A stretch of 50,037 nucleotides of DNA from a virus. Below the pieces are notes generated by a model that saw only the letters and a list, made by a program, of their open reading frames with translations, was not told the DNA's origin and searched no databases. Positions within the stretch are counted from its first letter, which is position 1. Each line of letters starts with the position of its first letter. Below, one piece after another: positions 1 to 50,037 of this stretch. The DNA lies in the IMG/VR virus record IMGVR_UViG_3300023181_000039, positions 1 through 50,037 of that record. One strand, 5' to 3'. The translations under genes and the position numbers were made by a program.

Positions 1-7
1 AAATTTA

Positions 8-1117
8 ATGATCATTGGCTGTACAGATATTGAAGAATTTCCTCCATTCTTTGTACATACTATTAAAAATGGTGTTATTATTAATAGTATCTTTTATAGA
101 GAAAAAGAAAAACCAGTTTATACAAATGGTTATAACTCTTATAACTATAATACTCCTAATATTACTAACGTTAAATGGAAGAATAAAGCTACTGGTGATA
201 TTCTATCTCATTTGAAGGAAACTGATAGTACTAGAATTGAAGTATTAGTAGATAAATGGGTTAGGTGTGTTAGTGATATGGATTCTCCTTATGGCCCAAA
301 AGAAAACATAGTTAAAATTACTAAAAACAAATGGTATTTAGTAGATGATTCTTCTGTTGATAATGGTTATGATATTCAGTTATTAGATGATAGAGATAAC
401 CTAGTTTGGGTAAGTTTCTATATGTTTGATACTAAATATATTGACTATCCATCAGGTTATGGTTATTCTATGAGTAATATCTTTGAAGAAAATAATGCAA
501 CTAAGTTATTATATGCAAAAGGTACTATCATTAAATTAGCAGAAAGAGCTATTATTGACAAAGATAACAGAATTGGTTGTATGTATAATACTGATGAAGT
601 TATGGATATACCTGTATCATTATTAAGACCAGCATTAAAAGATGAAGTAGATGCTCATTTAGCTAGTAACGCAGAAGAATTAAATAAGATTCTTCAAGTA
701 AATAGTAAACAATCAGCAATTAACTTTGATAAAAATCCTGTTGATAATGGTACTAGTGAACTATCTAATGCAATGAGTGCTAATGGCAATGAACCTAAAG
801 AACCGGTTGAGGAGGCTTCCCCCTTTCGTGAAGTTGGTGATGTGGTTGTTTGGGAAGAATTAGGTAAAGTAAAAAAATCTGAGGATTTATCTATTATTTC
901 AGTAGAAACAGAAGTTATTCCTAATGAGGATGATGATGAAACTATTGTAGTAGTACATGCTATACTTGATGTTATTGATAGTAAAGTTGATGATCTTAAT
1001 GATTTATTAACTCATGTTGATTGGGCTGAAGTAAAAACCATTGGCCAGGAATTAAAAGATATAGTCAATGAAGCATATAATGTTGATGGTGTTAGAAGCA
1101 CTATTGCTAAAAATTAA
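8..1117 (+). CDS. Hypothetical acidic protein upstream of amidoligase (possibly 5'-partial)
   Basis: I do not recognise this 369-residue protein. The reading frame stays open to the left edge of the window, so the ATG at 8 may not be the true start. A beta-rich stretch at about residues 82-145 (WVRC, GYDIQLLDD, LVWVSFYMFD) resembles the small SH3-like domains common in phage proteins; this is an impression from pattern only. The C-terminal 120 residues are very acidic (EDDDE, DVIDSKVDDLNDL) and look like a flexible tail plus a helix. Its place directly before the amidoligase suggests it could serve the same pathway as substrate, adaptor or regulator, but nothing in the sequence proves this. 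Confidence 0.6.
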   Translation: MIIGCTDIEEFPPFFVHTIKNGVIINSIFYREKEKPVYTNGYNSYNYNTPNITNVKWKNKATGDILSHLKETDSTRIEVLVDKWVRCVSDMDSPYGPKENIVKITKNKWYLVDDSSVDNGYDIQLLDDRDNLVWVSFYMFDTKYIDYPSGYGYSMSNIFEENNATKLLYAKGTIIKLAERAIIDKDNRIGCMYNTDEVMDIPVSLLRPALKDEVDAHLASNAEELNKILQVNSKQSAINFDKNPVDNGTSELSNAMSANGNEPKEPVEEASPFREVGDVVVWEELGKVKKSEDLSIISVETEVIPNEDDDETIVVVHAILDVIDSKVDDLNDLLTHVDWAEVKTIGQELKDIVNEAYNVDGVRSTIAKN

Positions 1118-1136
1118 ACTAATAATATTAATATTA

Positions 1137-2615
1137 ATGAAAGAAACAATAGAAATAGGTGGAAAACAGTATGATGTTGATAGTCCTAGTTTAACAAAAG
1201 ATTACTTTACTAAAGAATTTATTTTAATTGATGGAAGTGTAAATATTGTGTCTGCTTTAACATTAAGTAGGACTGCTGGTTATGAGGGTTCTATAGAAAG
1301 TGTAAACATACATAGAGATACATTTAATGCTAGAATAGCTGCTGGTAAAGTTGTTACTTTAGTTACTAGGTTTGGTGATGTTCATATGATTCAAAAAGTT
1401 AGGTCTGAAGGAGATGGTAGAATTTATCCTTCTAATGCTCCTACTGTAGGTAGAGTTTATTATGATGATTATACCAATCCTAGGCAGAATGTTAAAAATA
1501 AATTTAGACCATTTAATAACCAAGTATCTGTTTTTAAAGATATTCATAATAAACTAATTCCTGATCAAGATCGTAAAAAACTTATTGAAAGAAATTATAA
1601 TTTTGGAGTAGACAGTCCAACTTATAAAATCTCAGAAGGTAAGAATTATACATTTGGTGTAGAACTAGAAACTAGTTCAGGAAGATTAACAGTAGAAGAT
1701 GAAGTAGGTCTTAATCTTAAATGTGAATTTGATGGATCTCTTAGAGAAACACCAGATCAGAGGAAAGAAGATGTACTTGGTGGAGAGTATATTACAGGTG
1801 TACTTAAAGGAGATAAAGGATTTTATCAACTTCAAAGAGTTTGTAATACATTATCTGATAGATGTACTATTAATGGTAAATGTGGTGTCCATGTACATAT
1901 AGGTAATATATCTTTTAACAAAGAGACTATTATTTATTTGTATAAATTAGGTGAATTACTTCAAAATGAAGTTTATCAAATGCTTCCTAAATCTAGGAGA
2001 GAAAATGCTTATTGCAGAAAGATCAAGAATATAACACTTGATTTAGCTGGTTTAAATAGTGTTAGTAGCTCTATAGGTTATGATATTTTAGTTGATGAAT
2101 ATTATCATCAGATATTTAAAGAAGTATCTCATGGTAAAGAAGCTAATAGACAACACAATAAAAAAAGTAATCACCCTATGGGTAGTAAATGTGGTTATGA
2201 TAAAACTACTCAGCGTTATTGCTGGTTAAATTTTGTTACAGCTATGTTTAATACTAAAGGTAATCCAGAAGCAATTACGCTCGAATTCCGTTCACATAGT
2301 GCCACACTCAACTATACAAAGATTAAAAACTGGGTTAAAATCTGTATGGCCTTTGTGTCATTTGCTGAGAATAATAAAGCTTCTATTCGTAGAGGCTATT
2401 GGTTAGACTCTGATAAATTAGAACACAATATTGATCTATCTACAATTGTTAGAGCAGCTTATCCTAAATCTTATAAATTACTCCAAAGATATATTGAAGA
2501 TAGAAAATCTAAGTTTGCTTTTGATGATGGTAAAATAGAGGAATTAGAGTACAAAACAGATAAAGAAGGAGTTAAAGCGTTAACCTTAAAAGAAGATATA
2601 CAATGTGCCTTATAG
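1137..2615 (+). CDS. Amidoligase (COOH-NH2 ligase, Amidoligase_2-like)
   Basis: Predicted ATP-dependent ligase that joins a carboxylate to an amine, with the glutamine-synthetase/glutamate-cysteine-ligase fold. With the start at 1137 (492 aa), the family pattern is visible: GVELE (E176, E178), EFDGSL (D199), GGEYIT (E217), CGVHVHIG (H252, H254) and LEFRSHSATLN (E383, R385), which fit the metal and nucleotide binding residues. About 170 N-terminal residues precede the catalytic domain and are not recognised. An in-frame ATG exists at 1068, but that would overlap the previous gene by 50 bases and add a hydrophobic leader of low quality, so 1137 is preferred. The stop overlaps the glutamine amidotransferase start by 13 bases, pointing to coupled expression. 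The substrate is unknown. Confidence 0.85.
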   Translation: MKETIEIGGKQYDVDSPSLTKDYFTKEFILIDGSVNIVSALTLSRTAGYEGSIESVNIHRDTFNARIAAGKVVTLVTRFGDVHMIQKVRSEGDGRIYPSNAPTVGRVYYDDYTNPRQNVKNKFRPFNNQVSVFKDIHNKLIPDQDRKKLIERNYNFGVDSPTYKISEGKNYTFGVELETSSGRLTVEDEVGLNLKCEFDGSLRETPDQRKEDVLGGEYITGVLKGDKGFYQLQRVCNTLSDRCTINGKCGVHVHIGNISFNKETIIYLYKLGELLQNEVYQMLPKSRRENAYCRKIKNITLDLAGLNSVSSSIGYDILVDEYYHQIFKEVSHGKEANRQHNKKSNHPMGSKCGYDKTTQRYCWLNFVTAMFNTKGNPEAITLEFRSHSATLNYTKIKNWVKICMAFVSFAENNKASIRRGYWLDSDKLEHNIDLSTIVRAAYPKSYKLLQRYIEDRKSKFAFDDGKIEELEYKTDKEGVKALTLKEDIQCAL

Positions 2616-3847
2616 CAATTTCCCCAAGAGGGACTGACAAATACTCAGAATTCTTTTTACAAGGTATAAGAAACTCTGCAATGACTAATAATCATGGATA
2701 TGGTTATTCTTACAAAAGAACAAAAGCTAATGTAGTCCATTTCTCTAAAGGTTTTAGAGATTTGGAAGTTATGTTAGATCAGATTAAAAAACATAATCTT
2801 GATGATGATGATGAATTAATTGTTCACTTACGATGGGCTTCAGCTGGAGCTCAAAGTATGGCTAATACTCATCCTTTTTTTGTTAATTATAATTCTGAAT
2901 ATGCACATACTGCATTACAAGGAATTATAGATTTTCCAGCAGTATTTCACAATGGTACTTTTAGTAATTTTATTGATGAAAGTGATCATAGTGATACTTT
3001 TAACTTCACTAATAGCTTTTTGAAGATTAAAGGTATCTGGAATATGTTTAAGAATGATAGAGAGAAGTTTATGCAAGTATTTAAAGACTTAATAGGTTCT
3101 AATAAATTAGCCATTATGGGTAAGGAGTTAGAAGAAACTATTATAGTTGGTAATTTTGTAAATAAAGAAGGTTATATATTCTCTAATACTAGTTATGAAA
3201 ATAACTATAGAAGACCTATAGAATCTATTGATACATCTCTTAGATTAGTTAAAGGAGGAAAGGAAGCAAACGCAGGCTTAGAAGAACAAAAAAATCTAGC
3301 AACAAGTATATCAAGTCAGAATCTAAACACAAAAAATATAAAGGTTACGCCTGCTAACTTTCGAGATTTTAGAATTAAAAGTCATTGTATTATAACTGGT
3401 TGTGGTGTTAGACCTATTTTAAAAGATAGTTTTTTCACTATAGCTAAGTATTCAGATAATGACCCTGATGTTATACTTAGTGTATTAAACGAAGCTAGTA
3501 CCTATAGAACTGTTAGTAAAGTTCAATTAGAGAATGGTTTTATATTATTACCTAGGCAAGAAGTACAAGGTAAATATTTTGATTATCTTAAATTAAAACG
3601 TGATATTGCAGAAAGTAATTCAGCTGTTAAAAAGGTTTGGAATAAAGTTTTAGGTGTTTCTGGAAGAAGTACTATACCTGATAAAATCAGGATTAAACAT
3701 GGTGTATTAGATGAACCTTTAAATACCGAAGCTATTATTATGTTTTTAAAAGATAATGAAAAATACATAAACAAATTCAAATTCCAAGAATTGTGTGCTG
3801 AAATAAAAGCAAAACAAGTTGAAGAATTTGCAAACTGTATGTGCTAA
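2603..3847 (+). CDS. Class II glutamine amidotransferase (Ntn hydrolase)
   Basis: Predicted glutaminase domain that releases ammonia from glutamine for transfer by a partner enzyme. The protein starts MCLIAIS: removing Met would expose Cys2 as the N-terminal nucleophile. Other family residues are present: VHLRWASAG (R77), THPF (H90), FHNGTFSNF (N117, G118 of the oxyanion hole) and SDTFNFT (D131). Residues 1 to about 210 form this domain; the remaining 200 residues have no recognised domain and no synthetase module is fused. The gene overlaps the amidoligase by 13 bases. Amidoligases and class II amidotransferases are known to co-occur in bacterial and phage operons, so the pair probably acts together. 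The tail ends in CMC, a cysteine pair of unknown meaning. Confidence 0.88.
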   Translation: MCLIAISPRGTDKYSEFFLQGIRNSAMTNNHGYGYSYKRTKANVVHFSKGFRDLEVMLDQIKKHNLDDDDELIVHLRWASAGAQSMANTHPFFVNYNSEYAHTALQGIIDFPAVFHNGTFSNFIDESDHSDTFNFTNSFLKIKGIWNMFKNDREKFMQVFKDLIGSNKLAIMGKELEETIIVGNFVNKEGYIFSNTSYENNYRRPIESIDTSLRLVKGGKEANAGLEEQKNLATSISSQNLNTKNIKVTPANFRDFRIKSHCIITGCGVRPILKDSFFTIAKYSDNDPDVILSVLNEASTYRTVSKVQLENGFILLPRQEVQGKYFDYLKLKRDIAESNSAVKKVWNKVLGVSGRSTIPDKIRIKHGVLDEPLNTEAIIMFLKDNEKYINKFKFQELCAEIKAKQVEEFANCMC

Positions 3848-3851
3848 AACT

Positions 3852-3916
3852 AAGAGGGATATTTAGAAATAAAACTTGTATAACCTACAAATGTTTTGTA
3901 TCTTTGTATCCCTCTT
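3852..3916. terminator. Long-loop inverted repeat behind the amidotransferase gene
   Basis: AAGAGGGATA (3852-3861) is perfectly complementary to TATCCCTCTT (3907-3916), followed by TTTAC. This 10-bp stem with a 45-nt loop could end transcription of the amidoligase operon. The loop also contains the promoter at 3876-3906, so transcripts that begin there would lack the left arm. Confidence 0.5.
3876..3906 (+). promoter_or_regulatory. Bacteroides-type promoter before nrdB
   Basis: TTG (3876-3878), a 20-base spacer and TATCTTTG (3899-3906) match the primary sigma promoter of Bacteroidota (TTTG, 19-21 nt, TAnnTTTG). It lies in the only sizeable gap of the rightward block, about 40 bases before nrdB. 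A strong Shine-Dalgarno-like AAAGGAGGAG (3936-3945) sits immediately before the start codon; most other genes here lack one. Confidence 0.75.
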
Positions 3917-3946
3917 TTACAATTGAGAAGAGGATAAAGGAGGAGA

Positions 3947-4954
3947 ATGAGTAGAATTTATGAAAAGAGAACGGAATTCAAACCTTATGAGTATAACAAC
4001 TTATTAGGTTACAGAGAAGCTATCAGAGCTTCAAGATGGGATGTTGAAGAATTTGATTTTAGTGAAGATATACAAGATTTTCATATAAACTTAGATTCTA
4101 AGGAAAGAAATACTATTAAGAATGCTATGTTAGCTATCAGTCAGATAGAAACAGAGAATGTTAAAACATTTTGGGCAGAGATAGGTAATATATTTCCTAA
4201 GCCTGAGATAGCTATGGTTGGTATAACATTTGGTGAAAATGAAATAACACATAGTCTGGCTTATGCTAAATTATTAGAAATATTAGGTTTTAATGAAGAA
4301 TTCAAGTTATTATTGAAGAATCCTGTAATAGAAGGACGAGTTAATTATTTAACTAAGTATCTAAGAAATGTAGGAGATAATCCTCAACAATTTCAAGCAT
4401 TAAAATTAGCTTTATTTAGTTTATTTGTAGAAAATGTATCATTATTTTCACAATTTGCTATTATAAAGTCATTTAGAAAACACAAGAATTATCTAAAGAG
4501 TATAGATAATGTAGTACTAAGTACTCAAAAAGATGAATTAGTTCATGCTAAATTTGGTATTGAATTATTAAGAATTATAAAATCTGAGAATCCTGAATGG
4601 TTTAATGATGAGTTCTATGAGAAGATTTATAGAGCTTGTAATAAAGCATATTTAGCAGAAGAGAAGATACTTGAGTGGATCTTTGAACAAGGAGATTTAG
4701 ATTTTCTAAAATTAGAAGATATCAAAGAATTTACTAGAAGTAGGTTTAATGATAGTTTAATAGATATTGGAGCTAAACCAATATTTGAGATAGATAAAAA
4801 CAAACTTAGTTCGTTGAAGTGGTTTGTAGAAGAGATTTATGCTTATACAAGAAATGATTTCTTTAATACCAAATCAGCTAATTATAACAAGGTCAGTGTA
4901 AAAACTGCAGATGTGATAGGAGCAATAAGGAGGGTGAAGAATGAGATGGTATAA
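3947..4954 (+). CDS. nrdB: Ribonucleotide reductase class I, small (beta) subunit
   Basis: Forms the metal-tyrosyl radical used by NrdA to reduce ribonucleotides to deoxyribonucleotides. At 335 aa it is close to the usual length. Ligands are visible: E68 (at the position of the E. coli Asp84), E99-x-x-H102, E162 and E197-x-x-H200. The radical tyrosine is Y106 in the pattern ExxHxxxY, so this is a tyrosyl-radical type and not a radical-free variant. A strong AGGAGG ribosome site precedes the ATG. It follows the Bacteroides-type promoter and overlaps nrdA by 14 bases, so both subunits should be made from one transcript. The order beta then alpha is reversed relative to many bacteria. Confidence 0.95.
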   Translation: MSRIYEKRTEFKPYEYNNLLGYREAIRASRWDVEEFDFSEDIQDFHINLDSKERNTIKNAMLAISQIETENVKTFWAEIGNIFPKPEIAMVGITFGENEITHSLAYAKLLEILGFNEEFKLLLKNPVIEGRVNYLTKYLRNVGDNPQQFQALKLALFSLFVENVSLFSQFAIIKSFRKHKNYLKSIDNVVLSTQKDELVHAKFGIELLRIIKSENPEWFNDEFYEKIYRACNKAYLAEEKILEWIFEQGDLDFLKLEDIKEFTRSRFNDSLIDIGAKPIFEIDKNKLSSLKWFVEEIYAYTRNDFFNTKSANYNKVSVKTADVIGAIRRVKNEMV

Positions 4955-7544
4955 TGAATTAAGTAAGTTGTTTATGTCTAGAGGCTATCTAAAAGATGGT
5001 CAAACTATAGAAGAAAGAATCAAAGAGATGGGTGATTATGCCCAATCTATATTAAATAAAGAAGGTTATTCTGATAAATTTCAGGATTATTGTAAAAGAG
5101 GATGGTTTATTGAACCTACACCTTGTTGGACTAACTTTGGAGTGAAGAATGCAGGATCTGCTGTATCTTGCTTTGGATTATATATTGATGATAATACACC
5201 ATCTATTTTAACAGCTGTAGCAGAGGCTGGAATGCAATCAAAAATAGGAGGTGGTACATCAGGTTACTTTGGTAAAATAAGGCCAAGAGGAAGCGCTATT
5301 ACAGGTGGAGGTAAATCAAATGGAGCAGTTAGTTTTATGCCCCTATTTGAAACTAACTCTAATGTAATATCTCAAGTAAATAGAAGAGGACACTTTTCAG
5401 CTACTTTAGATATTGAACATGCTGATTGTGATGAATTTCTTAAAATTAGAAGTGAAGGTAATCCTATACAGGAATTAAGTTTCTCTATTTCTATTTCTAA
5501 TAAATTTATGCAAAAAGTTTATGAAGAAGATCCTGTAGCTATTGAGAAATTAAGAAAGGTTGCTCAAAGTAGATTTCATACTGGATTTCCTTATATATTC
5601 TTCTCAGATAATGTAAATAACAATACTGTAGATGTATATAAAGAAACACTATCTACTATATTTCATAGTAATATGTGTCAGCCTAAAGAAGCTACCTTAT
5701 TATTAAAAACTAATATAGGAAGCCGTATTATTACTATGAATGAATTAAAAATAGGTGATATTATATGGTCAGGCAGTCAGTGGACTAAAGTTATTAATAA
5801 ATGGTCAAATGGAATTAAACCTGTTTATAAATATAATACTAGTACTGGATATTTCTTAGGAACTGATAATCATAAAATCTTTTCAAATAATAATAAAGTA
5901 GAAATTGGTAAAGCTAAAACTATTGATTGGACTGTTGGTGATTCATCTGTTTTATCAAAAGAATTTGATTTACAATCTATTATGGATGGTCTTGTTTTAG
6001 GAGATGGTTCAGTACATAAAGCTAGTAATAATTTAATTTACTTAAATATTGGAGAAAAAGATTATGATTATTTCAATTCTGAAATAAAAGATCTAGTTAA
6101 TAAAAAAATAGGTGTAGGTAAAACAGCGTATTCAATTAATACATATATTGAACATGAAGAATTGCCTAAAACTTATTTAAGAGGAATTCCTGATAGATAT
6201 TTTTATGCTGATGAAAAAATTAAGAGGAGTTTTTTAAGAGGTTTGTTTTCTGCTAATGGTAGTGTAGTAGGTACTAGAATTGTATTAACACAATCATCTA
6301 AGAGATTAATAGAACAAGCTAGAGAAATGTTATCTTCATTAGGTATACACTCTTATATAACGTCAATAAAAGAACAAGTAAGAATTTTTAAAAATGGTAA
6401 CTATACAACTAGAGAGTGTTTTAGTATTAATATAACTTCTGGTAGAGATTTATTTAAAGAATATATTGGATTTATTCAGTTATATAAAGTAGATAAAATT
6501 AAAGTTTCTAATAAGAATAGATATCAAACATCAGTTATTAAAGATGTTGAATATATAGAAGATTCTGAAGTTTTTGAAATAACTGTAGATGCTGATGAAC
6601 ATAGATATTGGACAGGAGGTGTTTTAGCATCAAACTGTCATGAGATAGCTTTACCTAATAATAGTAAAGAATCTTTTGTTTGTGATCTTCTAGGAATGAA
6701 TCTAGAGTATTATGATGAATGGAAGAATACAGATGCTGTTGAAGTAGCTATATATTTCTTAGATGCTATGTTAACTGATTTTATAAATATCAATAAGGAT
6801 ACACCTTATATGAATAAAGCAGTTAGATTTGCGGAAAGACATAGAGCTGTAGGATTAGGAGCATCAGGATTTCATACATATTTACAATATTTAAATATAC
6901 CTTTTGAATCATTACAAGCTAAAGGTATTAATTACCAAATATTTAAGAACTTACATGATCAAGCTTATAGAGCTTCTGAGAAAATGGCTCTTGAATATGG
7001 TAAACCTGATATGTTATCTGATGATAAATATAAAAGAAGACATACATGTTTATTAGCTATTGCTCCTAATACATCAAGTTCATTTATTAAATTACAACAA
7101 TCTCAATCTATTGAGCCTTATGTTAGTAATTATTATATAAAAGATGTAGCTAAAGTTAGAGTAAGTGTTAAAAATAGATTTTTAGAAGAAGTATTAATTA
7201 AATTAGGTCAAAATACTGATGATGTTTGGGAGTCAATTCTTAAAAATAATGGATCAGTTCAACATCTTGATTTCTTAGATAAACATACTAAAGATGTATT
7301 TAAAACATTTGGAGAAATATCACAATATGAAGTATTATTACAAGCATCAATAAGACAACCTTTTATTGATCAATCTCAATCTTTAAATTTAATGATACCT
7401 GAAGGAACAAACCCTGAAGATGTATTATATTTAATTATTAAAGCTCATGAGTTAGGTATTAAAACTCTATATTATCAATTAAATGTTTCAGCTGCTATGG
7501 AATTTACTAATTCTATTACAGAATGCGTTTCCTGCGCAGGCTAA
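4941..7544 (+). CDS. nrdA: Ribonucleotide reductase class I, large (alpha) subunit, intein-containing precursor
   Basis: Catalytic subunit of ribonucleotide reductase. The 867-aa precursor contains a 320-aa intein (residues 246-565), leaving a mature enzyme of 547 aa. Active-site parts are present: SCFGL (partner cysteine equivalent to E. coli Cys225), spliced junction SNM/CHEIALP (N-x-C-x-E, thiyl-radical Cys and Glu), FVCDLLGMN (Cys462 equivalent), LYYQ (radical-transfer tyrosines) and a C-terminal CVSC tail for thiol exchange. The protein is much shorter than the 761-aa E. coli enzyme because the N-terminal ATP-cone and adjoining region are absent, so allosteric activity control by ATP/dATP is probably missing. 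A GGAGGG ribosome site precedes the start inside nrdB. Confidence 0.95.
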   Translation: MRWYNELSKLFMSRGYLKDGQTIEERIKEMGDYAQSILNKEGYSDKFQDYCKRGWFIEPTPCWTNFGVKNAGSAVSCFGLYIDDNTPSILTAVAEAGMQSKIGGGTSGYFGKIRPRGSAITGGGKSNGAVSFMPLFETNSNVISQVNRRGHFSATLDIEHADCDEFLKIRSEGNPIQELSFSISISNKFMQKVYEEDPVAIEKLRKVAQSRFHTGFPYIFFSDNVNNNTVDVYKETLSTIFHSNMCQPKEATLLLKTNIGSRIITMNELKIGDIIWSGSQWTKVINKWSNGIKPVYKYNTSTGYFLGTDNHKIFSNNNKVEIGKAKTIDWTVGDSSVLSKEFDLQSIMDGLVLGDGSVHKASNNLIYLNIGEKDYDYFNSEIKDLVNKKIGVGKTAYSINTYIEHEELPKTYLRGIPDRYFYADEKIKRSFLRGLFSANGSVVGTRIVLTQSSKRLIEQAREMLSSLGIHSYITSIKEQVRIFKNGNYTTRECFSINITSGRDLFKEYIGFIQLYKVDKIKVSNKNRYQTSVIKDVEYIEDSEVFEITVDADEHRYWTGGVLASNCHEIALPNNSKESFVCDLLGMNLEYYDEWKNTDAVEVAIYFLDAMLTDFININKDTPYMNKAVRFAERHRAVGLGASGFHTYLQYLNIPFESLQAKGINYQIFKNLHDQAYRASEKMALEYGKPDMLSDDKYKRRHTCLLAIAPNTSSSFIKLQQSQSIEPYVSNYYIKDVAKVRVSVKNRFLEEVLIKLGQNTDDVWESILKNNGSVQHLDFLDKHTKDVFKTFGEISQYEVLLQASIRQPFIDQSQSLNLMIPEGTNPEDVLYLIIKAHELGIKTLYYQLNVSAAMEFTNSITECVSCAG
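5676..6635 (+). mobile_element. Intein with LAGLIDADG endonuclease domain in nrdA
   Basis: Protein-splicing element of 320 residues. It starts at Cys1 (CQPKEATLL), has block B TDNH at intein residues 63-66, two LAGLIDADG-type motifs (MDGLVLGDGS at 103-112; FLRGLFSANGS at 186-196), block F VDADEHRYW and ends VLASN, followed by Cys+1. The penultimate residue is Ser rather than the usual His, as in some other inteins. The insertion point is directly before the catalytic cysteine of the reductase, so the enzyme is inactive until splicing. The second LAGLIDADG motif has Asn in place of the metal-binding acid, so homing cleavage may be lost or weakened. Confidence 0.95.
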
Positions 7545-7574
7545 TGAAATAAATAAACTATAAAACTATAAATA

Positions 7575-7754
7575 ATGACAGGAAGAAGAATTTTATTAAA
7601 ACTACTAGGTTGGGACTTAGATGAATATGCTCCTAAAATGTGGTACAATACTCAAAATAGTGCTACTAAAAGGTGGTCTAAAAGAGCTAGAAGAATGTTA
7701 AACAGAGACTGTCATAAACAAATACAAGAAGAGATATATGGAAGTAAAAATTAA
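7575..7754 (+). CDS. Small basic hypothetical protein (59 aa)
   Basis: Not recognised. Starts MTGRRILLKLLGWD and is rich in Arg and Lys, with Trp residues spaced along a probably helical body (KMWYN, KRWSKRARRMLNRD). It fills the only space between nrdA and the dUTPase gene and overlaps the latter by 17 bases, which supports it as a real coupled gene. The basic charge would allow nucleic-acid binding, but that is only a guess. Confidence 0.6.
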   Translation: MTGRRILLKLLGWDLDEYAPKMWYNTQNSATKRWSKRARRMLNRDCHKQIQEEIYGSKN

Positions 7755-8163
7755 AAAATTAATACCTGAAGCTGTTATCCCGGCTTATGCAAAAGAGTCA
7801 GACGCAGGTTTAGATTTAACAGCTACATCAAAAGGAGTTGTAAACATGGAAGATCATGGTTACATTCAATATGGAGTTGGTTTATCTATAGAAGTACCAG
7901 AAGGTTATGTAGGGTATTTATTTCCTAGATCATCAATAAGTAATACAGGATTAATACTTTCTAACGCTGTAGGTGTTATAGACTCAGGATATAGAGGAGA
8001 AATAATGTTAAGATTTAAAGCTATTCCTAATACAAAGCAATATGAAATTGGAGAAAGAATAGCACAATTAATAATTATGCCTATTCCTAAAATTGAACTT
8101 ATTGAAGTAACAGAATTATCTACAACTAAAAGAGATGTAGGTGGATTTGGATCAACAAATTAA
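7738..8163 (+). CDS. dut: dUTP diphosphatase (trimeric dUTPase)
   Basis: Hydrolyses dUTP to dUMP and pyrophosphate, keeping uracil out of DNA and feeding thymidylate synthesis. The 141-aa length is typical for the homotrimeric family. All five motifs are seen: DAGLDL (22-27), PRSSIS (63-68), GVIDSGYRGE (79-88, with catalytic Asp82), RIAQLII (107-113) and the C-terminal P-loop-like RDVGGFGSTN (132-141; Asp replaces the usual Gly or Ser second in the arm). It sits just downstream of nrdBA, completing a nucleotide-supply group. Confidence 0.97.
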   Translation: MEVKIKKLIPEAVIPAYAKESDAGLDLTATSKGVVNMEDHGYIQYGVGLSIEVPEGYVGYLFPRSSISNTGLILSNAVGVIDSGYRGEIMLRFKAIPNTKQYEIGERIAQLIIMPIPKIELIEVTELSTTKRDVGGFGSTN

Positions 8164-8177
8164 AATCTATATAAAAT

Positions 8178-8420
8178 ATGGCAAATAAGATGCAATTGGA
8201 TGAGCTGGAAGTATGTATTCAGCTTATCCAGGTAAGTAATCCAGAATTAAAGAAAGCTTCTTATATCGCTTTAAAAGAGGAAATAGAGAAGGAATTTAAA
8301 TGTGTTGTAGATTTAGATGATATATACTTATTACATGAGCCTACAATACAACAAGATGAACAAGCAGCAAGAGAGTATTATGGTACAATGTTTAATTTAG
8401 GTTACTCAGAATATATTTAA
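8178..8420 (+). CDS. Hypothetical protein (80 aa)
   Basis: Not recognised. The sequence is acidic and looks largely helical (NPELKKASYIALKEEIEKEFKC), with a possible beta stretch VVDLDDIYLL and an aromatic C-terminus (YYGTMFNLGYSEYI). It lies between the dUTPase and the helicase region, in the same direction and tightly spaced. No domain can be named. Confidence 0.65.
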   Translation: MANKMQLDELEVCIQLIQVSNPELKKASYIALKEEIEKEFKCVVDLDDIYLLHEPTIQQDEQAAREYYGTMFNLGYSEYI

Positions 8421-8422
8421 TT

Positions 8423-8539
8423 ATGAAAATAGGTGATACAATTGATGAAGTATTTCTTATTATATACATAAGTGAAAGCTATGTATATTTAATTGATAAA
8501 AGTAAATATAATGGTCCTATAAGTAAAAGAGAAATATAA
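8423..8539 (+). CDS. Very small hypothetical protein (38 aa)
   Basis: Short reading frame beginning MKIGDTIDEVFLI with a beta-like middle (SYVYLIDKSKY). It exactly fills the space between its neighbours, and its TAA overlaps the next ATG (TAATG), the same coupling seen elsewhere here. Function unknown. Confidence 0.45.
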   Translation: MKIGDTIDEVFLIIYISESYVYLIDKSKYNGPISKREI

Positions 8540-8733
8540 TGAAAAATACAATTAAAAAGTGTAAAAAATGTGGAGGTTCAGGTTTAGTAGAATCTCCAAA
8601 TCCTTGTCATGGAGGTGAGGTAGTTGAATGTCCTCAATGTAAAGGGTTAGGAACACCTATTTATGATGAAGACTATGATAATGCACTTCCTTTTATGGAA
8701 GAAGATATGGAGCATGATATAGATGAAGACTAA
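8539..8733 (+). CDS. Small DnaJ-type zinc-finger protein (64 aa)
   Basis: Contains two CxxCxGxG-like repeats, CKKCGGSG (8-15) and CPQCKGLG (31-38), the pattern of the DnaJ cysteine-rich zinc domain, followed by an acidic tail (DEDYDNALPFMEED...). The paired motifs probably bind zinc. There is no J-domain, so it is not a co-chaperone by itself. Small proteins of this kind are frequent in phages and their roles are unknown. Its start overlaps the preceding stop and its end overlaps the next gene by 11 bases. Confidence 0.75.
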   Translation: MKNTIKKCKKCGGSGLVESPNPCHGGEVVECPQCKGLGTPIYDEDYDNALPFMEEDMEHDIDED

Positions 8734-9319
8734 TGAAGAAGATAATACTTTATTCACAGTAGATTATAATATTATGTTGCAATTAGGAATACCTATTAAT
8801 CAGTATTTCTTTCTTTGGTTAATACATTCAGGAGATGTATCAAAATATAGATTATATTTAGAGCAATTTCCATCACCAGTAAATAGAAGAGACTTAGATG
8901 AACTTATTCAAGCAGATTTATTAGATCTAAAGAATAAAACAAGAGAATCTAATCTTCTATTTACTTTTGAGAATTTAAAAACTACAGATCATTATAGTAA
9001 TATATTTGATAGAAGTCCTAATAATGCAATAGAAGAATTAAAATCAACATATCCAAAGAAGACACCACAAAAAGGTAGAAGATTACAAAGTGACCAACAT
9101 AAATGGGAACCTAAGTATTTAGCTATTATTAAGAACAAACCAAAACTACATGATACCATTATTAAATCTATTAAAGCAGAAACTGCGCATAGAAAGAAAA
9201 CTGGTAGTCAAGAATTTTGGGCTTTGTTAACTACTTATATTAATAATAGAAGGTGGGAAGACTATGAAGATGAGATAGGTGAATTTAGTGAAGAAGATAA
9301 ATTTTCAAGGGATATATGA
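8723..9319 (+). CDS. Putative replication accessory protein preceding the helicase
   Basis: Of 198 aa, the first 90 look like a winged-helix or similar helical domain (YNIMLQLGIPINQYFFLWLIHSG, DLDELIQADLLDLKNK). A linker rich in Lys, Pro and Gln follows (PKKTPQKGRRLQ), then a helical C-terminal domain (EFWALLTTYINNRRWEDYEDE). That layout, and the 4-base overlap (ATGA) with the DnaB-like helicase gene, would suit a replication initiator or helicase loader. No diagnostic motif confirms this, so the role is inferred from position and architecture only. Confidence 0.5.
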   Translation: MKTNEEDNTLFTVDYNIMLQLGIPINQYFFLWLIHSGDVSKYRLYLEQFPSPVNRRDLDELIQADLLDLKNKTRESNLLFTFENLKTTDHYSNIFDRSPNNAIEELKSTYPKKTPQKGRRLQSDQHKWEPKYLAIIKNKPKLHDTIIKSIKAETAHRKKTGSQEFWALLTTYINNRRWEDYEDEIGEFSEEDKFSRDI

Positions 9320-10419
9320 CAGAAAACAGTTCTCTGTTTAAGAGAGCATTAAGAAGAATTGAAGAAAACAGAAATAGAGAGTTCAATTGTTTATCTTTTG
9401 AAACTTTATTTCCTAAGTTTTCAGAATACCTACCGGGTATAATGCAGAAAACATCATATTTGTTGACGGCTTCCAGCAAAGTTGGAAAGACGCAGATTGC
9501 AGATACAATGTTTTTATATCATCCATATGATTTTATAAGATCTCATCCAGATTCTGATATAAAAGTAAAAATCTTTTATTTTTCATTAGAGATGGATTTA
9601 GAGAGTAAGATTACTGCTGGTATAAGTAAGCATATATTCGAAAAAAGTAGATTGATAGTACCTGTTAATCAGATATTATCAATGAATAGAAAACATAGAT
9701 TAACTGATGATGTATATCAGAAAATCTTAGAAGCTGAGGATTACTTTGAACAATTAGAAGATATATTAATTATCTCTGATGCTCAACAGAATCCTACAGG
9801 TATCTATAAGCAGATGTATAAATATGCTTTAGATAATGGTAAAATAACTTATAAAAAAGTTAAGTTAAAAGATCCTGAAACAGGAGAAGAGTCAATAAAG
9901 GAGGTATTTGATTACTATACTCCAAATAATCCTAACGAGTATGTCATAATATTAACAGATCACTTAGCGGAGTTAAATTGTGAACAAGGTAAGGATATTA
10001 AATGGAATATAGAGAAACATAGTGATTATGGTCGAATACTCAGGAATATGTTTGGATATATACCCGTTGATGTACAACAGCAAGCAGCTTCTCAAGAGAG
10101 TTTAGATAAGTTTAAAGCTAATAAGCTAGAACCTTCAATAGAAGGCTTAGGAGAAACTAAACTAACAGCTAGAAAGGCTAATGTAATATTAGGATTATTT
10201 AGTCCTGCAATACATGAAATTCCAAGATATAAGAATTATAATATAGAGAGATTGAATGATAATTTCAGAAATTTATCTATTATAAGACAACGTAATGGAG
10301 TATCAGGTGTTAATGTAGGATTATACTTTAATGGTGCATCAAATTACTTTAAAGAGCTTCCTAGAGGGGTGGATATGACAGAACAGTATTATAAAGCAAT
10401 AGAAGATTTAAATAAATAG
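9316..10419 (+). CDS. DnaB-like replicative helicase (RecA-fold ATPase)
   Basis: Predicted ring helicase that unwinds DNA ahead of the replication fork. A Walker A-like loop TASSKVGKT is at 51-59 (first Gly replaced), FSLEMDLESK at 88-97 matches the conserved Glu segment of DnaB, and YVIILTDHLAEL at 208-219 gives Walker B. At 367 aa it lacks the long N-terminal DnaB domain, which is normal for phage versions. It is preceded by a possible loader and followed by a RecT-like protein, and a DnaG-type primase is encoded 2 kb downstream, giving the core of a replisome without a DNA polymerase in view. Confidence 0.8.
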   Translation: MTENSSLFKRALRRIEENRNREFNCLSFETLFPKFSEYLPGIMQKTSYLLTASSKVGKTQIADTMFLYHPYDFIRSHPDSDIKVKIFYFSLEMDLESKITAGISKHIFEKSRLIVPVNQILSMNRKHRLTDDVYQKILEAEDYFEQLEDILIISDAQQNPTGIYKQMYKYALDNGKITYKKVKLKDPETGEESIKEVFDYYTPNNPNEYVIILTDHLAELNCEQGKDIKWNIEKHSDYGRILRNMFGYIPVDVQQQAASQESLDKFKANKLEPSIEGLGETKLTARKANVILGLFSPAIHEIPRYKNYNIERLNDNFRNLSIIRQRNGVSGVNVGLYFNGASNYFKELPRGVDMTEQYYKAIEDLNK

Positions 10420-10420
10420 A

Positions 10421-11035
10421 ATGGGAAAAGAAGAGAGAGAGATAAGTATTATAGAAGAAACTAATAAAGGTTTAAGTGCTCAAACTAGCAATCAAGTAGC
10501 AATGCTTGAAGCAGCAGAAGCTTGGGTTAAATCAGGTTTATTACCTTCTTCTATTAAAACACCTGAACAAGCAGTAGTAATTGCTTTAAAAGGTAAAGAG
10601 TTAAATTTAGGTGTAATGGCATCATTTGAGATGATTGATGTTATTATGGGTAAACCAGCTCTTAAGCCAAAAGGAATGGCAGCCCTGTGTAGAAAGGGTG
10701 GTGTAAGAACCAAAACTCTACAAGATTTTGAGAAAGTACTTGATGCTGATGGTAAAGCTATTGATGCTATTACTACTATAAGATTTTATAGGGATGGTAT
10801 TGAGGAAGATGTATCTTATAAATATTCAGATGCAACTCAATTAGGCTTAACAGCTAAAGATAACTGGAAAAAACAACCCGGTATTATGATGTACTGGAGA
10901 TGTTATTCTAAAGGTGCTAATAGAGTATGTCCAGATTTAATTGGTGGATTATATACTAGTGAAGAATTAGCATCATTTACTAAAGATGCTCCTATTATCA
11001 TGTTAGATGATGAAGGAAATACAGTTACTCAATAA
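10421..11035 (+). CDS. RecT-like single-strand annealing protein
   Basis: Its 204 residues follow the RecT-like pattern: an N-terminal AEAWVKSGLLPSS and EQAVVIALKGKELNLG, then VIMGKPALKPKGMAALCR (about 84-101), a beta stretch ending in FYRDGIEEDVSYKY, and the conserved end LTAKDNWKKQPGIMMYWRCY plus CPDLIGGLYTSEEL. Such proteins anneal complementary strands in phage recombination and replication. An exonuclease partner is not obvious here, although the 5' nuclease at 13930 could help. The assignment rests on pattern recall, so a related DNA-binding family is possible. Confidence 0.65.
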   Translation: MGKEEREISIIEETNKGLSAQTSNQVAMLEAAEAWVKSGLLPSSIKTPEQAVVIALKGKELNLGVMASFEMIDVIMGKPALKPKGMAALCRKGGVRTKTLQDFEKVLDADGKAIDAITTIRFYRDGIEEDVSYKYSDATQLGLTAKDNWKKQPGIMMYWRCYSKGANRVCPDLIGGLYTSEELASFTKDAPIIMLDDEGNTVTQ

Positions 11036-11037
11036 TT

Positions 11038-11226
11038 ATGATAAAAACAGCAGAGGAAATATATACAGAAAATGGATGTAATTCCAAACGTGATATTATA
11101 GAAGCAATGAAAGAATATGCAGCTCAATTTATTGATGAAGCTGCAAGAACTGCTGTTACTAAAGGCAGATTTAATAAAAATTTAGTAGAAAAAGAAAAAC
11201 AAATTTTAAAAGAACAATTAAAATAA
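11038..11226 (+). CDS. Small helical hypothetical protein (62 aa)
   Basis: Not recognised. The sequence is almost entirely helix-forming and charged (KRDIIEAMKEYAAQFIDEAARTA, VEKEKQILKEQLK), resembling small coiled-coil phage proteins. It sits two bases after the RecT-like gene and four before the SSB-like gene, so it is part of the recombination operon by position alone. Confidence 0.65.
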   Translation: MIKTAEEIYTENGCNSKRDIIEAMKEYAAQFIDEAARTAVTKGRFNKNLVEKEKQILKEQLK

Positions 11227-11230
11227 ATAT

Positions 11231-11803
11231 ATGTCAGAAGCAATCAATTTTAACGAAGTAGAATTAAACGAGAATACACAACAAGAAAGAGCACCAAGGA
11301 AAACTGTAAGTCCTGGAGTTCATGTATTTGATATTGTAGAAGCTGAAGTTAAAAAAAATAAAAATGATAAAACCTATATCGCTATCAAGTTTGAGAATGA
11401 TGAAGGCCAATATCATAAAGAACAGTTTTATATAACTGATAATGCTACTACTAAAAAAAGGATTAAAGAGTTAGCAACTAACTCAGGAGTAACACTGGGT
11501 TCAGTGACACCTGAAGAAATTGCAGCTTTATTAATTGGTAATAAAGTAGGTTTAGTATTAGGTGGTGAGAAAGAGAATGCAATTATTGATGGTAGAGAAG
11601 TAGTAGTTACAAGAGCTATGACTAAAACTCCTTATAATTTCTCTTTTAAAGTAGCTGATAAAGATCTAGCTAAATGGAAAAATGCAGAAATAAAAATTGA
11701 AGATAAAACAGCACCTGCTGCTAGTGGATTAGATCTTCCACAATCAGCTTCACCTTTTGGAGTTAATAATTCTCAAGAGGAAAGTTCAGATCTTCCTTTC
11801 TAA
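11231..11803 (+). CDS. Single-stranded DNA-binding-like protein
   Basis: A 190-aa protein with a beta-rich body compatible with an OB fold (GVHVFDIVEAEVKKNKNDKTYIAIKFEND, KVGLVLGG, NFSFKVAD), a flexible Pro/Ser/Gln-rich stretch and the terminus SSDLPF. An acidic tail ending in a hydrophobic Pro-Phe pair is the hallmark of bacterial SSB and binds partner replication proteins. The body is not the classical SSB sequence, so this is a divergent or convergent SSB. A hairpin terminator follows at once, closing this transcription unit. Confidence 0.72.
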   Translation: MSEAINFNEVELNENTQQERAPRKTVSPGVHVFDIVEAEVKKNKNDKTYIAIKFENDEGQYHKEQFYITDNATTKKRIKELATNSGVTLGSVTPEEIAALLIGNKVGLVLGGEKENAIIDGREVVVTRAMTKTPYNFSFKVADKDLAKWKNAEIKIEDKTAPAASGLDLPQSASPFGVNNSQEESSDLPF

Positions 11804-11812
11804 TATATAATA

Positions 11813-11834
11813 CAGGGGGTTAATAGCCCCCTTT
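11813..11834 (+). terminator. G5/C5 hairpin terminator after the SSB-like gene
   Basis: GGGGG (11815-11819) pairs with CCCCC (11827-11831) around a short AT loop, extended by A11814-T11832 and followed by TTT. This compact stem stands out in very AT-rich DNA and probably ends or attenuates transcription. The hairpin at 16754 has the same design. Confidence 0.7.
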
Positions 11835-11846
11835 AAACTAACTTGT

Positions 11847-12194
11847 ATGAAAGTAATAATAGCTGGAGGTAGAAAATTTAATGACTACAACCTTCTTAAA
11901 AAATCACTAAATAATATTTTAAAAAACAGTAGTGATATTGAAGTAGTATCTGGTAAAGCTTATGGTGCAGATCAATTAGGTGAAAGGTATGCTAATCAAT
12001 ATGGTTATAAACTAACTCAATTTTCTGCTAATTGGAGTTTATATGGTAAATCAGCAGGATATCAAAGAAATAAACAAATGGCAGAATATGCTACTCATTT
12101 AGTTGCTTTCTGGGATGGTAAATCCAGAGGAACTAAACATATGATTGATTTAGCTACTGAATATTGTTTAAAAATTAGAACTATAATTTATTAA
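11847..12194 (+). CDS. SLOG-family (DUF2493/YspA-like) nucleotide-binding protein
   Basis: A Rossmann-like protein of the SLOG superfamily, which binds nucleotides or nucleotide-derived ligands. Seen features: MKVIIAGGRKFNDY at the N-terminus, SGKAYGADQLGERYA (35-49), then AGYQRNKQMAEYATHLVAFWDGKSRGTKHMID (70-101), the conserved RN..M and SRGT patterns of DUF2493. The 115-aa length fits a single domain. Ligand and role in phages are not established. It follows the terminator at 11813, and its TAA overlaps the primase ATG, so the two are coupled. Confidence 0.88.
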   Translation: MKVIIAGGRKFNDYNLLKKSLNNILKNSSDIEVVSGKAYGADQLGERYANQYGYKLTQFSANWSLYGKSAGYQRNKQMAEYATHLVAFWDGKSRGTKHMIDLATEYCLKIRTIIY

Positions 12195-13183
12195 TGAATG
12201 AAAAAACAATTGATTTTAATAATTTAGATTTAAATAGAGATTTTATATTAAAAAGTATATCTGAACAGCAAATATTTGATTATTACGTAGATAAACCTTA
12301 TAAATTAGGTGAGATGATTCAATCTAATCTAAGAGATGATGATAGTACTGCTAGTTTAAATATATATATTAAAAATGGTAATATAAAATATAAAGATTTT
12401 GGACATTCTCAAGGTAATTGCTTTGAATATGTTAAAAATCTCTATCAATGTGAATATAAAGAAGCTTTAGAAATAATAGCTAAAGATTTTGGATTAGTAT
12501 TAGGTAAAGCTTCAAAACCTAAAATACATAAGGAGGCAGAGAAATTTATAGAATTTAATAAAACAATAATACCTGTACCTAGAGGATGGAAGTCTTTAGA
12601 TAAACAATATTGGACAGATAGATACTATATACCTTTAAGAAGGTTAGTAGAATATGAAGTATTTGCTGCTCAACATATTTATCTTAAAAATAGACCAGAT
12701 AATATGTTTATTTGGGCTTCACATGCAGATAATAATCCTATATACTATTATAAACTAGATAATCATTACAAATGTTATAAACCATTATCAACTGATAAAA
12801 AGTTAAAATGGTTATCTACAACAGATGTTAATGATATACAAGGTATGAAGCAACTTCCTAAAAGAGGTGAGTTACTTATAATAACTTCTTCAATGAAAGA
12901 TGTACTTGTATTAAAAGAACTAGGTTATGATGCTATAGCATTAGGAGGTGAAGGTAATAGAATACCAGAAAGAATACTAGATTATTTATGGGCTTGCTTC
13001 GATAATATAGTAGTATTCTATGACAACGATAAACCAGGATTAAAATATGGTAAATCATTTTCAGAAGAAATAGGAGCAGGTATGATTCATATTCCTTTAG
13101 AGTATGAAGAAAAGGACATTAGTGATTTCACACACATCCATAGGTTGGATGATACAGTATCACTTATGAGAAAACTAATATAG
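12194..13183 (+). CDS. DnaG-type DNA primase with divergent TOPRIM domain
   Basis: Predicted primase making RNA primers for lagging-strand synthesis. Residues about 30-95 correspond to the DnaG N-terminal module (MIQSNLRDDDSTASLNIYI, IKYKDFGHSQGNCFEYVKNLY) but lack the zinc-binding cysteines. The TOPRIM region has LLIITSSMKDVLVLKELGYDAIAL, a changed first motif in which the usual Glu is not in its normal place, GGEGN, then VVFYDNDKPGL (the DxD metal site) and KDISDF. Such altered TOPRIM domains are common in phage primases of Bacteroidota. It works with the helicase encoded at 9316. Confidence 0.82.
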   Translation: MNEKTIDFNNLDLNRDFILKSISEQQIFDYYVDKPYKLGEMIQSNLRDDDSTASLNIYIKNGNIKYKDFGHSQGNCFEYVKNLYQCEYKEALEIIAKDFGLVLGKASKPKIHKEAEKFIEFNKTIIPVPRGWKSLDKQYWTDRYYIPLRRLVEYEVFAAQHIYLKNRPDNMFIWASHADNNPIYYYKLDNHYKCYKPLSTDKKLKWLSTTDVNDIQGMKQLPKRGELLIITSSMKDVLVLKELGYDAIALGGEGNRIPERILDYLWACFDNIVVFYDNDKPGLKYGKSFSEEIGAGMIHIPLEYEEKDISDFTHIHRLDDTVSLMRKLI

Positions 13184-13324
13184 ATGAAAGTATATATAGT
13201 GATAGATACTGATTTAAACGCAGAAGATTGTGTAATTGGAATTTATTCAAATGCAAAAGATGCAAATTATGTTGTAGATAATTATGATGAAAGTCTTGTT
13301 ATTACAACTAGAGAGTTAAAATAG
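13184..13324 (+). CDS. Small hypothetical protein (46 aa)
   Basis: Reads MKVYIVIDTDLNAEDCVIGIYSNAK..., a beta-alpha pattern (VYIVIDTD, CVIGIYSNAKDAN, VVDNYDE, VITTREL) seen in many tiny phage proteins of unknown function. The ATG comes immediately after the primase stop and the frame is intact to a TAG. No function can be assigned. Confidence 0.6.
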   Translation: MKVYIVIDTDLNAEDCVIGIYSNAKDANYVVDNYDESLVITTRELK

Positions 13325-13343
13325 AAATAAGTGAGGGAGATAA

Positions 13344-13937
13344 ATGGATGGTGACGTAGTAAAAATAACAATTCCTAAGTTTAGTGAATTTATAAGAATA
13401 GCAAATAAAAGGTCAGTAAAACCTTTTGAAAAAAGTAGCAAAACAAAGCTACCAAAGAAATATCAGACAGAAGATTATAAGTGGAATGAAAAAGGCTACT
13501 TAGTTGATGCTGTTACTGGTATAGTAGTTCCTAAAAATCCTAGGATGGCAGGACAACCAAGAGATTGGAGAATAAATGGTCAGGATGTGTATAACCAAAA
13601 GGTTACTCATAATGGCAGAAATGCAGTAGCAACTAAGATGCATGAAAAATTCAAAGATGATTTAAATAAAATAGATCATATAAATGAAGACCTTTATCCA
13701 TTAACAATGAGATTAAACTTTTATATTCTAGATCAGAATAAGATAAAAGATAAAACAAAAAACATTGATAATGATAATAGATGGATATATGAAAAATTTA
13801 TTCAAGATACATTAGTTGAATTAGGTAAAATACCAGATGATAATCCTTATTATATAAATGGTAATTTTAAGAAAACATATTTTGTTGAAGATCCTGAAGA
13901 TGTTAAATTAGAAATTATACTTACATCAAATGAGTAA
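13344..13937 (+). CDS. RusA-like Holliday junction resolvase
   Basis: The C-terminal 100 residues fit the RusA family: LNFYILDQNKIKDKTKNIDND, then RWIYEKFIQDTLVELGKIPDDN and a beta strand LEIILTSNE. The spaced Asp residues (NIDNDN and IPDDNPY) correspond to the metal-binding DxDN and DD patterns of the family. The first 90 residues are basic and not recognised. RusA enzymes cut branched DNA, which would resolve recombination or replication intermediates before packaging. A GAGGGAGAT ribosome-like site precedes the ATG, and the end overlaps the 5' nuclease gene by eight bases. Confidence 0.6.
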   Translation: MDGDVVKITIPKFSEFIRIANKRSVKPFEKSSKTKLPKKYQTEDYKWNEKGYLVDAVTGIVVPKNPRMAGQPRDWRINGQDVYNQKVTHNGRNAVATKMHEKFKDDLNKIDHINEDLYPLTMRLNFYILDQNKIKDKTKNIDNDNRWIYEKFIQDTLVELGKIPDDNPYYINGNFKKTYFVEDPEDVKLEIILTSNE

Positions 13938-14691
13938 TAATTTAGCTGTTATAGATGGTGACTCAATAATATATTATAGTTGCTACAATAAAATAGATCA
14001 AAATAAATCTATACAAGAAGTATTTAATTGTGTAGATTATTATATAAACAGTATTTTAGATAATACTAAATCAGAATATTATACAGGATTCTTAACTGAT
14101 GGAAGTTTTAGGTATAAGATAGCTACTCAGTTGCCATATAAAGGCAATAGGAGCCTCTTAGAGAAGCCTAAATACTTTAAAGTTACAAAGAGTTACCTAG
14201 AGGATTATTATAGCTTCACAAGTCTTAAAAACTATGAAGCTGATGATCTTTGTATAATGACACATAATACATTTAATACAACAAAAGAATATAATCCAAT
14301 TATTTGTAGTCCTGATAAAGACTTAAAACAAGTAGCTGGTATATTCTATGATTATAAAAAAGGAGAAACAATTGAACTGAATAGACAAACTGGGATTAAA
14401 AATTTATGGAAACAAGTACTCACGGGTGATAGCGGAGACAATATATCAGGTCTTAAGGGCATTGGTGAGGTAAAAGCTGAAAAACTATTGTCTAACTATT
14501 CAATGTATGCATATCCAGGTGTAGTATTAGATAAATATTTACAAGTCTATGGAGAATACTTAGGTATGAAATATTTTAATGAAACTTATCAGTTAGTTAA
14601 AATGTTAGATACTTTAAATGGTGAATTGTATTTTCCTACAATACAAATAAAGAAAGAACAACAAGTGGAAAAAGCTGAATGGATGAAGTAG
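13930..14691 (+). CDS. 5'-3' exonuclease / flap endonuclease (FEN family)
   Basis: A metal-dependent nuclease that removes RNA primers and flaps. Key acids are visible in order: VIDGDS (D9, D11), NYEADDL (E103, D105, D106), SPDKDLKQV (D129, D131) and TGDSGDNISG (D167, D170), followed by the helix-3-turn LKGIGEVKAEKLL (175-187) that binds DNA. At 253 aa it matches free-standing phage exonucleases. It sits between the RusA-like gene and a conserved unknown, overlapping both. With primase, helicase and SSB it completes most of a lagging-strand toolkit. Confidence 0.93.
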   Translation: MSNNLAVIDGDSIIYYSCYNKIDQNKSIQEVFNCVDYYINSILDNTKSEYYTGFLTDGSFRYKIATQLPYKGNRSLLEKPKYFKVTKSYLEDYYSFTSLKNYEADDLCIMTHNTFNTTKEYNPIICSPDKDLKQVAGIFYDYKKGETIELNRQTGIKNLWKQVLTGDSGDNISGLKGIGEVKAEKLLSNYSMYAYPGVVLDKYLQVYGEYLGMKYFNETYQLVKMLDTLNGELYFPTIQIKKEQQVEKAEWMK

Positions 14692-15185
14692 GAAGAGTTG
14701 TGCGCAAAATTGCAAGAAGATCTAATAAAAGTCTGTATTTTTTATTGCCTATGTTAGGATTTATGTATCAATTTGAGAAGAATTATATACTGAATTCATT
14801 TATAGCTGATAGAGAAAACAGACCAGATATTGGAAATTATCATATATTTATGTTAGTTGATAGAGAATATGAAAAATTAAATAAACATCAAAATTTTATA
14901 GAACATTATACTATTGATGAAGGTATAATGTATGTATTTAAAGTGCCAGTTCAATATGAAGAAGACTATTTAAAATTTATATTAGGTAAATATTCAGAGT
15001 TTAGTGCAGAATATAAACAACATCTTTGTAGAATGTTACCTACACCTATTGAAAAGTCTACAGTTTTTAAAGTAATAACTAAATCTCCAGAAGCTAAAGC
15101 TGAAATAGAGAAAAGAATTGGAGCATCAATAGGTAATCAAGAAGTTTTTAGCGTGCCAGATGTCAATGAGGAGATCTATGGATAA
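14679..15185 (+). CDS. Hypothetical protein with replication module (168 aa)
   Basis: Function not known. It starts with a basic segment (VVRKIARRSNKSLYFLLPMLGF), has beta-rich stretches (YHIFMLVDREYEKL, GIMYVFKVPVQYEEDYLKFILGKYSEFS) and a charged C-terminus. Proteins with the pattern of a short N-terminal LLP.LG followed by FxLPVQ/YxxDYxxFxxGKYS seem familiar from phages of Bacteroidota, but I cannot name the family. It overlaps the 5' nuclease gene by 13 bases. Confidence 0.65.
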   Translation: MDEVGRVVRKIARRSNKSLYFLLPMLGFMYQFEKNYILNSFIADRENRPDIGNYHIFMLVDREYEKLNKHQNFIEHYTIDEGIMYVFKVPVQYEEDYLKFILGKYSEFSAEYKQHLCRMLPTPIEKSTVFKVITKSPEAKAEIEKRIGASIGNQEVFSVPDVNEEIYG

Positions 15186-15196
15186 AATAAATATAT

Positions 15197-15550
15197 ATGA
15201 ATAGTAAGAGATTTGACTGGATAGTAGAAAAAAGATTAGAAGCTATTAAAAATACATTAGTTATTAAAGCAAAAGAATACGCTAATGATACAGATAGACT
15301 ACATAATTTCAATGCAGCAGCAATAAAGAGTAATCAATCTCGTGAGAAAGCTTTAAAAGGTTTTATGTTAAAGCATGAAGTTTCATTAGATGATATAATA
15401 AATAATATAGACAAAGGTATTTTACCTACAAGAGCTTTATTAAATGAAAAAATGGGAGATATTATCAACTATTACATTTTATTAGAAGCTAGTATAACTG
15501 ACAGAATTAACAAAGTAGAAGAGGGAAAAGTGAATGACGGAAAAAGATAA
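15197..15550 (+). CDS. DUF1599 / MazG-like all-alpha nucleotide-metabolism protein
   Basis: Helical protein of 117 aa with the pattern KAKEYANDTDRLHNFNAAA, then GFMLKHEVSLDDII and LNEKMGDIINYYILLEASI. This matches DUF1599-type proteins, which resemble all-alpha NTP pyrophosphatases and occur in phages near nucleotide enzymes. The conserved E, D and N residues could bind Mg-nucleotide, but activity is not proven. It overlaps the phosphoesterase gene downstream by 17 bases, hinting at linked function, for example cleaning up nucleotide products. Confidence 0.7.
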   Translation: MNSKRFDWIVEKRLEAIKNTLVIKAKEYANDTDRLHNFNAAAIKSNQSREKALKGFMLKHEVSLDDIINNIDKGILPTRALLNEKMGDIINYYILLEASITDRINKVEEGKVNDGKR

Positions 15551-16544
15551 TAAGTTAGAATTAGTAGATATATTAAGAGTTAAACCTGGATATCTTAAAA
15601 AAGGTGCTGGATGGTTAGCAGATCAGTTTGGTACTACAATTGATGATGCTAGAGAAGCTTTATCTCTTGTTAAAAATGAAAGTAAAAACTTAGAAGTTGA
15701 AGAAGTTCAGGAATCTATTGAAATACAGGTTACTGAGAAGATCAATTCTAAGATCAATATAGTTAGTAAAAACAAAGGATTGTTTAAAGTTTTAGTATTA
15801 AGTGATATTCATGGAGTATTTATTGATAATAAAGCTTGGCAAGTAGTATTATCTGTTGTTAAAAATAATGAATTTGATGAAATTGTATTAAATGGTGATA
15901 TCTTAGATTTTCCTTTAATCTCTAAACATGATAAGAAGTTATTTCAAATTCCAGTAATGCAGAATTATTCTGAGGTATTAGAAATAGAGTTCACTAAGAA
16001 AGCTATTTTGAAGCCTTTAAGAGATGCTGCTCCAGATGCTAATATTGTATTTAGATTAGGTAATCATGAAGAAAGACTAACAGAAGGTAAATACTCTGTA
16101 GCTGCTGAAAGATTAGCTAAGCTATTTAAACATTATAATACATCAGAATTAGATCAAATGCTAGATCTTAAATCAATGAATATTGAATATGATCCTGCAG
16201 AAGTAAGAAATTACTTTGATAAATTTGATATAGTTCATGGATTATCATTAGCTAAAACAGCTCCTAGGAATAATATTAATATGTATATGGGATCTGGAAC
16301 ATCAGGACATTCACATAGATTGAATTCTACTTATGTAAAAAATAAGAAACATCCTTATGTTTGGATGGAATCTGGTTGTTTGAGGACTATAGATAATGTT
16401 GAATATTTAACAACAGCTAATGTTGCTGATTGGATGCAAGGATTTGTAACTGTAGTATTTGATTCTGAATCAGACTACTTTTATTCTAAAACACATCCTA
16501 TTGTAAATGGTAGTTGTGAGTTTAATGGGGTAGTTTATAAATAA
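15534..16544 (+). CDS. Calcineurin-like metallophosphoesterase
   Basis: All metal-binding motifs of the family are present: LSDIHG (D91, H93), LNGDILDF (G121, D122), LGNHEER (N177, H178), IVHG (H235) and SGHSHR (H259, H261). The first 50 residues form a small helical region that looks like a helix-turn-helix (PGYLKKGAGWLADQFGTTIDDAREALS), followed by a linker, so the protein may bind DNA or another partner. The substrate could be a nucleic acid or a nucleotide and cannot be told from the sequence. It overlaps the DUF1599-like gene before it and shares one base with the membrane protein after it. Confidence 0.92.
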   Translation: MTEKDNKLELVDILRVKPGYLKKGAGWLADQFGTTIDDAREALSLVKNESKNLEVEEVQESIEIQVTEKINSKINIVSKNKGLFKVLVLSDIHGVFIDNKAWQVVLSVVKNNEFDEIVLNGDILDFPLISKHDKKLFQIPVMQNYSEVLEIEFTKKAILKPLRDAAPDANIVFRLGNHEERLTEGKYSVAAERLAKLFKHYNTSELDQMLDLKSMNIEYDPAEVRNYFDKFDIVHGLSLAKTAPRNNINMYMGSGTSGHSHRLNSTYVKNKKHPYVWMESGCLRTIDNVEYLTTANVADWMQGFVTVVFDSESDYFYSKTHPIVNGSCEFNGVVYK

Positions 16545-16744
16545 TGAAGAAATTTACAAAAATATTAGAATTAGTACTATTTCTACCTACAATAGTGATG
16601 TTTATTATAACAATTATTATTTGTTGGATTAATAGACTACTAAGTTTACCTTATTACTTTTATAAATATAAATCTAAAGGATTTAAGTATTTTTTAAATG
16701 ATAATATAGGATTCACTAAAGATATTTTAAGTAATATTTTTTAA
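16544..16744 (+). CDS. Small membrane protein (66 aa)
   Basis: A long hydrophobic stretch (about residues 9-35, VLFLPTIVMFIITIIICWI and neighbours) is flanked by lysines, with an amphipathic C-terminal part (YYFYKYKSKGFKYFLND). It should sit in the inner membrane. The start codon overlaps the phosphoesterase stop (TAATG). No family is recognised. Confidence 0.65.
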   Translation: MKKFTKILELVLFLPTIVMFIITIIICWINRLLSLPYYFYKYKSKGFKYFLNDNIGFTKDILSNIF

Positions 16745-16753
16745 TAAATAACT

Positions 16754-16772
16754 GGGGGAGAAATCCCCCTTT
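16754..16772 (+). terminator. GAAA-tetraloop G5/C5 hairpin
   Basis: GGGGGA (16754-16759), GAAA loop and TCCCCC (16764-16769), then TTTAAA. A stable GNRA-type tetraloop hairpin with a short U run, designed like the one at 11813. It probably terminates or attenuates the main rightward unit ahead of a few tiny genes. Confidence 0.72.
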
Positions 16773-16784
16773 AAATCAAAATAT

Positions 16785-16841
16785 ATGTTAACAATATTAA
16801 TAATATTAGTACTTATCTTAATATTAAGAAAAGAGTTATGA
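16785..16841 (+). CDS. Candidate 18-residue hydrophobic peptide
   Basis: ATG at 16785 opens an 18-codon frame (MLTILIILVLILILRKEL) ending in a TGA that overlaps the next ATG (ATGA). The peptide is a pure membrane-spanning run with a basic end. The tight coupling to the next gene favours translation, either as a real micro-protein or as a leader for its neighbour. Evidence is positional only. Confidence 0.35.
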   Translation: MLTILIILVLILILRKEL

Positions 16842-17110
16842 CAGTATCAGATTTTAATGAAAAATATCAAGATTATCTTGGTGAACGTCATTATGGATTA
16901 GATATTAATATACCTTCTGTAATAGAATATTTAGATAAAATATTTCCTATATTAATAGAAGGAGATAATGAATTTAAATATTATCAGATCAAACTTAAAT
17001 TTAATAATGCTAGATTTTATGCAGATAACAATTGTATAGGAGAATTCATTATTGAAAAAGAAATAAATAGGTTAGTAAAAGAATTTGATGAAATACAAAG
17101 TAGAAGCTGA
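16838..17110 (+). CDS. Hypothetical protein (90 aa)
   Basis: Reads MTVSDFNEKYQDYLGERHYGLDINIPSVIEYLDKIF..., with a later beta stretch (YYQIKLKFNNARFYAD) and an acidic helical end. The combination of HYGLDI, VIEYLDK and QIKLKF is familiar from small proteins of Bacteroidota phages, but no function is known to me. The start overlaps the 18-residue peptide stop, and the end overlaps the next tiny gene by 23 bases. Confidence 0.65.
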   Translation: MTVSDFNEKYQDYLGERHYGLDINIPSVIEYLDKIFPILIEGDNEFKYYQIKLKFNNARFYADNNCIGEFIIEKEINRLVKEFDEIQSRS

Positions 17111-17228
17111 AGGTAAACAATTTAAAGTTATGTTCTGGAATAGAGTACATGAACTTTGGTTAACTTATGATACTTCTAGATTTTGGACTAAAATAGAAGC
17201 TGAAAAATATATTAAAAAATTAAAGTAA
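17088..17228 (+). CDS. Small hypothetical protein (46 aa)
   Basis: Last gene of the rightward block. It reads MKYKVEAEGKQFKVMFWNRVHELWLTY..., basic and rich in aromatic residues, ending in a Lys-rich helix (EAEKYIKKLK). It ends three bases before the bidirectional terminator. Function unknown. Confidence 0.5.
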   Translation: MKYKVEAEGKQFKVMFWNRVHELWLTYDTSRFWTKIEAEKYIKKLK

Positions 17229-17230
17229 CA

Positions 17231-17266
17231 AAAAAGAGAGATAACTTAATTGCTATCTCTCTTCTT
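17231..17266. terminator. Bidirectional terminator between the convergent blocks
   Basis: AAGAGAGATA (17234-17243) pairs perfectly with TATCTCTCTT (17254-17263) around a 10-nt loop, with an A-run before the stem and TTCTT after it. A U-rich tail exists on both strands, so it can stop transcription from both sides. Confidence 0.85.
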
Positions 17267-17296
17267 GTATAAACCCTTCTTGTGCCCTTTTTTCTG

Positions 17297-20200
17297 CTAC
17301 TTTTGCAACTCTTCTATAGTTTTATTGCCATTCTGTTTAGCTCTTTGAATTTGTTTATAGTAAGGTATTAGATCTCCTCCTTCTTTAATAACTCTTAGAT
17401 TTCCTTTATTAGGTCCTTTTTTAAACTTAAGATCTTTAGACTCTTTATCTTCAGCTCCTAAATATTTAAATGTTTCTCTAATAACATCCCAAAAATCAGT
17501 TAAAGTACTCCATAACGCAGGTTTAACTGCATCATAATAAAATGGTAAACTATACATCTGTACAGCTTCAGCAGATAATTTATTCATAGAATCCATTAAT
17601 GATTTTAGAAGCATACCACTTAATCCATCATAATTCTCAAACTCTTTTTTAGAATCCCACATAGATATATCTAAGTGTTCCCAGAAATTAGGTACCCAAA
17701 ATTTATCTTTATCTTCATCAGGTGGTGGAGCAAGTATTTTAGAAACTGAAGCAAATAATAAAAACATAGCCATTTCACCTATAATTTTTTTAATACCTAT
17801 AGATTCTTCTCTTGTTAAAGCTCCTCTTTTATTTAATACATTTTGAGCAGTAGTAAATCTACCTTTAAAATAATCACTCATATGCCCTAATGATTTAGCT
17901 ATACCTTTAGCTCCTGCTAAATAGAATCCTTCATCAGTTTGACCTGTTTGATAGTTATATCTCTTAGACATAAACCTATTTCTAATCATGTAAGGTAACC
18001 ATTTTTTAAATACTAAAGCTGCTTGAAAAACTAGAGCTCCATCATATACAGATGAATTATCTTTAGAGTAGTTACCGTGAATACTATGATTAATAGTTAA
18101 TATTGTTTTTCTAGAATCTAATAGTGCTTGTTTAGTATCAAAATTAGTTTCATCTTTAAATTTAAGCTCATCATTCTCTACATCTACCATATTCCAGTAA
18201 GGAATCCCTTCTGGAGTTTTTTTATTTAGTAAATAAGCGATCATAGTTATTTTTTGTACAAAATCTTCACCTGCTGCTTGAAATATAAAAGCATTGTCTG
18301 TAATACCTTTAAATGCAGATCCTAATAATGTAGGAGAATCTAATTCAATTTTCTTTTTATCTTGCCATTCACCAATTTCTTCAAGAGGTTGTATATATTC
18401 AGATAATAGATTTAATTTAGTAGCTAGTTTATCTGTTCTAACTATATTAGATCCTTTAACTAATGTATTACTAGTATATATACTAATAGCTTTCATTAGT
18501 TGTTTTTTATTAAAATATTTACCTCCACCAGCTTCAATGAAATCTCCCATTAAACCAGCAAATATATTATTTACACCTGAAAAGGGATTAAAGCCTAATT
18601 GAAGAGTTCTAGTGTATCTAATTAATCCTCTAAGTAAATCAGAAGCATAATAAGATTTTCTACCTACAACAGCACCATTTTGATCATAAATATCTCCTCC
18701 ACCTAATCTACCAAATGGAGATTCTTCAGTACCTATAATCTTACCTTGTATATACATATTAATTGCTTTATATGTATTACTTTCAGATCCTTGTATAGTT
18801 ACTTTTTGAGTTCCAAATATACCATTTTTAGTTTCATTAATATATTGTTTAGTTTCTACAATATTCTGAATCATCCTAACTTTAGGAAGTACTTCCATCA
18901 TCTCAGAATAATCATTAACAAATGAACTAAATTCAAATAATACTTTACCTAAATCAAATGATTTTACATCAGCAGATGCTTCACCAATCATCCTTAGTTT
19001 AATTTCATCTCCAGATAATTCTGCTAATTCAAATTTCTCTCTAGGATCTCCAGCTTCATCATAGAATTCAGCTCTACCTTGACCTATTAAAATAGTTTTT
19101 AAAGCAGTTAAAGTAGACTTAAATATATTAGATTTTCTCATACTAAAGAATTCCCAAAAACTATTCTTAATTAATGTAGGAATCTTCTCTTCATTATTTA
19201 AAGTTATATATTCAGGTAATCTAGCATAGTTATTTTTCATAGTTTGCTTAAAGAATTCATAGAACTCTTTTAATGCAGGCTGAGATTGCAAATAAGCATA
19301 CTTAGGGTTCATATAAGCACCTGATGTAGGTTTCTTATAGTAGTTATCAGATAACCATTTTTTTGCAGCTACGGCCTTAGGATCAGTTCCTTTAGAATTT
19401 CTAAAGTTAGCATTAACTTCCTGATAGTATTTTGTATTATAAGGTTTTACTAAATCTAATCTACCTAAATGATTTACTTCAACTAATTTAGCATAAGCTT
19501 TTCTAATACTACCTTTACCAACTATATTAGTTAATTTAGCACTTTTAGCCCATACTTGTAATTTATGCATATGATCTACTATATCCTGACCAACTTTAAG
19601 AGAATCTAATCTAGCTTTCTCCTTACCTGACATAGTAATACTATGAATTAATTGAGCTTCTAATCTTGGATAATCTCCAAATCCTTCAAATACTTTAGCT
19701 AGTAAAGTTATATCTTCAGTATTCTTTAGAATATCATCTATATTTATACTAGGATTAGCTAATCCACTTGTATTTAAATATTCTTCTGAGATATTAGATA
19801 TATATGTAGATATATTCTTAAGTAATTCATTAGATAAATTAGAAGCAGGTTCTTGTAAAGATGGAATTCTGCTCTTTTCTACTAATCTAGTAAATAGATA
19901 ATCTTCTGCTAATTGTTTTTGGCCTTCACTACTATCTAAATCATAGTTACCTAATCTAGTTTCTATTTCATCTAATTGAGTAACTGCTAACTTAATATAA
20001 TTAGCTTCATCCTGAGTTATATCTGTAGTAGTCTCTAAATCAGATAATAAGCTATTTAATGAATTTTTATAATTAGTTTTATCAGTTACTTCTGATAATA
20101 CAGGAGCTATTTCAGCTTCATATCTACTAACTTCATTAACAAAATTAGGATTAGAATTATCAGTAGGCTCTCCATTATTATATAAAGTTCTAATATTTCT

Positions 20201-21289
20201 AGCATGATTTAATTCAGCAGTCTTTAAAACTTTATTTAGATCACCAATACTCTTATTAATAGATCCTATTTTAAATTTAATTTTCTTATGTAGCTGTAAC
20301 ATAAATATCTCAGAAGCAGGTAAACTACTATCAGCTGTATTTTTATATTTCTCAGAAGCATAAGTATTAATTTGAGATATAACTCCTTCAGCTCTTTTAT
20401 TTAATACTTTAACAGTACCATTTCCTGATATTAATGAAGGATTACTACTATCTTGTATAAAAGTAGCTACATCCCATATTAGTTTATCAACAGCTTTTTG
20501 ATCAGCTGTTTTTAAACCTAAGAATTGTTTAATTGCATTAGTTATTTTCTGTAATATGCTTTGATTTTTAGTACCTAATGATCTAAAGAAATTTTCATTA
20601 GACATTAATTCAGCTACAAATTCATAGTGATTAGTAAATCCATATAATTCAGAATCACTAGTTCTTTTATAAGCATTATAAGCTACTTCAATTTGTTTAG
20701 AGAACTCAATTTCTTCAGCTGTAGTAGGATTATCTAAAGCACTTAGTGTAAATGCATGAACATACTCATGAACAATAGCAGCGTAAAAATCTTCTTTTGC
20801 AATAGTTAGATTATTAGTAAAGTAAGCATTTAGCTCAACTCTACCATTATTATTATAATATCTACCTAACCAGTTACTTGTAAAATCACTATTAACTACA
20901 AATGTACTATTAGGAAGTTTATCTAAATTAGCTTGTAATAATCCAGCTATTTGTTGAACAAAAGGCTTAGTACTATTATCTATTACTACTTGTAAAGCTT
21001 CATTTGCATCTGCATTAGGAAATAAATCTAATAATTCTTTAGCACTTAAAAAGTGAGAATTATCTTTATTCATTTTATCTAAGAAATAAACAACAGTTTT
21101 TAAATCAGGTTCACCTAATTCATTAGTATCTGCAAAGTTATTTTTATTTGACATAGCAAATACATAATATCTTTTAGCTTCATCTCTATTATTTTTTGTA
21201 TAAGCAAGAAGATCTGTAAATAGTTTACTATCTACTAGATCTCCTTCTTTATTATACACCTGTGGGATCACAGCACAAAAGTTAGACAT
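17297..21289 (-). CDS. Large virion-associated protein with zincin metalloprotease motif
   Basis: A 1330-aa protein encoded directly after the virion RNA polymerase. HEYVHAF (zinc-binding His174, Glu175, His178) is followed by HYEFVAELMS, whose Glu would be the third ligand, so the N-terminal 250 residues look like a gluzincin-type protease. The middle is long and helical (many Asn, Lys, Leu). A hydrophobic stretch near residue 1190 (GEMAMFLLFASVSKILAPP) could enter a membrane. In crAss-like phages large proteins in this position belong to the ejected polymerase group, so co-injection is plausible. The stop is TAG. The protease target is unknown; self-processing or cleavage of neighbours is possible. 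Confidence 0.7.
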   Translation of the reverse strand: MSNFCAVIPQVYNKEGDLVDSKLFTDLLAYTKNNRDEAKRYYVFAMSNKNNFADTNELGEPDLKTVVYFLDKMNKDNSHFLSAKELLDLFPNADANEALQVVIDNSTKPFVQQIAGLLQANLDKLPNSTFVVNSDFTSNWLGRYYNNNGRVELNAYFTNNLTIAKEDFYAAIVHEYVHAFTLSALDNPTTAEEIEFSKQIEVAYNAYKRTSDSELYGFTNHYEFVAELMSNENFFRSLGTKNQSILQKITNAIKQFLGLKTADQKAVDKLIWDVATFIQDSSNPSLISGNGTVKVLNKRAEGVISQINTYASEKYKNTADSSLPASEIFMLQLHKKIKFKIGSINKSIGDLNKVLKTAELNHARNIRTLYNNGEPTDNSNPNFVNEVSRYEAEIAPVLSEVTDKTNYKNSLNSLLSDLETTTDITQDEANYIKLAVTQLDEIETRLGNYDLDSSEGQKQLAEDYLFTRLVEKSRIPSLQEPASNLSNELLKNISTYISNISEEYLNTSGLANPSINIDDILKNTEDITLLAKVFEGFGDYPRLEAQLIHSITMSGKEKARLDSLKVGQDIVDHMHKLQVWAKSAKLTNIVGKGSIRKAYAKLVEVNHLGRLDLVKPYNTKYYQEVNANFRNSKGTDPKAVAAKKWLSDNYYKKPTSGAYMNPKYAYLQSQPALKEFYEFFKQTMKNNYARLPEYITLNNEEKIPTLIKNSFWEFFSMRKSNIFKSTLTALKTILIGQGRAEFYDEAGDPREKFELAELSGDEIKLRMIGEASADVKSFDLGKVLFEFSSFVNDYSEMMEVLPKVRMIQNIVETKQYINETKNGIFGTQKVTIQGSESNTYKAINMYIQGKIIGTEESPFGRLGGGDIYDQNGAVVGRKSYYASDLLRGLIRYTRTLQLGFNPFSGVNNIFAGLMGDFIEAGGGKYFNKKQLMKAISIYTSNTLVKGSNIVRTDKLATKLNLLSEYIQPLEEIGEWQDKKKIELDSPTLLGSAFKGITDNAFIFQAAGEDFVQKITMIAYLLNKKTPEGIPYWNMVDVENDELKFKDETNFDTKQALLDSRKTILTINHSIHGNYSKDNSSVYDGALVFQAALVFKKWLPYMIRNRFMSKRYNYQTGQTDEGFYLAGAKGIAKSLGHMSDYFKGRFTTAQNVLNKRGALTREESIGIKKIIGEMAMFLLFASVSKILAPPPDEDKDKFWVPNFWEHLDISMWDSKKEFENYDGLSGMLLKSLMDSMNKLSAEAVQMYSLPFYYDAVKPALWSTLTDFWDVIRETFKYLGAEDKESKDLKFKKGPNKGNLRVIKEGGDLIPYYKQIQRAKQNGNKTIEELQK

Positions 21290-21860
21290 TAAAATCCCTC
21301 CTTATATAAGATCCTGAAGATATACTAGAAACCGTTCTTCTTGCTATATTGAACTTACTCATAATAACTTTTTGTTTTATTTTATTTTTAATCATATTTT
21401 GTATCTCTAATACATCTTCTTTTGTTAATTTAGATGCTACATATTTAGTTCTAAATTTTTCTAAAGTTTCTTCAGTATGTTTTTTACCATAAAAAGGATT
21501 ATCTTCACCTTGATATAATAATTTGTTTCTAATAGATACTGCTTTTCTCATACTGTCAGGCATTTTACAACCTAAATTAGAATCTGCTATATGTCTTATA
21601 TTATATTGAGGATTCAAAGTATCTATGTAGTATTGTTCTCTTTGTATTAAACTATCTTTATCACAATATTCAATAATTACAAACTGAAAATTTTCTTTTG
21701 TATATTTATTATAAGAAAATTGTAAATGTTTATTATAATGTTTATTTCTTCTTAATAATGAAAAGTGCGTTGATCTTCTATGCTTAAGATCTGATGCACT
21801 TCCCACATATATTTTATTGTTATTATAGTTTAGAATTATATAAATTCCGGATTTATTCAT
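21282..21860 (-). CDS. GIY-YIG homing endonuclease (free-standing), NUMOD3-like
   Basis: A 192-aa endonuclease wedged between the RNA polymerase and the second large protein. The catalytic pattern is GIYIIL...KIYVG (5-20), HRRS (Arg), IQREQYYID (Glu) and QYNI (Asn). The DNA-binding part has a NUMOD3-like repeat (NPFYGKKHTEETLEKFR) and a C-terminal helix-turn-helix (IMSKFNIARRTVSSISSGSYIRR). A TTG nine bases upstream is in frame, but the ATG at 21860 is preferred. The gene starts two bases after the polymerase stop and its end overlaps the next start by eight bases, so it has been fitted into the boundary without breaking either gene. Confidence 0.92.
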   Translation of the reverse strand: MNKSGIYIILNYNNNKIYVGSASDLKHRRSTHFSLLRRNKHYNKHLQFSYNKYTKENFQFVIIEYCDKDSLIQREQYYIDTLNPQYNIRHIADSNLGCKMPDSMRKAVSIRNKLLYQGEDNPFYGKKHTEETLEKFRTKYVASKLTKEDVLEIQNMIKNKIKQKVIMSKFNIARRTVSSISSGSYIRRDFNV

Positions 21861-21862
21861 AT

Positions 21863-24800
21863 TTAGCAAATTGGATTACCTTCATCATCATTAAAATTAT
21901 CTACTTGATTGTCTATATCATTTAAAGTAGCTTCTATATCAAATGAAGTATCTAATGTTGTTTGATAATCTTCAAATGCTTGCATATCTGCTTCTTCAGA
22001 ACCTAATGAAGGATCACCTTCACTATTTTCATCTATTACTCCAAATGGATTTACAAAGGTACTATTATTATCTGTAGTTTCCAAATTATCCTCTAATATA
22101 GGAGCAGGAACTTGTTCTTGTATTAAAGCTAAGTCTTCAGTAGTATCAGCTAACATCTCAGGAGATACATAAGATTCTTGAGTATTAGTACCTAAAGTCT
22201 TTTTCATAGCCTCTAAATTATCAATAAATTTATTATCAATAACTGTAGAACTTAATCCATTTTCAACTATAGGAACTATATCTTGAGTAGTTATTTCAAA
22301 AGCTACTGGATATTGATTCCAAGTAAGATAATGTTCAATAACTTGATCTAAATTAAAATCTATATAATTACCTAATGCATCAAAACCTTTTATAGATTTA
22401 AGTAATCTTGAAGTAACAGTTTGAGTAATACCATATTCAGTATCCTGATTACTAGTTACTCTACTAGCAGCAGCATAATATAATCCTCCTCCTCTTTCAT
22501 ATAATTCAAGAACTTGTGAATTACCAGAATTATAAGCATCTTCTAAGCTCTTTAAATAAGATTCAAGATTAGTATAAACTAAGTCTACACCTTTAATCTC
22601 TACTTTAGCAGTAGTTATTTTATTAGGTTGAATAGTATATTTAGTTGTAGCACTATCATTATAAGTTACATTTTTTAGATTCTCTACTAATGTATTAACT
22701 CTAGTAAATGAAGTAATCATATCAACTACTGTAGGTACAACACCTTCTTTAAGAGAACTAACATCATCAAATGCTTCTCCTTTTAAATCACTATTTAATA
22801 AATCTAATGAAGCTGATACATCTTTAAATACCCAAGATGGAATAGTATTAATAAATGATTTATTTTTAAATTGTAAACCATCTTTAAAATATGAATAATA
22901 ATATAGTTTTCTAGCAAAATCTCTAGTTCTAGTATTCATAAATAACTCTTTAAAAGCATTATTTAAGTTAGTATAGAAATCTCCTTCAGCTTTAATCCTA
23001 GTAGGGAATTCTATTTGTACTAAATTAGATCCAGATCTAGGATCTTTAAGAGTTAATAACTTAATAAGTATATTATCTCTAAATTGAGGATCTTTTTTAA
23101 GATTCCATAATTGTCTACCAATACTATTAGCTCCTGATTTATGAACCATATAACCTACATTATCTTTAGCTAATTGTAAAGCTTCATATTTTTCAGGATA
23201 TACTTCTTCTAAATAAGTTTTATTAGATCTATCCATAAAGAATGGAACTAATTGTTTAGAATTAATATTTAACATAGTAGTTAAACTCTTAAATACATTT
23301 GTATTAAGTAAAAAGAACTCTTTAGAAGCATCCATAACTTTCTTATGAATAATTATATTCTGAATAGTATTAGGATCATTTAACAGCGCTATTCTAGCAT
23401 CAAATGGAGTTAAATTAGGATTGTTATTATTAGGTTTAAATACAGGAAAGTTTTTATCTTTAACCCATTTACCATCTTGTTCTTTAATTACTCCAAGTGC
23501 TTCTAAAGTATTCATTAAATCTTCATAAGATTCTGTATCAGCACTAATATAATTATTTAAGAATTTAAGTTGTAGAGTTTCTAATACTCTATCTAATTTC
23601 AAGTTATCATCAAATGTAGATTTTAATCCTTTATTTAAAGATAACAAAGCAGATACTTTCTGAGTATACTGAGCTTGATTCTGTAATCCAAAGAATATTT
23701 GTAATATATCATCATTATGAATAGTATCAGTAGGATCTGTATTTTTATTAATAACTAAACTATCTATAAGAGTTTGTATAGTTACTTCTTTTCTATTTTC
23801 TTTTATATATTTATTTAATGCTGCAATATATCTAGGATCTTGTAAATCATTAGTTCCTGCTATTGCAAATACAATTTTTCTAAGATTATTTTCAGCATCT
23901 TTATAATCTTGAGCTAATTTAGCATCACCTGTAGAAAATATTTTAATAGCAGGTTGATTTAAGAATAATATAGTTTCTTCCATAGTATATCCTAAAGACA
24001 ACATATAAGAAGCTACAGGTAAAGTATCTGTAGGTAAACTATTAAATAACAAGTTTAATACTTTAGCATGTTGTTCTTTAGCATTATCTGTCATAGCTGA
24101 TAAAAGAGTTGATATATTATCATTCTTTCTATCAGTCTCAGAATCTATAGTATATACTCCTCCAAATCCAGTAGCTGTTCTACCTGATATAAAAGGTCTA
24201 TCAACTAATTTAAATAATTCTATATTATTAGTAGATAATAAACTATGAGTAACGTTAGCTAATGCAACAGGACCAATACCCTGTTTACCTTCCATATTAT
24301 TCCTATTAGCATTAAATCTAGCTAATGGAGTATTAGGAGATACTGCTTCAGCTTTACCTAATCCTAATTTATCTTCAACTATTTGTCTAACATTTTCAAT
24401 AGATGTCATTGAAGCAGGAATTCTAGCAGCTCTAGTTCTAACATAATCATTAGTTAAGAACTTAATTTGAGCTTCTAACATAGCATTGTTATTTACTCCA
24501 ATATTAATAGGATTCTGTTCTATGAATTCTTCTAAAGTTGAAGGTAATCCTAATGATGCAAAAGCTTTAGTTATAATATTCTTTCTAACTTGATTTACAT
24601 CAATATTCATAAAATCAGATAAATTCTCTAAATCAAAATCAATTTCATCAGAATTATTCAACTCTTTAAATTTACTTTTAAGCATCTTATTATTAACAAG
24701 ATTCCACTTTAGATATTCTTCATATTTACCTTCATTAGTTGTAGCACTACCATATTTAACAGTAGTACCATCTTTTAAAGTATAATAATCATACCTATGA

Positions 24801-27800
24801 ATAAACTCAGAGTCAATATCAAAGTCAGCTCCTGATAAAAATACAATCTCTTTAGGAAATACTCCTACTGATCCATATTCTACAGGTAAAAATCCTACAA
24901 CTTTAAGACTAATCATAGAGTGTTTATCTTGAGTTGGAATACGTACTCCAAACATCTTTAGAACTTCTTTAATCTTAGCATCAGAAGGATCTTTACCCAT
25001 TAATTCATTAGCAAATGGAGGTAATAAGCATTCAGAATAGTAATTACCATCTTCATCTTTAACCATATGTTGTAGAGATCTCATTTTACCAGTTACTTTA
25101 TCTTTAATTTTAATACCTGAATCAGATACTAAAGATACTTTTAATCCTGGAACTTTCTGAGATAATACTCCTTTACTAAAATGAGCTAAGAATAATTGTT
25201 CAGCTTTATTAACTACTGGACCTAAATTCCAGTTAAATTGTCTTTCACCATTATGATCTGGAGTAAAGAAGTTAGATAATACTTCATCAGCACCAGACTC
25301 TACAATTGTGTTATAGAATTTCTTAGTAAGCTCTTTAGAATTAAATTCTCCTGACAATGGATCTCTTATATATGCTAGAGCTTGTTTAAAGCCTTCTAAG
25401 CGATTATCTGCTAATAGCTGTCTATACATACGTCTAAGATCTCCTAATGTCTTTACATCAGAGTTATAAGAGAAATCTACAGCCATATTATCATCTTGTT
25501 CACTATGTACTAATTGTATTAACTGAGTACCTTGAGTAATCTTAGATTTACCAGATGGAGTTTCAACTTGTAGTCTTTTAAATTTATTCTCTAATTCCAT
25601 AATAGATTGAGAGAAATCAAATTTACCAGATTCTACGTATTTAGCAGGAGCAATAGTAGCCATTTTACTAGCTGATAAAGGTAGAGCTTGATCTACACCT
25701 TGATCTAACATAGCATTATATTTATTAAATAAATATTCAAATCCTTCTTTAGCTTTAACAGATCTACCATCTTTCATAATAACATCTCCTGCTTGAGGAT
25801 GACCTTTAGGATATACTTCACCTACTAATCTTGGAGTAAGAATTAACTCAGATAATTTAAAGTAATGATCTCCATTATAAGCAACTGTTTTAGTACTATT
25901 TAATGCAGAGTTATTATGCTCTAACTCTTCTTTCTCAGCCCATGTAATTTGTCTACCTTCAGCTATCTTATTATAAATAGCTTCTATTCTAGCAGGAAAT
26001 CTACCCCATCTTTGTAGTTGTAATATTTTATGATCTAAAGTAACATAAGATTGAGCATCAGCTACTTTAATTTCACCTTTACTTAAACCTTTTCTATAAG
26101 CTTTTAACTCATCATTTATTTGAGAAGAAGTCATAATACTATCAGCTTCTAACTCTATTCTTTTATCTTCAACTAATTTATCAATATCTAAATCATCTAA
26201 ATTCTTAGGATCAATAAAAGCAACTGGTTCATCATAAACTGCTACTCTAGTAAATCCTTTACCTAAATCAGGACCAGAACCAATAATACCTTTAGCACGT
26301 TTAAACCAATCTACTGTATTTTTAACTTTTTTAGCATAATTATCTAATAATAAGTTGTTTATACCTAAAGTATTTATATAAGCATTTAAATAGTAATCAG
26401 TAATTAATGCATCAGAATTAGCTACTGTTAATTTCTCTTTTTCTTTAATAAAACCTTGTCTAATTAATTCAACAGAAGGAAGCATACTACCTTGTTCATC
26501 AAATATATTATTAGCTATTAAAGCTTCTTTATAAGATTGAATATCTCTAGTTAATTTATCTTTAATAAGAGATTGAATTTCATCTTTATTACCTAATAAA
26601 TTATTATATACATCTTCTTTAATTTGATCATTACCAGTAATATCATTAATAATAGTATCTAACCCATAACCAGCAAATTCCATAAGTTTAAAACCTCTTG
26701 AATCAGGTTTATCATTATAACCTACCCAAGTTTTAATACCTTCTTTTTTAAACTCATTTTTAACTTTATTAATCCTAATAGCTTCTTGAGCTAAGTAATT
26801 AAATAAGTTGTCTAGTACTTCCTGATTAATAGTTTTATAATTATTAACAGGTAAAAATACTCCATAACCAGTATTGGAAGCTTCCATCTGATTAATATTA
26901 AACATAGCAGATTCACCTAACTTAGTTAGTTTACCATTTTCATCAATAGAATTTAAACTTTTTCTATTAGACAAAAACATAAGTAAATCAGCTAACATGT
27001 ATTGTTGAGCATTAAATTTACCAAAGGTTACTCCTTCTCCTTCATCAATTGTAGTAGCATCACCAGTTATATTAGTTTGACGATAACCATCTATCATAGA
27101 AGGATTAAGCATCTCCATAATAACATCTATATTCTCACTAGCTAATAGATGATTTAATGTTACATTATCAAGAGGATCAATAAAATCATCTTTCTTAGAT
27201 TTATCATCAGCTAATAATTGAGTTCTTCTAGCTTTATCTGATAACCATCTTAATTTAACTAAACCAAATGAAGGTCTAATAATAGAATATACATTTTTAC
27301 CATCAGCATTTTGAAAACTAGATTCACCTACTGTAGGATCAAAGATTGCATTTTGTTCAGCAATATCTTTTAACCTAGTAACAGCTCCTCTCTCTTTACC
27401 TTTATCATCTTTTGTAGATAAGAAAGGATTATATCCTGATTTAAATTCTGAGATTATAAAAGGAATATTACCTCCATCATATAAACCTTCAGTTCCTTTA
27501 AATGAATTTAAGAAATCTTTACCTTCTTGATCTAAAGTAGTATAATCTGATTTCTTTAATAATGAATAAGCTAAATAAGCATCAGATAATTTTATTGAAG
27601 CAATTCTAAAAGCAGCTTTAATAGCTTTAGCTTCTTGTTTAGCTTCAGCTAATGAAGTAACTGTTATATTCTCACTTCTATTAATAAAATCTAGATTAGA
27701 TTCTAGGCTCTTTTTAAGCCCTGTGTTGAATCCAATTTCTTCATGAGTAATACTATAGTTCTGTAACCATTCATTGAACTGTAGGTCTTTAGATGAAGCG

Positions 27801-30800
27801 TTATTAGATTCTACTAACCTAGATTGACTTTCTGAATGCAAAATAGTATACCAACCAACTCTTTCATTATTAAAAGCTGTAATAAACTTTCTAAAGATAT
27901 CTTGGCCTTTAGTTATATTTTGTATATCTAAACTACCTTCTCTAGTTAATCCTGTATCAGATAATAATTGATTAAATACTGCATTAATATCTTCATCAAA
28001 TTCAGCTAAAGCTTTAAATCTAGGTAATACCTGATCTTCTTCAACTCCACTTAATGCTCTAACTAATCCTCTATAAACTTTCTTAAAGTCTACACCTTCT
28101 TCTACTTCTTGACCATATTCATCAGTAGTTTTAATAGTTACTAACGAAATATAAGTTCTTAATACTGCACTAAATGAAGTTTCACCTCCTATAGTCCAGT
28201 TGTCTCTTTCAAATTGTTCACCTAAATCATCTATTTCCTCTTGAGCTTCTTCAATATCTCTTGATTCATCTAGATCAAATATCTTAGATTTGTTAAGAAT
28301 ATCTTTTTTAAGAGCAGTAATATTATTTGGTAATACAAATACATTTCTCTTTTGCTCTAAATTCTTAGTCATAGTTTCTAAGAAAGCATCATCATTAATT
28401 AAACCTGTAGATTCTAAATATTCTTCATAATAAGGATTATCATCTATACTATAGAATTTAGCTTTATCTGCAATTAATTTATCTAATAATGCATCTTTAG
28501 ATTTATCATCTAATTTAGTAGTTCTATCTTTCTGTATATCTAATTGTCCTTGTAAAAACTTATTAGTTAAACTAGCTACAATACCTTGACCCTCTAATTG
28601 AGTAGTGGTAATAGTATTACCTGCTTCATCAGTACCTTTATTATAGATACTAAATACTCTATCTTGATTAGCGTATCTACTATATTTATTAGATTGTTGA
28701 TTAGCATTTTTGAATTTACCTCTATTTATATTATAAAATAAAGATTGTAATTCATCCATATTACCTAAAACATAGTTTATCCAGTTCCTAATCTTATTAA
28801 AGATAGAATTTAATCCACTAGTATTATTACTTAAACCATAAACTTTAAAATCATCAGCCATCTTTTCCTCTAACCACAAAGATTCTAATTGAGAATCAGT
28901 ATAGTTGAAGAAAACACTAGATGAATTTCTTAGTTTCTCTATATCATTATTAGAAGGTTTACCATATTTTTTAGTTGCTAAGTTATTAGCTACAGCTATT
29001 TGTTTGTCTGTTAATAAGCTTCTATATACTGCGTGAAAAGCTTCATGATATTGAGTACCTACTTCTGCATTAGAATTAAGATAAATAATATTATCTGCAA
29101 ATGCTCCAAATGTAGTACCATTATTTTTTATATTACCTAATAAAGTATTAACATCAGCTACACCAATAGAAGAAGGTAAATTAGCTTCTATCCATGAAAC
29201 TGCTTCAGGATAATCCATAATTTCTTCTGATTCTCCAATACTAAATATAGGATCAGAACTAGCTCTATAACTATTAATAATAGCTCTAACTTTAGTTTCT
29301 ACACCTTTTTTCTTAAGTTTAGATAAATCTTCAAATCCTATTAATAATGGGGCTGATTCTTTTAATATCATACTTTTAACACCATCATTAAAATCATTAA
29401 ATGAAGCATCAAAGATAGATAAATCAAAATCTACTGGTTTATTATCAGGAACTACTTCATCTACTACATCTGCAGGTAAATCTAAAGTAGGATCAGTATC
29501 ACTATCATCAAAAGGTTGAGCAAAAGGATTATCTTGATCTTCTGTTTCTATAGGTACTTCAGCTGTTTGTTCTACTATAGGAGCTTGAATTAAATAATCA
29601 TTAAGTTTATTATCATCAAATTTAATAGTAATTTGTTTATATAATAAAGGATTAGTTACAATATCTGGAGTTAAGTTAAGACTTAGTTTATTAATAGTCT
29701 CTCTAGCAGGAGCTAAATTGGGTAATGTAACCCTTAATTTAGTTTTATCTAATCCTAAAGCAGCTAATAAATCATCTATAGTAGCATATTTACTAGGATC
29801 TAATTCAACTCTTTTACCTTTTTGTCCTTTAATCTTTAAGTTTATTGTATATTTCTTATTAGTAGCATTAGGAGTAGTAAACTGTAATTCAGCAAATTCT
29901 ACAGATACAAATACATTATCATTAAGATATCTATTAATATTACCTACATGTTGCTTAACAGCTTCTGCATCTAAAGTAGTATTCTTTAAGAAAGCTACTT
30001 CTCCCATTAACTTAGTATATAACTGTCTTTGAGCTACTTCACTAAGTACTTGATTTTGAGCACCTACCCAATAGTATTTACCATTAGTTGCTTGAACTAA
30101 TACTACATATCTTTCTACTAATCCATCAGGAATAGGAGGAACATTAGGTTGTTCTCTCATATTAACTGTACCATCAGTAATCTCTATATTAGCATTATTA
30201 GATCTATCTATAATATAGTATTTACCTCCATTAGCAGTTAATTTAGCTGCAGGAATATCTTTAATTAAAGTTCTAGGGGTAGCATTATCTACTGTAAATT
30301 TACCATCCCATTGTAGATTAAAACCTAATTGATTTAATAAAGCAGGAGATATACTTCCATCTTGTTTTAAGATAGCTTTAATTTTATTATTTCTAGCTAC
30401 AGTTTCTTGATATTGTCTTGGATTTATATTTAAATCTACTAGATTAATATTACTTAGTCCATCTAATTGATTTAAGTTACCAATCTTTTTACCATTATAT
30501 ACTACATGAACAAATATCTCAGGAACTATAACTTTACTTGTAGTATTAAATGTCTGTAATACTTGACCTACAGTATATCCTAAATCAGCAGGATTTGTAT
30601 ATTCTAAGCTAACATTAGATAGTATCTCACCTATCGGAGTATTTTGAAATAATAGATTAATTTCTTCATCAGTATAAAAATCTGGAAGGTTATTCATAAC
30701 AGTAGTTCTTTGAATTCTATCAAAATAACTAATACCAGATACTAACTTCTGATTATCATTCTTTTTAGCATCAGCTTCTTCTTGAGCTAATCTAGCTTGT

Positions 30801-33718
30801 TCATCAGCAGTTGCTTTAATATTATTTCTAATCTCCAATAATTTATTAGATATAGATGTATGTAAACTTTTAATTTTACCTGCATCAATACCTCTACTTT
30901 GAAATCCAGCCATAGTAGCTTCAAGATCTTTCTTAATTGCAGTTAATGCAGGTTCAGATACATCATAGTCTAAGTTACTTACAGCTTTAGCTCTAGATAG
31001 GTTTTCTTCATAATATTTATCAAAGTCTTCTTGAGAATTGATTTTAAAATCTTGCATCTCAAATAATTGATCTTCAATAGCTGTTATTTGATCACTAATA
31101 CTATTAATAGTTTCAGGATCTAATTCAGCATTATTATCTAACTCACCTTGTAATCTATCTCTTTCTTCAATTAAAGATTGTTCTTGATTAATAGGAGCTA
31201 ACTCTTGATCTTCTATAGTATTCTCATTCTCAGTAACTTGAGCTTCTTCAACTGCTTCAACAGGAGTACTTACTACTGGTTCAGCTTCAGCTTCAGCTTC
31301 TGTAACTTGATCTTGATTTAATTTATCTCTTAATTGACTCTGAAAACTATCAGAAGTCATCTCATTATATTTAGTAACTAATTCTTGAATAGAAGCAGTA
31401 GCTTCTTGCTTCTGACCTTCATATTCAGCTTTATCTAACTGTTCTCTAACTAACTTAGCTCTAACCTCTTTAGGAGATTCTAAGTTCTCTGGAGCTTGCA
31501 ATTGACTTTCATATTCAGCTATCTTAGTTGTAGAATTAGCAATAAGATTATCAATTGATTTTATATCTTCATTAATAGCAAATCTTTTAAATTTATTATC
31601 AACTATATCAGCTTCATTAAGATAATTATCTTCATAAGCTTGTATTTTACCATCTTCTCTAGGAGTAAAGTTCTCAGCAACATAATCATCTAAGAATTTA
31701 ATATTTAAAGTATTATTCTTAACTATTTTAGCTGTTTGTTCAGTAACTTCTTGTAGATTCTCTACATCAGGATTAGTTTTAGCTTCTTCTAATCTAGATA
31801 ATAAATCACTATTTCTTTGACTTAGCCTAAAACTATCATTTATAATACTCAAAGCTTGATTCTTTAAACCTTTAGCTTTATCCTGATCTTGTTGTTTATC
31901 TAAATTATCAAATACCCCTGTATTAGATTTAAGTAAGTTATCTAATTGATCTATTCTTTTAAGATAAAAATCTTTCTGAGTATCAGAGATCATTTTACCT
32001 GTATGCATAGTTTTAACAATAGCTTCTATATCTCCTCTTTGTCCATCAGCAATCATAGGAATAATAGAATTATCAGAAGTATTTTTACTTTTAAATGCTT
32101 TTTCACTAGCATATTTAAAAGCACCACCTCCTGCACCTAATAATGCACCAAAGAAAGCAGACTCTAAAGCTTCTTTACCAGTTTCTTTAGAGAATAATTT
32201 ACTACCAAAAGCTCCTTCACCTTTTTTAGCATCAGGTGCTACTAGAACATCATAAAGATTTTCAACACCTTTTTGAGAGAAAGTTTGAAGTAATTCCTCA
32301 GTACCTTCCTCTAAGGCTTCACCTAATACAGGCATTTCAAATACTCTATTTAAGAATGATCCTGCATCTCCAGTTAAACCTTTTCTAATATCATTAAATA
32401 CTCTATTAATAGAACTTTCTGTAACATCTTCACCTAACTCTCTAAGAATAACCCTAGGAATAGCTGTATTACCTCCTCCAGACAACCAATTAAATAATCT
32501 GTTGGTACCAATAGCTGATTCAATTAAACCATTTACAGCGCCTGTAAGAGCTCCTACTGAAGCTGCTTTAGTTTCACTTAATCCTGCATCTAAAGCTGAT
32601 TTATAAGCTTCATTAAAGTTTAATACTGATCCTGCTCCAAAGTTAACTAGACTTTGAAATTTAGCTGTATTAGAAGCTGCTGGAGCAATTAAACTACCTA
32701 GTCCTCCAGTTATCTGTCCTAGTATAGCCATCTGAGCTATAGAAGAAGCTCCTTGACCTACACCAGCACCTAACCATTCAGTAGCTCCACCAACACCTGC
32801 TTGTGTTTGATTAATTTCTAAATCAGTAGCAAAGTCTTTACCAAATGCAGTAGATTTTTTAGCATACTCATTAATTAAATCACCTGATCCAGGTAAAGCA
32901 GCTATTAAATTAGCACCTGCTCTATTAACATTGACTAAGTTTTCAGCTAATCCTGAGTAAGTATTTGATAATCCTGCTCCAACTTCTCTTAGAAATCCTT
33001 GATTAAATGGAGTTGTACCATAAGTATTTAATACAGTTTTACCTGTTTTCTTAAATTTATTATAATCCTTAACTGATCTCTTAGCAAGAATATCATTTCC
33101 CTCTTCATCTTTATCTAAGTAAAAGAAGTATTTAGATGAAGGACTTAGATTTAAAGAGAATTTCTTATTACCTATTTTATCTTGTTCTATACCTAAACCA
33201 TATTTAACTTGATCTAAGAAATCATCTTCTTCCATTAAAGGTAGATTCTGATCTAATGTTTCTTTGTTACCAAAGTCATCATTTCTCACAATCCCAGATT
33301 TAATAGCTCTATCTAATGACTTATTAGCATTAAATGCAGTTACTACTTCATCTTTAATTTGTTCTACAGGTTTAGCTACTCCAGGAGTAAATACTTTCTC
33401 TGCAGGCTTCTCTTTAGCATTAAATGGATCAATAATAGCATTAGCTGTAGTTTTAGCTACATTAAATATATCAGTCCAAAACTCTGATGCTCTAGCTGCT
33501 GCTGTAATTTTATCTTCTGTAAATCCAGATTCTTTTAAATCATTATCTTTTTGTCTTTTAGCTTTAGTAATTTCTTGGGCATAAGCATTCTCACGCTCAG
33601 TAGATTCTACAGCATTATAATTACTAGAATTCCTAGCAGCTTCTGATGAAGCAATACTAGGAGTTCCTGCACTTAATCTTTGTAATAAACTTTTTGTTGG
33701 ATCTTTTTCTTCTGGCAT
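21863..33718 (-). CDS. Giant virion RNA polymerase polyprotein (crAss-like), with zincin domain
   Basis: At 3951 aa this is one of the largest genes in the window. The signature SGADFDIDSEF has DFDID at 2965-2969, the metal-binding loop of the single-chain, double-psi-barrel RNA polymerase of crAss-like phages (type example phi14:2 gp66, from memory about 2,180 aa). Before it lie a Gly/Ala-rich hydrophobic region (about 220-560) that resembles ejected virion proteins, a coiled-coil region, an acidic linker (about 805-850), a beta-rich region, a second acidic linker (about 1385-1430) and HEAFH (1558-1562), a zincin motif with an EEKMADDF-type third ligand. The C-terminus is acidic. The protein is probably packaged, injected and used for early transcription. 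Confidence 0.88.
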   Translation of the reverse strand: MPEEKDPTKSLLQRLSAGTPSIASSEAARNSSNYNAVESTERENAYAQEITKAKRQKDNDLKESGFTEDKITAAARASEFWTDIFNVAKTTANAIIDPFNAKEKPAEKVFTPGVAKPVEQIKDEVVTAFNANKSLDRAIKSGIVRNDDFGNKETLDQNLPLMEEDDFLDQVKYGLGIEQDKIGNKKFSLNLSPSSKYFFYLDKDEEGNDILAKRSVKDYNKFKKTGKTVLNTYGTTPFNQGFLREVGAGLSNTYSGLAENLVNVNRAGANLIAALPGSGDLINEYAKKSTAFGKDFATDLEINQTQAGVGGATEWLGAGVGQGASSIAQMAILGQITGGLGSLIAPAASNTAKFQSLVNFGAGSVLNFNEAYKSALDAGLSETKAASVGALTGAVNGLIESAIGTNRLFNWLSGGGNTAIPRVILRELGEDVTESSINRVFNDIRKGLTGDAGSFLNRVFEMPVLGEALEEGTEELLQTFSQKGVENLYDVLVAPDAKKGEGAFGSKLFSKETGKEALESAFFGALLGAGGGAFKYASEKAFKSKNTSDNSIIPMIADGQRGDIEAIVKTMHTGKMISDTQKDFYLKRIDQLDNLLKSNTGVFDNLDKQQDQDKAKGLKNQALSIINDSFRLSQRNSDLLSRLEEAKTNPDVENLQEVTEQTAKIVKNNTLNIKFLDDYVAENFTPREDGKIQAYEDNYLNEADIVDNKFKRFAINEDIKSIDNLIANSTTKIAEYESQLQAPENLESPKEVRAKLVREQLDKAEYEGQKQEATASIQELVTKYNEMTSDSFQSQLRDKLNQDQVTEAEAEAEPVVSTPVEAVEEAQVTENENTIEDQELAPINQEQSLIEERDRLQGELDNNAELDPETINSISDQITAIEDQLFEMQDFKINSQEDFDKYYEENLSRAKAVSNLDYDVSEPALTAIKKDLEATMAGFQSRGIDAGKIKSLHTSISNKLLEIRNNIKATADEQARLAQEEADAKKNDNQKLVSGISYFDRIQRTTVMNNLPDFYTDEEINLLFQNTPIGEILSNVSLEYTNPADLGYTVGQVLQTFNTTSKVIVPEIFVHVVYNGKKIGNLNQLDGLSNINLVDLNINPRQYQETVARNNKIKAILKQDGSISPALLNQLGFNLQWDGKFTVDNATPRTLIKDIPAAKLTANGGKYYIIDRSNNANIEITDGTVNMREQPNVPPIPDGLVERYVVLVQATNGKYYWVGAQNQVLSEVAQRQLYTKLMGEVAFLKNTTLDAEAVKQHVGNINRYLNDNVFVSVEFAELQFTTPNATNKKYTINLKIKGQKGKRVELDPSKYATIDDLLAALGLDKTKLRVTLPNLAPARETINKLSLNLTPDIVTNPLLYKQITIKFDDNKLNDYLIQAPIVEQTAEVPIETEDQDNPFAQPFDDSDTDPTLDLPADVVDEVVPDNKPVDFDLSIFDASFNDFNDGVKSMILKESAPLLIGFEDLSKLKKKGVETKVRAIINSYRASSDPIFSIGESEEIMDYPEAVSWIEANLPSSIGVADVNTLLGNIKNNGTTFGAFADNIIYLNSNAEVGTQYHEAFHAVYRSLLTDKQIAVANNLATKKYGKPSNNDIEKLRNSSSVFFNYTDSQLESLWLEEKMADDFKVYGLSNNTSGLNSIFNKIRNWINYVLGNMDELQSLFYNINRGKFKNANQQSNKYSRYANQDRVFSIYNKGTDEAGNTITTTQLEGQGIVASLTNKFLQGQLDIQKDRTTKLDDKSKDALLDKLIADKAKFYSIDDNPYYEEYLESTGLINDDAFLETMTKNLEQKRNVFVLPNNITALKKDILNKSKIFDLDESRDIEEAQEEIDDLGEQFERDNWTIGGETSFSAVLRTYISLVTIKTTDEYGQEVEEGVDFKKVYRGLVRALSGVEEDQVLPRFKALAEFDEDINAVFNQLLSDTGLTREGSLDIQNITKGQDIFRKFITAFNNERVGWYTILHSESQSRLVESNNASSKDLQFNEWLQNYSITHEEIGFNTGLKKSLESNLDFINRSENITVTSLAEAKQEAKAIKAAFRIASIKLSDAYLAYSLLKKSDYTTLDQEGKDFLNSFKGTEGLYDGGNIPFIISEFKSGYNPFLSTKDDKGKERGAVTRLKDIAEQNAIFDPTVGESSFQNADGKNVYSIIRPSFGLVKLRWLSDKARRTQLLADDKSKKDDFIDPLDNVTLNHLLASENIDVIMEMLNPSMIDGYRQTNITGDATTIDEGEGVTFGKFNAQQYMLADLLMFLSNRKSLNSIDENGKLTKLGESAMFNINQMEASNTGYGVFLPVNNYKTINQEVLDNLFNYLAQEAIRINKVKNEFKKEGIKTWVGYNDKPDSRGFKLMEFAGYGLDTIINDITGNDQIKEDVYNNLLGNKDEIQSLIKDKLTRDIQSYKEALIANNIFDEQGSMLPSVELIRQGFIKEKEKLTVANSDALITDYYLNAYINTLGINNLLLDNYAKKVKNTVDWFKRAKGIIGSGPDLGKGFTRVAVYDEPVAFIDPKNLDDLDIDKLVEDKRIELEADSIMTSSQINDELKAYRKGLSKGEIKVADAQSYVTLDHKILQLQRWGRFPARIEAIYNKIAEGRQITWAEKEELEHNNSALNSTKTVAYNGDHYFKLSELILTPRLVGEVYPKGHPQAGDVIMKDGRSVKAKEGFEYLFNKYNAMLDQGVDQALPLSASKMATIAPAKYVESGKFDFSQSIMELENKFKRLQVETPSGKSKITQGTQLIQLVHSEQDDNMAVDFSYNSDVKTLGDLRRMYRQLLADNRLEGFKQALAYIRDPLSGEFNSKELTKKFYNTIVESGADEVLSNFFTPDHNGERQFNWNLGPVVNKAEQLFLAHFSKGVLSQKVPGLKVSLVSDSGIKIKDKVTGKMRSLQHMVKDEDGNYYSECLLPPFANELMGKDPSDAKIKEVLKMFGVRIPTQDKHSMISLKVVGFLPVEYGSVGVFPKEIVFLSGADFDIDSEFIHRYDYYTLKDGTTVKYGSATTNEGKYEEYLKWNLVNNKMLKSKFKELNNSDEIDFDLENLSDFMNIDVNQVRKNIITKAFASLGLPSTLEEFIEQNPINIGVNNNAMLEAQIKFLTNDYVRTRAARIPASMTSIENVRQIVEDKLGLGKAEAVSPNTPLARFNANRNNMEGKQGIGPVALANVTHSLLSTNNIELFKLVDRPFISGRTATGFGGVYTIDSETDRKNDNISTLLSAMTDNAKEQHAKVLNLLFNSLPTDTLPVASYMLSLGYTMEETILFLNQPAIKIFSTGDAKLAQDYKDAENNLRKIVFAIAGTNDLQDPRYIAALNKYIKENRKEVTIQTLIDSLVINKNTDPTDTIHNDDILQIFFGLQNQAQYTQKVSALLSLNKGLKSTFDDNLKLDRVLETLQLKFLNNYISADTESYEDLMNTLEALGVIKEQDGKWVKDKNFPVFKPNNNNPNLTPFDARIALLNDPNTIQNIIIHKKVMDASKEFFLLNTNVFKSLTTMLNINSKQLVPFFMDRSNKTYLEEVYPEKYEALQLAKDNVGYMVHKSGANSIGRQLWNLKKDPQFRDNILIKLLTLKDPRSGSNLVQIEFPTRIKAEGDFYTNLNNAFKELFMNTRTRDFARKLYYYSYFKDGLQFKNKSFINTIPSWVFKDVSASLDLLNSDLKGEAFDDVSSLKEGVVPTVVDMITSFTRVNTLVENLKNVTYNDSATTKYTIQPNKITTAKVEIKGVDLVYTNLESYLKSLEDAYNSGNSQVLELYERGGGLYYAAASRVTSNQDTEYGITQTVTSRLLKSIKGFDALGNYIDFNLDQVIEHYLTWNQYPVAFEITTQDIVPIVENGLSSTVIDNKFIDNLEAMKKTLGTNTQESYVSPEMLADTTEDLALIQEQVPAPILEDNLETTDNNSTFVNPFGVIDENSEGDPSLGSEEADMQAFEDYQTTLDTSFDIEATLNDIDNQVDNFNDDEGNPIC

Positions 33719-33719
33719 C

Positions 33720-35372
33720 TTATTCTTCTTCTTGAACTATTGATTTAGACTTACTTTGATCTTTAAAATAAGGTAATATTTCATTATCATATGTAGATTT
33801 TCTACTATCATATGATCCTATAACTTGTAGTAATTGTTTTTGTTCATCAGTAGCTCTACCTGCATTAAAATCAGCTTCTGCTTTTTGTAATGCTTTAATA
33901 TCTTCTGGTGAAGAACTTATATTCTTCTGTATATAATTATAATCTAATCTAGCTTTACCTTTAGAATCAAATGAAGATCCATGTTGTACTCTACCCATAC
34001 CTTCGTAGTAAGCATTAGAATAACCCATTTCTCTCATAGCATCTTTAGGAGCTGCTGCTTTATAGAAAGTTTTTAATGAACCTTCTTTATCATCTGTTTT
34101 ATCTAAGTAGTTATACTCAGCCATAGTCCTTTGTTGAACTTCATAAGGTTTACCATCTTTATAAGCATATGATTTACCATTAATAGTTTCAATTCTAGGT
34201 TTAGATGTATTAGTAGGAGTAGCTAATAGCTTACCTGTTTTAGCATCTACCCAAGCATTAACATAACCTTTAAGAGTACCTGATTTAACATCAACACTCT
34301 TAGAAGTAGGATCTAATTTACCATCTGAGATATCATAGATTTTACCTGATACTTTCTGATTCTTAATTTCTAAGTTAGCAGTACCATATTGTGAAGCACC
34401 TGATCCAAATACATAAACATTTTTCTCACCTTTAGCATCTAAAGGAACTTCAGCTATTGATCCTACTCTACCAGTAAATTCATTAAATGAAGGAGCTTTA
34501 ATTATATCTTCTTCTTTAGCACCTTTACCAGTAGCTTTTAATCTAGCAGTTTCAGCTTTAAATCTATCAATATCTAATTTAGCTCTATCTTGAGATTTTC
34601 TATAAGCAAATTCTTCTTGATTTTGATATAGATTAAGTAATCCAGTATTAACCTTAGATACTTTACCATATTGATTTACTAAACCTTTAATATTATTTTC
34701 TACAGCTTGCTTAGCTCTTTCAGGAGATAGTCCTTGTTGAATATAAGCTTCTGTTAATCTTTGTTTACCTTCAGTATCACTTTGTATAGTTTTCTTCCAG
34801 TTACCTAAGTTTCTAGAATTAGTAGTATTAGTACCTATATCTTCCATAGATTCATGAGCTATAGCACCTGCTTTAGTCCAATCTTCTAAAGTATTAACTG
34901 CTTGTACTCCAGGAACATTAGCTGTTATATTTCCATTAGCATCTACTCCTGTAAACTTAGGTTGTAGAAATAACTTACCTTCAGCTTGCATTTTAGCAGC
35001 AATTTGTTGGTTTTGTTTATATAACTCATTACCTTGTTTAATAGTTTGTAATCTAGGATCATTAGCATATTGCATATTTAATTTCCTAGAAGCTCTAATA
35101 AATTCAGGATTAGAAGTATTACCTCCATATTGATCTAATAACTTAGATGCCTGAGATTTAAAATCATTAGCAAACTTATCTCTAAACTGAGAATAACCTG
35201 GAGCTAAAGCTTCCATTGAAGATAATCCTGATTGTACTTGTGTATTTTGTAAATCAGCAGCATCTCCTCTAGCCTGTATTGCTTGACCTGCTCTAAGCAT
35301 TTCCTCAAAAGGAAGTCCAACATACTGCTCTTGTGTTTGCTGTATTGGGTTACTATATTTATTGATAGCCAT
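33720..35372 (-). CDS. Cargo/ejection protein candidate (550 aa)
   Basis: Mostly helical, Gln- and Lys-rich, with little hydrophobic character: N-terminal EEMLRAGQAIQARGDAADLQNTQ, a central helical region and a C-terminal set of short basic segments. No enzyme motif is seen. It lies one base before the giant polymerase gene, where crAss-like genomes encode packaged cargo proteins injected with the genome. An in-frame TTG 18 bases further upstream exists, but the ATG at 35372 is better placed, with GGAGGA about ten bases before it. The function as cargo is inferred from order and composition. Confidence 0.65.
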   Translation of the reverse strand: MAINKYSNPIQQTQEQYVGLPFEEMLRAGQAIQARGDAADLQNTQVQSGLSSMEALAPGYSQFRDKFANDFKSQASKLLDQYGGNTSNPEFIRASRKLNMQYANDPRLQTIKQGNELYKQNQQIAAKMQAEGKLFLQPKFTGVDANGNITANVPGVQAVNTLEDWTKAGAIAHESMEDIGTNTTNSRNLGNWKKTIQSDTEGKQRLTEAYIQQGLSPERAKQAVENNIKGLVNQYGKVSKVNTGLLNLYQNQEEFAYRKSQDRAKLDIDRFKAETARLKATGKGAKEEDIIKAPSFNEFTGRVGSIAEVPLDAKGEKNVYVFGSGASQYGTANLEIKNQKVSGKIYDISDGKLDPTSKSVDVKSGTLKGYVNAWVDAKTGKLLATPTNTSKPRIETINGKSYAYKDGKPYEVQQRTMAEYNYLDKTDDKEGSLKTFYKAAAPKDAMREMGYSNAYYEGMGRVQHGSSFDSKGKARLDYNYIQKNISSSPEDIKALQKAEADFNAGRATDEQKQLLQVIGSYDSRKSTYDNEILPYFKDQSKSKSIVQEEE

Positions 35373-35373
35373 T

Positions 35374-36819
35374 TTATCTTTGTCCTCCAAATGTTTCTTG
35401 ATAGAACCTTAAATTAGGGAACATCTCAAATAATAATTTATTTTTTAAAGCATCATTAGCTTTTTGTTGACCTATTGTATTTTGAGCTTGATAAGTCTGT
35501 TGTAACTGACCTAATCCTGTAGTTAATAAATTACTTTTAGCTGCTCTATTCTGAGCATTTAATTGATCTACTCCAAAATTATATCCTTGTAATCTTTGAC
35601 TTTCTCCAACTGCTTGTTGTCCTAAACCTCCATAAATACTAGCTCTTTGACTTCTAACTTGATTATTAGCTTCATCACCTTGTAATCTAATACCTGCTAT
35701 TTGTCTATTTAAGTTAGATGTTGATTGTAGTTTATTAGCTCTAGCAATTGCTCCTGAATTAGTATTTCTATCAATTGAAGAATTACCTACTCTATTATTT
35801 AATCTAGCCTCATTAACTATTGAATTAACATCAATATTCTGAGGTAGGTTACTTGTTATTTGATTTAAGTAAGGATTAGTTACTCTTTGCCCATAAGACT
35901 GCTGCTCTACCTTACCAAATAGTCCTTGTGATATATTAGCTAATGGAGCACCATAAGTGCCTAAGAAGCTTCCTAAACCACCTGCAATTGAACCTAATCC
36001 ATTACCTGCTATTGGAGCTTGAGGAAGACCTGCTTTACCATATTGTAAACCAATATTAGTAGGTAATCCTGCTACTGAAGGTGTACTAGCAATCTCTGGT
36101 AATACATAAGAACCTAAAGCCATTTTCTTAGCTCTTTCTACATTATCTTTAGCATTTTTAATATTCTGTAAGATAGTATTCTGAGCTAATTTATCATTAT
36201 TATCTACTGCTTTTTTATACATTGGTGCTTTAGCTGCTGTTATTACAAAAGTTCCCGGAGTTGCAGATACAAAGTTATTCTCAGTATCTTCTCCTTTAGA
36301 ATGAGATTCATATAAACCTCCTGTCTCTGGATTAATCTTAGAATAATCTCTAAGTATTTTACCTGATTTAGGGTCTATTTGTAATTCACCTTTCTCTATA
36401 TTAATAACATTATTTGTTATTTCTCCACCTTTAGCAAATACTCTAGATCCATAAGGATTTTCATTATAAGTATCTAATTGACTTTGATTAGTTGCTATAT
36501 AGTTTTGATTATCTATTAATTTTTGTTGAGCTAATTGAGCTTCTTCAGCTTTCTTCTTTTTACTTCTTCCAAATAAGCCTCCTATACCTCCTATAACACC
36601 TCCTGCTACAGCACCTATTGCAGTACCAACTCCTGGTACAACTGATCCTAGAGAGGCTCCTAAGCCTATTCCTGAACCTGCTCCACTTAAGAATCCTCCT
36701 GCTCCAGTATCTCCAGCAATGCCTCCTAACAAAGAAGCACCAATGCCATAAGCATTAGCACTCTTTTGAGTTACTGTAGATCCTAATAAATATTTTTTAT
36801 TATATTTTGTTTGTTTCAT
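35374..36819 (-). CDS. Cargo/ejection protein candidate with hydrophobic Gly-rich segment (481 aa)
   Basis: The N-terminal part (about residues 24-85) is Gly/Ala-rich and hydrophobic (IGASLLGGIAGDTGAGGFLSG, VGTAIGAVAGGVIGGIGGLFG), like membrane-inserting or pore-forming ejection proteins, followed by a Lys cluster GRSKKKK. The rest is Gln/Asn-rich and helical (QQAVGESQRLQGYNFG and similar). No catalytic motif. Its start overlaps the muzzle-like gene by one base. Location and composition match cargo protein C1 of crAss001-type phages as I recall them; the name is inferred and not proven. Confidence 0.65.
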   Translation of the reverse strand: MKQTKYNKKYLLGSTVTQKSANAYGIGASLLGGIAGDTGAGGFLSGAGSGIGLGASLGSVVPGVGTAIGAVAGGVIGGIGGLFGRSKKKKAEEAQLAQQKLIDNQNYIATNQSQLDTYNENPYGSRVFAKGGEITNNVINIEKGELQIDPKSGKILRDYSKINPETGGLYESHSKGEDTENNFVSATPGTFVITAAKAPMYKKAVDNNDKLAQNTILQNIKNAKDNVERAKKMALGSYVLPEIASTPSVAGLPTNIGLQYGKAGLPQAPIAGNGLGSIAGGLGSFLGTYGAPLANISQGLFGKVEQQSYGQRVTNPYLNQITSNLPQNIDVNSIVNEARLNNRVGNSSIDRNTNSGAIARANKLQSTSNLNRQIAGIRLQGDEANNQVRSQRASIYGGLGQQAVGESQRLQGYNFGVDQLNAQNRAAKSNLLTTGLGQLQQTYQAQNTIGQQKANDALKNKLLFEMFPNLRFYQETFGGQR

Positions 36820-39800
36820 TATCTTTCTGAGGTTCTGTAACTCGAAGTTACAAAGTTAATAATAATTTTTGTTAAATCCAAGTTTTTGGCTGTAAATCGT
36901 ACTGCTAAATATCTTCCTCTTAATCTTCCTCTTTGATACCAAGGTTTATTTACATTAATAGCAGCAGGATTGATACTCTTATCTATTGGATATTCAGATT
37001 TAATAATATTCCAATCATTAGTAAATAACTTACTATTATTAACTGTTGACATATCTAAGAATTTATTAAAATTCCAATCATGTTCTTTCTTAGTAATAAT
37101 AGTATTTAGATTTAGTGTATTACTTATTTGATGATCATTATATAATAAAGCTTGTTCAAAGAATTTATTATCTCTTTGATCATCAGTCGAAGAAACTAAA
37201 TTAGTTGTAATAGAGTCTGTAACTTTCTCAGAAGCAGGATATTCATTAAATACTGTTTCCATAATAAAGTCTAAGTAAGTATTACCTTCTGATATGCCTA
37301 AATTAGAATTATCAAATCTAATAAAGTTAGTAGGATGAGCTAAATAACCTTTAGGAATATAATTATGATAACTAATCCATTTCTTATTTAATAAATCATA
37401 GGATACAGTAATTGATTTATCTTCAAATACATCTCTATTTTTATAATCTAATTTAACTCCATTTCTATATACAAATCCATTATTATAAGTTAAAGCTCCA
37501 GATAAATCTAATAGCTTATAATCTTTCTTAGTAATAATAACTCTATCTCTTAGAGGATCAAATACACTAGTTATACCTACTGATATAGGATTATCAAATC
37601 CAGTATCTAATCCTGGAAGTTGTTTAAATAAGAATAAATTAAAATCTTCATTTAATCCTAATATATTTAAATCTTTAAGACTATCATCAAATAAGATAAC
37701 TTTATTCTTATATCTATCTACAAATACATAACCATAAGGAGTTTCAGATATACTAAACTTAGAACTAGTTCCTCCAAATCCTCCTTTAATAGAGATAGGT
37801 TCAGTAGGTTCTAATCCAAAGAATTCTCCAGTACCTACAGCAATATTATCTCCAGATTCTGTTTGAATAGTTTGATTACTAGCATATATATTAAATAAAC
37901 TATCTCTAGTAGTAGCATATAAGTTCTGTTGCCTAGTAAATAATCCTGTAATTGGACCTTTATCACTAGGTATATCTCTATAGTTATTAACTTTTAATTC
38001 TTTATAAGCCTCAATCTTAGATTCAGGATTTTGTTTCTCAGAATAAACTAATCTATTAGCATATCTTATATCATCTGTATTAGAGATAAAGTCAGTTTGA
38101 CTCTTAGTATTAGCATAATATAATTGTATATTCTGTATATTATAAGCATCTTGTATATTGTAGTATTCTTTAGATATAGCTGATTGACCATATTCTATTA
38201 GATTATTAATATCATAGAATCTCTTAGGAGCAAATCTTTGATCATTAGTATTATCACTAAAGTCTCCAACATTTCTCATTCTAATATTTAACTGAGATTC
38301 TGCTACAAATGAAGCAATTGTTTGTACAAATATTTCATTAACTGGAACTGTTTGATTATCAGTAGTTATAGCATCTGTTTGAGGAGATACTACATTTCTA
38401 AAAGTAGATTTAAAACTAAAAGTATCTATAAATGTATCTCCATTAGTTACAGTAACTCCTGTAATAGAATCATTATTTACTAAAGCGTAATTCTTAGTAT
38501 CAATATAAGTTAAATCTAATATACCACTATATAATGAATCTGAAGAAGATAATAACTCCACATAATAAGCTGTATCATAATACACATTATTTACATAATT
38601 AGGAGAAGCTGTACCAATAGTAGCTACAGTAGCTTGATTTAATAGGTTAGGTAATAAGCTTTCTCTAGCTGTTCCAGGATATTGTAATTCAGGATAAGTA
38701 GTTGTAGCATTTTGTCCAGTAGCAAAGTATTTTAAATCTTCTGATAAAGCAATAACTACAGTATCCTGACCTCCATTAAAATCTAAATTTAGTCCTTCAG
38801 TAGTTCCTGCAAAGTTTTGATCTACATAAATAGATTTTTCTACATTTCTAAATAAATCTTGATCTCCTTTCCAGTAAGATCTTTGATTATAGAAAGCCAT
38901 TCCAGTATATAATCTTTGTTCTAAGTCATAAACATTTTTAGCTTGCTGATTATACATACTTAAAAAGTATACATCTCCTGGAGCTACTCTACCTACATAA
39001 TTTACATAAGCTTTATCTACTCCTACAACTCTAATCTTAGTACTAGCTAAGTTTAAATCTTTAAATCTAAACTGAGTATCTGGAGATTTAAATTCATAAT
39101 ATCTCTGGTTATCAGTAGAATCTTCATAACTTAGATGAACTGGTTGTCTCTTAGGACTACCTGTATTATTTCTTAAAGGATACATTAATCCTTTAGCTTT
39201 TATACTCTTATTTTCATCTTCTCTAGGAGTATAATATATTTTAACTTTTTTAATTTGAGTTCTATATTCTTCTGGTATTACTATATTAGTTACTAATAAT
39301 CCTAAGTTTCTTCTATAGAGCTTATAATTAACACTTGTATTAGCAGTATTAGGATTACCTGTAATCTCTGTTCTGTAAGTAGGTTCTAGTACATCTGAAG
39401 GCATCTTATGATGTCTTATATAAGCTCTTCCAGTTTCATCTAATTCACCAGTTGTAGGATAATTATAATCATCAGGATAAGTTTCTGTAGATCTCCAATA
39501 AGCTAATGTATTAGGAGATTGTACTGCTGTATTAAATCTCTTCCATCTAGCTTCTCCAGTACCTTGCTCATTAGTATCCCAATCAACGATAGCACTAGGA
39601 AAGTATCCTAATTCTCCAATACCAGTTGTAGGAACTATATTAGGTAATCTTCCAGGAATATGAAATACACTAGTCTCTGTACCATCAGCTAATTCAAATC
39701 CTACTCCAAGAGAATATACTTCATCTCTCATAAATGATTTAGATTGATGTAAGTTACTTCCTAGAGCAGATAAATATCCTGGAGATGTAGTCATTCTCTG

Positions 39801-40970
39801 ATAGTTATTATCCATAACATTATAAGATATATTATCTTTTGTAGGATAATTAACTAGCTGATCATTAAAGATTAAATCTTCAGTTATATTATAAGTAACA
39901 TTAATATTATTAGCAATAGCTTGATAATTTATATTAGCTTCTCTAAGTTTAGTATTACCTCTAATAAGTCTATTTTCTTTTTGAGCTATAACTTCTGAAG
40001 CATAATACTTTATATTAGATATAACTACATCAGTAATATCTATTGTAGGATCAACTTCACCTTCTCCTCCAGTGTATTTATAATTAATAGTAGTTCTGTT
40101 ATTAATATTAATATTCTTAATAACTTTAGTTACATAAGCTGTACCAGTATATTGTACTACAATTATATTAATATATTCAAAAGTAGTATCTATATTAGTA
40201 ATATTAATACTTAAAGTCTTACTAGTTGGAGTACCTATAATAGATCCTATAACATTACCAAATTTAACATTAACATCAGTACCAATAGCTGTAGCTCCAG
40301 GAATTACTAAGTAATCTGGTTGAGATATAGATATAGGTTTACTAATACCAAATATACTACTCATATTATCTCTTGTAAGACCATATGAGAGAGCTATAAA
40401 ATATTGTCCTGCTGGTATATTACCTCCATCATTATCGTTGACTACAACGTCTAATATTGACTTAGAATAAGAAGTCTGTAGAGATAATAGATTTACATCT
40501 GTTGGTTGATCTCCTATTAATAAATCTACATCAATAGCTCTATCATCATTTAATCCATCAACAAAATAAACTATTCTATGGTTTCTGTAATCAGTTCTAT
40601 AAGTAGTACTAATCTCATTACTATCTCTAAAGTTTAAATTAGCATTATTAAATACTAATCTAAAACCTGTAGGATCTAATAGGTAAATATGATTAATGGC
40701 TCCTGTAATAGTATTATCTACTTCTTTAATAAATAATACATATTCTTCTTTACCTAACCATTGATATCCTAATATATTATATTCAAATCCAGGATTAAAT
40801 GTTAGAAAAGTTTTAAAGTCTTTTTCATTAGATCTAGAACCTACATCTAAAGTTTTATCAGTTACTACAGTATTTAAGGCATAAGAATAACTATTCTTAG
40901 GTTGATTTATTTTGTTATCAACTCTAATTAGCCCTTGTTCAAATGTATTTGTACTTTTATTTTGAGGCAT
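36819..40970 (-). CDS. Tail stabilisation / muzzle-like structural protein
   Basis: A 1383-aa beta-rich protein (many NITNI, YKYTG, VVSPQTD-type strands) with no enzyme motif. In crAss-like genomes the gene after the ring proteins is a large P22 gp10-like tail stabilisation protein, called the muzzle in the crAss001 particle structure. Size, composition and position agree. Its segments rich in Asn and Tyr would form the propeller and ring-like layers at the tail end. It starts two bases after the connector gene and shares a base with the first cargo gene. Assignment rests on order and fold-like composition, not on a recognised motif. Confidence 0.72.
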   Translation of the reverse strand: MPQNKSTNTFEQGLIRVDNKINQPKNSYSYALNTVVTDKTLDVGSRSNEKDFKTFLTFNPGFEYNILGYQWLGKEEYVLFIKEVDNTITGAINHIYLLDPTGFRLVFNNANLNFRDSNEISTTYRTDYRNHRIVYFVDGLNDDRAIDVDLLIGDQPTDVNLLSLQTSYSKSILDVVVNDNDGGNIPAGQYFIALSYGLTRDNMSSIFGISKPISISQPDYLVIPGATAIGTDVNVKFGNVIGSIIGTPTSKTLSINITNIDTTFEYINIIVVQYTGTAYVTKVIKNININNRTTINYKYTGGEGEVDPTIDITDVVISNIKYYASEVIAQKENRLIRGNTKLREANINYQAIANNINVTYNITEDLIFNDQLVNYPTKDNISYNVMDNNYQRMTTSPGYLSALGSNLHQSKSFMRDEVYSLGVGFELADGTETSVFHIPGRLPNIVPTTGIGELGYFPSAIVDWDTNEQGTGEARWKRFNTAVQSPNTLAYWRSTETYPDDYNYPTTGELDETGRAYIRHHKMPSDVLEPTYRTEITGNPNTANTSVNYKLYRRNLGLLVTNIVIPEEYRTQIKKVKIYYTPREDENKSIKAKGLMYPLRNNTGSPKRQPVHLSYEDSTDNQRYYEFKSPDTQFRFKDLNLASTKIRVVGVDKAYVNYVGRVAPGDVYFLSMYNQQAKNVYDLEQRLYTGMAFYNQRSYWKGDQDLFRNVEKSIYVDQNFAGTTEGLNLDFNGGQDTVVIALSEDLKYFATGQNATTTYPELQYPGTARESLLPNLLNQATVATIGTASPNYVNNVYYDTAYYVELLSSSDSLYSGILDLTYIDTKNYALVNNDSITGVTVTNGDTFIDTFSFKSTFRNVVSPQTDAITTDNQTVPVNEIFVQTIASFVAESQLNIRMRNVGDFSDNTNDQRFAPKRFYDINNLIEYGQSAISKEYYNIQDAYNIQNIQLYYANTKSQTDFISNTDDIRYANRLVYSEKQNPESKIEAYKELKVNNYRDIPSDKGPITGLFTRQQNLYATTRDSLFNIYASNQTIQTESGDNIAVGTGEFFGLEPTEPISIKGGFGGTSSKFSISETPYGYVFVDRYKNKVILFDDSLKDLNILGLNEDFNLFLFKQLPGLDTGFDNPISVGITSVFDPLRDRVIITKKDYKLLDLSGALTYNNGFVYRNGVKLDYKNRDVFEDKSITVSYDLLNKKWISYHNYIPKGYLAHPTNFIRFDNSNLGISEGNTYLDFIMETVFNEYPASEKVTDSITTNLVSSTDDQRDNKFFEQALLYNDHQISNTLNLNTIITKKEHDWNFNKFLDMSTVNNSKLFTNDWNIIKSEYPIDKSINPAAINVNKPWYQRGRLRGRYLAVRFTAKNLDLTKIIINFVTSSYRTSER

Positions 40971-40972
40971 TA

Positions 40973-41719
40973 TTATGCTTTATTTAAACTATTGAAGAAA
41001 TCATTATATAAATTAGGTCTAAGTCTAAGAGATAAATAAGATCTTTTAATATTTTCTAAGGTTATTAAATCAGGCATCATAGCTTCAGCACCTGCTTGTC
41101 CACAATACCACTGCCATTTATTATAAGCATCTTCGTAGAAACTAGAATTAATTTCTCCCATCCTAGCTTTGCTATATGTATATTTATAATTACAATACCA
41201 ATATAAAGCTTCTCTGAATGATACATTATCTGGTATTAAAGGATATCCTTCATCATCAGTTTTCATAGCAACATAAACTATATTTATATTTCCATCTCTA
41301 AAAGATGTATTAAAGTAACCATTTTTAATAGTAAATGAATCAGATTCTCTAATTATATTAGTACCATCTAAGAGTAATACATTAGCTATCTTACTAGCAT
41401 TATATGAATAAGGAGTATAATATTCTCCTCTATTAGTATTTTTATGTTGTGTACCAAATACATTAGTTGAATATCTTAATCCAGTTCCTTTATATTCTAA
41501 AAATTCTAATGAAATATAATCACAAGGTAATTCTCCTTTATGATTACAAACATTAATACAAGCTTCTTTATGCTCATATTGAGGAAATACATGAATAAAA
41601 TCTAAAGCTTCTGAAGCCCATTCAATTATATCAGTAAAAGATTCTTCTTCAGTTAGTTGTAGATCTCTATATAACTTAGCTATAATAGCTTTAATACTTA
41701 CTGTTTTGTCTGTTAACAT
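40973..41719 (-). CDS. Head-tail connector / ring protein (P22 gp4-like)
   Basis: A 248-aa protein with an N-terminal helical region (ADKTVS-like start LTDKTVSIKAIIAKLYRDLQL) and a mixed beta region (ACINVCNHKGELPCDYISLEFLEY, SFTIKNGYFNTSF), ending in helices with aromatic residues (YWYCNYKYTYSKARMGEINSSFY). This pattern, just upstream of the tail stabilisation gene, corresponds to the tail-tubular or ring protein of crAss-like phages. The cysteine-rich start of the beta region is notable. It abuts its neighbour by a single base. Confidence 0.7.
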   Translation of the reverse strand: MLTDKTVSIKAIIAKLYRDLQLTEEESFTDIIEWASEALDFIHVFPQYEHKEACINVCNHKGELPCDYISLEFLEYKGTGLRYSTNVFGTQHKNTNRGEYYTPYSYNASKIANVLLLDGTNIIRESDSFTIKNGYFNTSFRDGNINIVYVAMKTDDEGYPLIPDNVSFREALYWYCNYKYTYSKARMGEINSSFYEDAYNKWQWYCGQAGAEAMMPDLITLENIKRSYLSLRLRPNLYNDFFNSLNKA

Positions 41720-42193
41720 TTATTCAAAGTATTTATTAACTTGTAATATACCATCCTCTTTAATAAGTTTGGCTAAATTTCTTTTGTTCTCTCTTGTAGG
41801 AATAAATGAATAAGGAGACTTATTCTTTATAATAGTTTCTCTATTTTTATTCCAATAGAATCTTACATAATAATTACCTGAATGTTCATTAATATGTTTA
41901 TTCTTATATAGACCTTCAGATTCATTATATAAACCAAAGTCAGGTTTAAGATTCTTTAGATCTACTTTTCTTTTTTTAATTCTTATAGTACCTAAACGGT
42001 AAGGCATTTTAAAAAAATAACCTTCTAGTATTTCAGTAGAAAGTTCTTTATTAAATTCTTCACAAATAGATCTAAATGTTTTATAATCTAGATGATACTT
42101 AGAAGTTTCAGGAATATCTTTTATATAATATTGATATATATGTTTTAGTGTTAATACATTTTGGATAATATTCTTACCTCTTAATTCTGACAT
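41720..42193 (-). CDS. Conserved-looking protein of the tail module (157 aa), function unknown
   Basis: Not recognised with confidence. The N-terminal half is helical (IIQNVLTLKHIYQYYIKDIPE, YKTFRSICEEFNKELSTEIL), then EGYFFKMPYRLGTIRIKKRKV is a beta-turn-beta with several basic residues, and the C-terminus has VRFYWNKNRETIIKNKSPYSFIPTRENK. A similar order (an FxxIxxEFNxxI helix, then MPxRLGxIRI) seems familiar from tail regions of Bacteroidota phages, but I know no assigned role. The high basic charge suggests nucleic-acid or membrane contact. It lies between two ring/connector genes and keeps the same direction. Confidence 0.6.
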   Translation of the reverse strand: MSELRGKNIIQNVLTLKHIYQYYIKDIPETSKYHLDYKTFRSICEEFNKELSTEILEGYFFKMPYRLGTIRIKKRKVDLKNLKPDFGLYNESEGLYKNKHINEHSGNYYVRFYWNKNRETIIKNKSPYSFIPTRENKRNLAKLIKEDGILQVNKYFE

Positions 42194-42195
42194 AA

Positions 42196-42864
42196 TTATG
42201 ATTGTGTATCTGCGTTATTTGAAGTATCTTCTTGTAGTTGTAAAAACTCACCTAATTCTTGTTTCTTAATTAATTGATTGATAGTATCTATCATTCTACC
42301 AGATATAGGATATTGATCTACATCAGGATTATAACAAGTAGTACCATCTGCATTTTTAAATTTAGATACATCTCTAGGATTTAAGAATACACCTTCTATA
42401 TTAATATATTCTAATAAACTATTAGGACAATTAGTAATATAAATATATCCTTCACTATAATAAGCTAAAGGGCTCTTGGAAGCATATTTATTATATTGAT
42501 TATATCTTACATGAGCTTTAGTCTTAAAAGAGATAAAAGATTGTTTATCTAACCCTCCAACATAAGTAATAGCATCTTTTTGATCTAATTCAATAGGCTG
42601 AGGTATCTTATTAGTAGTTCTAATGATATATCTACCTGTTAAGTTACTACCTTCACCTTTATCTACAATAGTTACTGGTACTTGACCTAAATCCTGTTTA
42701 ATATTAGAACTTATAGATCTACCTTTCTGTAATTGTTGTACTATAAGTTTTTCTCTTAGATAATTACAAATAAATTCAAGCTGTCTATCCGATATTTGTA
42801 AATCATCAGGTCTTGCTTGTTTTATTTGATTTCGTAAGTTATATATTATCTCGTTTATTGTCAT
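42196..42864 (-). CDS. Ring/connector structural protein candidate (222 aa)
   Basis: Starts with a helical domain (IIYNLRNQIKQARPDDLQISDRQLEFICNYLREKLIVQQL), then a beta-rich middle (GQVPVTIVDKGEGSNLTGRYIIR, YIYITNCPNSLLEYINIEGVFL) and a helical end with a flexible tail (DTSNNADTQS). This alpha-beta-alpha organisation, as with the 248-aa protein, suits connector or ring proteins stacked below the portal. The gene shares one base with the upstream GIY-YIG gene and comes three bases before the 157-aa protein. Assignment is by neighbourhood. Confidence 0.6.
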   Translation of the reverse strand: MTINEIIYNLRNQIKQARPDDLQISDRQLEFICNYLREKLIVQQLQKGRSISSNIKQDLGQVPVTIVDKGEGSNLTGRYIIRTTNKIPQPIELDQKDAITYVGGLDKQSFISFKTKAHVRYNQYNKYASKSPLAYYSEGYIYITNCPNSLLEYINIEGVFLNPRDVSKFKNADGTTCYNPDVDQYPISGRMIDTINQLIKKQELGEFLQLQEDTSNNADTQS

Positions 42865-43454
42865 TAAATATAAATAAATGGAGTATTATTTTTTAATAAT
42901 CCTGTTAGACGTTTACCTAAGTAGTTTTCATTCTTATTTATAGAATTTCCAGCTTCAATTACACCTTTATAGTAAATTCCGGTTTCTAAATTTATTATCC
43001 ATTTTTTACTATTTTCTCTACATTTTTCTAAAGTTTCTTCAGAATGTTTTTTACCTTTCATATTTTGATTACCTAAGGCTAAACTTCTTAATTTTTCTTT
43101 TAGCTCTTCTGAAACTTTTCTATTTTTAGATTTTCTTATTTCACTTCCTCTTTTTATAGCTTCAGTACTTAGTTTAGTAACTCCATCTCCACCATCTGTT
43201 AGGTTTACTAAAGTTCCTAATCCAAGATCTCTTCTTCCATATAATTTTATATAATATATTTCTCTTAATTTAGCTTCATAATCTTCTAAATTATCTTCTA
43301 TTATTTCAGATATATAATTAGTTTTTGAAGTTATATTTTTCCAAAATGGATTTCTTTCTTTAGAATTTTTTCTATATTTATGTTTTTGTGTACTAACTCC
43401 AATATAAAAAACTTCATTAGTATCCAACCTAGTATGTTTATAAATGTATGCCAT
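42864..43454 (-). CDS. GIY-YIG homing endonuclease (free-standing), NUMOD-bearing
   Basis: A 196-aa nuclease with AYIYKHTRLDTNEVFYIGVS (GIY-YIG core), KHKYRKN (Arg), AKLREIYYIKLYG (Glu) and TLVNLTDGGDG (Asn), followed by NUMOD3-like NMKGKKHSEETLEKCRENSK and a C-terminal DNA-binding region (IINLETGIYYKGVIEAGNSI) similar to NUMOD1. It lies between the spanin-like protein and a ring protein and shares one base (TAATG) with the latter. Unlike most genes here it has its own Bacteroides-type promoter, so it can be expressed separately. Confidence 0.92.
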   Translation of the reverse strand: MAYIYKHTRLDTNEVFYIGVSTQKHKYRKNSKERNPFWKNITSKTNYISEIIEDNLEDYEAKLREIYYIKLYGRRDLGLGTLVNLTDGGDGVTKLSTEAIKRGSEIRKSKNRKVSEELKEKLRSLALGNQNMKGKKHSEETLEKCRENSKKWIINLETGIYYKGVIEAGNSINKNENYLGKRLTGLLKNNTPFIYI

Positions 43455-43467
43455 ATTTCTATTTATA

Positions 43468-43499
43468 CAAATATACTAAATAGTTTTTAAAATAACAAA
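43468..43499 (-). promoter_or_regulatory. Bacteroides-type promoter for the GIY-YIG gene
   Basis: On the minus strand TTTG (43499-43496), a 20-base spacer and TATATTTG (43475-43468) match the primary sigma promoter of Bacteroidota at every consensus position. It fills the 48-bp gap before the start codon, so expression by host polymerase is expected. Confidence 0.82.
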
Positions 43500-43502
43500 T
43501 TT

Positions 43503-44300
43503 CTATAGCTTAAATAAATCTTTCTTAATACCTAATGTTGGAGTAAACTTTTTATTATTTATATTATAGAATAGATTACTCTCTATACTGTATGATTTAA
43601 AGTTAGCTTCTAAAGTTACCGCTGGAGTAACACTCTTAGATTGAAAGTTATATTGTGCTTTTACTTGACCTCTTAACCCAAAGTTAGGGTCTGGTATCTT
43701 TAATGAATACCTCTCTACACCATTAATAGTAACTCTATTATCTGGTGAATACAAATCTATAACATCAGTTCTATTAAGACCTAAGAATCCTGATTTTCTA
43801 GTATATCTAGTATCTCTTAAGTCGATATTATATTGTAGGCCAAATGTAGTATCGACTGGATTAAAATTTATATTAGCCCATTTATCTACATACCTAATTA
43901 TACTCTTAGGATTAGAAGGTTCATCAGCTTTACCTTTAAGATCTTTAGCTATTAGCATAGCATTAATCTTATTAAGTTCAGTAATCTGTTCTCTAGATAT
44001 CTTTAAAGCTTTAGTAATAGTATCTACTAATCCTGAGTTTCTATCTAAATCTTTCTTTTGTTCTTTAGTTATCTTAGTATCTTGAATAACTAAATGTTCA
44101 GATTTATTATCATCTAAATATCTCTCTATAATCTTAGTAGCTGTAGTAGCTCTTTGTTGAGATGTTATATGCTCTTTCTCTAATTGTAGTTTCTTACTAT
44201 AAAGATTAAAACAAGTTATTAGTAATACACCTGCAACAATAGGTGATACATAAGGATTAACCTTCTTTAGAAAAGCTAATATATTAAATACTGTATTCAT
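43503..44300 (-). CDS. Putative lysis (spanin-like) protein with TM and coiled coil
   Basis: A 265-aa protein with one membrane segment (about 17-33, VSPIVAGVLLITCFNLY), a coiled coil rich in Lys, Glu and Gln (about 35-120), then a beta-rich domain (about 130-265) with repeated aromatic strands ending FTPTLGIKKDLFKL. The N-in, TM, coiled-coil, periplasmic beta-domain layout would span the periplasm as a spanin does, and it lies downstream of the endolysin. No lipobox is seen, so it is not a typical one-component spanin. The function is inferred from architecture and place. Confidence 0.5.
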   Translation of the reverse strand: MNTVFNILAFLKKVNPYVSPIVAGVLLITCFNLYSKKLQLEKEHITSQQRATTATKIIERYLDDNKSEHLVIQDTKITKEQKKDLDRNSGLVDTITKALKISREQITELNKINAMLIAKDLKGKADEPSNPKSIIRYVDKWANINFNPVDTTFGLQYNIDLRDTRYTRKSGFLGLNRTDVIDLYSPDNRVTINGVERYSLKIPDPNFGLRGQVKAQYNFQSKSVTPAVTLEANFKSYSIESNLFYNINNKKFTPTLGIKKDLFKL

Positions 44301-44618
44301 TTATTTAGTTTTTTGAATTATATCTTTAGCAAGCGGAGCTGCTTTTTTTCTTAGTAAACTATCCCTTTTATATAAAGCACTATCTTTAAGTGCATTTGAT
44401 TCTTCTAATCCTTTAATCTTTACTAATACATCAAAGTATTTACCGCTTATACTATCTTTTTGTTGATTAACACGGTCTATTCTTTGTTGGTTAGAGCTGC
44501 TATTATCGCCATCTTTATTAATGAAATATACATTACTTAACAAAAGACATGCTATTATAACCTGATAAGGAAAATTCTTTATATCTTTCAGAGAGAAAGT
44601 AGGTATATTTAGTGGCAT
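44301..44618 (-). CDS. Small membrane protein with coiled coil, lysis-cassette candidate (105 aa)
   Basis: One membrane-spanning segment near residues 17-34 (FPYQVIIACLLLSNVYFI), then a charged helical tail (QRIDRVNQQKDSISGKYFDVLVKIKGLEES and on). It lies between endolysin and the spanin-like protein, with its stop next to the latter's start. A single-TM coiled-coil protein at this point could be a holin accessory, an i-spanin-like or an antiholin-like element. There is no motif to decide. Confidence 0.45.
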   Translation of the reverse strand: MPLNIPTFSLKDIKNFPYQVIIACLLLSNVYFINKDGDNSSSNQQRIDRVNQQKDSISGKYFDVLVKIKGLEESNALKDSALYKRDSLLRKKAAPLAKDIIQKTK

Positions 44619-44645
44619 TTATCATTTTAAATTTATTATCCATAA

Positions 44646-45212
44646 TTAATCAAGTGTGAGAGCTGTATAGAACTTCTTAGCATATCCTGCAATTAATTCT
44701 GCTTTATCTAATCCATTTATAATCTTTCTAGCATTAACCCAATCAGTAGCAGTATCATTAAAGTAATTCTTTAGAGATTTACCTGTAAACAATCCTTTAG
44801 TCATACCTGCTATCATAATATCAGAAGCTACTGATTTATCTAAAGCTAACTCAGGTTTATTAAGTAAATCTATTCCTAGTATCTTACCTAATGATTGATA
44901 ATTCTCATACCAAGTGAGTTGCACATAACCTCTACCAAAATAGATCTTATCTGGGACAGTATAAGGCTGTCTGCTCATCTTAAGCTTCTTACCATAGTCA
45001 TAACCCTTACCTTTACCATATTCTTCAATAGGTCTCATTGTTTTAGCTGTCTCATGAAAGGCAGTAGCTAGAATATAAGCTACATACCTTAAATCACAAA
45101 TATTATTTTTAGTACAGCTATCAAGTATATGATTAATACCATCTACTTGATCTTGTGTAAACTTAGTAAAAAGACTAGCTTTTATACTAGTAAAAAATTT
45201 ATCTTTATTCAT
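44646..45212 (-). CDS. Endolysin, GH19 chitinase-like
   Basis: A 188-aa peptidoglycan-degrading enzyme of the lysozyme superfamily, GH19 type. AYILATAFHETAKTM carries the likely acid Glu54, PIEEYGKG a second acidic group (Glu63 or Glu64), and YFGRGYVQLTWYENY (91-105) is the conserved substrate groove. No signal peptide is present, so a membrane protein is needed for release, and two candidates follow directly. Length and motif spacing are normal for single-domain phage endolysins. Confidence 0.92.
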   Translation of the reverse strand: MNKDKFFTSIKASLFTKFTQDQVDGINHILDSCTKNNICDLRYVAYILATAFHETAKTMRPIEEYGKGKGYDYGKKLKMSRQPYTVPDKIYFGRGYVQLTWYENYQSLGKILGIDLLNKPELALDKSVASDIMIAGMTKGLFTGKSLKNYFNDTATDWVNARKIINGLDKAELIAGYAKKFYTALTLD

Positions 45213-45222
45213 ATATTATAAT

Positions 45223-47295
45223 TTATGATACTAATGTTAAACATGAATATAAAGCTCCTTGACCAACAGCTTCTGGTAAAGCATTAATTGTTAAAGTATT
45301 ACCAGTTACTGCATTTACTCTTGTAAAAAATACTCTTTTGCTTACTAATTGTATAGCTAACCTAGCTCCTATAAATGCACCCGAAGCATCAGATATTGTT
45401 ACAGAAGTACTTCCAGAAGCAGATGCTACATTGGTAGTACCTGTTACTGATTTATCTACATATAATTTTCTACCAGTAGAACTATTAACACTAATATCTT
45501 CAAATACAGATCCTGCTGGTATAATAACATCATCACCGTATAAAGATACATTTAATGCAATATGTTTAATACTAGGAAATATAAACCCTTGATTAAAAGT
45601 TTGAGTAAACATAACAGCATCAAGAGTGCCATTTAAATTTCTAAACTTTAAATATGCACCACTAGATGGCCTTAAATTAACAATAGAAGTTAATGGTAAA
45701 GATAGAAATTGATCATGTTTAATTGTTAAATTATGTACTCTACCTCTATGATTTTCTTCAAAAAATGGGTAATAAACAAGTTGAGTATTTTCTAAATGCA
45801 TACCATCAACTGTACAAAATTCATTAATATTTACTACAGCAGAATTGATAAACTTATTATTTATAAGAGATGCATTAGCAAATCCTTTATTAGATTTATC
45901 ATTTATCCAAGTATTATCAGTTATAATATTTCTACCAGTATTGCTTAGTAAAACAAATTCAGATGCTACTGTTAGATCTGGAGAAGTATGTGTATTATTT
46001 GTGCTTATAAAAGTATTAGGTTTTATATATTGAGCAGCGTATAATGTACACCCAATAGTCTCGCTATTTGTTAATCTTACTGTATCTACAGTACCAGTCC
46101 AAGTAAATCCTGAGGGTTGATTAATAATACCTTGAGTATAATCATAAAATGTACAATTATTAAAATCTATTAAATCATATAGTTGAGTATTATCACTTTG
46201 AGCAAATGATACACAAGCAAATGATGGAAGATTATATGGAGCTGGGTGATATCCAGTAGCTCTACCATCAAATATACAATTATCACATACAATTTTAGTA
46301 CCTCCAGTTTGACCTGCAAATAAATAAAATTCTACATCAGAATTATCTCTAGCAAATGTAGTATTTAATCCATAGAAGTCGATATTACCATCAGCAGATA
46401 TACCTTGTTTAGCTGCATCTATAATTCTTCCAAGATGAGAATTTAACATTCTACATTTAGAACCATCTCTCATAATAGCTACATCTAATCCTGTTTCAGT
46501 AGTTGTTAATCCATCAAATTCTACATCAGCCTCTTGACCAATTAAAAAAGCATACCCTGTGGATCTATTTATTTCTAAATTTCTAACTTTTATATTTTTA
46601 GCTCCTGCTTCTACTCTAAAAGTAGCAGAAAAAGAAAAATTACCAGTATATGAATTAACTGGCACATCTAAGAAATTAGGAGTATTATAATATATAGTAT
46701 TCCCTATAATATTAGTAATAGTAATAGGATTACTACCATCACCTCCCATACCATAAGAATTTGATACTCCATCACCTATTTGAAATGGCATACTATCTAA
46801 TGTCATAGAAGTGGCCCCAGCAGGAGATAATGTTACTACTTTGGCGTACCTTAATATATGTTTTATTTTATTATTATTAGCATTAATAATACAATTAGAT
46901 CCTGTTATACTAAATTGATTAGCGCTAATCGTACAATTTTCCAAATTTATAGTAATATTATCTCCAGATAAAGTTACTAAATTACATTTAAAATCACCAT
47001 CGGAGAATTCAATTAATAAGTTATCTATTGATAAAGCTTTATTAATAATAGTAGTATTGTCTATAATACCATCACCCTTTGCTCCAAACCATTTTATATT
47101 TGCATATCCACTATAATTTCTTTTAAAATATTCTGTTCCTAGTTTTCTATAGATAGTTCCATCTGTTTTTAAATCAGTCATAGCACTACCATCAGTATAA
47201 GTAGTTACTTTGGTATAAGTAACAGGCTCACCTGTTTTAGAATCTAAGATATTTGTTAGAGTATCTCCTACTCGAATATATTGTTCACTAGCCAT
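45223..47295 (-). CDS. Tail spike with beta-helix (pectate-lyase-like), 690 aa
   Basis: An N-terminal anchor region of about 75 residues (EQYIRVGDTLTNILDSKTGE... ending YKRNYSGYANIKWFGAKGDG) is followed by INTTIINKAL, the start of a pectate-lyase-3-type right-handed beta helix. Repeated Asn-rich turns (NCTISANQ, NNCTFYDYTQ and others) agree with the fold. A separate C-terminal domain (VTGTTNVASASGS, VNAVTGNTLTINAL) may trimerise it. It probably binds or degrades a capsular polysaccharide. The anchor is clearly related to that of the 609-aa spike. The endolysin gene follows 10 bases later. Confidence 0.8.
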   Translation of the reverse strand: MASEQYIRVGDTLTNILDSKTGEPVTYTKVTTYTDGSAMTDLKTDGTIYRKLGTEYFKRNYSGYANIKWFGAKGDGIIDNTTIINKALSIDNLLIEFSDGDFKCNLVTLSGDNITINLENCTISANQFSITGSNCIINANNNKIKHILRYAKVVTLSPAGATSMTLDSMPFQIGDGVSNSYGMGGDGSNPITITNIIGNTIYYNTPNFLDVPVNSYTGNFSFSATFRVEAGAKNIKVRNLEINRSTGYAFLIGQEADVEFDGLTTTETGLDVAIMRDGSKCRMLNSHLGRIIDAAKQGISADGNIDFYGLNTTFARDNSDVEFYLFAGQTGGTKIVCDNCIFDGRATGYHPAPYNLPSFACVSFAQSDNTQLYDLIDFNNCTFYDYTQGIINQPSGFTWTGTVDTVRLTNSETIGCTLYAAQYIKPNTFISTNNTHTSPDLTVASEFVLLSNTGRNIITDNTWINDKSNKGFANASLINNKFINSAVVNINEFCTVDGMHLENTQLVYYPFFEENHRGRVHNLTIKHDQFLSLPLTSIVNLRPSSGAYLKFRNLNGTLDAVMFTQTFNQGFIFPSIKHIALNVSLYGDDVIIPAGSVFEDISVNSSTGRKLYVDKSVTGTTNVASASGSTSVTISDASGAFIGARLAIQLVSKRVFFTRVNAVTGNTLTINALPEAVGQGALYSCLTLVS

Positions 47296-47950
47296 TTGTT
47301 ATAAATTTTAAAGTTGATTTATTAGGACTAATGCCATTCAACCAATTAGATAATGTTTTATATGTATAATTAAAATGATTGGCTGCTTGTTTAATACTAT
47401 CAAATACTTGATTTGTAGAAGTGTCAATTACTTCTTTACATGGACTAGCATTATTAATGTTCCAATGATTTTTCATTTTATCTCTAGTTTTTAAAGATCT
47501 TTGTTTTCCTAGACTAGGATGAGTATTATTTTTATAATATTCTAACATCTTTATAGAATGTGCATCTCTTAATGATTGATCTTTCATTCTCTCAATCATA
47601 ATAACTCTTAATTTATCTTTGGTTTCTTCTGATAAAATTAAACCATCACATCCTTCTCCACCTTTAGTAAGATTCATACCATGTTTACTATTATATGAAT
47701 TAAATAATCTTATATTATTAATTTCTAGTTCTGATAGTAGTTTGTTATTAAAATTACCTTGAACTAGTATTTCAATTTTATGTTTAGTCCAACCATATTT
47801 CTTTATAGAATTATATAAAAATTTTTGTTTTTTACAAGACTCATATTTATAGTATCTTACCCTCTTTTTAAAATTAACAGTTTTACCTATATAAATCTTA
47901 TTAGAAGGAGAGGTTATTTTATATATGCATCTTATATATTGTTCTGCCAT
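47288..47950 (-). CDS. GIY-YIG homing endonuclease (NUMOD3 + NUMOD1-like) between tail spikes
   Basis: A 220-aa nuclease. GIY-YIG core: CIYKITS...KIYIGKT (about 8-24), FKKRVRYY (Arg), LLSELEINNIRLFNSY (Glu) and GMNLTKGG (Asn). NUMOD3-like repeats follow (LSEETKDKLR, HPSLGKQRSLKTRDKM), then a NUMOD1-type helix-turn-helix (VFDSIKQAANHFNYTYKTLSNWLNG). The first seven residues MAEQYIR copy the beginning of the neighbouring tail spikes (MAEVKKYIR and MASEQYIR) before the nuclease core starts, as if the gene landed inside a spike gene's first codons. Its end overlaps the 690-aa spike start by eight bases. Confidence 0.92.
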   Translation of the reverse strand: MAEQYIRCIYKITSPSNKIYIGKTVNFKKRVRYYKYESCKKQKFLYNSIKKYGWTKHKIEILVQGNFNNKLLSELEINNIRLFNSYNSKHGMNLTKGGEGCDGLILSEETKDKLRVIMIERMKDQSLRDAHSIKMLEYYKNNTHPSLGKQRSLKTRDKMKNHWNINNASPCKEVIDTSTNQVFDSIKQAANHFNYTYKTLSNWLNGISPNKSTLKFITNG

Positions 47951-47953
47951 TTA

Positions 47954-49783
47954 TTATATAGTTTTAACTGTAGCTGCTCCATAATCAGGAAATCCTGCTA
48001 TAGTATACATATCTTGTTGAGTTATAGTACCTGTACCATTAACCTTGATTGAATTATCTGATCCTGCATCAATACTCATTCTAATAAGTTGAGCTCTATT
48101 AGGATTATCTAAAACAATACCTTTACTTGCTCTTCCTGATATAATTTTAGATTTTAAATTTACATCAATATATTTAGGATAGGTAGATCCACCATCATGT
48201 ATACATATATCAGCAGCTAATATATTAACACCATTAACTACTACATTCTTAGCTCCAGGTGCAATAATTAATCCTTCTGCTGCAAGACTATCTAAATTAC
48301 TATTTATATATTTAAAACTAGTACAAGCTACTACTAATATTGCTGCAATACCTGCTAAAGAAATCATATTAGAGCAGTTTACTATTAATACATCTCCTAC
48401 TAAATTTAAGTTTAATGTATCCATATTTCTAAACTCTACATTATCAAATGTAAGTTTACTTATTGTAACTGAATTTGGTATAACTACACCGTCTATACTA
48501 CCTCCACTAACTTTAACGCTTTGTAATAAAACTCCTCCTGCAAATTCTAATTTTCTAAATTTACAGTTTATAAGTTCTAGATTACAAGTATTTGCATTAC
48601 CAACAATTAATATATCATTATCAGAATTAATACCAATAGCTTTTACATATCCTACATTTTCTAAGAACATTGTAGGTTTATTATTTAAAGTACTAGTACT
48701 ACCTATAACTGTAACTCCTCCTACATTAATAAGTGTACATACACCTGAACCATCAGGACTAGATAAACCATTAACAAAACCATTATTAATACCAGAATTA
48801 CCTGTAATAATACAGTTAATATCAGCCATAAAAGGATGATCTCTATTATTAATATCAATTAAGTCAGCTCCATTATTTCTACCTCTAATATTTGTAAGAG
48901 TGTAATTCTTTTCTATTAAACCTCCAGAGAATCCTATTTGAACTGCTGATAAATCATTATCTCTAATAATAGGAGATAAAACATTTACATTGTAAGTAGC
49001 AAAGAAATATAATCCATTTTCACCATTGTTATAAATCTCATTAGTACTATCTACATATATATTATTACATACTAAGAATCTAAGACCAGTACCACTAGAT
49101 GAATCAGAAAGAGTAGTTCTTTTTTTACCAAAGTTATATACTTTATTATTACTAAAACTTAATCTTCCACAATTATAAAATAACATTCCTGCAAAAGAAG
49201 CTGTAGTATTTTGACCTTCTACATCACAATTATTAAAAGTTAGATTATTAGAATTTAAAGCTACAACAGATTCATAATTACCTTTACTTCTTAAACTAAT
49301 ATTACAGTTATTAACACCAGTTAAATTTAATATAGGATAATCACTATCTTCATTACCTGATTCAAATACCTCTAATCCGGCTGCTGTTAATTGTACTAAT
49401 TTACCAACACAAATTATATTAACATTAGATTTACCAGATAGAGTATTAATACCCCAGTTACCTTCAGGTATAATTAGATCTCCTCCTCCTATAGATGCTA
49501 GATAATCAATAGCTGCTTGTATAGCAGTTGTACTATTAAAATTGGTTCCTTGCTTAGCACCAAACCATTTAATATCTACAACTCCACTATATATTCTTTT
49601 ATAAGTTTCAGTACCAAATTCTACTGTAACCATTCTCCTATATATAATACCATCTGGAGTTATACCTATAGGACTTACTTTTATATACTCAACAGACTCT
49701 CCAGTATAAGAATCTATAATATTAGATAATATTACATCTCCATTATCCTTGACTGTCCTTATGTATTTTTTAACTTCTGCCAT
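47954..49783 (-). CDS. Tail spike with beta-helix (pectate-lyase-like), 609 aa
   Basis: N-terminal anchor (KKYIRTVKDNGDVILSNIIDS, GETVEY-type, YKRIYSGVVDIKWFGAK) and then SIGGGDLIIPEGNW, a typical start of a pectate-lyase-3 beta helix, with many short repeated strands and Asn turns (NNCNISLRSKG, NSNNLTFNNCDV). A Cys is found in many turns, as in spikes of this kind. It shares the anchor with the 690-aa spike while the helices differ, so the two may offer two receptor specificities on one tail. The next upstream gene is a tiny collagen-like protein, overlapping by one base. Confidence 0.8.
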   Translation of the reverse strand: MAEVKKYIRTVKDNGDVILSNIIDSYTGESVEYIKVSPIGITPDGIIYRRMVTVEFGTETYKRIYSGVVDIKWFGAKQGTNFNSTTAIQAAIDYLASIGGGDLIIPEGNWGINTLSGKSNVNIICVGKLVQLTAAGLEVFESGNEDSDYPILNLTGVNNCNISLRSKGNYESVVALNSNNLTFNNCDVEGQNTTASFAGMLFYNCGRLSFSNNKVYNFGKKRTTLSDSSSGTGLRFLVCNNIYVDSTNEIYNNGENGLYFFATYNVNVLSPIIRDNDLSAVQIGFSGGLIEKNYTLTNIRGRNNGADLIDINNRDHPFMADINCIITGNSGINNGFVNGLSSPDGSGVCTLINVGGVTVIGSTSTLNNKPTMFLENVGYVKAIGINSDNDILIVGNANTCNLELINCKFRKLEFAGGVLLQSVKVSGGSIDGVVIPNSVTISKLTFDNVEFRNMDTLNLNLVGDVLIVNCSNMISLAGIAAILVVACTSFKYINSNLDSLAAEGLIIAPGAKNVVVNGVNILAADICIHDGGSTYPKYIDVNLKSKIISGRASKGIVLDNPNRAQLIRMSIDAGSDNSIKVNGTGTITQQDMYTIAGFPDYGAATVKTI

Positions 49784-49956
49784 TAAATAGTAAATATATT
49801 ATCAGATTCCTCTGGTGTAAAAGTATCTCCTTCAGGACCAGCAGGTCCAGGAACACTTGTAATTATTGAAGTTGATAGATTATTTACATTCTCACTTTGT
49901 ATTAATCTATTATGTCCTTGATTGCAATTACAATCATTATCATAGTAATCTAGCAT
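49783..49956 (-). CDS. Tiny collagen-like protein (57 aa)
   Basis: Starts MLDYYDNDCNCNQGHNRL, has a short GxP-type repeat (VPGPAGPEGD, residues 35-44) and ends TPEESDNIFTI. The Gly-Pro-x repeat is too short for a stable collagen helix alone. The same end (TP..SDN..F.I) is found on the next gene upstream, so these are related pieces. The Cys pair near the N-terminus could crosslink or bind metal. One base overlap with each neighbour shows coupled translation. It may join spikes to the tail; this is inferred. Confidence 0.55.
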   Translation of the reverse strand: MLDYYDNDCNCNQGHNRLIQSENVNNLSTSIITSVPGPAGPEGDTFTPEESDNIFTI

Positions 49957-50037
49957 TATATATCAAATAAGTTATCACTAGTAATTGGTGTAGGTACTTC
50001 TCCTGTAGGACCTGGAGGACCTTCATTACCGGGAGTA
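49956..50037 (-). CDS. C-terminal fragment of a collagen-like protein, cut by the window edge
   Basis: Only the last 26 codons are present: a GPPGPTG-type collagen-like run followed by PTPITSDNLFDI and TAA. The start lies beyond the right edge. The end resembles that of the adjacent 57-aa protein (SDNIFTI), so the two probably share a terminal docking motif. The gene overlaps the next by one base (TAATG). Confidence 0.6.
   Translation of the reverse strand, partial: TPGNEGPPGPTGEVPTPITSDNLFDI

Follow-up and report, generated by a model that had tools for sequence, protein, structure and literature searches.

A crAss-like phage contig that opens on the predicted end of a ligase/amidohydrolase cassette, with one amidoligase between two putative class II amidotransferases

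A group of crAss-like phages, represented by 19 contigs, appears to encode a single amidoligase between two predicted class II glutamine amidotransferases (GATs), an arrangement that seems to be new. Here, we describe this locus in a stretch of 50,037 nucleotides (the window), positions 1 to 50,037 of the IMG/VR record IMGVR_UViG_3300023181_000039, which is crAss-like according to family profile matches to crAss_MUZ (5e-43) and CrAss_Ring_1 (2.3e-63). With a confidence slightly better than even for the two parts taken jointly, we propose that the window holds the 3' end of a crAss-like version of a known multi-gene phage ligase/amidohydrolase cassette, and that this cassette acts on the cell wall.

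The locus lies on the plus strand at the left end of the window. The C-terminal part of a putative canonical class II amidotransferase (GAT-A; 2..1117, the frame open to the contig edge) is followed by an Amidoligase_2 gene (1137..2615, 492 amino acids) and by a gene for a divergent predicted class II amidotransferase fold (Ntn) protein, denoted GAT-B (2603..3847, 414 amino acids). The amidoligase and GAT-B frames overlap by 13 bases (2603..2615); ATG at 1137 is a possible amidoligase start, and the longest frame begins at 1068. A sequence-only reading of this DNA had described the ORFs 1137-2615 and 2603-3847, and its coordinates, frames and 13-base overlap are all correct. As judged from their sequences, both ORFs encode real and apparently intact enzymes.

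The identity of the first ORF links these two genes to a larger system. A GAT-A profile that was built from relatives only, with the window excluded, matched ORF 2-1117 with 58 bits (E = 8e-17), against 14.6 bits (E 0.0016) for the best of 2000 shuffled controls. The match begins just past the catalytic domain and the frame is open to the contig edge, which together indicate that the window begins inside GAT-A; the ORF also precedes the amidoligase, the same place that GAT-A occupies in 38 loci. Thus, by profile, ORF 2-1117 is predicted to encode the C-terminal end of GAT-A, which is the cassette's canonical class II amidotransferase and whose catalytic N-terminal domain would lie beyond the left contig end. 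Pfam did not provide an identity for this region, with DUF5738 below threshold and no other match to ORF 8-1117, and a scan of viral contigs with the upstream ORF alone as the query yielded no confirmed relative.

The amidoligase is readily recognized, scoring 65 bits against Pfam PF12224 (cut-off 22; E = 1.2e-17) and matching phrog_2443 'amidoligase' at 9.9e-24. The active-site pattern GxExE, D, E, HxH, ExR is present in the window protein and is conserved almost without exception across 78 relatives, a set that includes near-copies: E176, E178, D199, E217, H252, E383 and R385 are identical in all 78, although the conservation of E176 is partly imposed by retrieval because one search pattern included it, and H254 is kept in 74. 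All the catalytic residues proposed in the sequence-only reading are therefore conserved. In Foldseek searches, the model of the amidoligase matched YbdK best (1.1e-4, probability 1.0), with a low TM-score of about 0.3, followed by glutamine synthetase, gamma-glutamyl-methylamide synthetase and Dop/PafA (the last at E of about 0.02-0.2); the amidoligase profile did not match the YbdK sequence significantly (E = 0.3), but the motifs align in order. The model suggests a glutamine-synthetase/GCS-like fold, the match being modest, and given the matches to YbdK, glutamine synthetase and Dop/PafA, along with motifs ordered as in YbdK, the enzyme probably links a carboxylate to an amine at the expense of ATP.

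GAT-B alone falls below the Pfam threshold (GATase_4, E = 0.0047, 16.3 bits against a cut-off of 23), and a relative, from locus L083, clears the GATase cut-off with 43.7 bits. The Pfam gathering score is a sensitivity threshold and not a functional feature; what we claim for GAT-B is a class II GAT fold with its active site, and no named enzyme. A profile of GAT-B relatives searched against the PDB matched GlmS and PurF (E of about 0.001-0.03). The protein is predicted to consist of a catalytic domain (residues about 1-200), a poorly predicted linker (about 203-320) and a small C-terminal domain (about 321-414), and no fused synthase domain was identified in it. Residues 1-200, modelled with AlphaFold2 (block-mean pLDDT 82-98), matched, in Foldseek, the GlmS glutaminase domain (2.6e-7), PurF (3.4e-4) and EgtC (8e-4), such that GAT-B is, on this model, a second and divergent protein of the class II glutamine amidotransferase (Ntn) fold. 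All 61 relatives, near-copies included, have Cys2 (directly after Met), R77, H116-N117-G118 and D131; this set comprises all the GAT-B residues (Cys2, R77, N117/G118 and D131) to which the sequence-only reading had pointed. The search patterns contained C2, N29, G32 and G34, the invariance of which is partly imposed, whereas H75, R77, 116-118 and D131 lay outside one pattern set used to fetch relatives. The GlmS counterparts of the GAT-B residues bind the alpha-carboxylate, alpha-amine and oxyanion of glutamine, and the residues of GAT-B would accordingly fit recognition of glutamine or a gamma-glutamyl group. In both enzymes, catalytic residues are kept in relatives and the models match the ligase and Ntn folds, the two points on which the sequence-only reading had offered itself for refutation.

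Relatives were fetched with patterns from close alignments, given that the 45-row GAT-B and seven-row amidoligase alignments contained no sufficiently conserved pattern; a scan of viral contigs with the single GAT-B protein produced no confirmed relative, and no GAT-B was found in the plasmids searched. In the close viral contigs L002-L004, with amidoligases 41-43% identical to that of the window, the gene order is ATP-grasp-like, unknown, class I GAT, COOH-NH2 ligase, GAT-A, amidoligase, GAT-B. Pfam identifies the class I GAT (Peptidase_C26, 4.5e-22), the COOH-NH2 ligase (2.6e-11) and GAT-A (GATase_6, 3.4e-9) in this cassette; the ATP-grasp call in L004 comes from a profile shared with annotated genes of the phages phi14:2 and cr108_1 and not from Pfam. 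A class I GAT or a gamma-glutamyl cyclotransferase is often included ahead of GAT-A. In the 50-kb window itself, which begins inside GAT-A, no ATP-grasp, COOH-NH2 ligase or gamma-glutamyl cyclotransferase gene was found.

GAT-A, amidoligase and GAT-B are adjacent in 19 loci, including the window, and wherever the contig extends upstream, these loci contain the COOH-NH2 ligase and ATP-grasp genes, with the cyclotransferase in part of them. Another 19 loci have GAT-A and the amidoligase with no adjacent GAT-B, and 19 have the amidoligase and GAT-B without GAT-A. The spacing between amidoligase and GAT-B is -47 to +67 bases in 38 adjacent pairs; in quite a few GAT-B loci, however, the amidoligase gene lies at a distance of 0.6-3 kb. 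The functional link between amidoligase and amidotransferase suggested by the sequence-only reading is supported by the GAT-B loci that were fetched without reference to the amidoligase: 37 of these 45 contain one, and two more do so by Pfam (one of them, L082, below the cut-off); the six others include two loci truncated a short way upstream and three copies of a single phage. Amidoligase/GAT-B pairs thus extend to phages unrelated to this crAss-like group, and in contigs of bacterial and archaeal genomes, chiefly Clostridia, both genes are present in 11 of 17 loci. The notion of a coupled pair was, however, incomplete: with ORF 2-1117 recognized as a truncated GAT-A, that is, a second class II amidotransferase, and with the relatives' genes ending a longer cassette, the two linked genes appear to be the end of a larger unit.

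No natural amidoligase-GAT fusion was detected among the loci examined. One locus, L067 (7582-9987), has two neighbouring amidoligase genes ahead of GAT-B. In L009, whose amidoligase is related to that of the window, the ORF at 1407-2507, after the amidoligase and in the place of GAT-B, is perhaps a replaced or decayed GAT-B copy; its reading as a decayed GAT-B comes from likeness by eye, with no profile support.

In phylogenetic trees, which contain long branches and in which the context labels of L009 and L036 were set by default since these contigs are cut, the GAT-A proteins form one clade with full support, and amidoligases that accompany GAT-A occupy one part of their tree (99% support), separate from the GAT-B-only ones. 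The three-gene loci cluster in the amidoligase tree and come together in the GAT-B tree, joined there by L046, the contig of which is cut off upstream. The trees are compatible with GAT-B having joined GAT-A and with the reverse. Longer contigs of the GAT-A-containing groups, with or without GAT-B, encode crAss ring or muzzle proteins, and no crAss ring protein was found on the GAT-B-only contigs tested. One cassette-bearing contig, IMGVR_UViG_3300028888_000053 (L040; 212277 bases), has a crAss-muzzle-like stretch (44518-45687, minus strand) with nine in-frame TAG codons, which would fit TAG being read as an amino acid.

A seven-gene peptidoglycan-modification cassette has been described in RIO1-like phages, phiEco32, LUZ24, PaP3 and others (PMC5498523), the genes of LUZ24-like phages appear in a published gene table (PMC3890496), and phage RIO-1 carries the cassette. 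It is predicted to alter the wall and so prevent superinfection (PMC5498523; for the phiEco32 suggestion with OM43 phages, PMC10580990), and the predicted peptidoglycan-modification genes of phage HP1 are 'expressed immediately' after infection (PMC7082346). In the papers cited here, no substrate or product is given for any such phage cassette, and the wall role is a prediction there, too. The phiEco32/LUZ24/RIO-1 type (PMC5498523, PMC3890496, PMC11945000) shares with the relatives of the window the ATP-grasp, COOH-NH2 ligase, class II GAT and Amidoligase_2 genes, a location among early/replication genes and, in part of the relatives, the gamma-glutamyl cyclotransferase; the combination of class II GAT and Amidoligase_2 is present in the window as the GAT-A remnant and the amidoligase. 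Unlike this type, the window has a second class II GAT, GAT-B, after the amidoligase, a class I GAT (Peptidase_C26) is additionally present in many of its relatives, and the upstream part of the cassette is outside its contig. Within Crassvirales, phi14:2 and cr108_1 (Steigviridae) have GAT-A directly before the amidoligase, with the COOH-NH2 ligase ahead of both; their amidoligases are about 26-30% identical to that of the window, and a uracil-DNA glycosylase gene, in place of GAT-B, comes next. Our literature search for amidoligase together with crAss-like phages retrieved no paper, and the sequence-only reading had taken the pair to be without known function in these phages. The cassette was nevertheless already present in Cellulophaga phage phi14:2 and in cr108_1, so what appears new is GAT-B after the amidoligase.

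The observed families, catalytic residues, folds, conserved order and the start of the window within GAT-A are the basis of our explanation. From these, we infer the chemistry of the ligase and the roles of the GATs; the peptidoglycan target follows published inference. Most likely, the amidoligase acts on envelope peptides by forming amide bonds of the gamma-glutamyl type, with the GATs providing ammonia or cutting such bonds. In this scheme, the amidoligase would spend ATP on activating a carboxylate, of a side chain or in the gamma position (in glutamate, a glutamate-containing peptide or a cell-wall stem peptide), and would couple it to ammonia or an amine. Both GATs would recognize a gamma-glutamyl moiety (through R77 and D131 in GAT-B) and, acting via Cys2, either supply the ligase with ammonia released from glutamine or cut the gamma-glutamyl bonds that the ligases make. 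The product would be an amidated or gamma-glutamyl-modified peptide, most plausibly within host peptidoglycan, and the modification, early in infection, might limit superinfection or recycle wall material.

The use of glutamine-derived ammonia, as anticipated by the sequence-only reading, is possible, and a gamma-glutamyl hydrolase role like that of EgtC fits the data about equally. GAT-B, and GAT-A as well, could be an ammonia donor that channels glutamine ammonia to the amidoligase, as in MurT-GatD but with other folds. That pair consists of a ligase and a glutaminase partner that amidate peptidoglycan glutamate (PMC3267633); MurT is Mur-ligase-like and GatD is of class I type, folds unrelated to those of the amidoligase and GAT-B. 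We hold this to be a candidate with clearly less than even chances, inasmuch as the GlmS-type glutamine-binding residues are all kept in GAT-B, the nearest structures, GlmS and PurF, are both ammonia-channelling, and GAT-B is tightly spaced or overlapping with the amidoligase. However, gamma-glutamyl hydrolases of the class II GAT fold should have these residues as well, free ammonia or an amine is the usual substrate of ligases with the glutamine synthetase fold, a second GAT for a single ligase would be redundant, and at quite a few GAT-B loci, the ligase is 0.6-3 kb away.

The hydrolase role, to which we give comparable, less than even credence, would have GAT-B remove or edit the amidoligase product, like EgtC or Dug3, in a make-and-cut cycle. 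The ergothioneine pathway likewise combines a glutamate-cysteine ligase (EgtA) and a gamma-glutamyl hydrolase of the class II GAT fold (EgtC) (PMC11993508), a likeness of roles, with other substrates and with EgtA not an Amidoligase_2 protein. EgtC is among the structural matches of GAT-B, the weak Pfam matches are to GATase_4, and the GAT is counted among the degradation genes in PMC5498523. The cyclotransferase and the C26 hydrolase, which cut bonds of the same chemistry, occur in the same cassettes and favour make-and-cut gamma-glutamyl chemistry; the Christensenellales phage NatCom_6392 has a cyclotransferase near the amidoligase and no recognized GAT. Conversely, the GlmS-type match is stronger than that to EgtC (2.6e-7 versus 8e-4), and none of the sequence features measured separates the two roles.

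Many phages keep only the amidoligase and GAT-B, which speaks against the long cassette as a rule and implies that not every member needs it. We entertain more tentatively that GAT-B represents an amidoligase partner in its own right that has not been described before. It would act as a gamma-glutamyl hydrolase or as a second source of ammonia, forming with the amidoligase a minimal make-and-cut module that travels by itself in many phages and that, in one crAss-like lineage, became joined to the GAT-A cassette. We consider it unlikely that the target is something other than the wall, be it a small free peptide or metabolite synthesized by the cassette or a protein of host or phage that it modifies: RimK-type ATP-grasp and glutamine synthetase-like ligases often build peptides or tag proteins, and some matches of the amidoligase model are to the Dop/PafA protein-tag enzymes, but these matches are weak (E of about 0.02-0.2) and the L004 cassette has no small precursor peptide gene among ORFs of at least 80 amino acids.

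Under the cassette explanation, what looked like an isolated pair would become the end of a widespread, conserved phage cassette of predicted function in crAss-like phages. Amidoligase and GAT-B constitute its smallest form, the easiest to express and assay, and an effect of the cassette on peptidoglycan, if real, would offer a direct route to understanding how phages remodel the host wall early in infection and without lysis.

Elsewhere in the window, the ribonucleotide reductase large subunit (ORF 4941-7544, plus strand) contains a 320-amino acid intein (5676-6635) with a LAGLIDADG homing endonuclease domain, located between SNM and CHEIALP. A joint switch of GC skew and coding strand lies at about 17000, with genes on the plus strand before this point and on the minus strand after it. 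The minus strand encodes a GIY-YIG/NUMOD3 homing endonuclease (21282-21869), another ORF containing a NUMOD3 motif (42864-43454) and a single ORF of 3951 amino acids (21863-33718).
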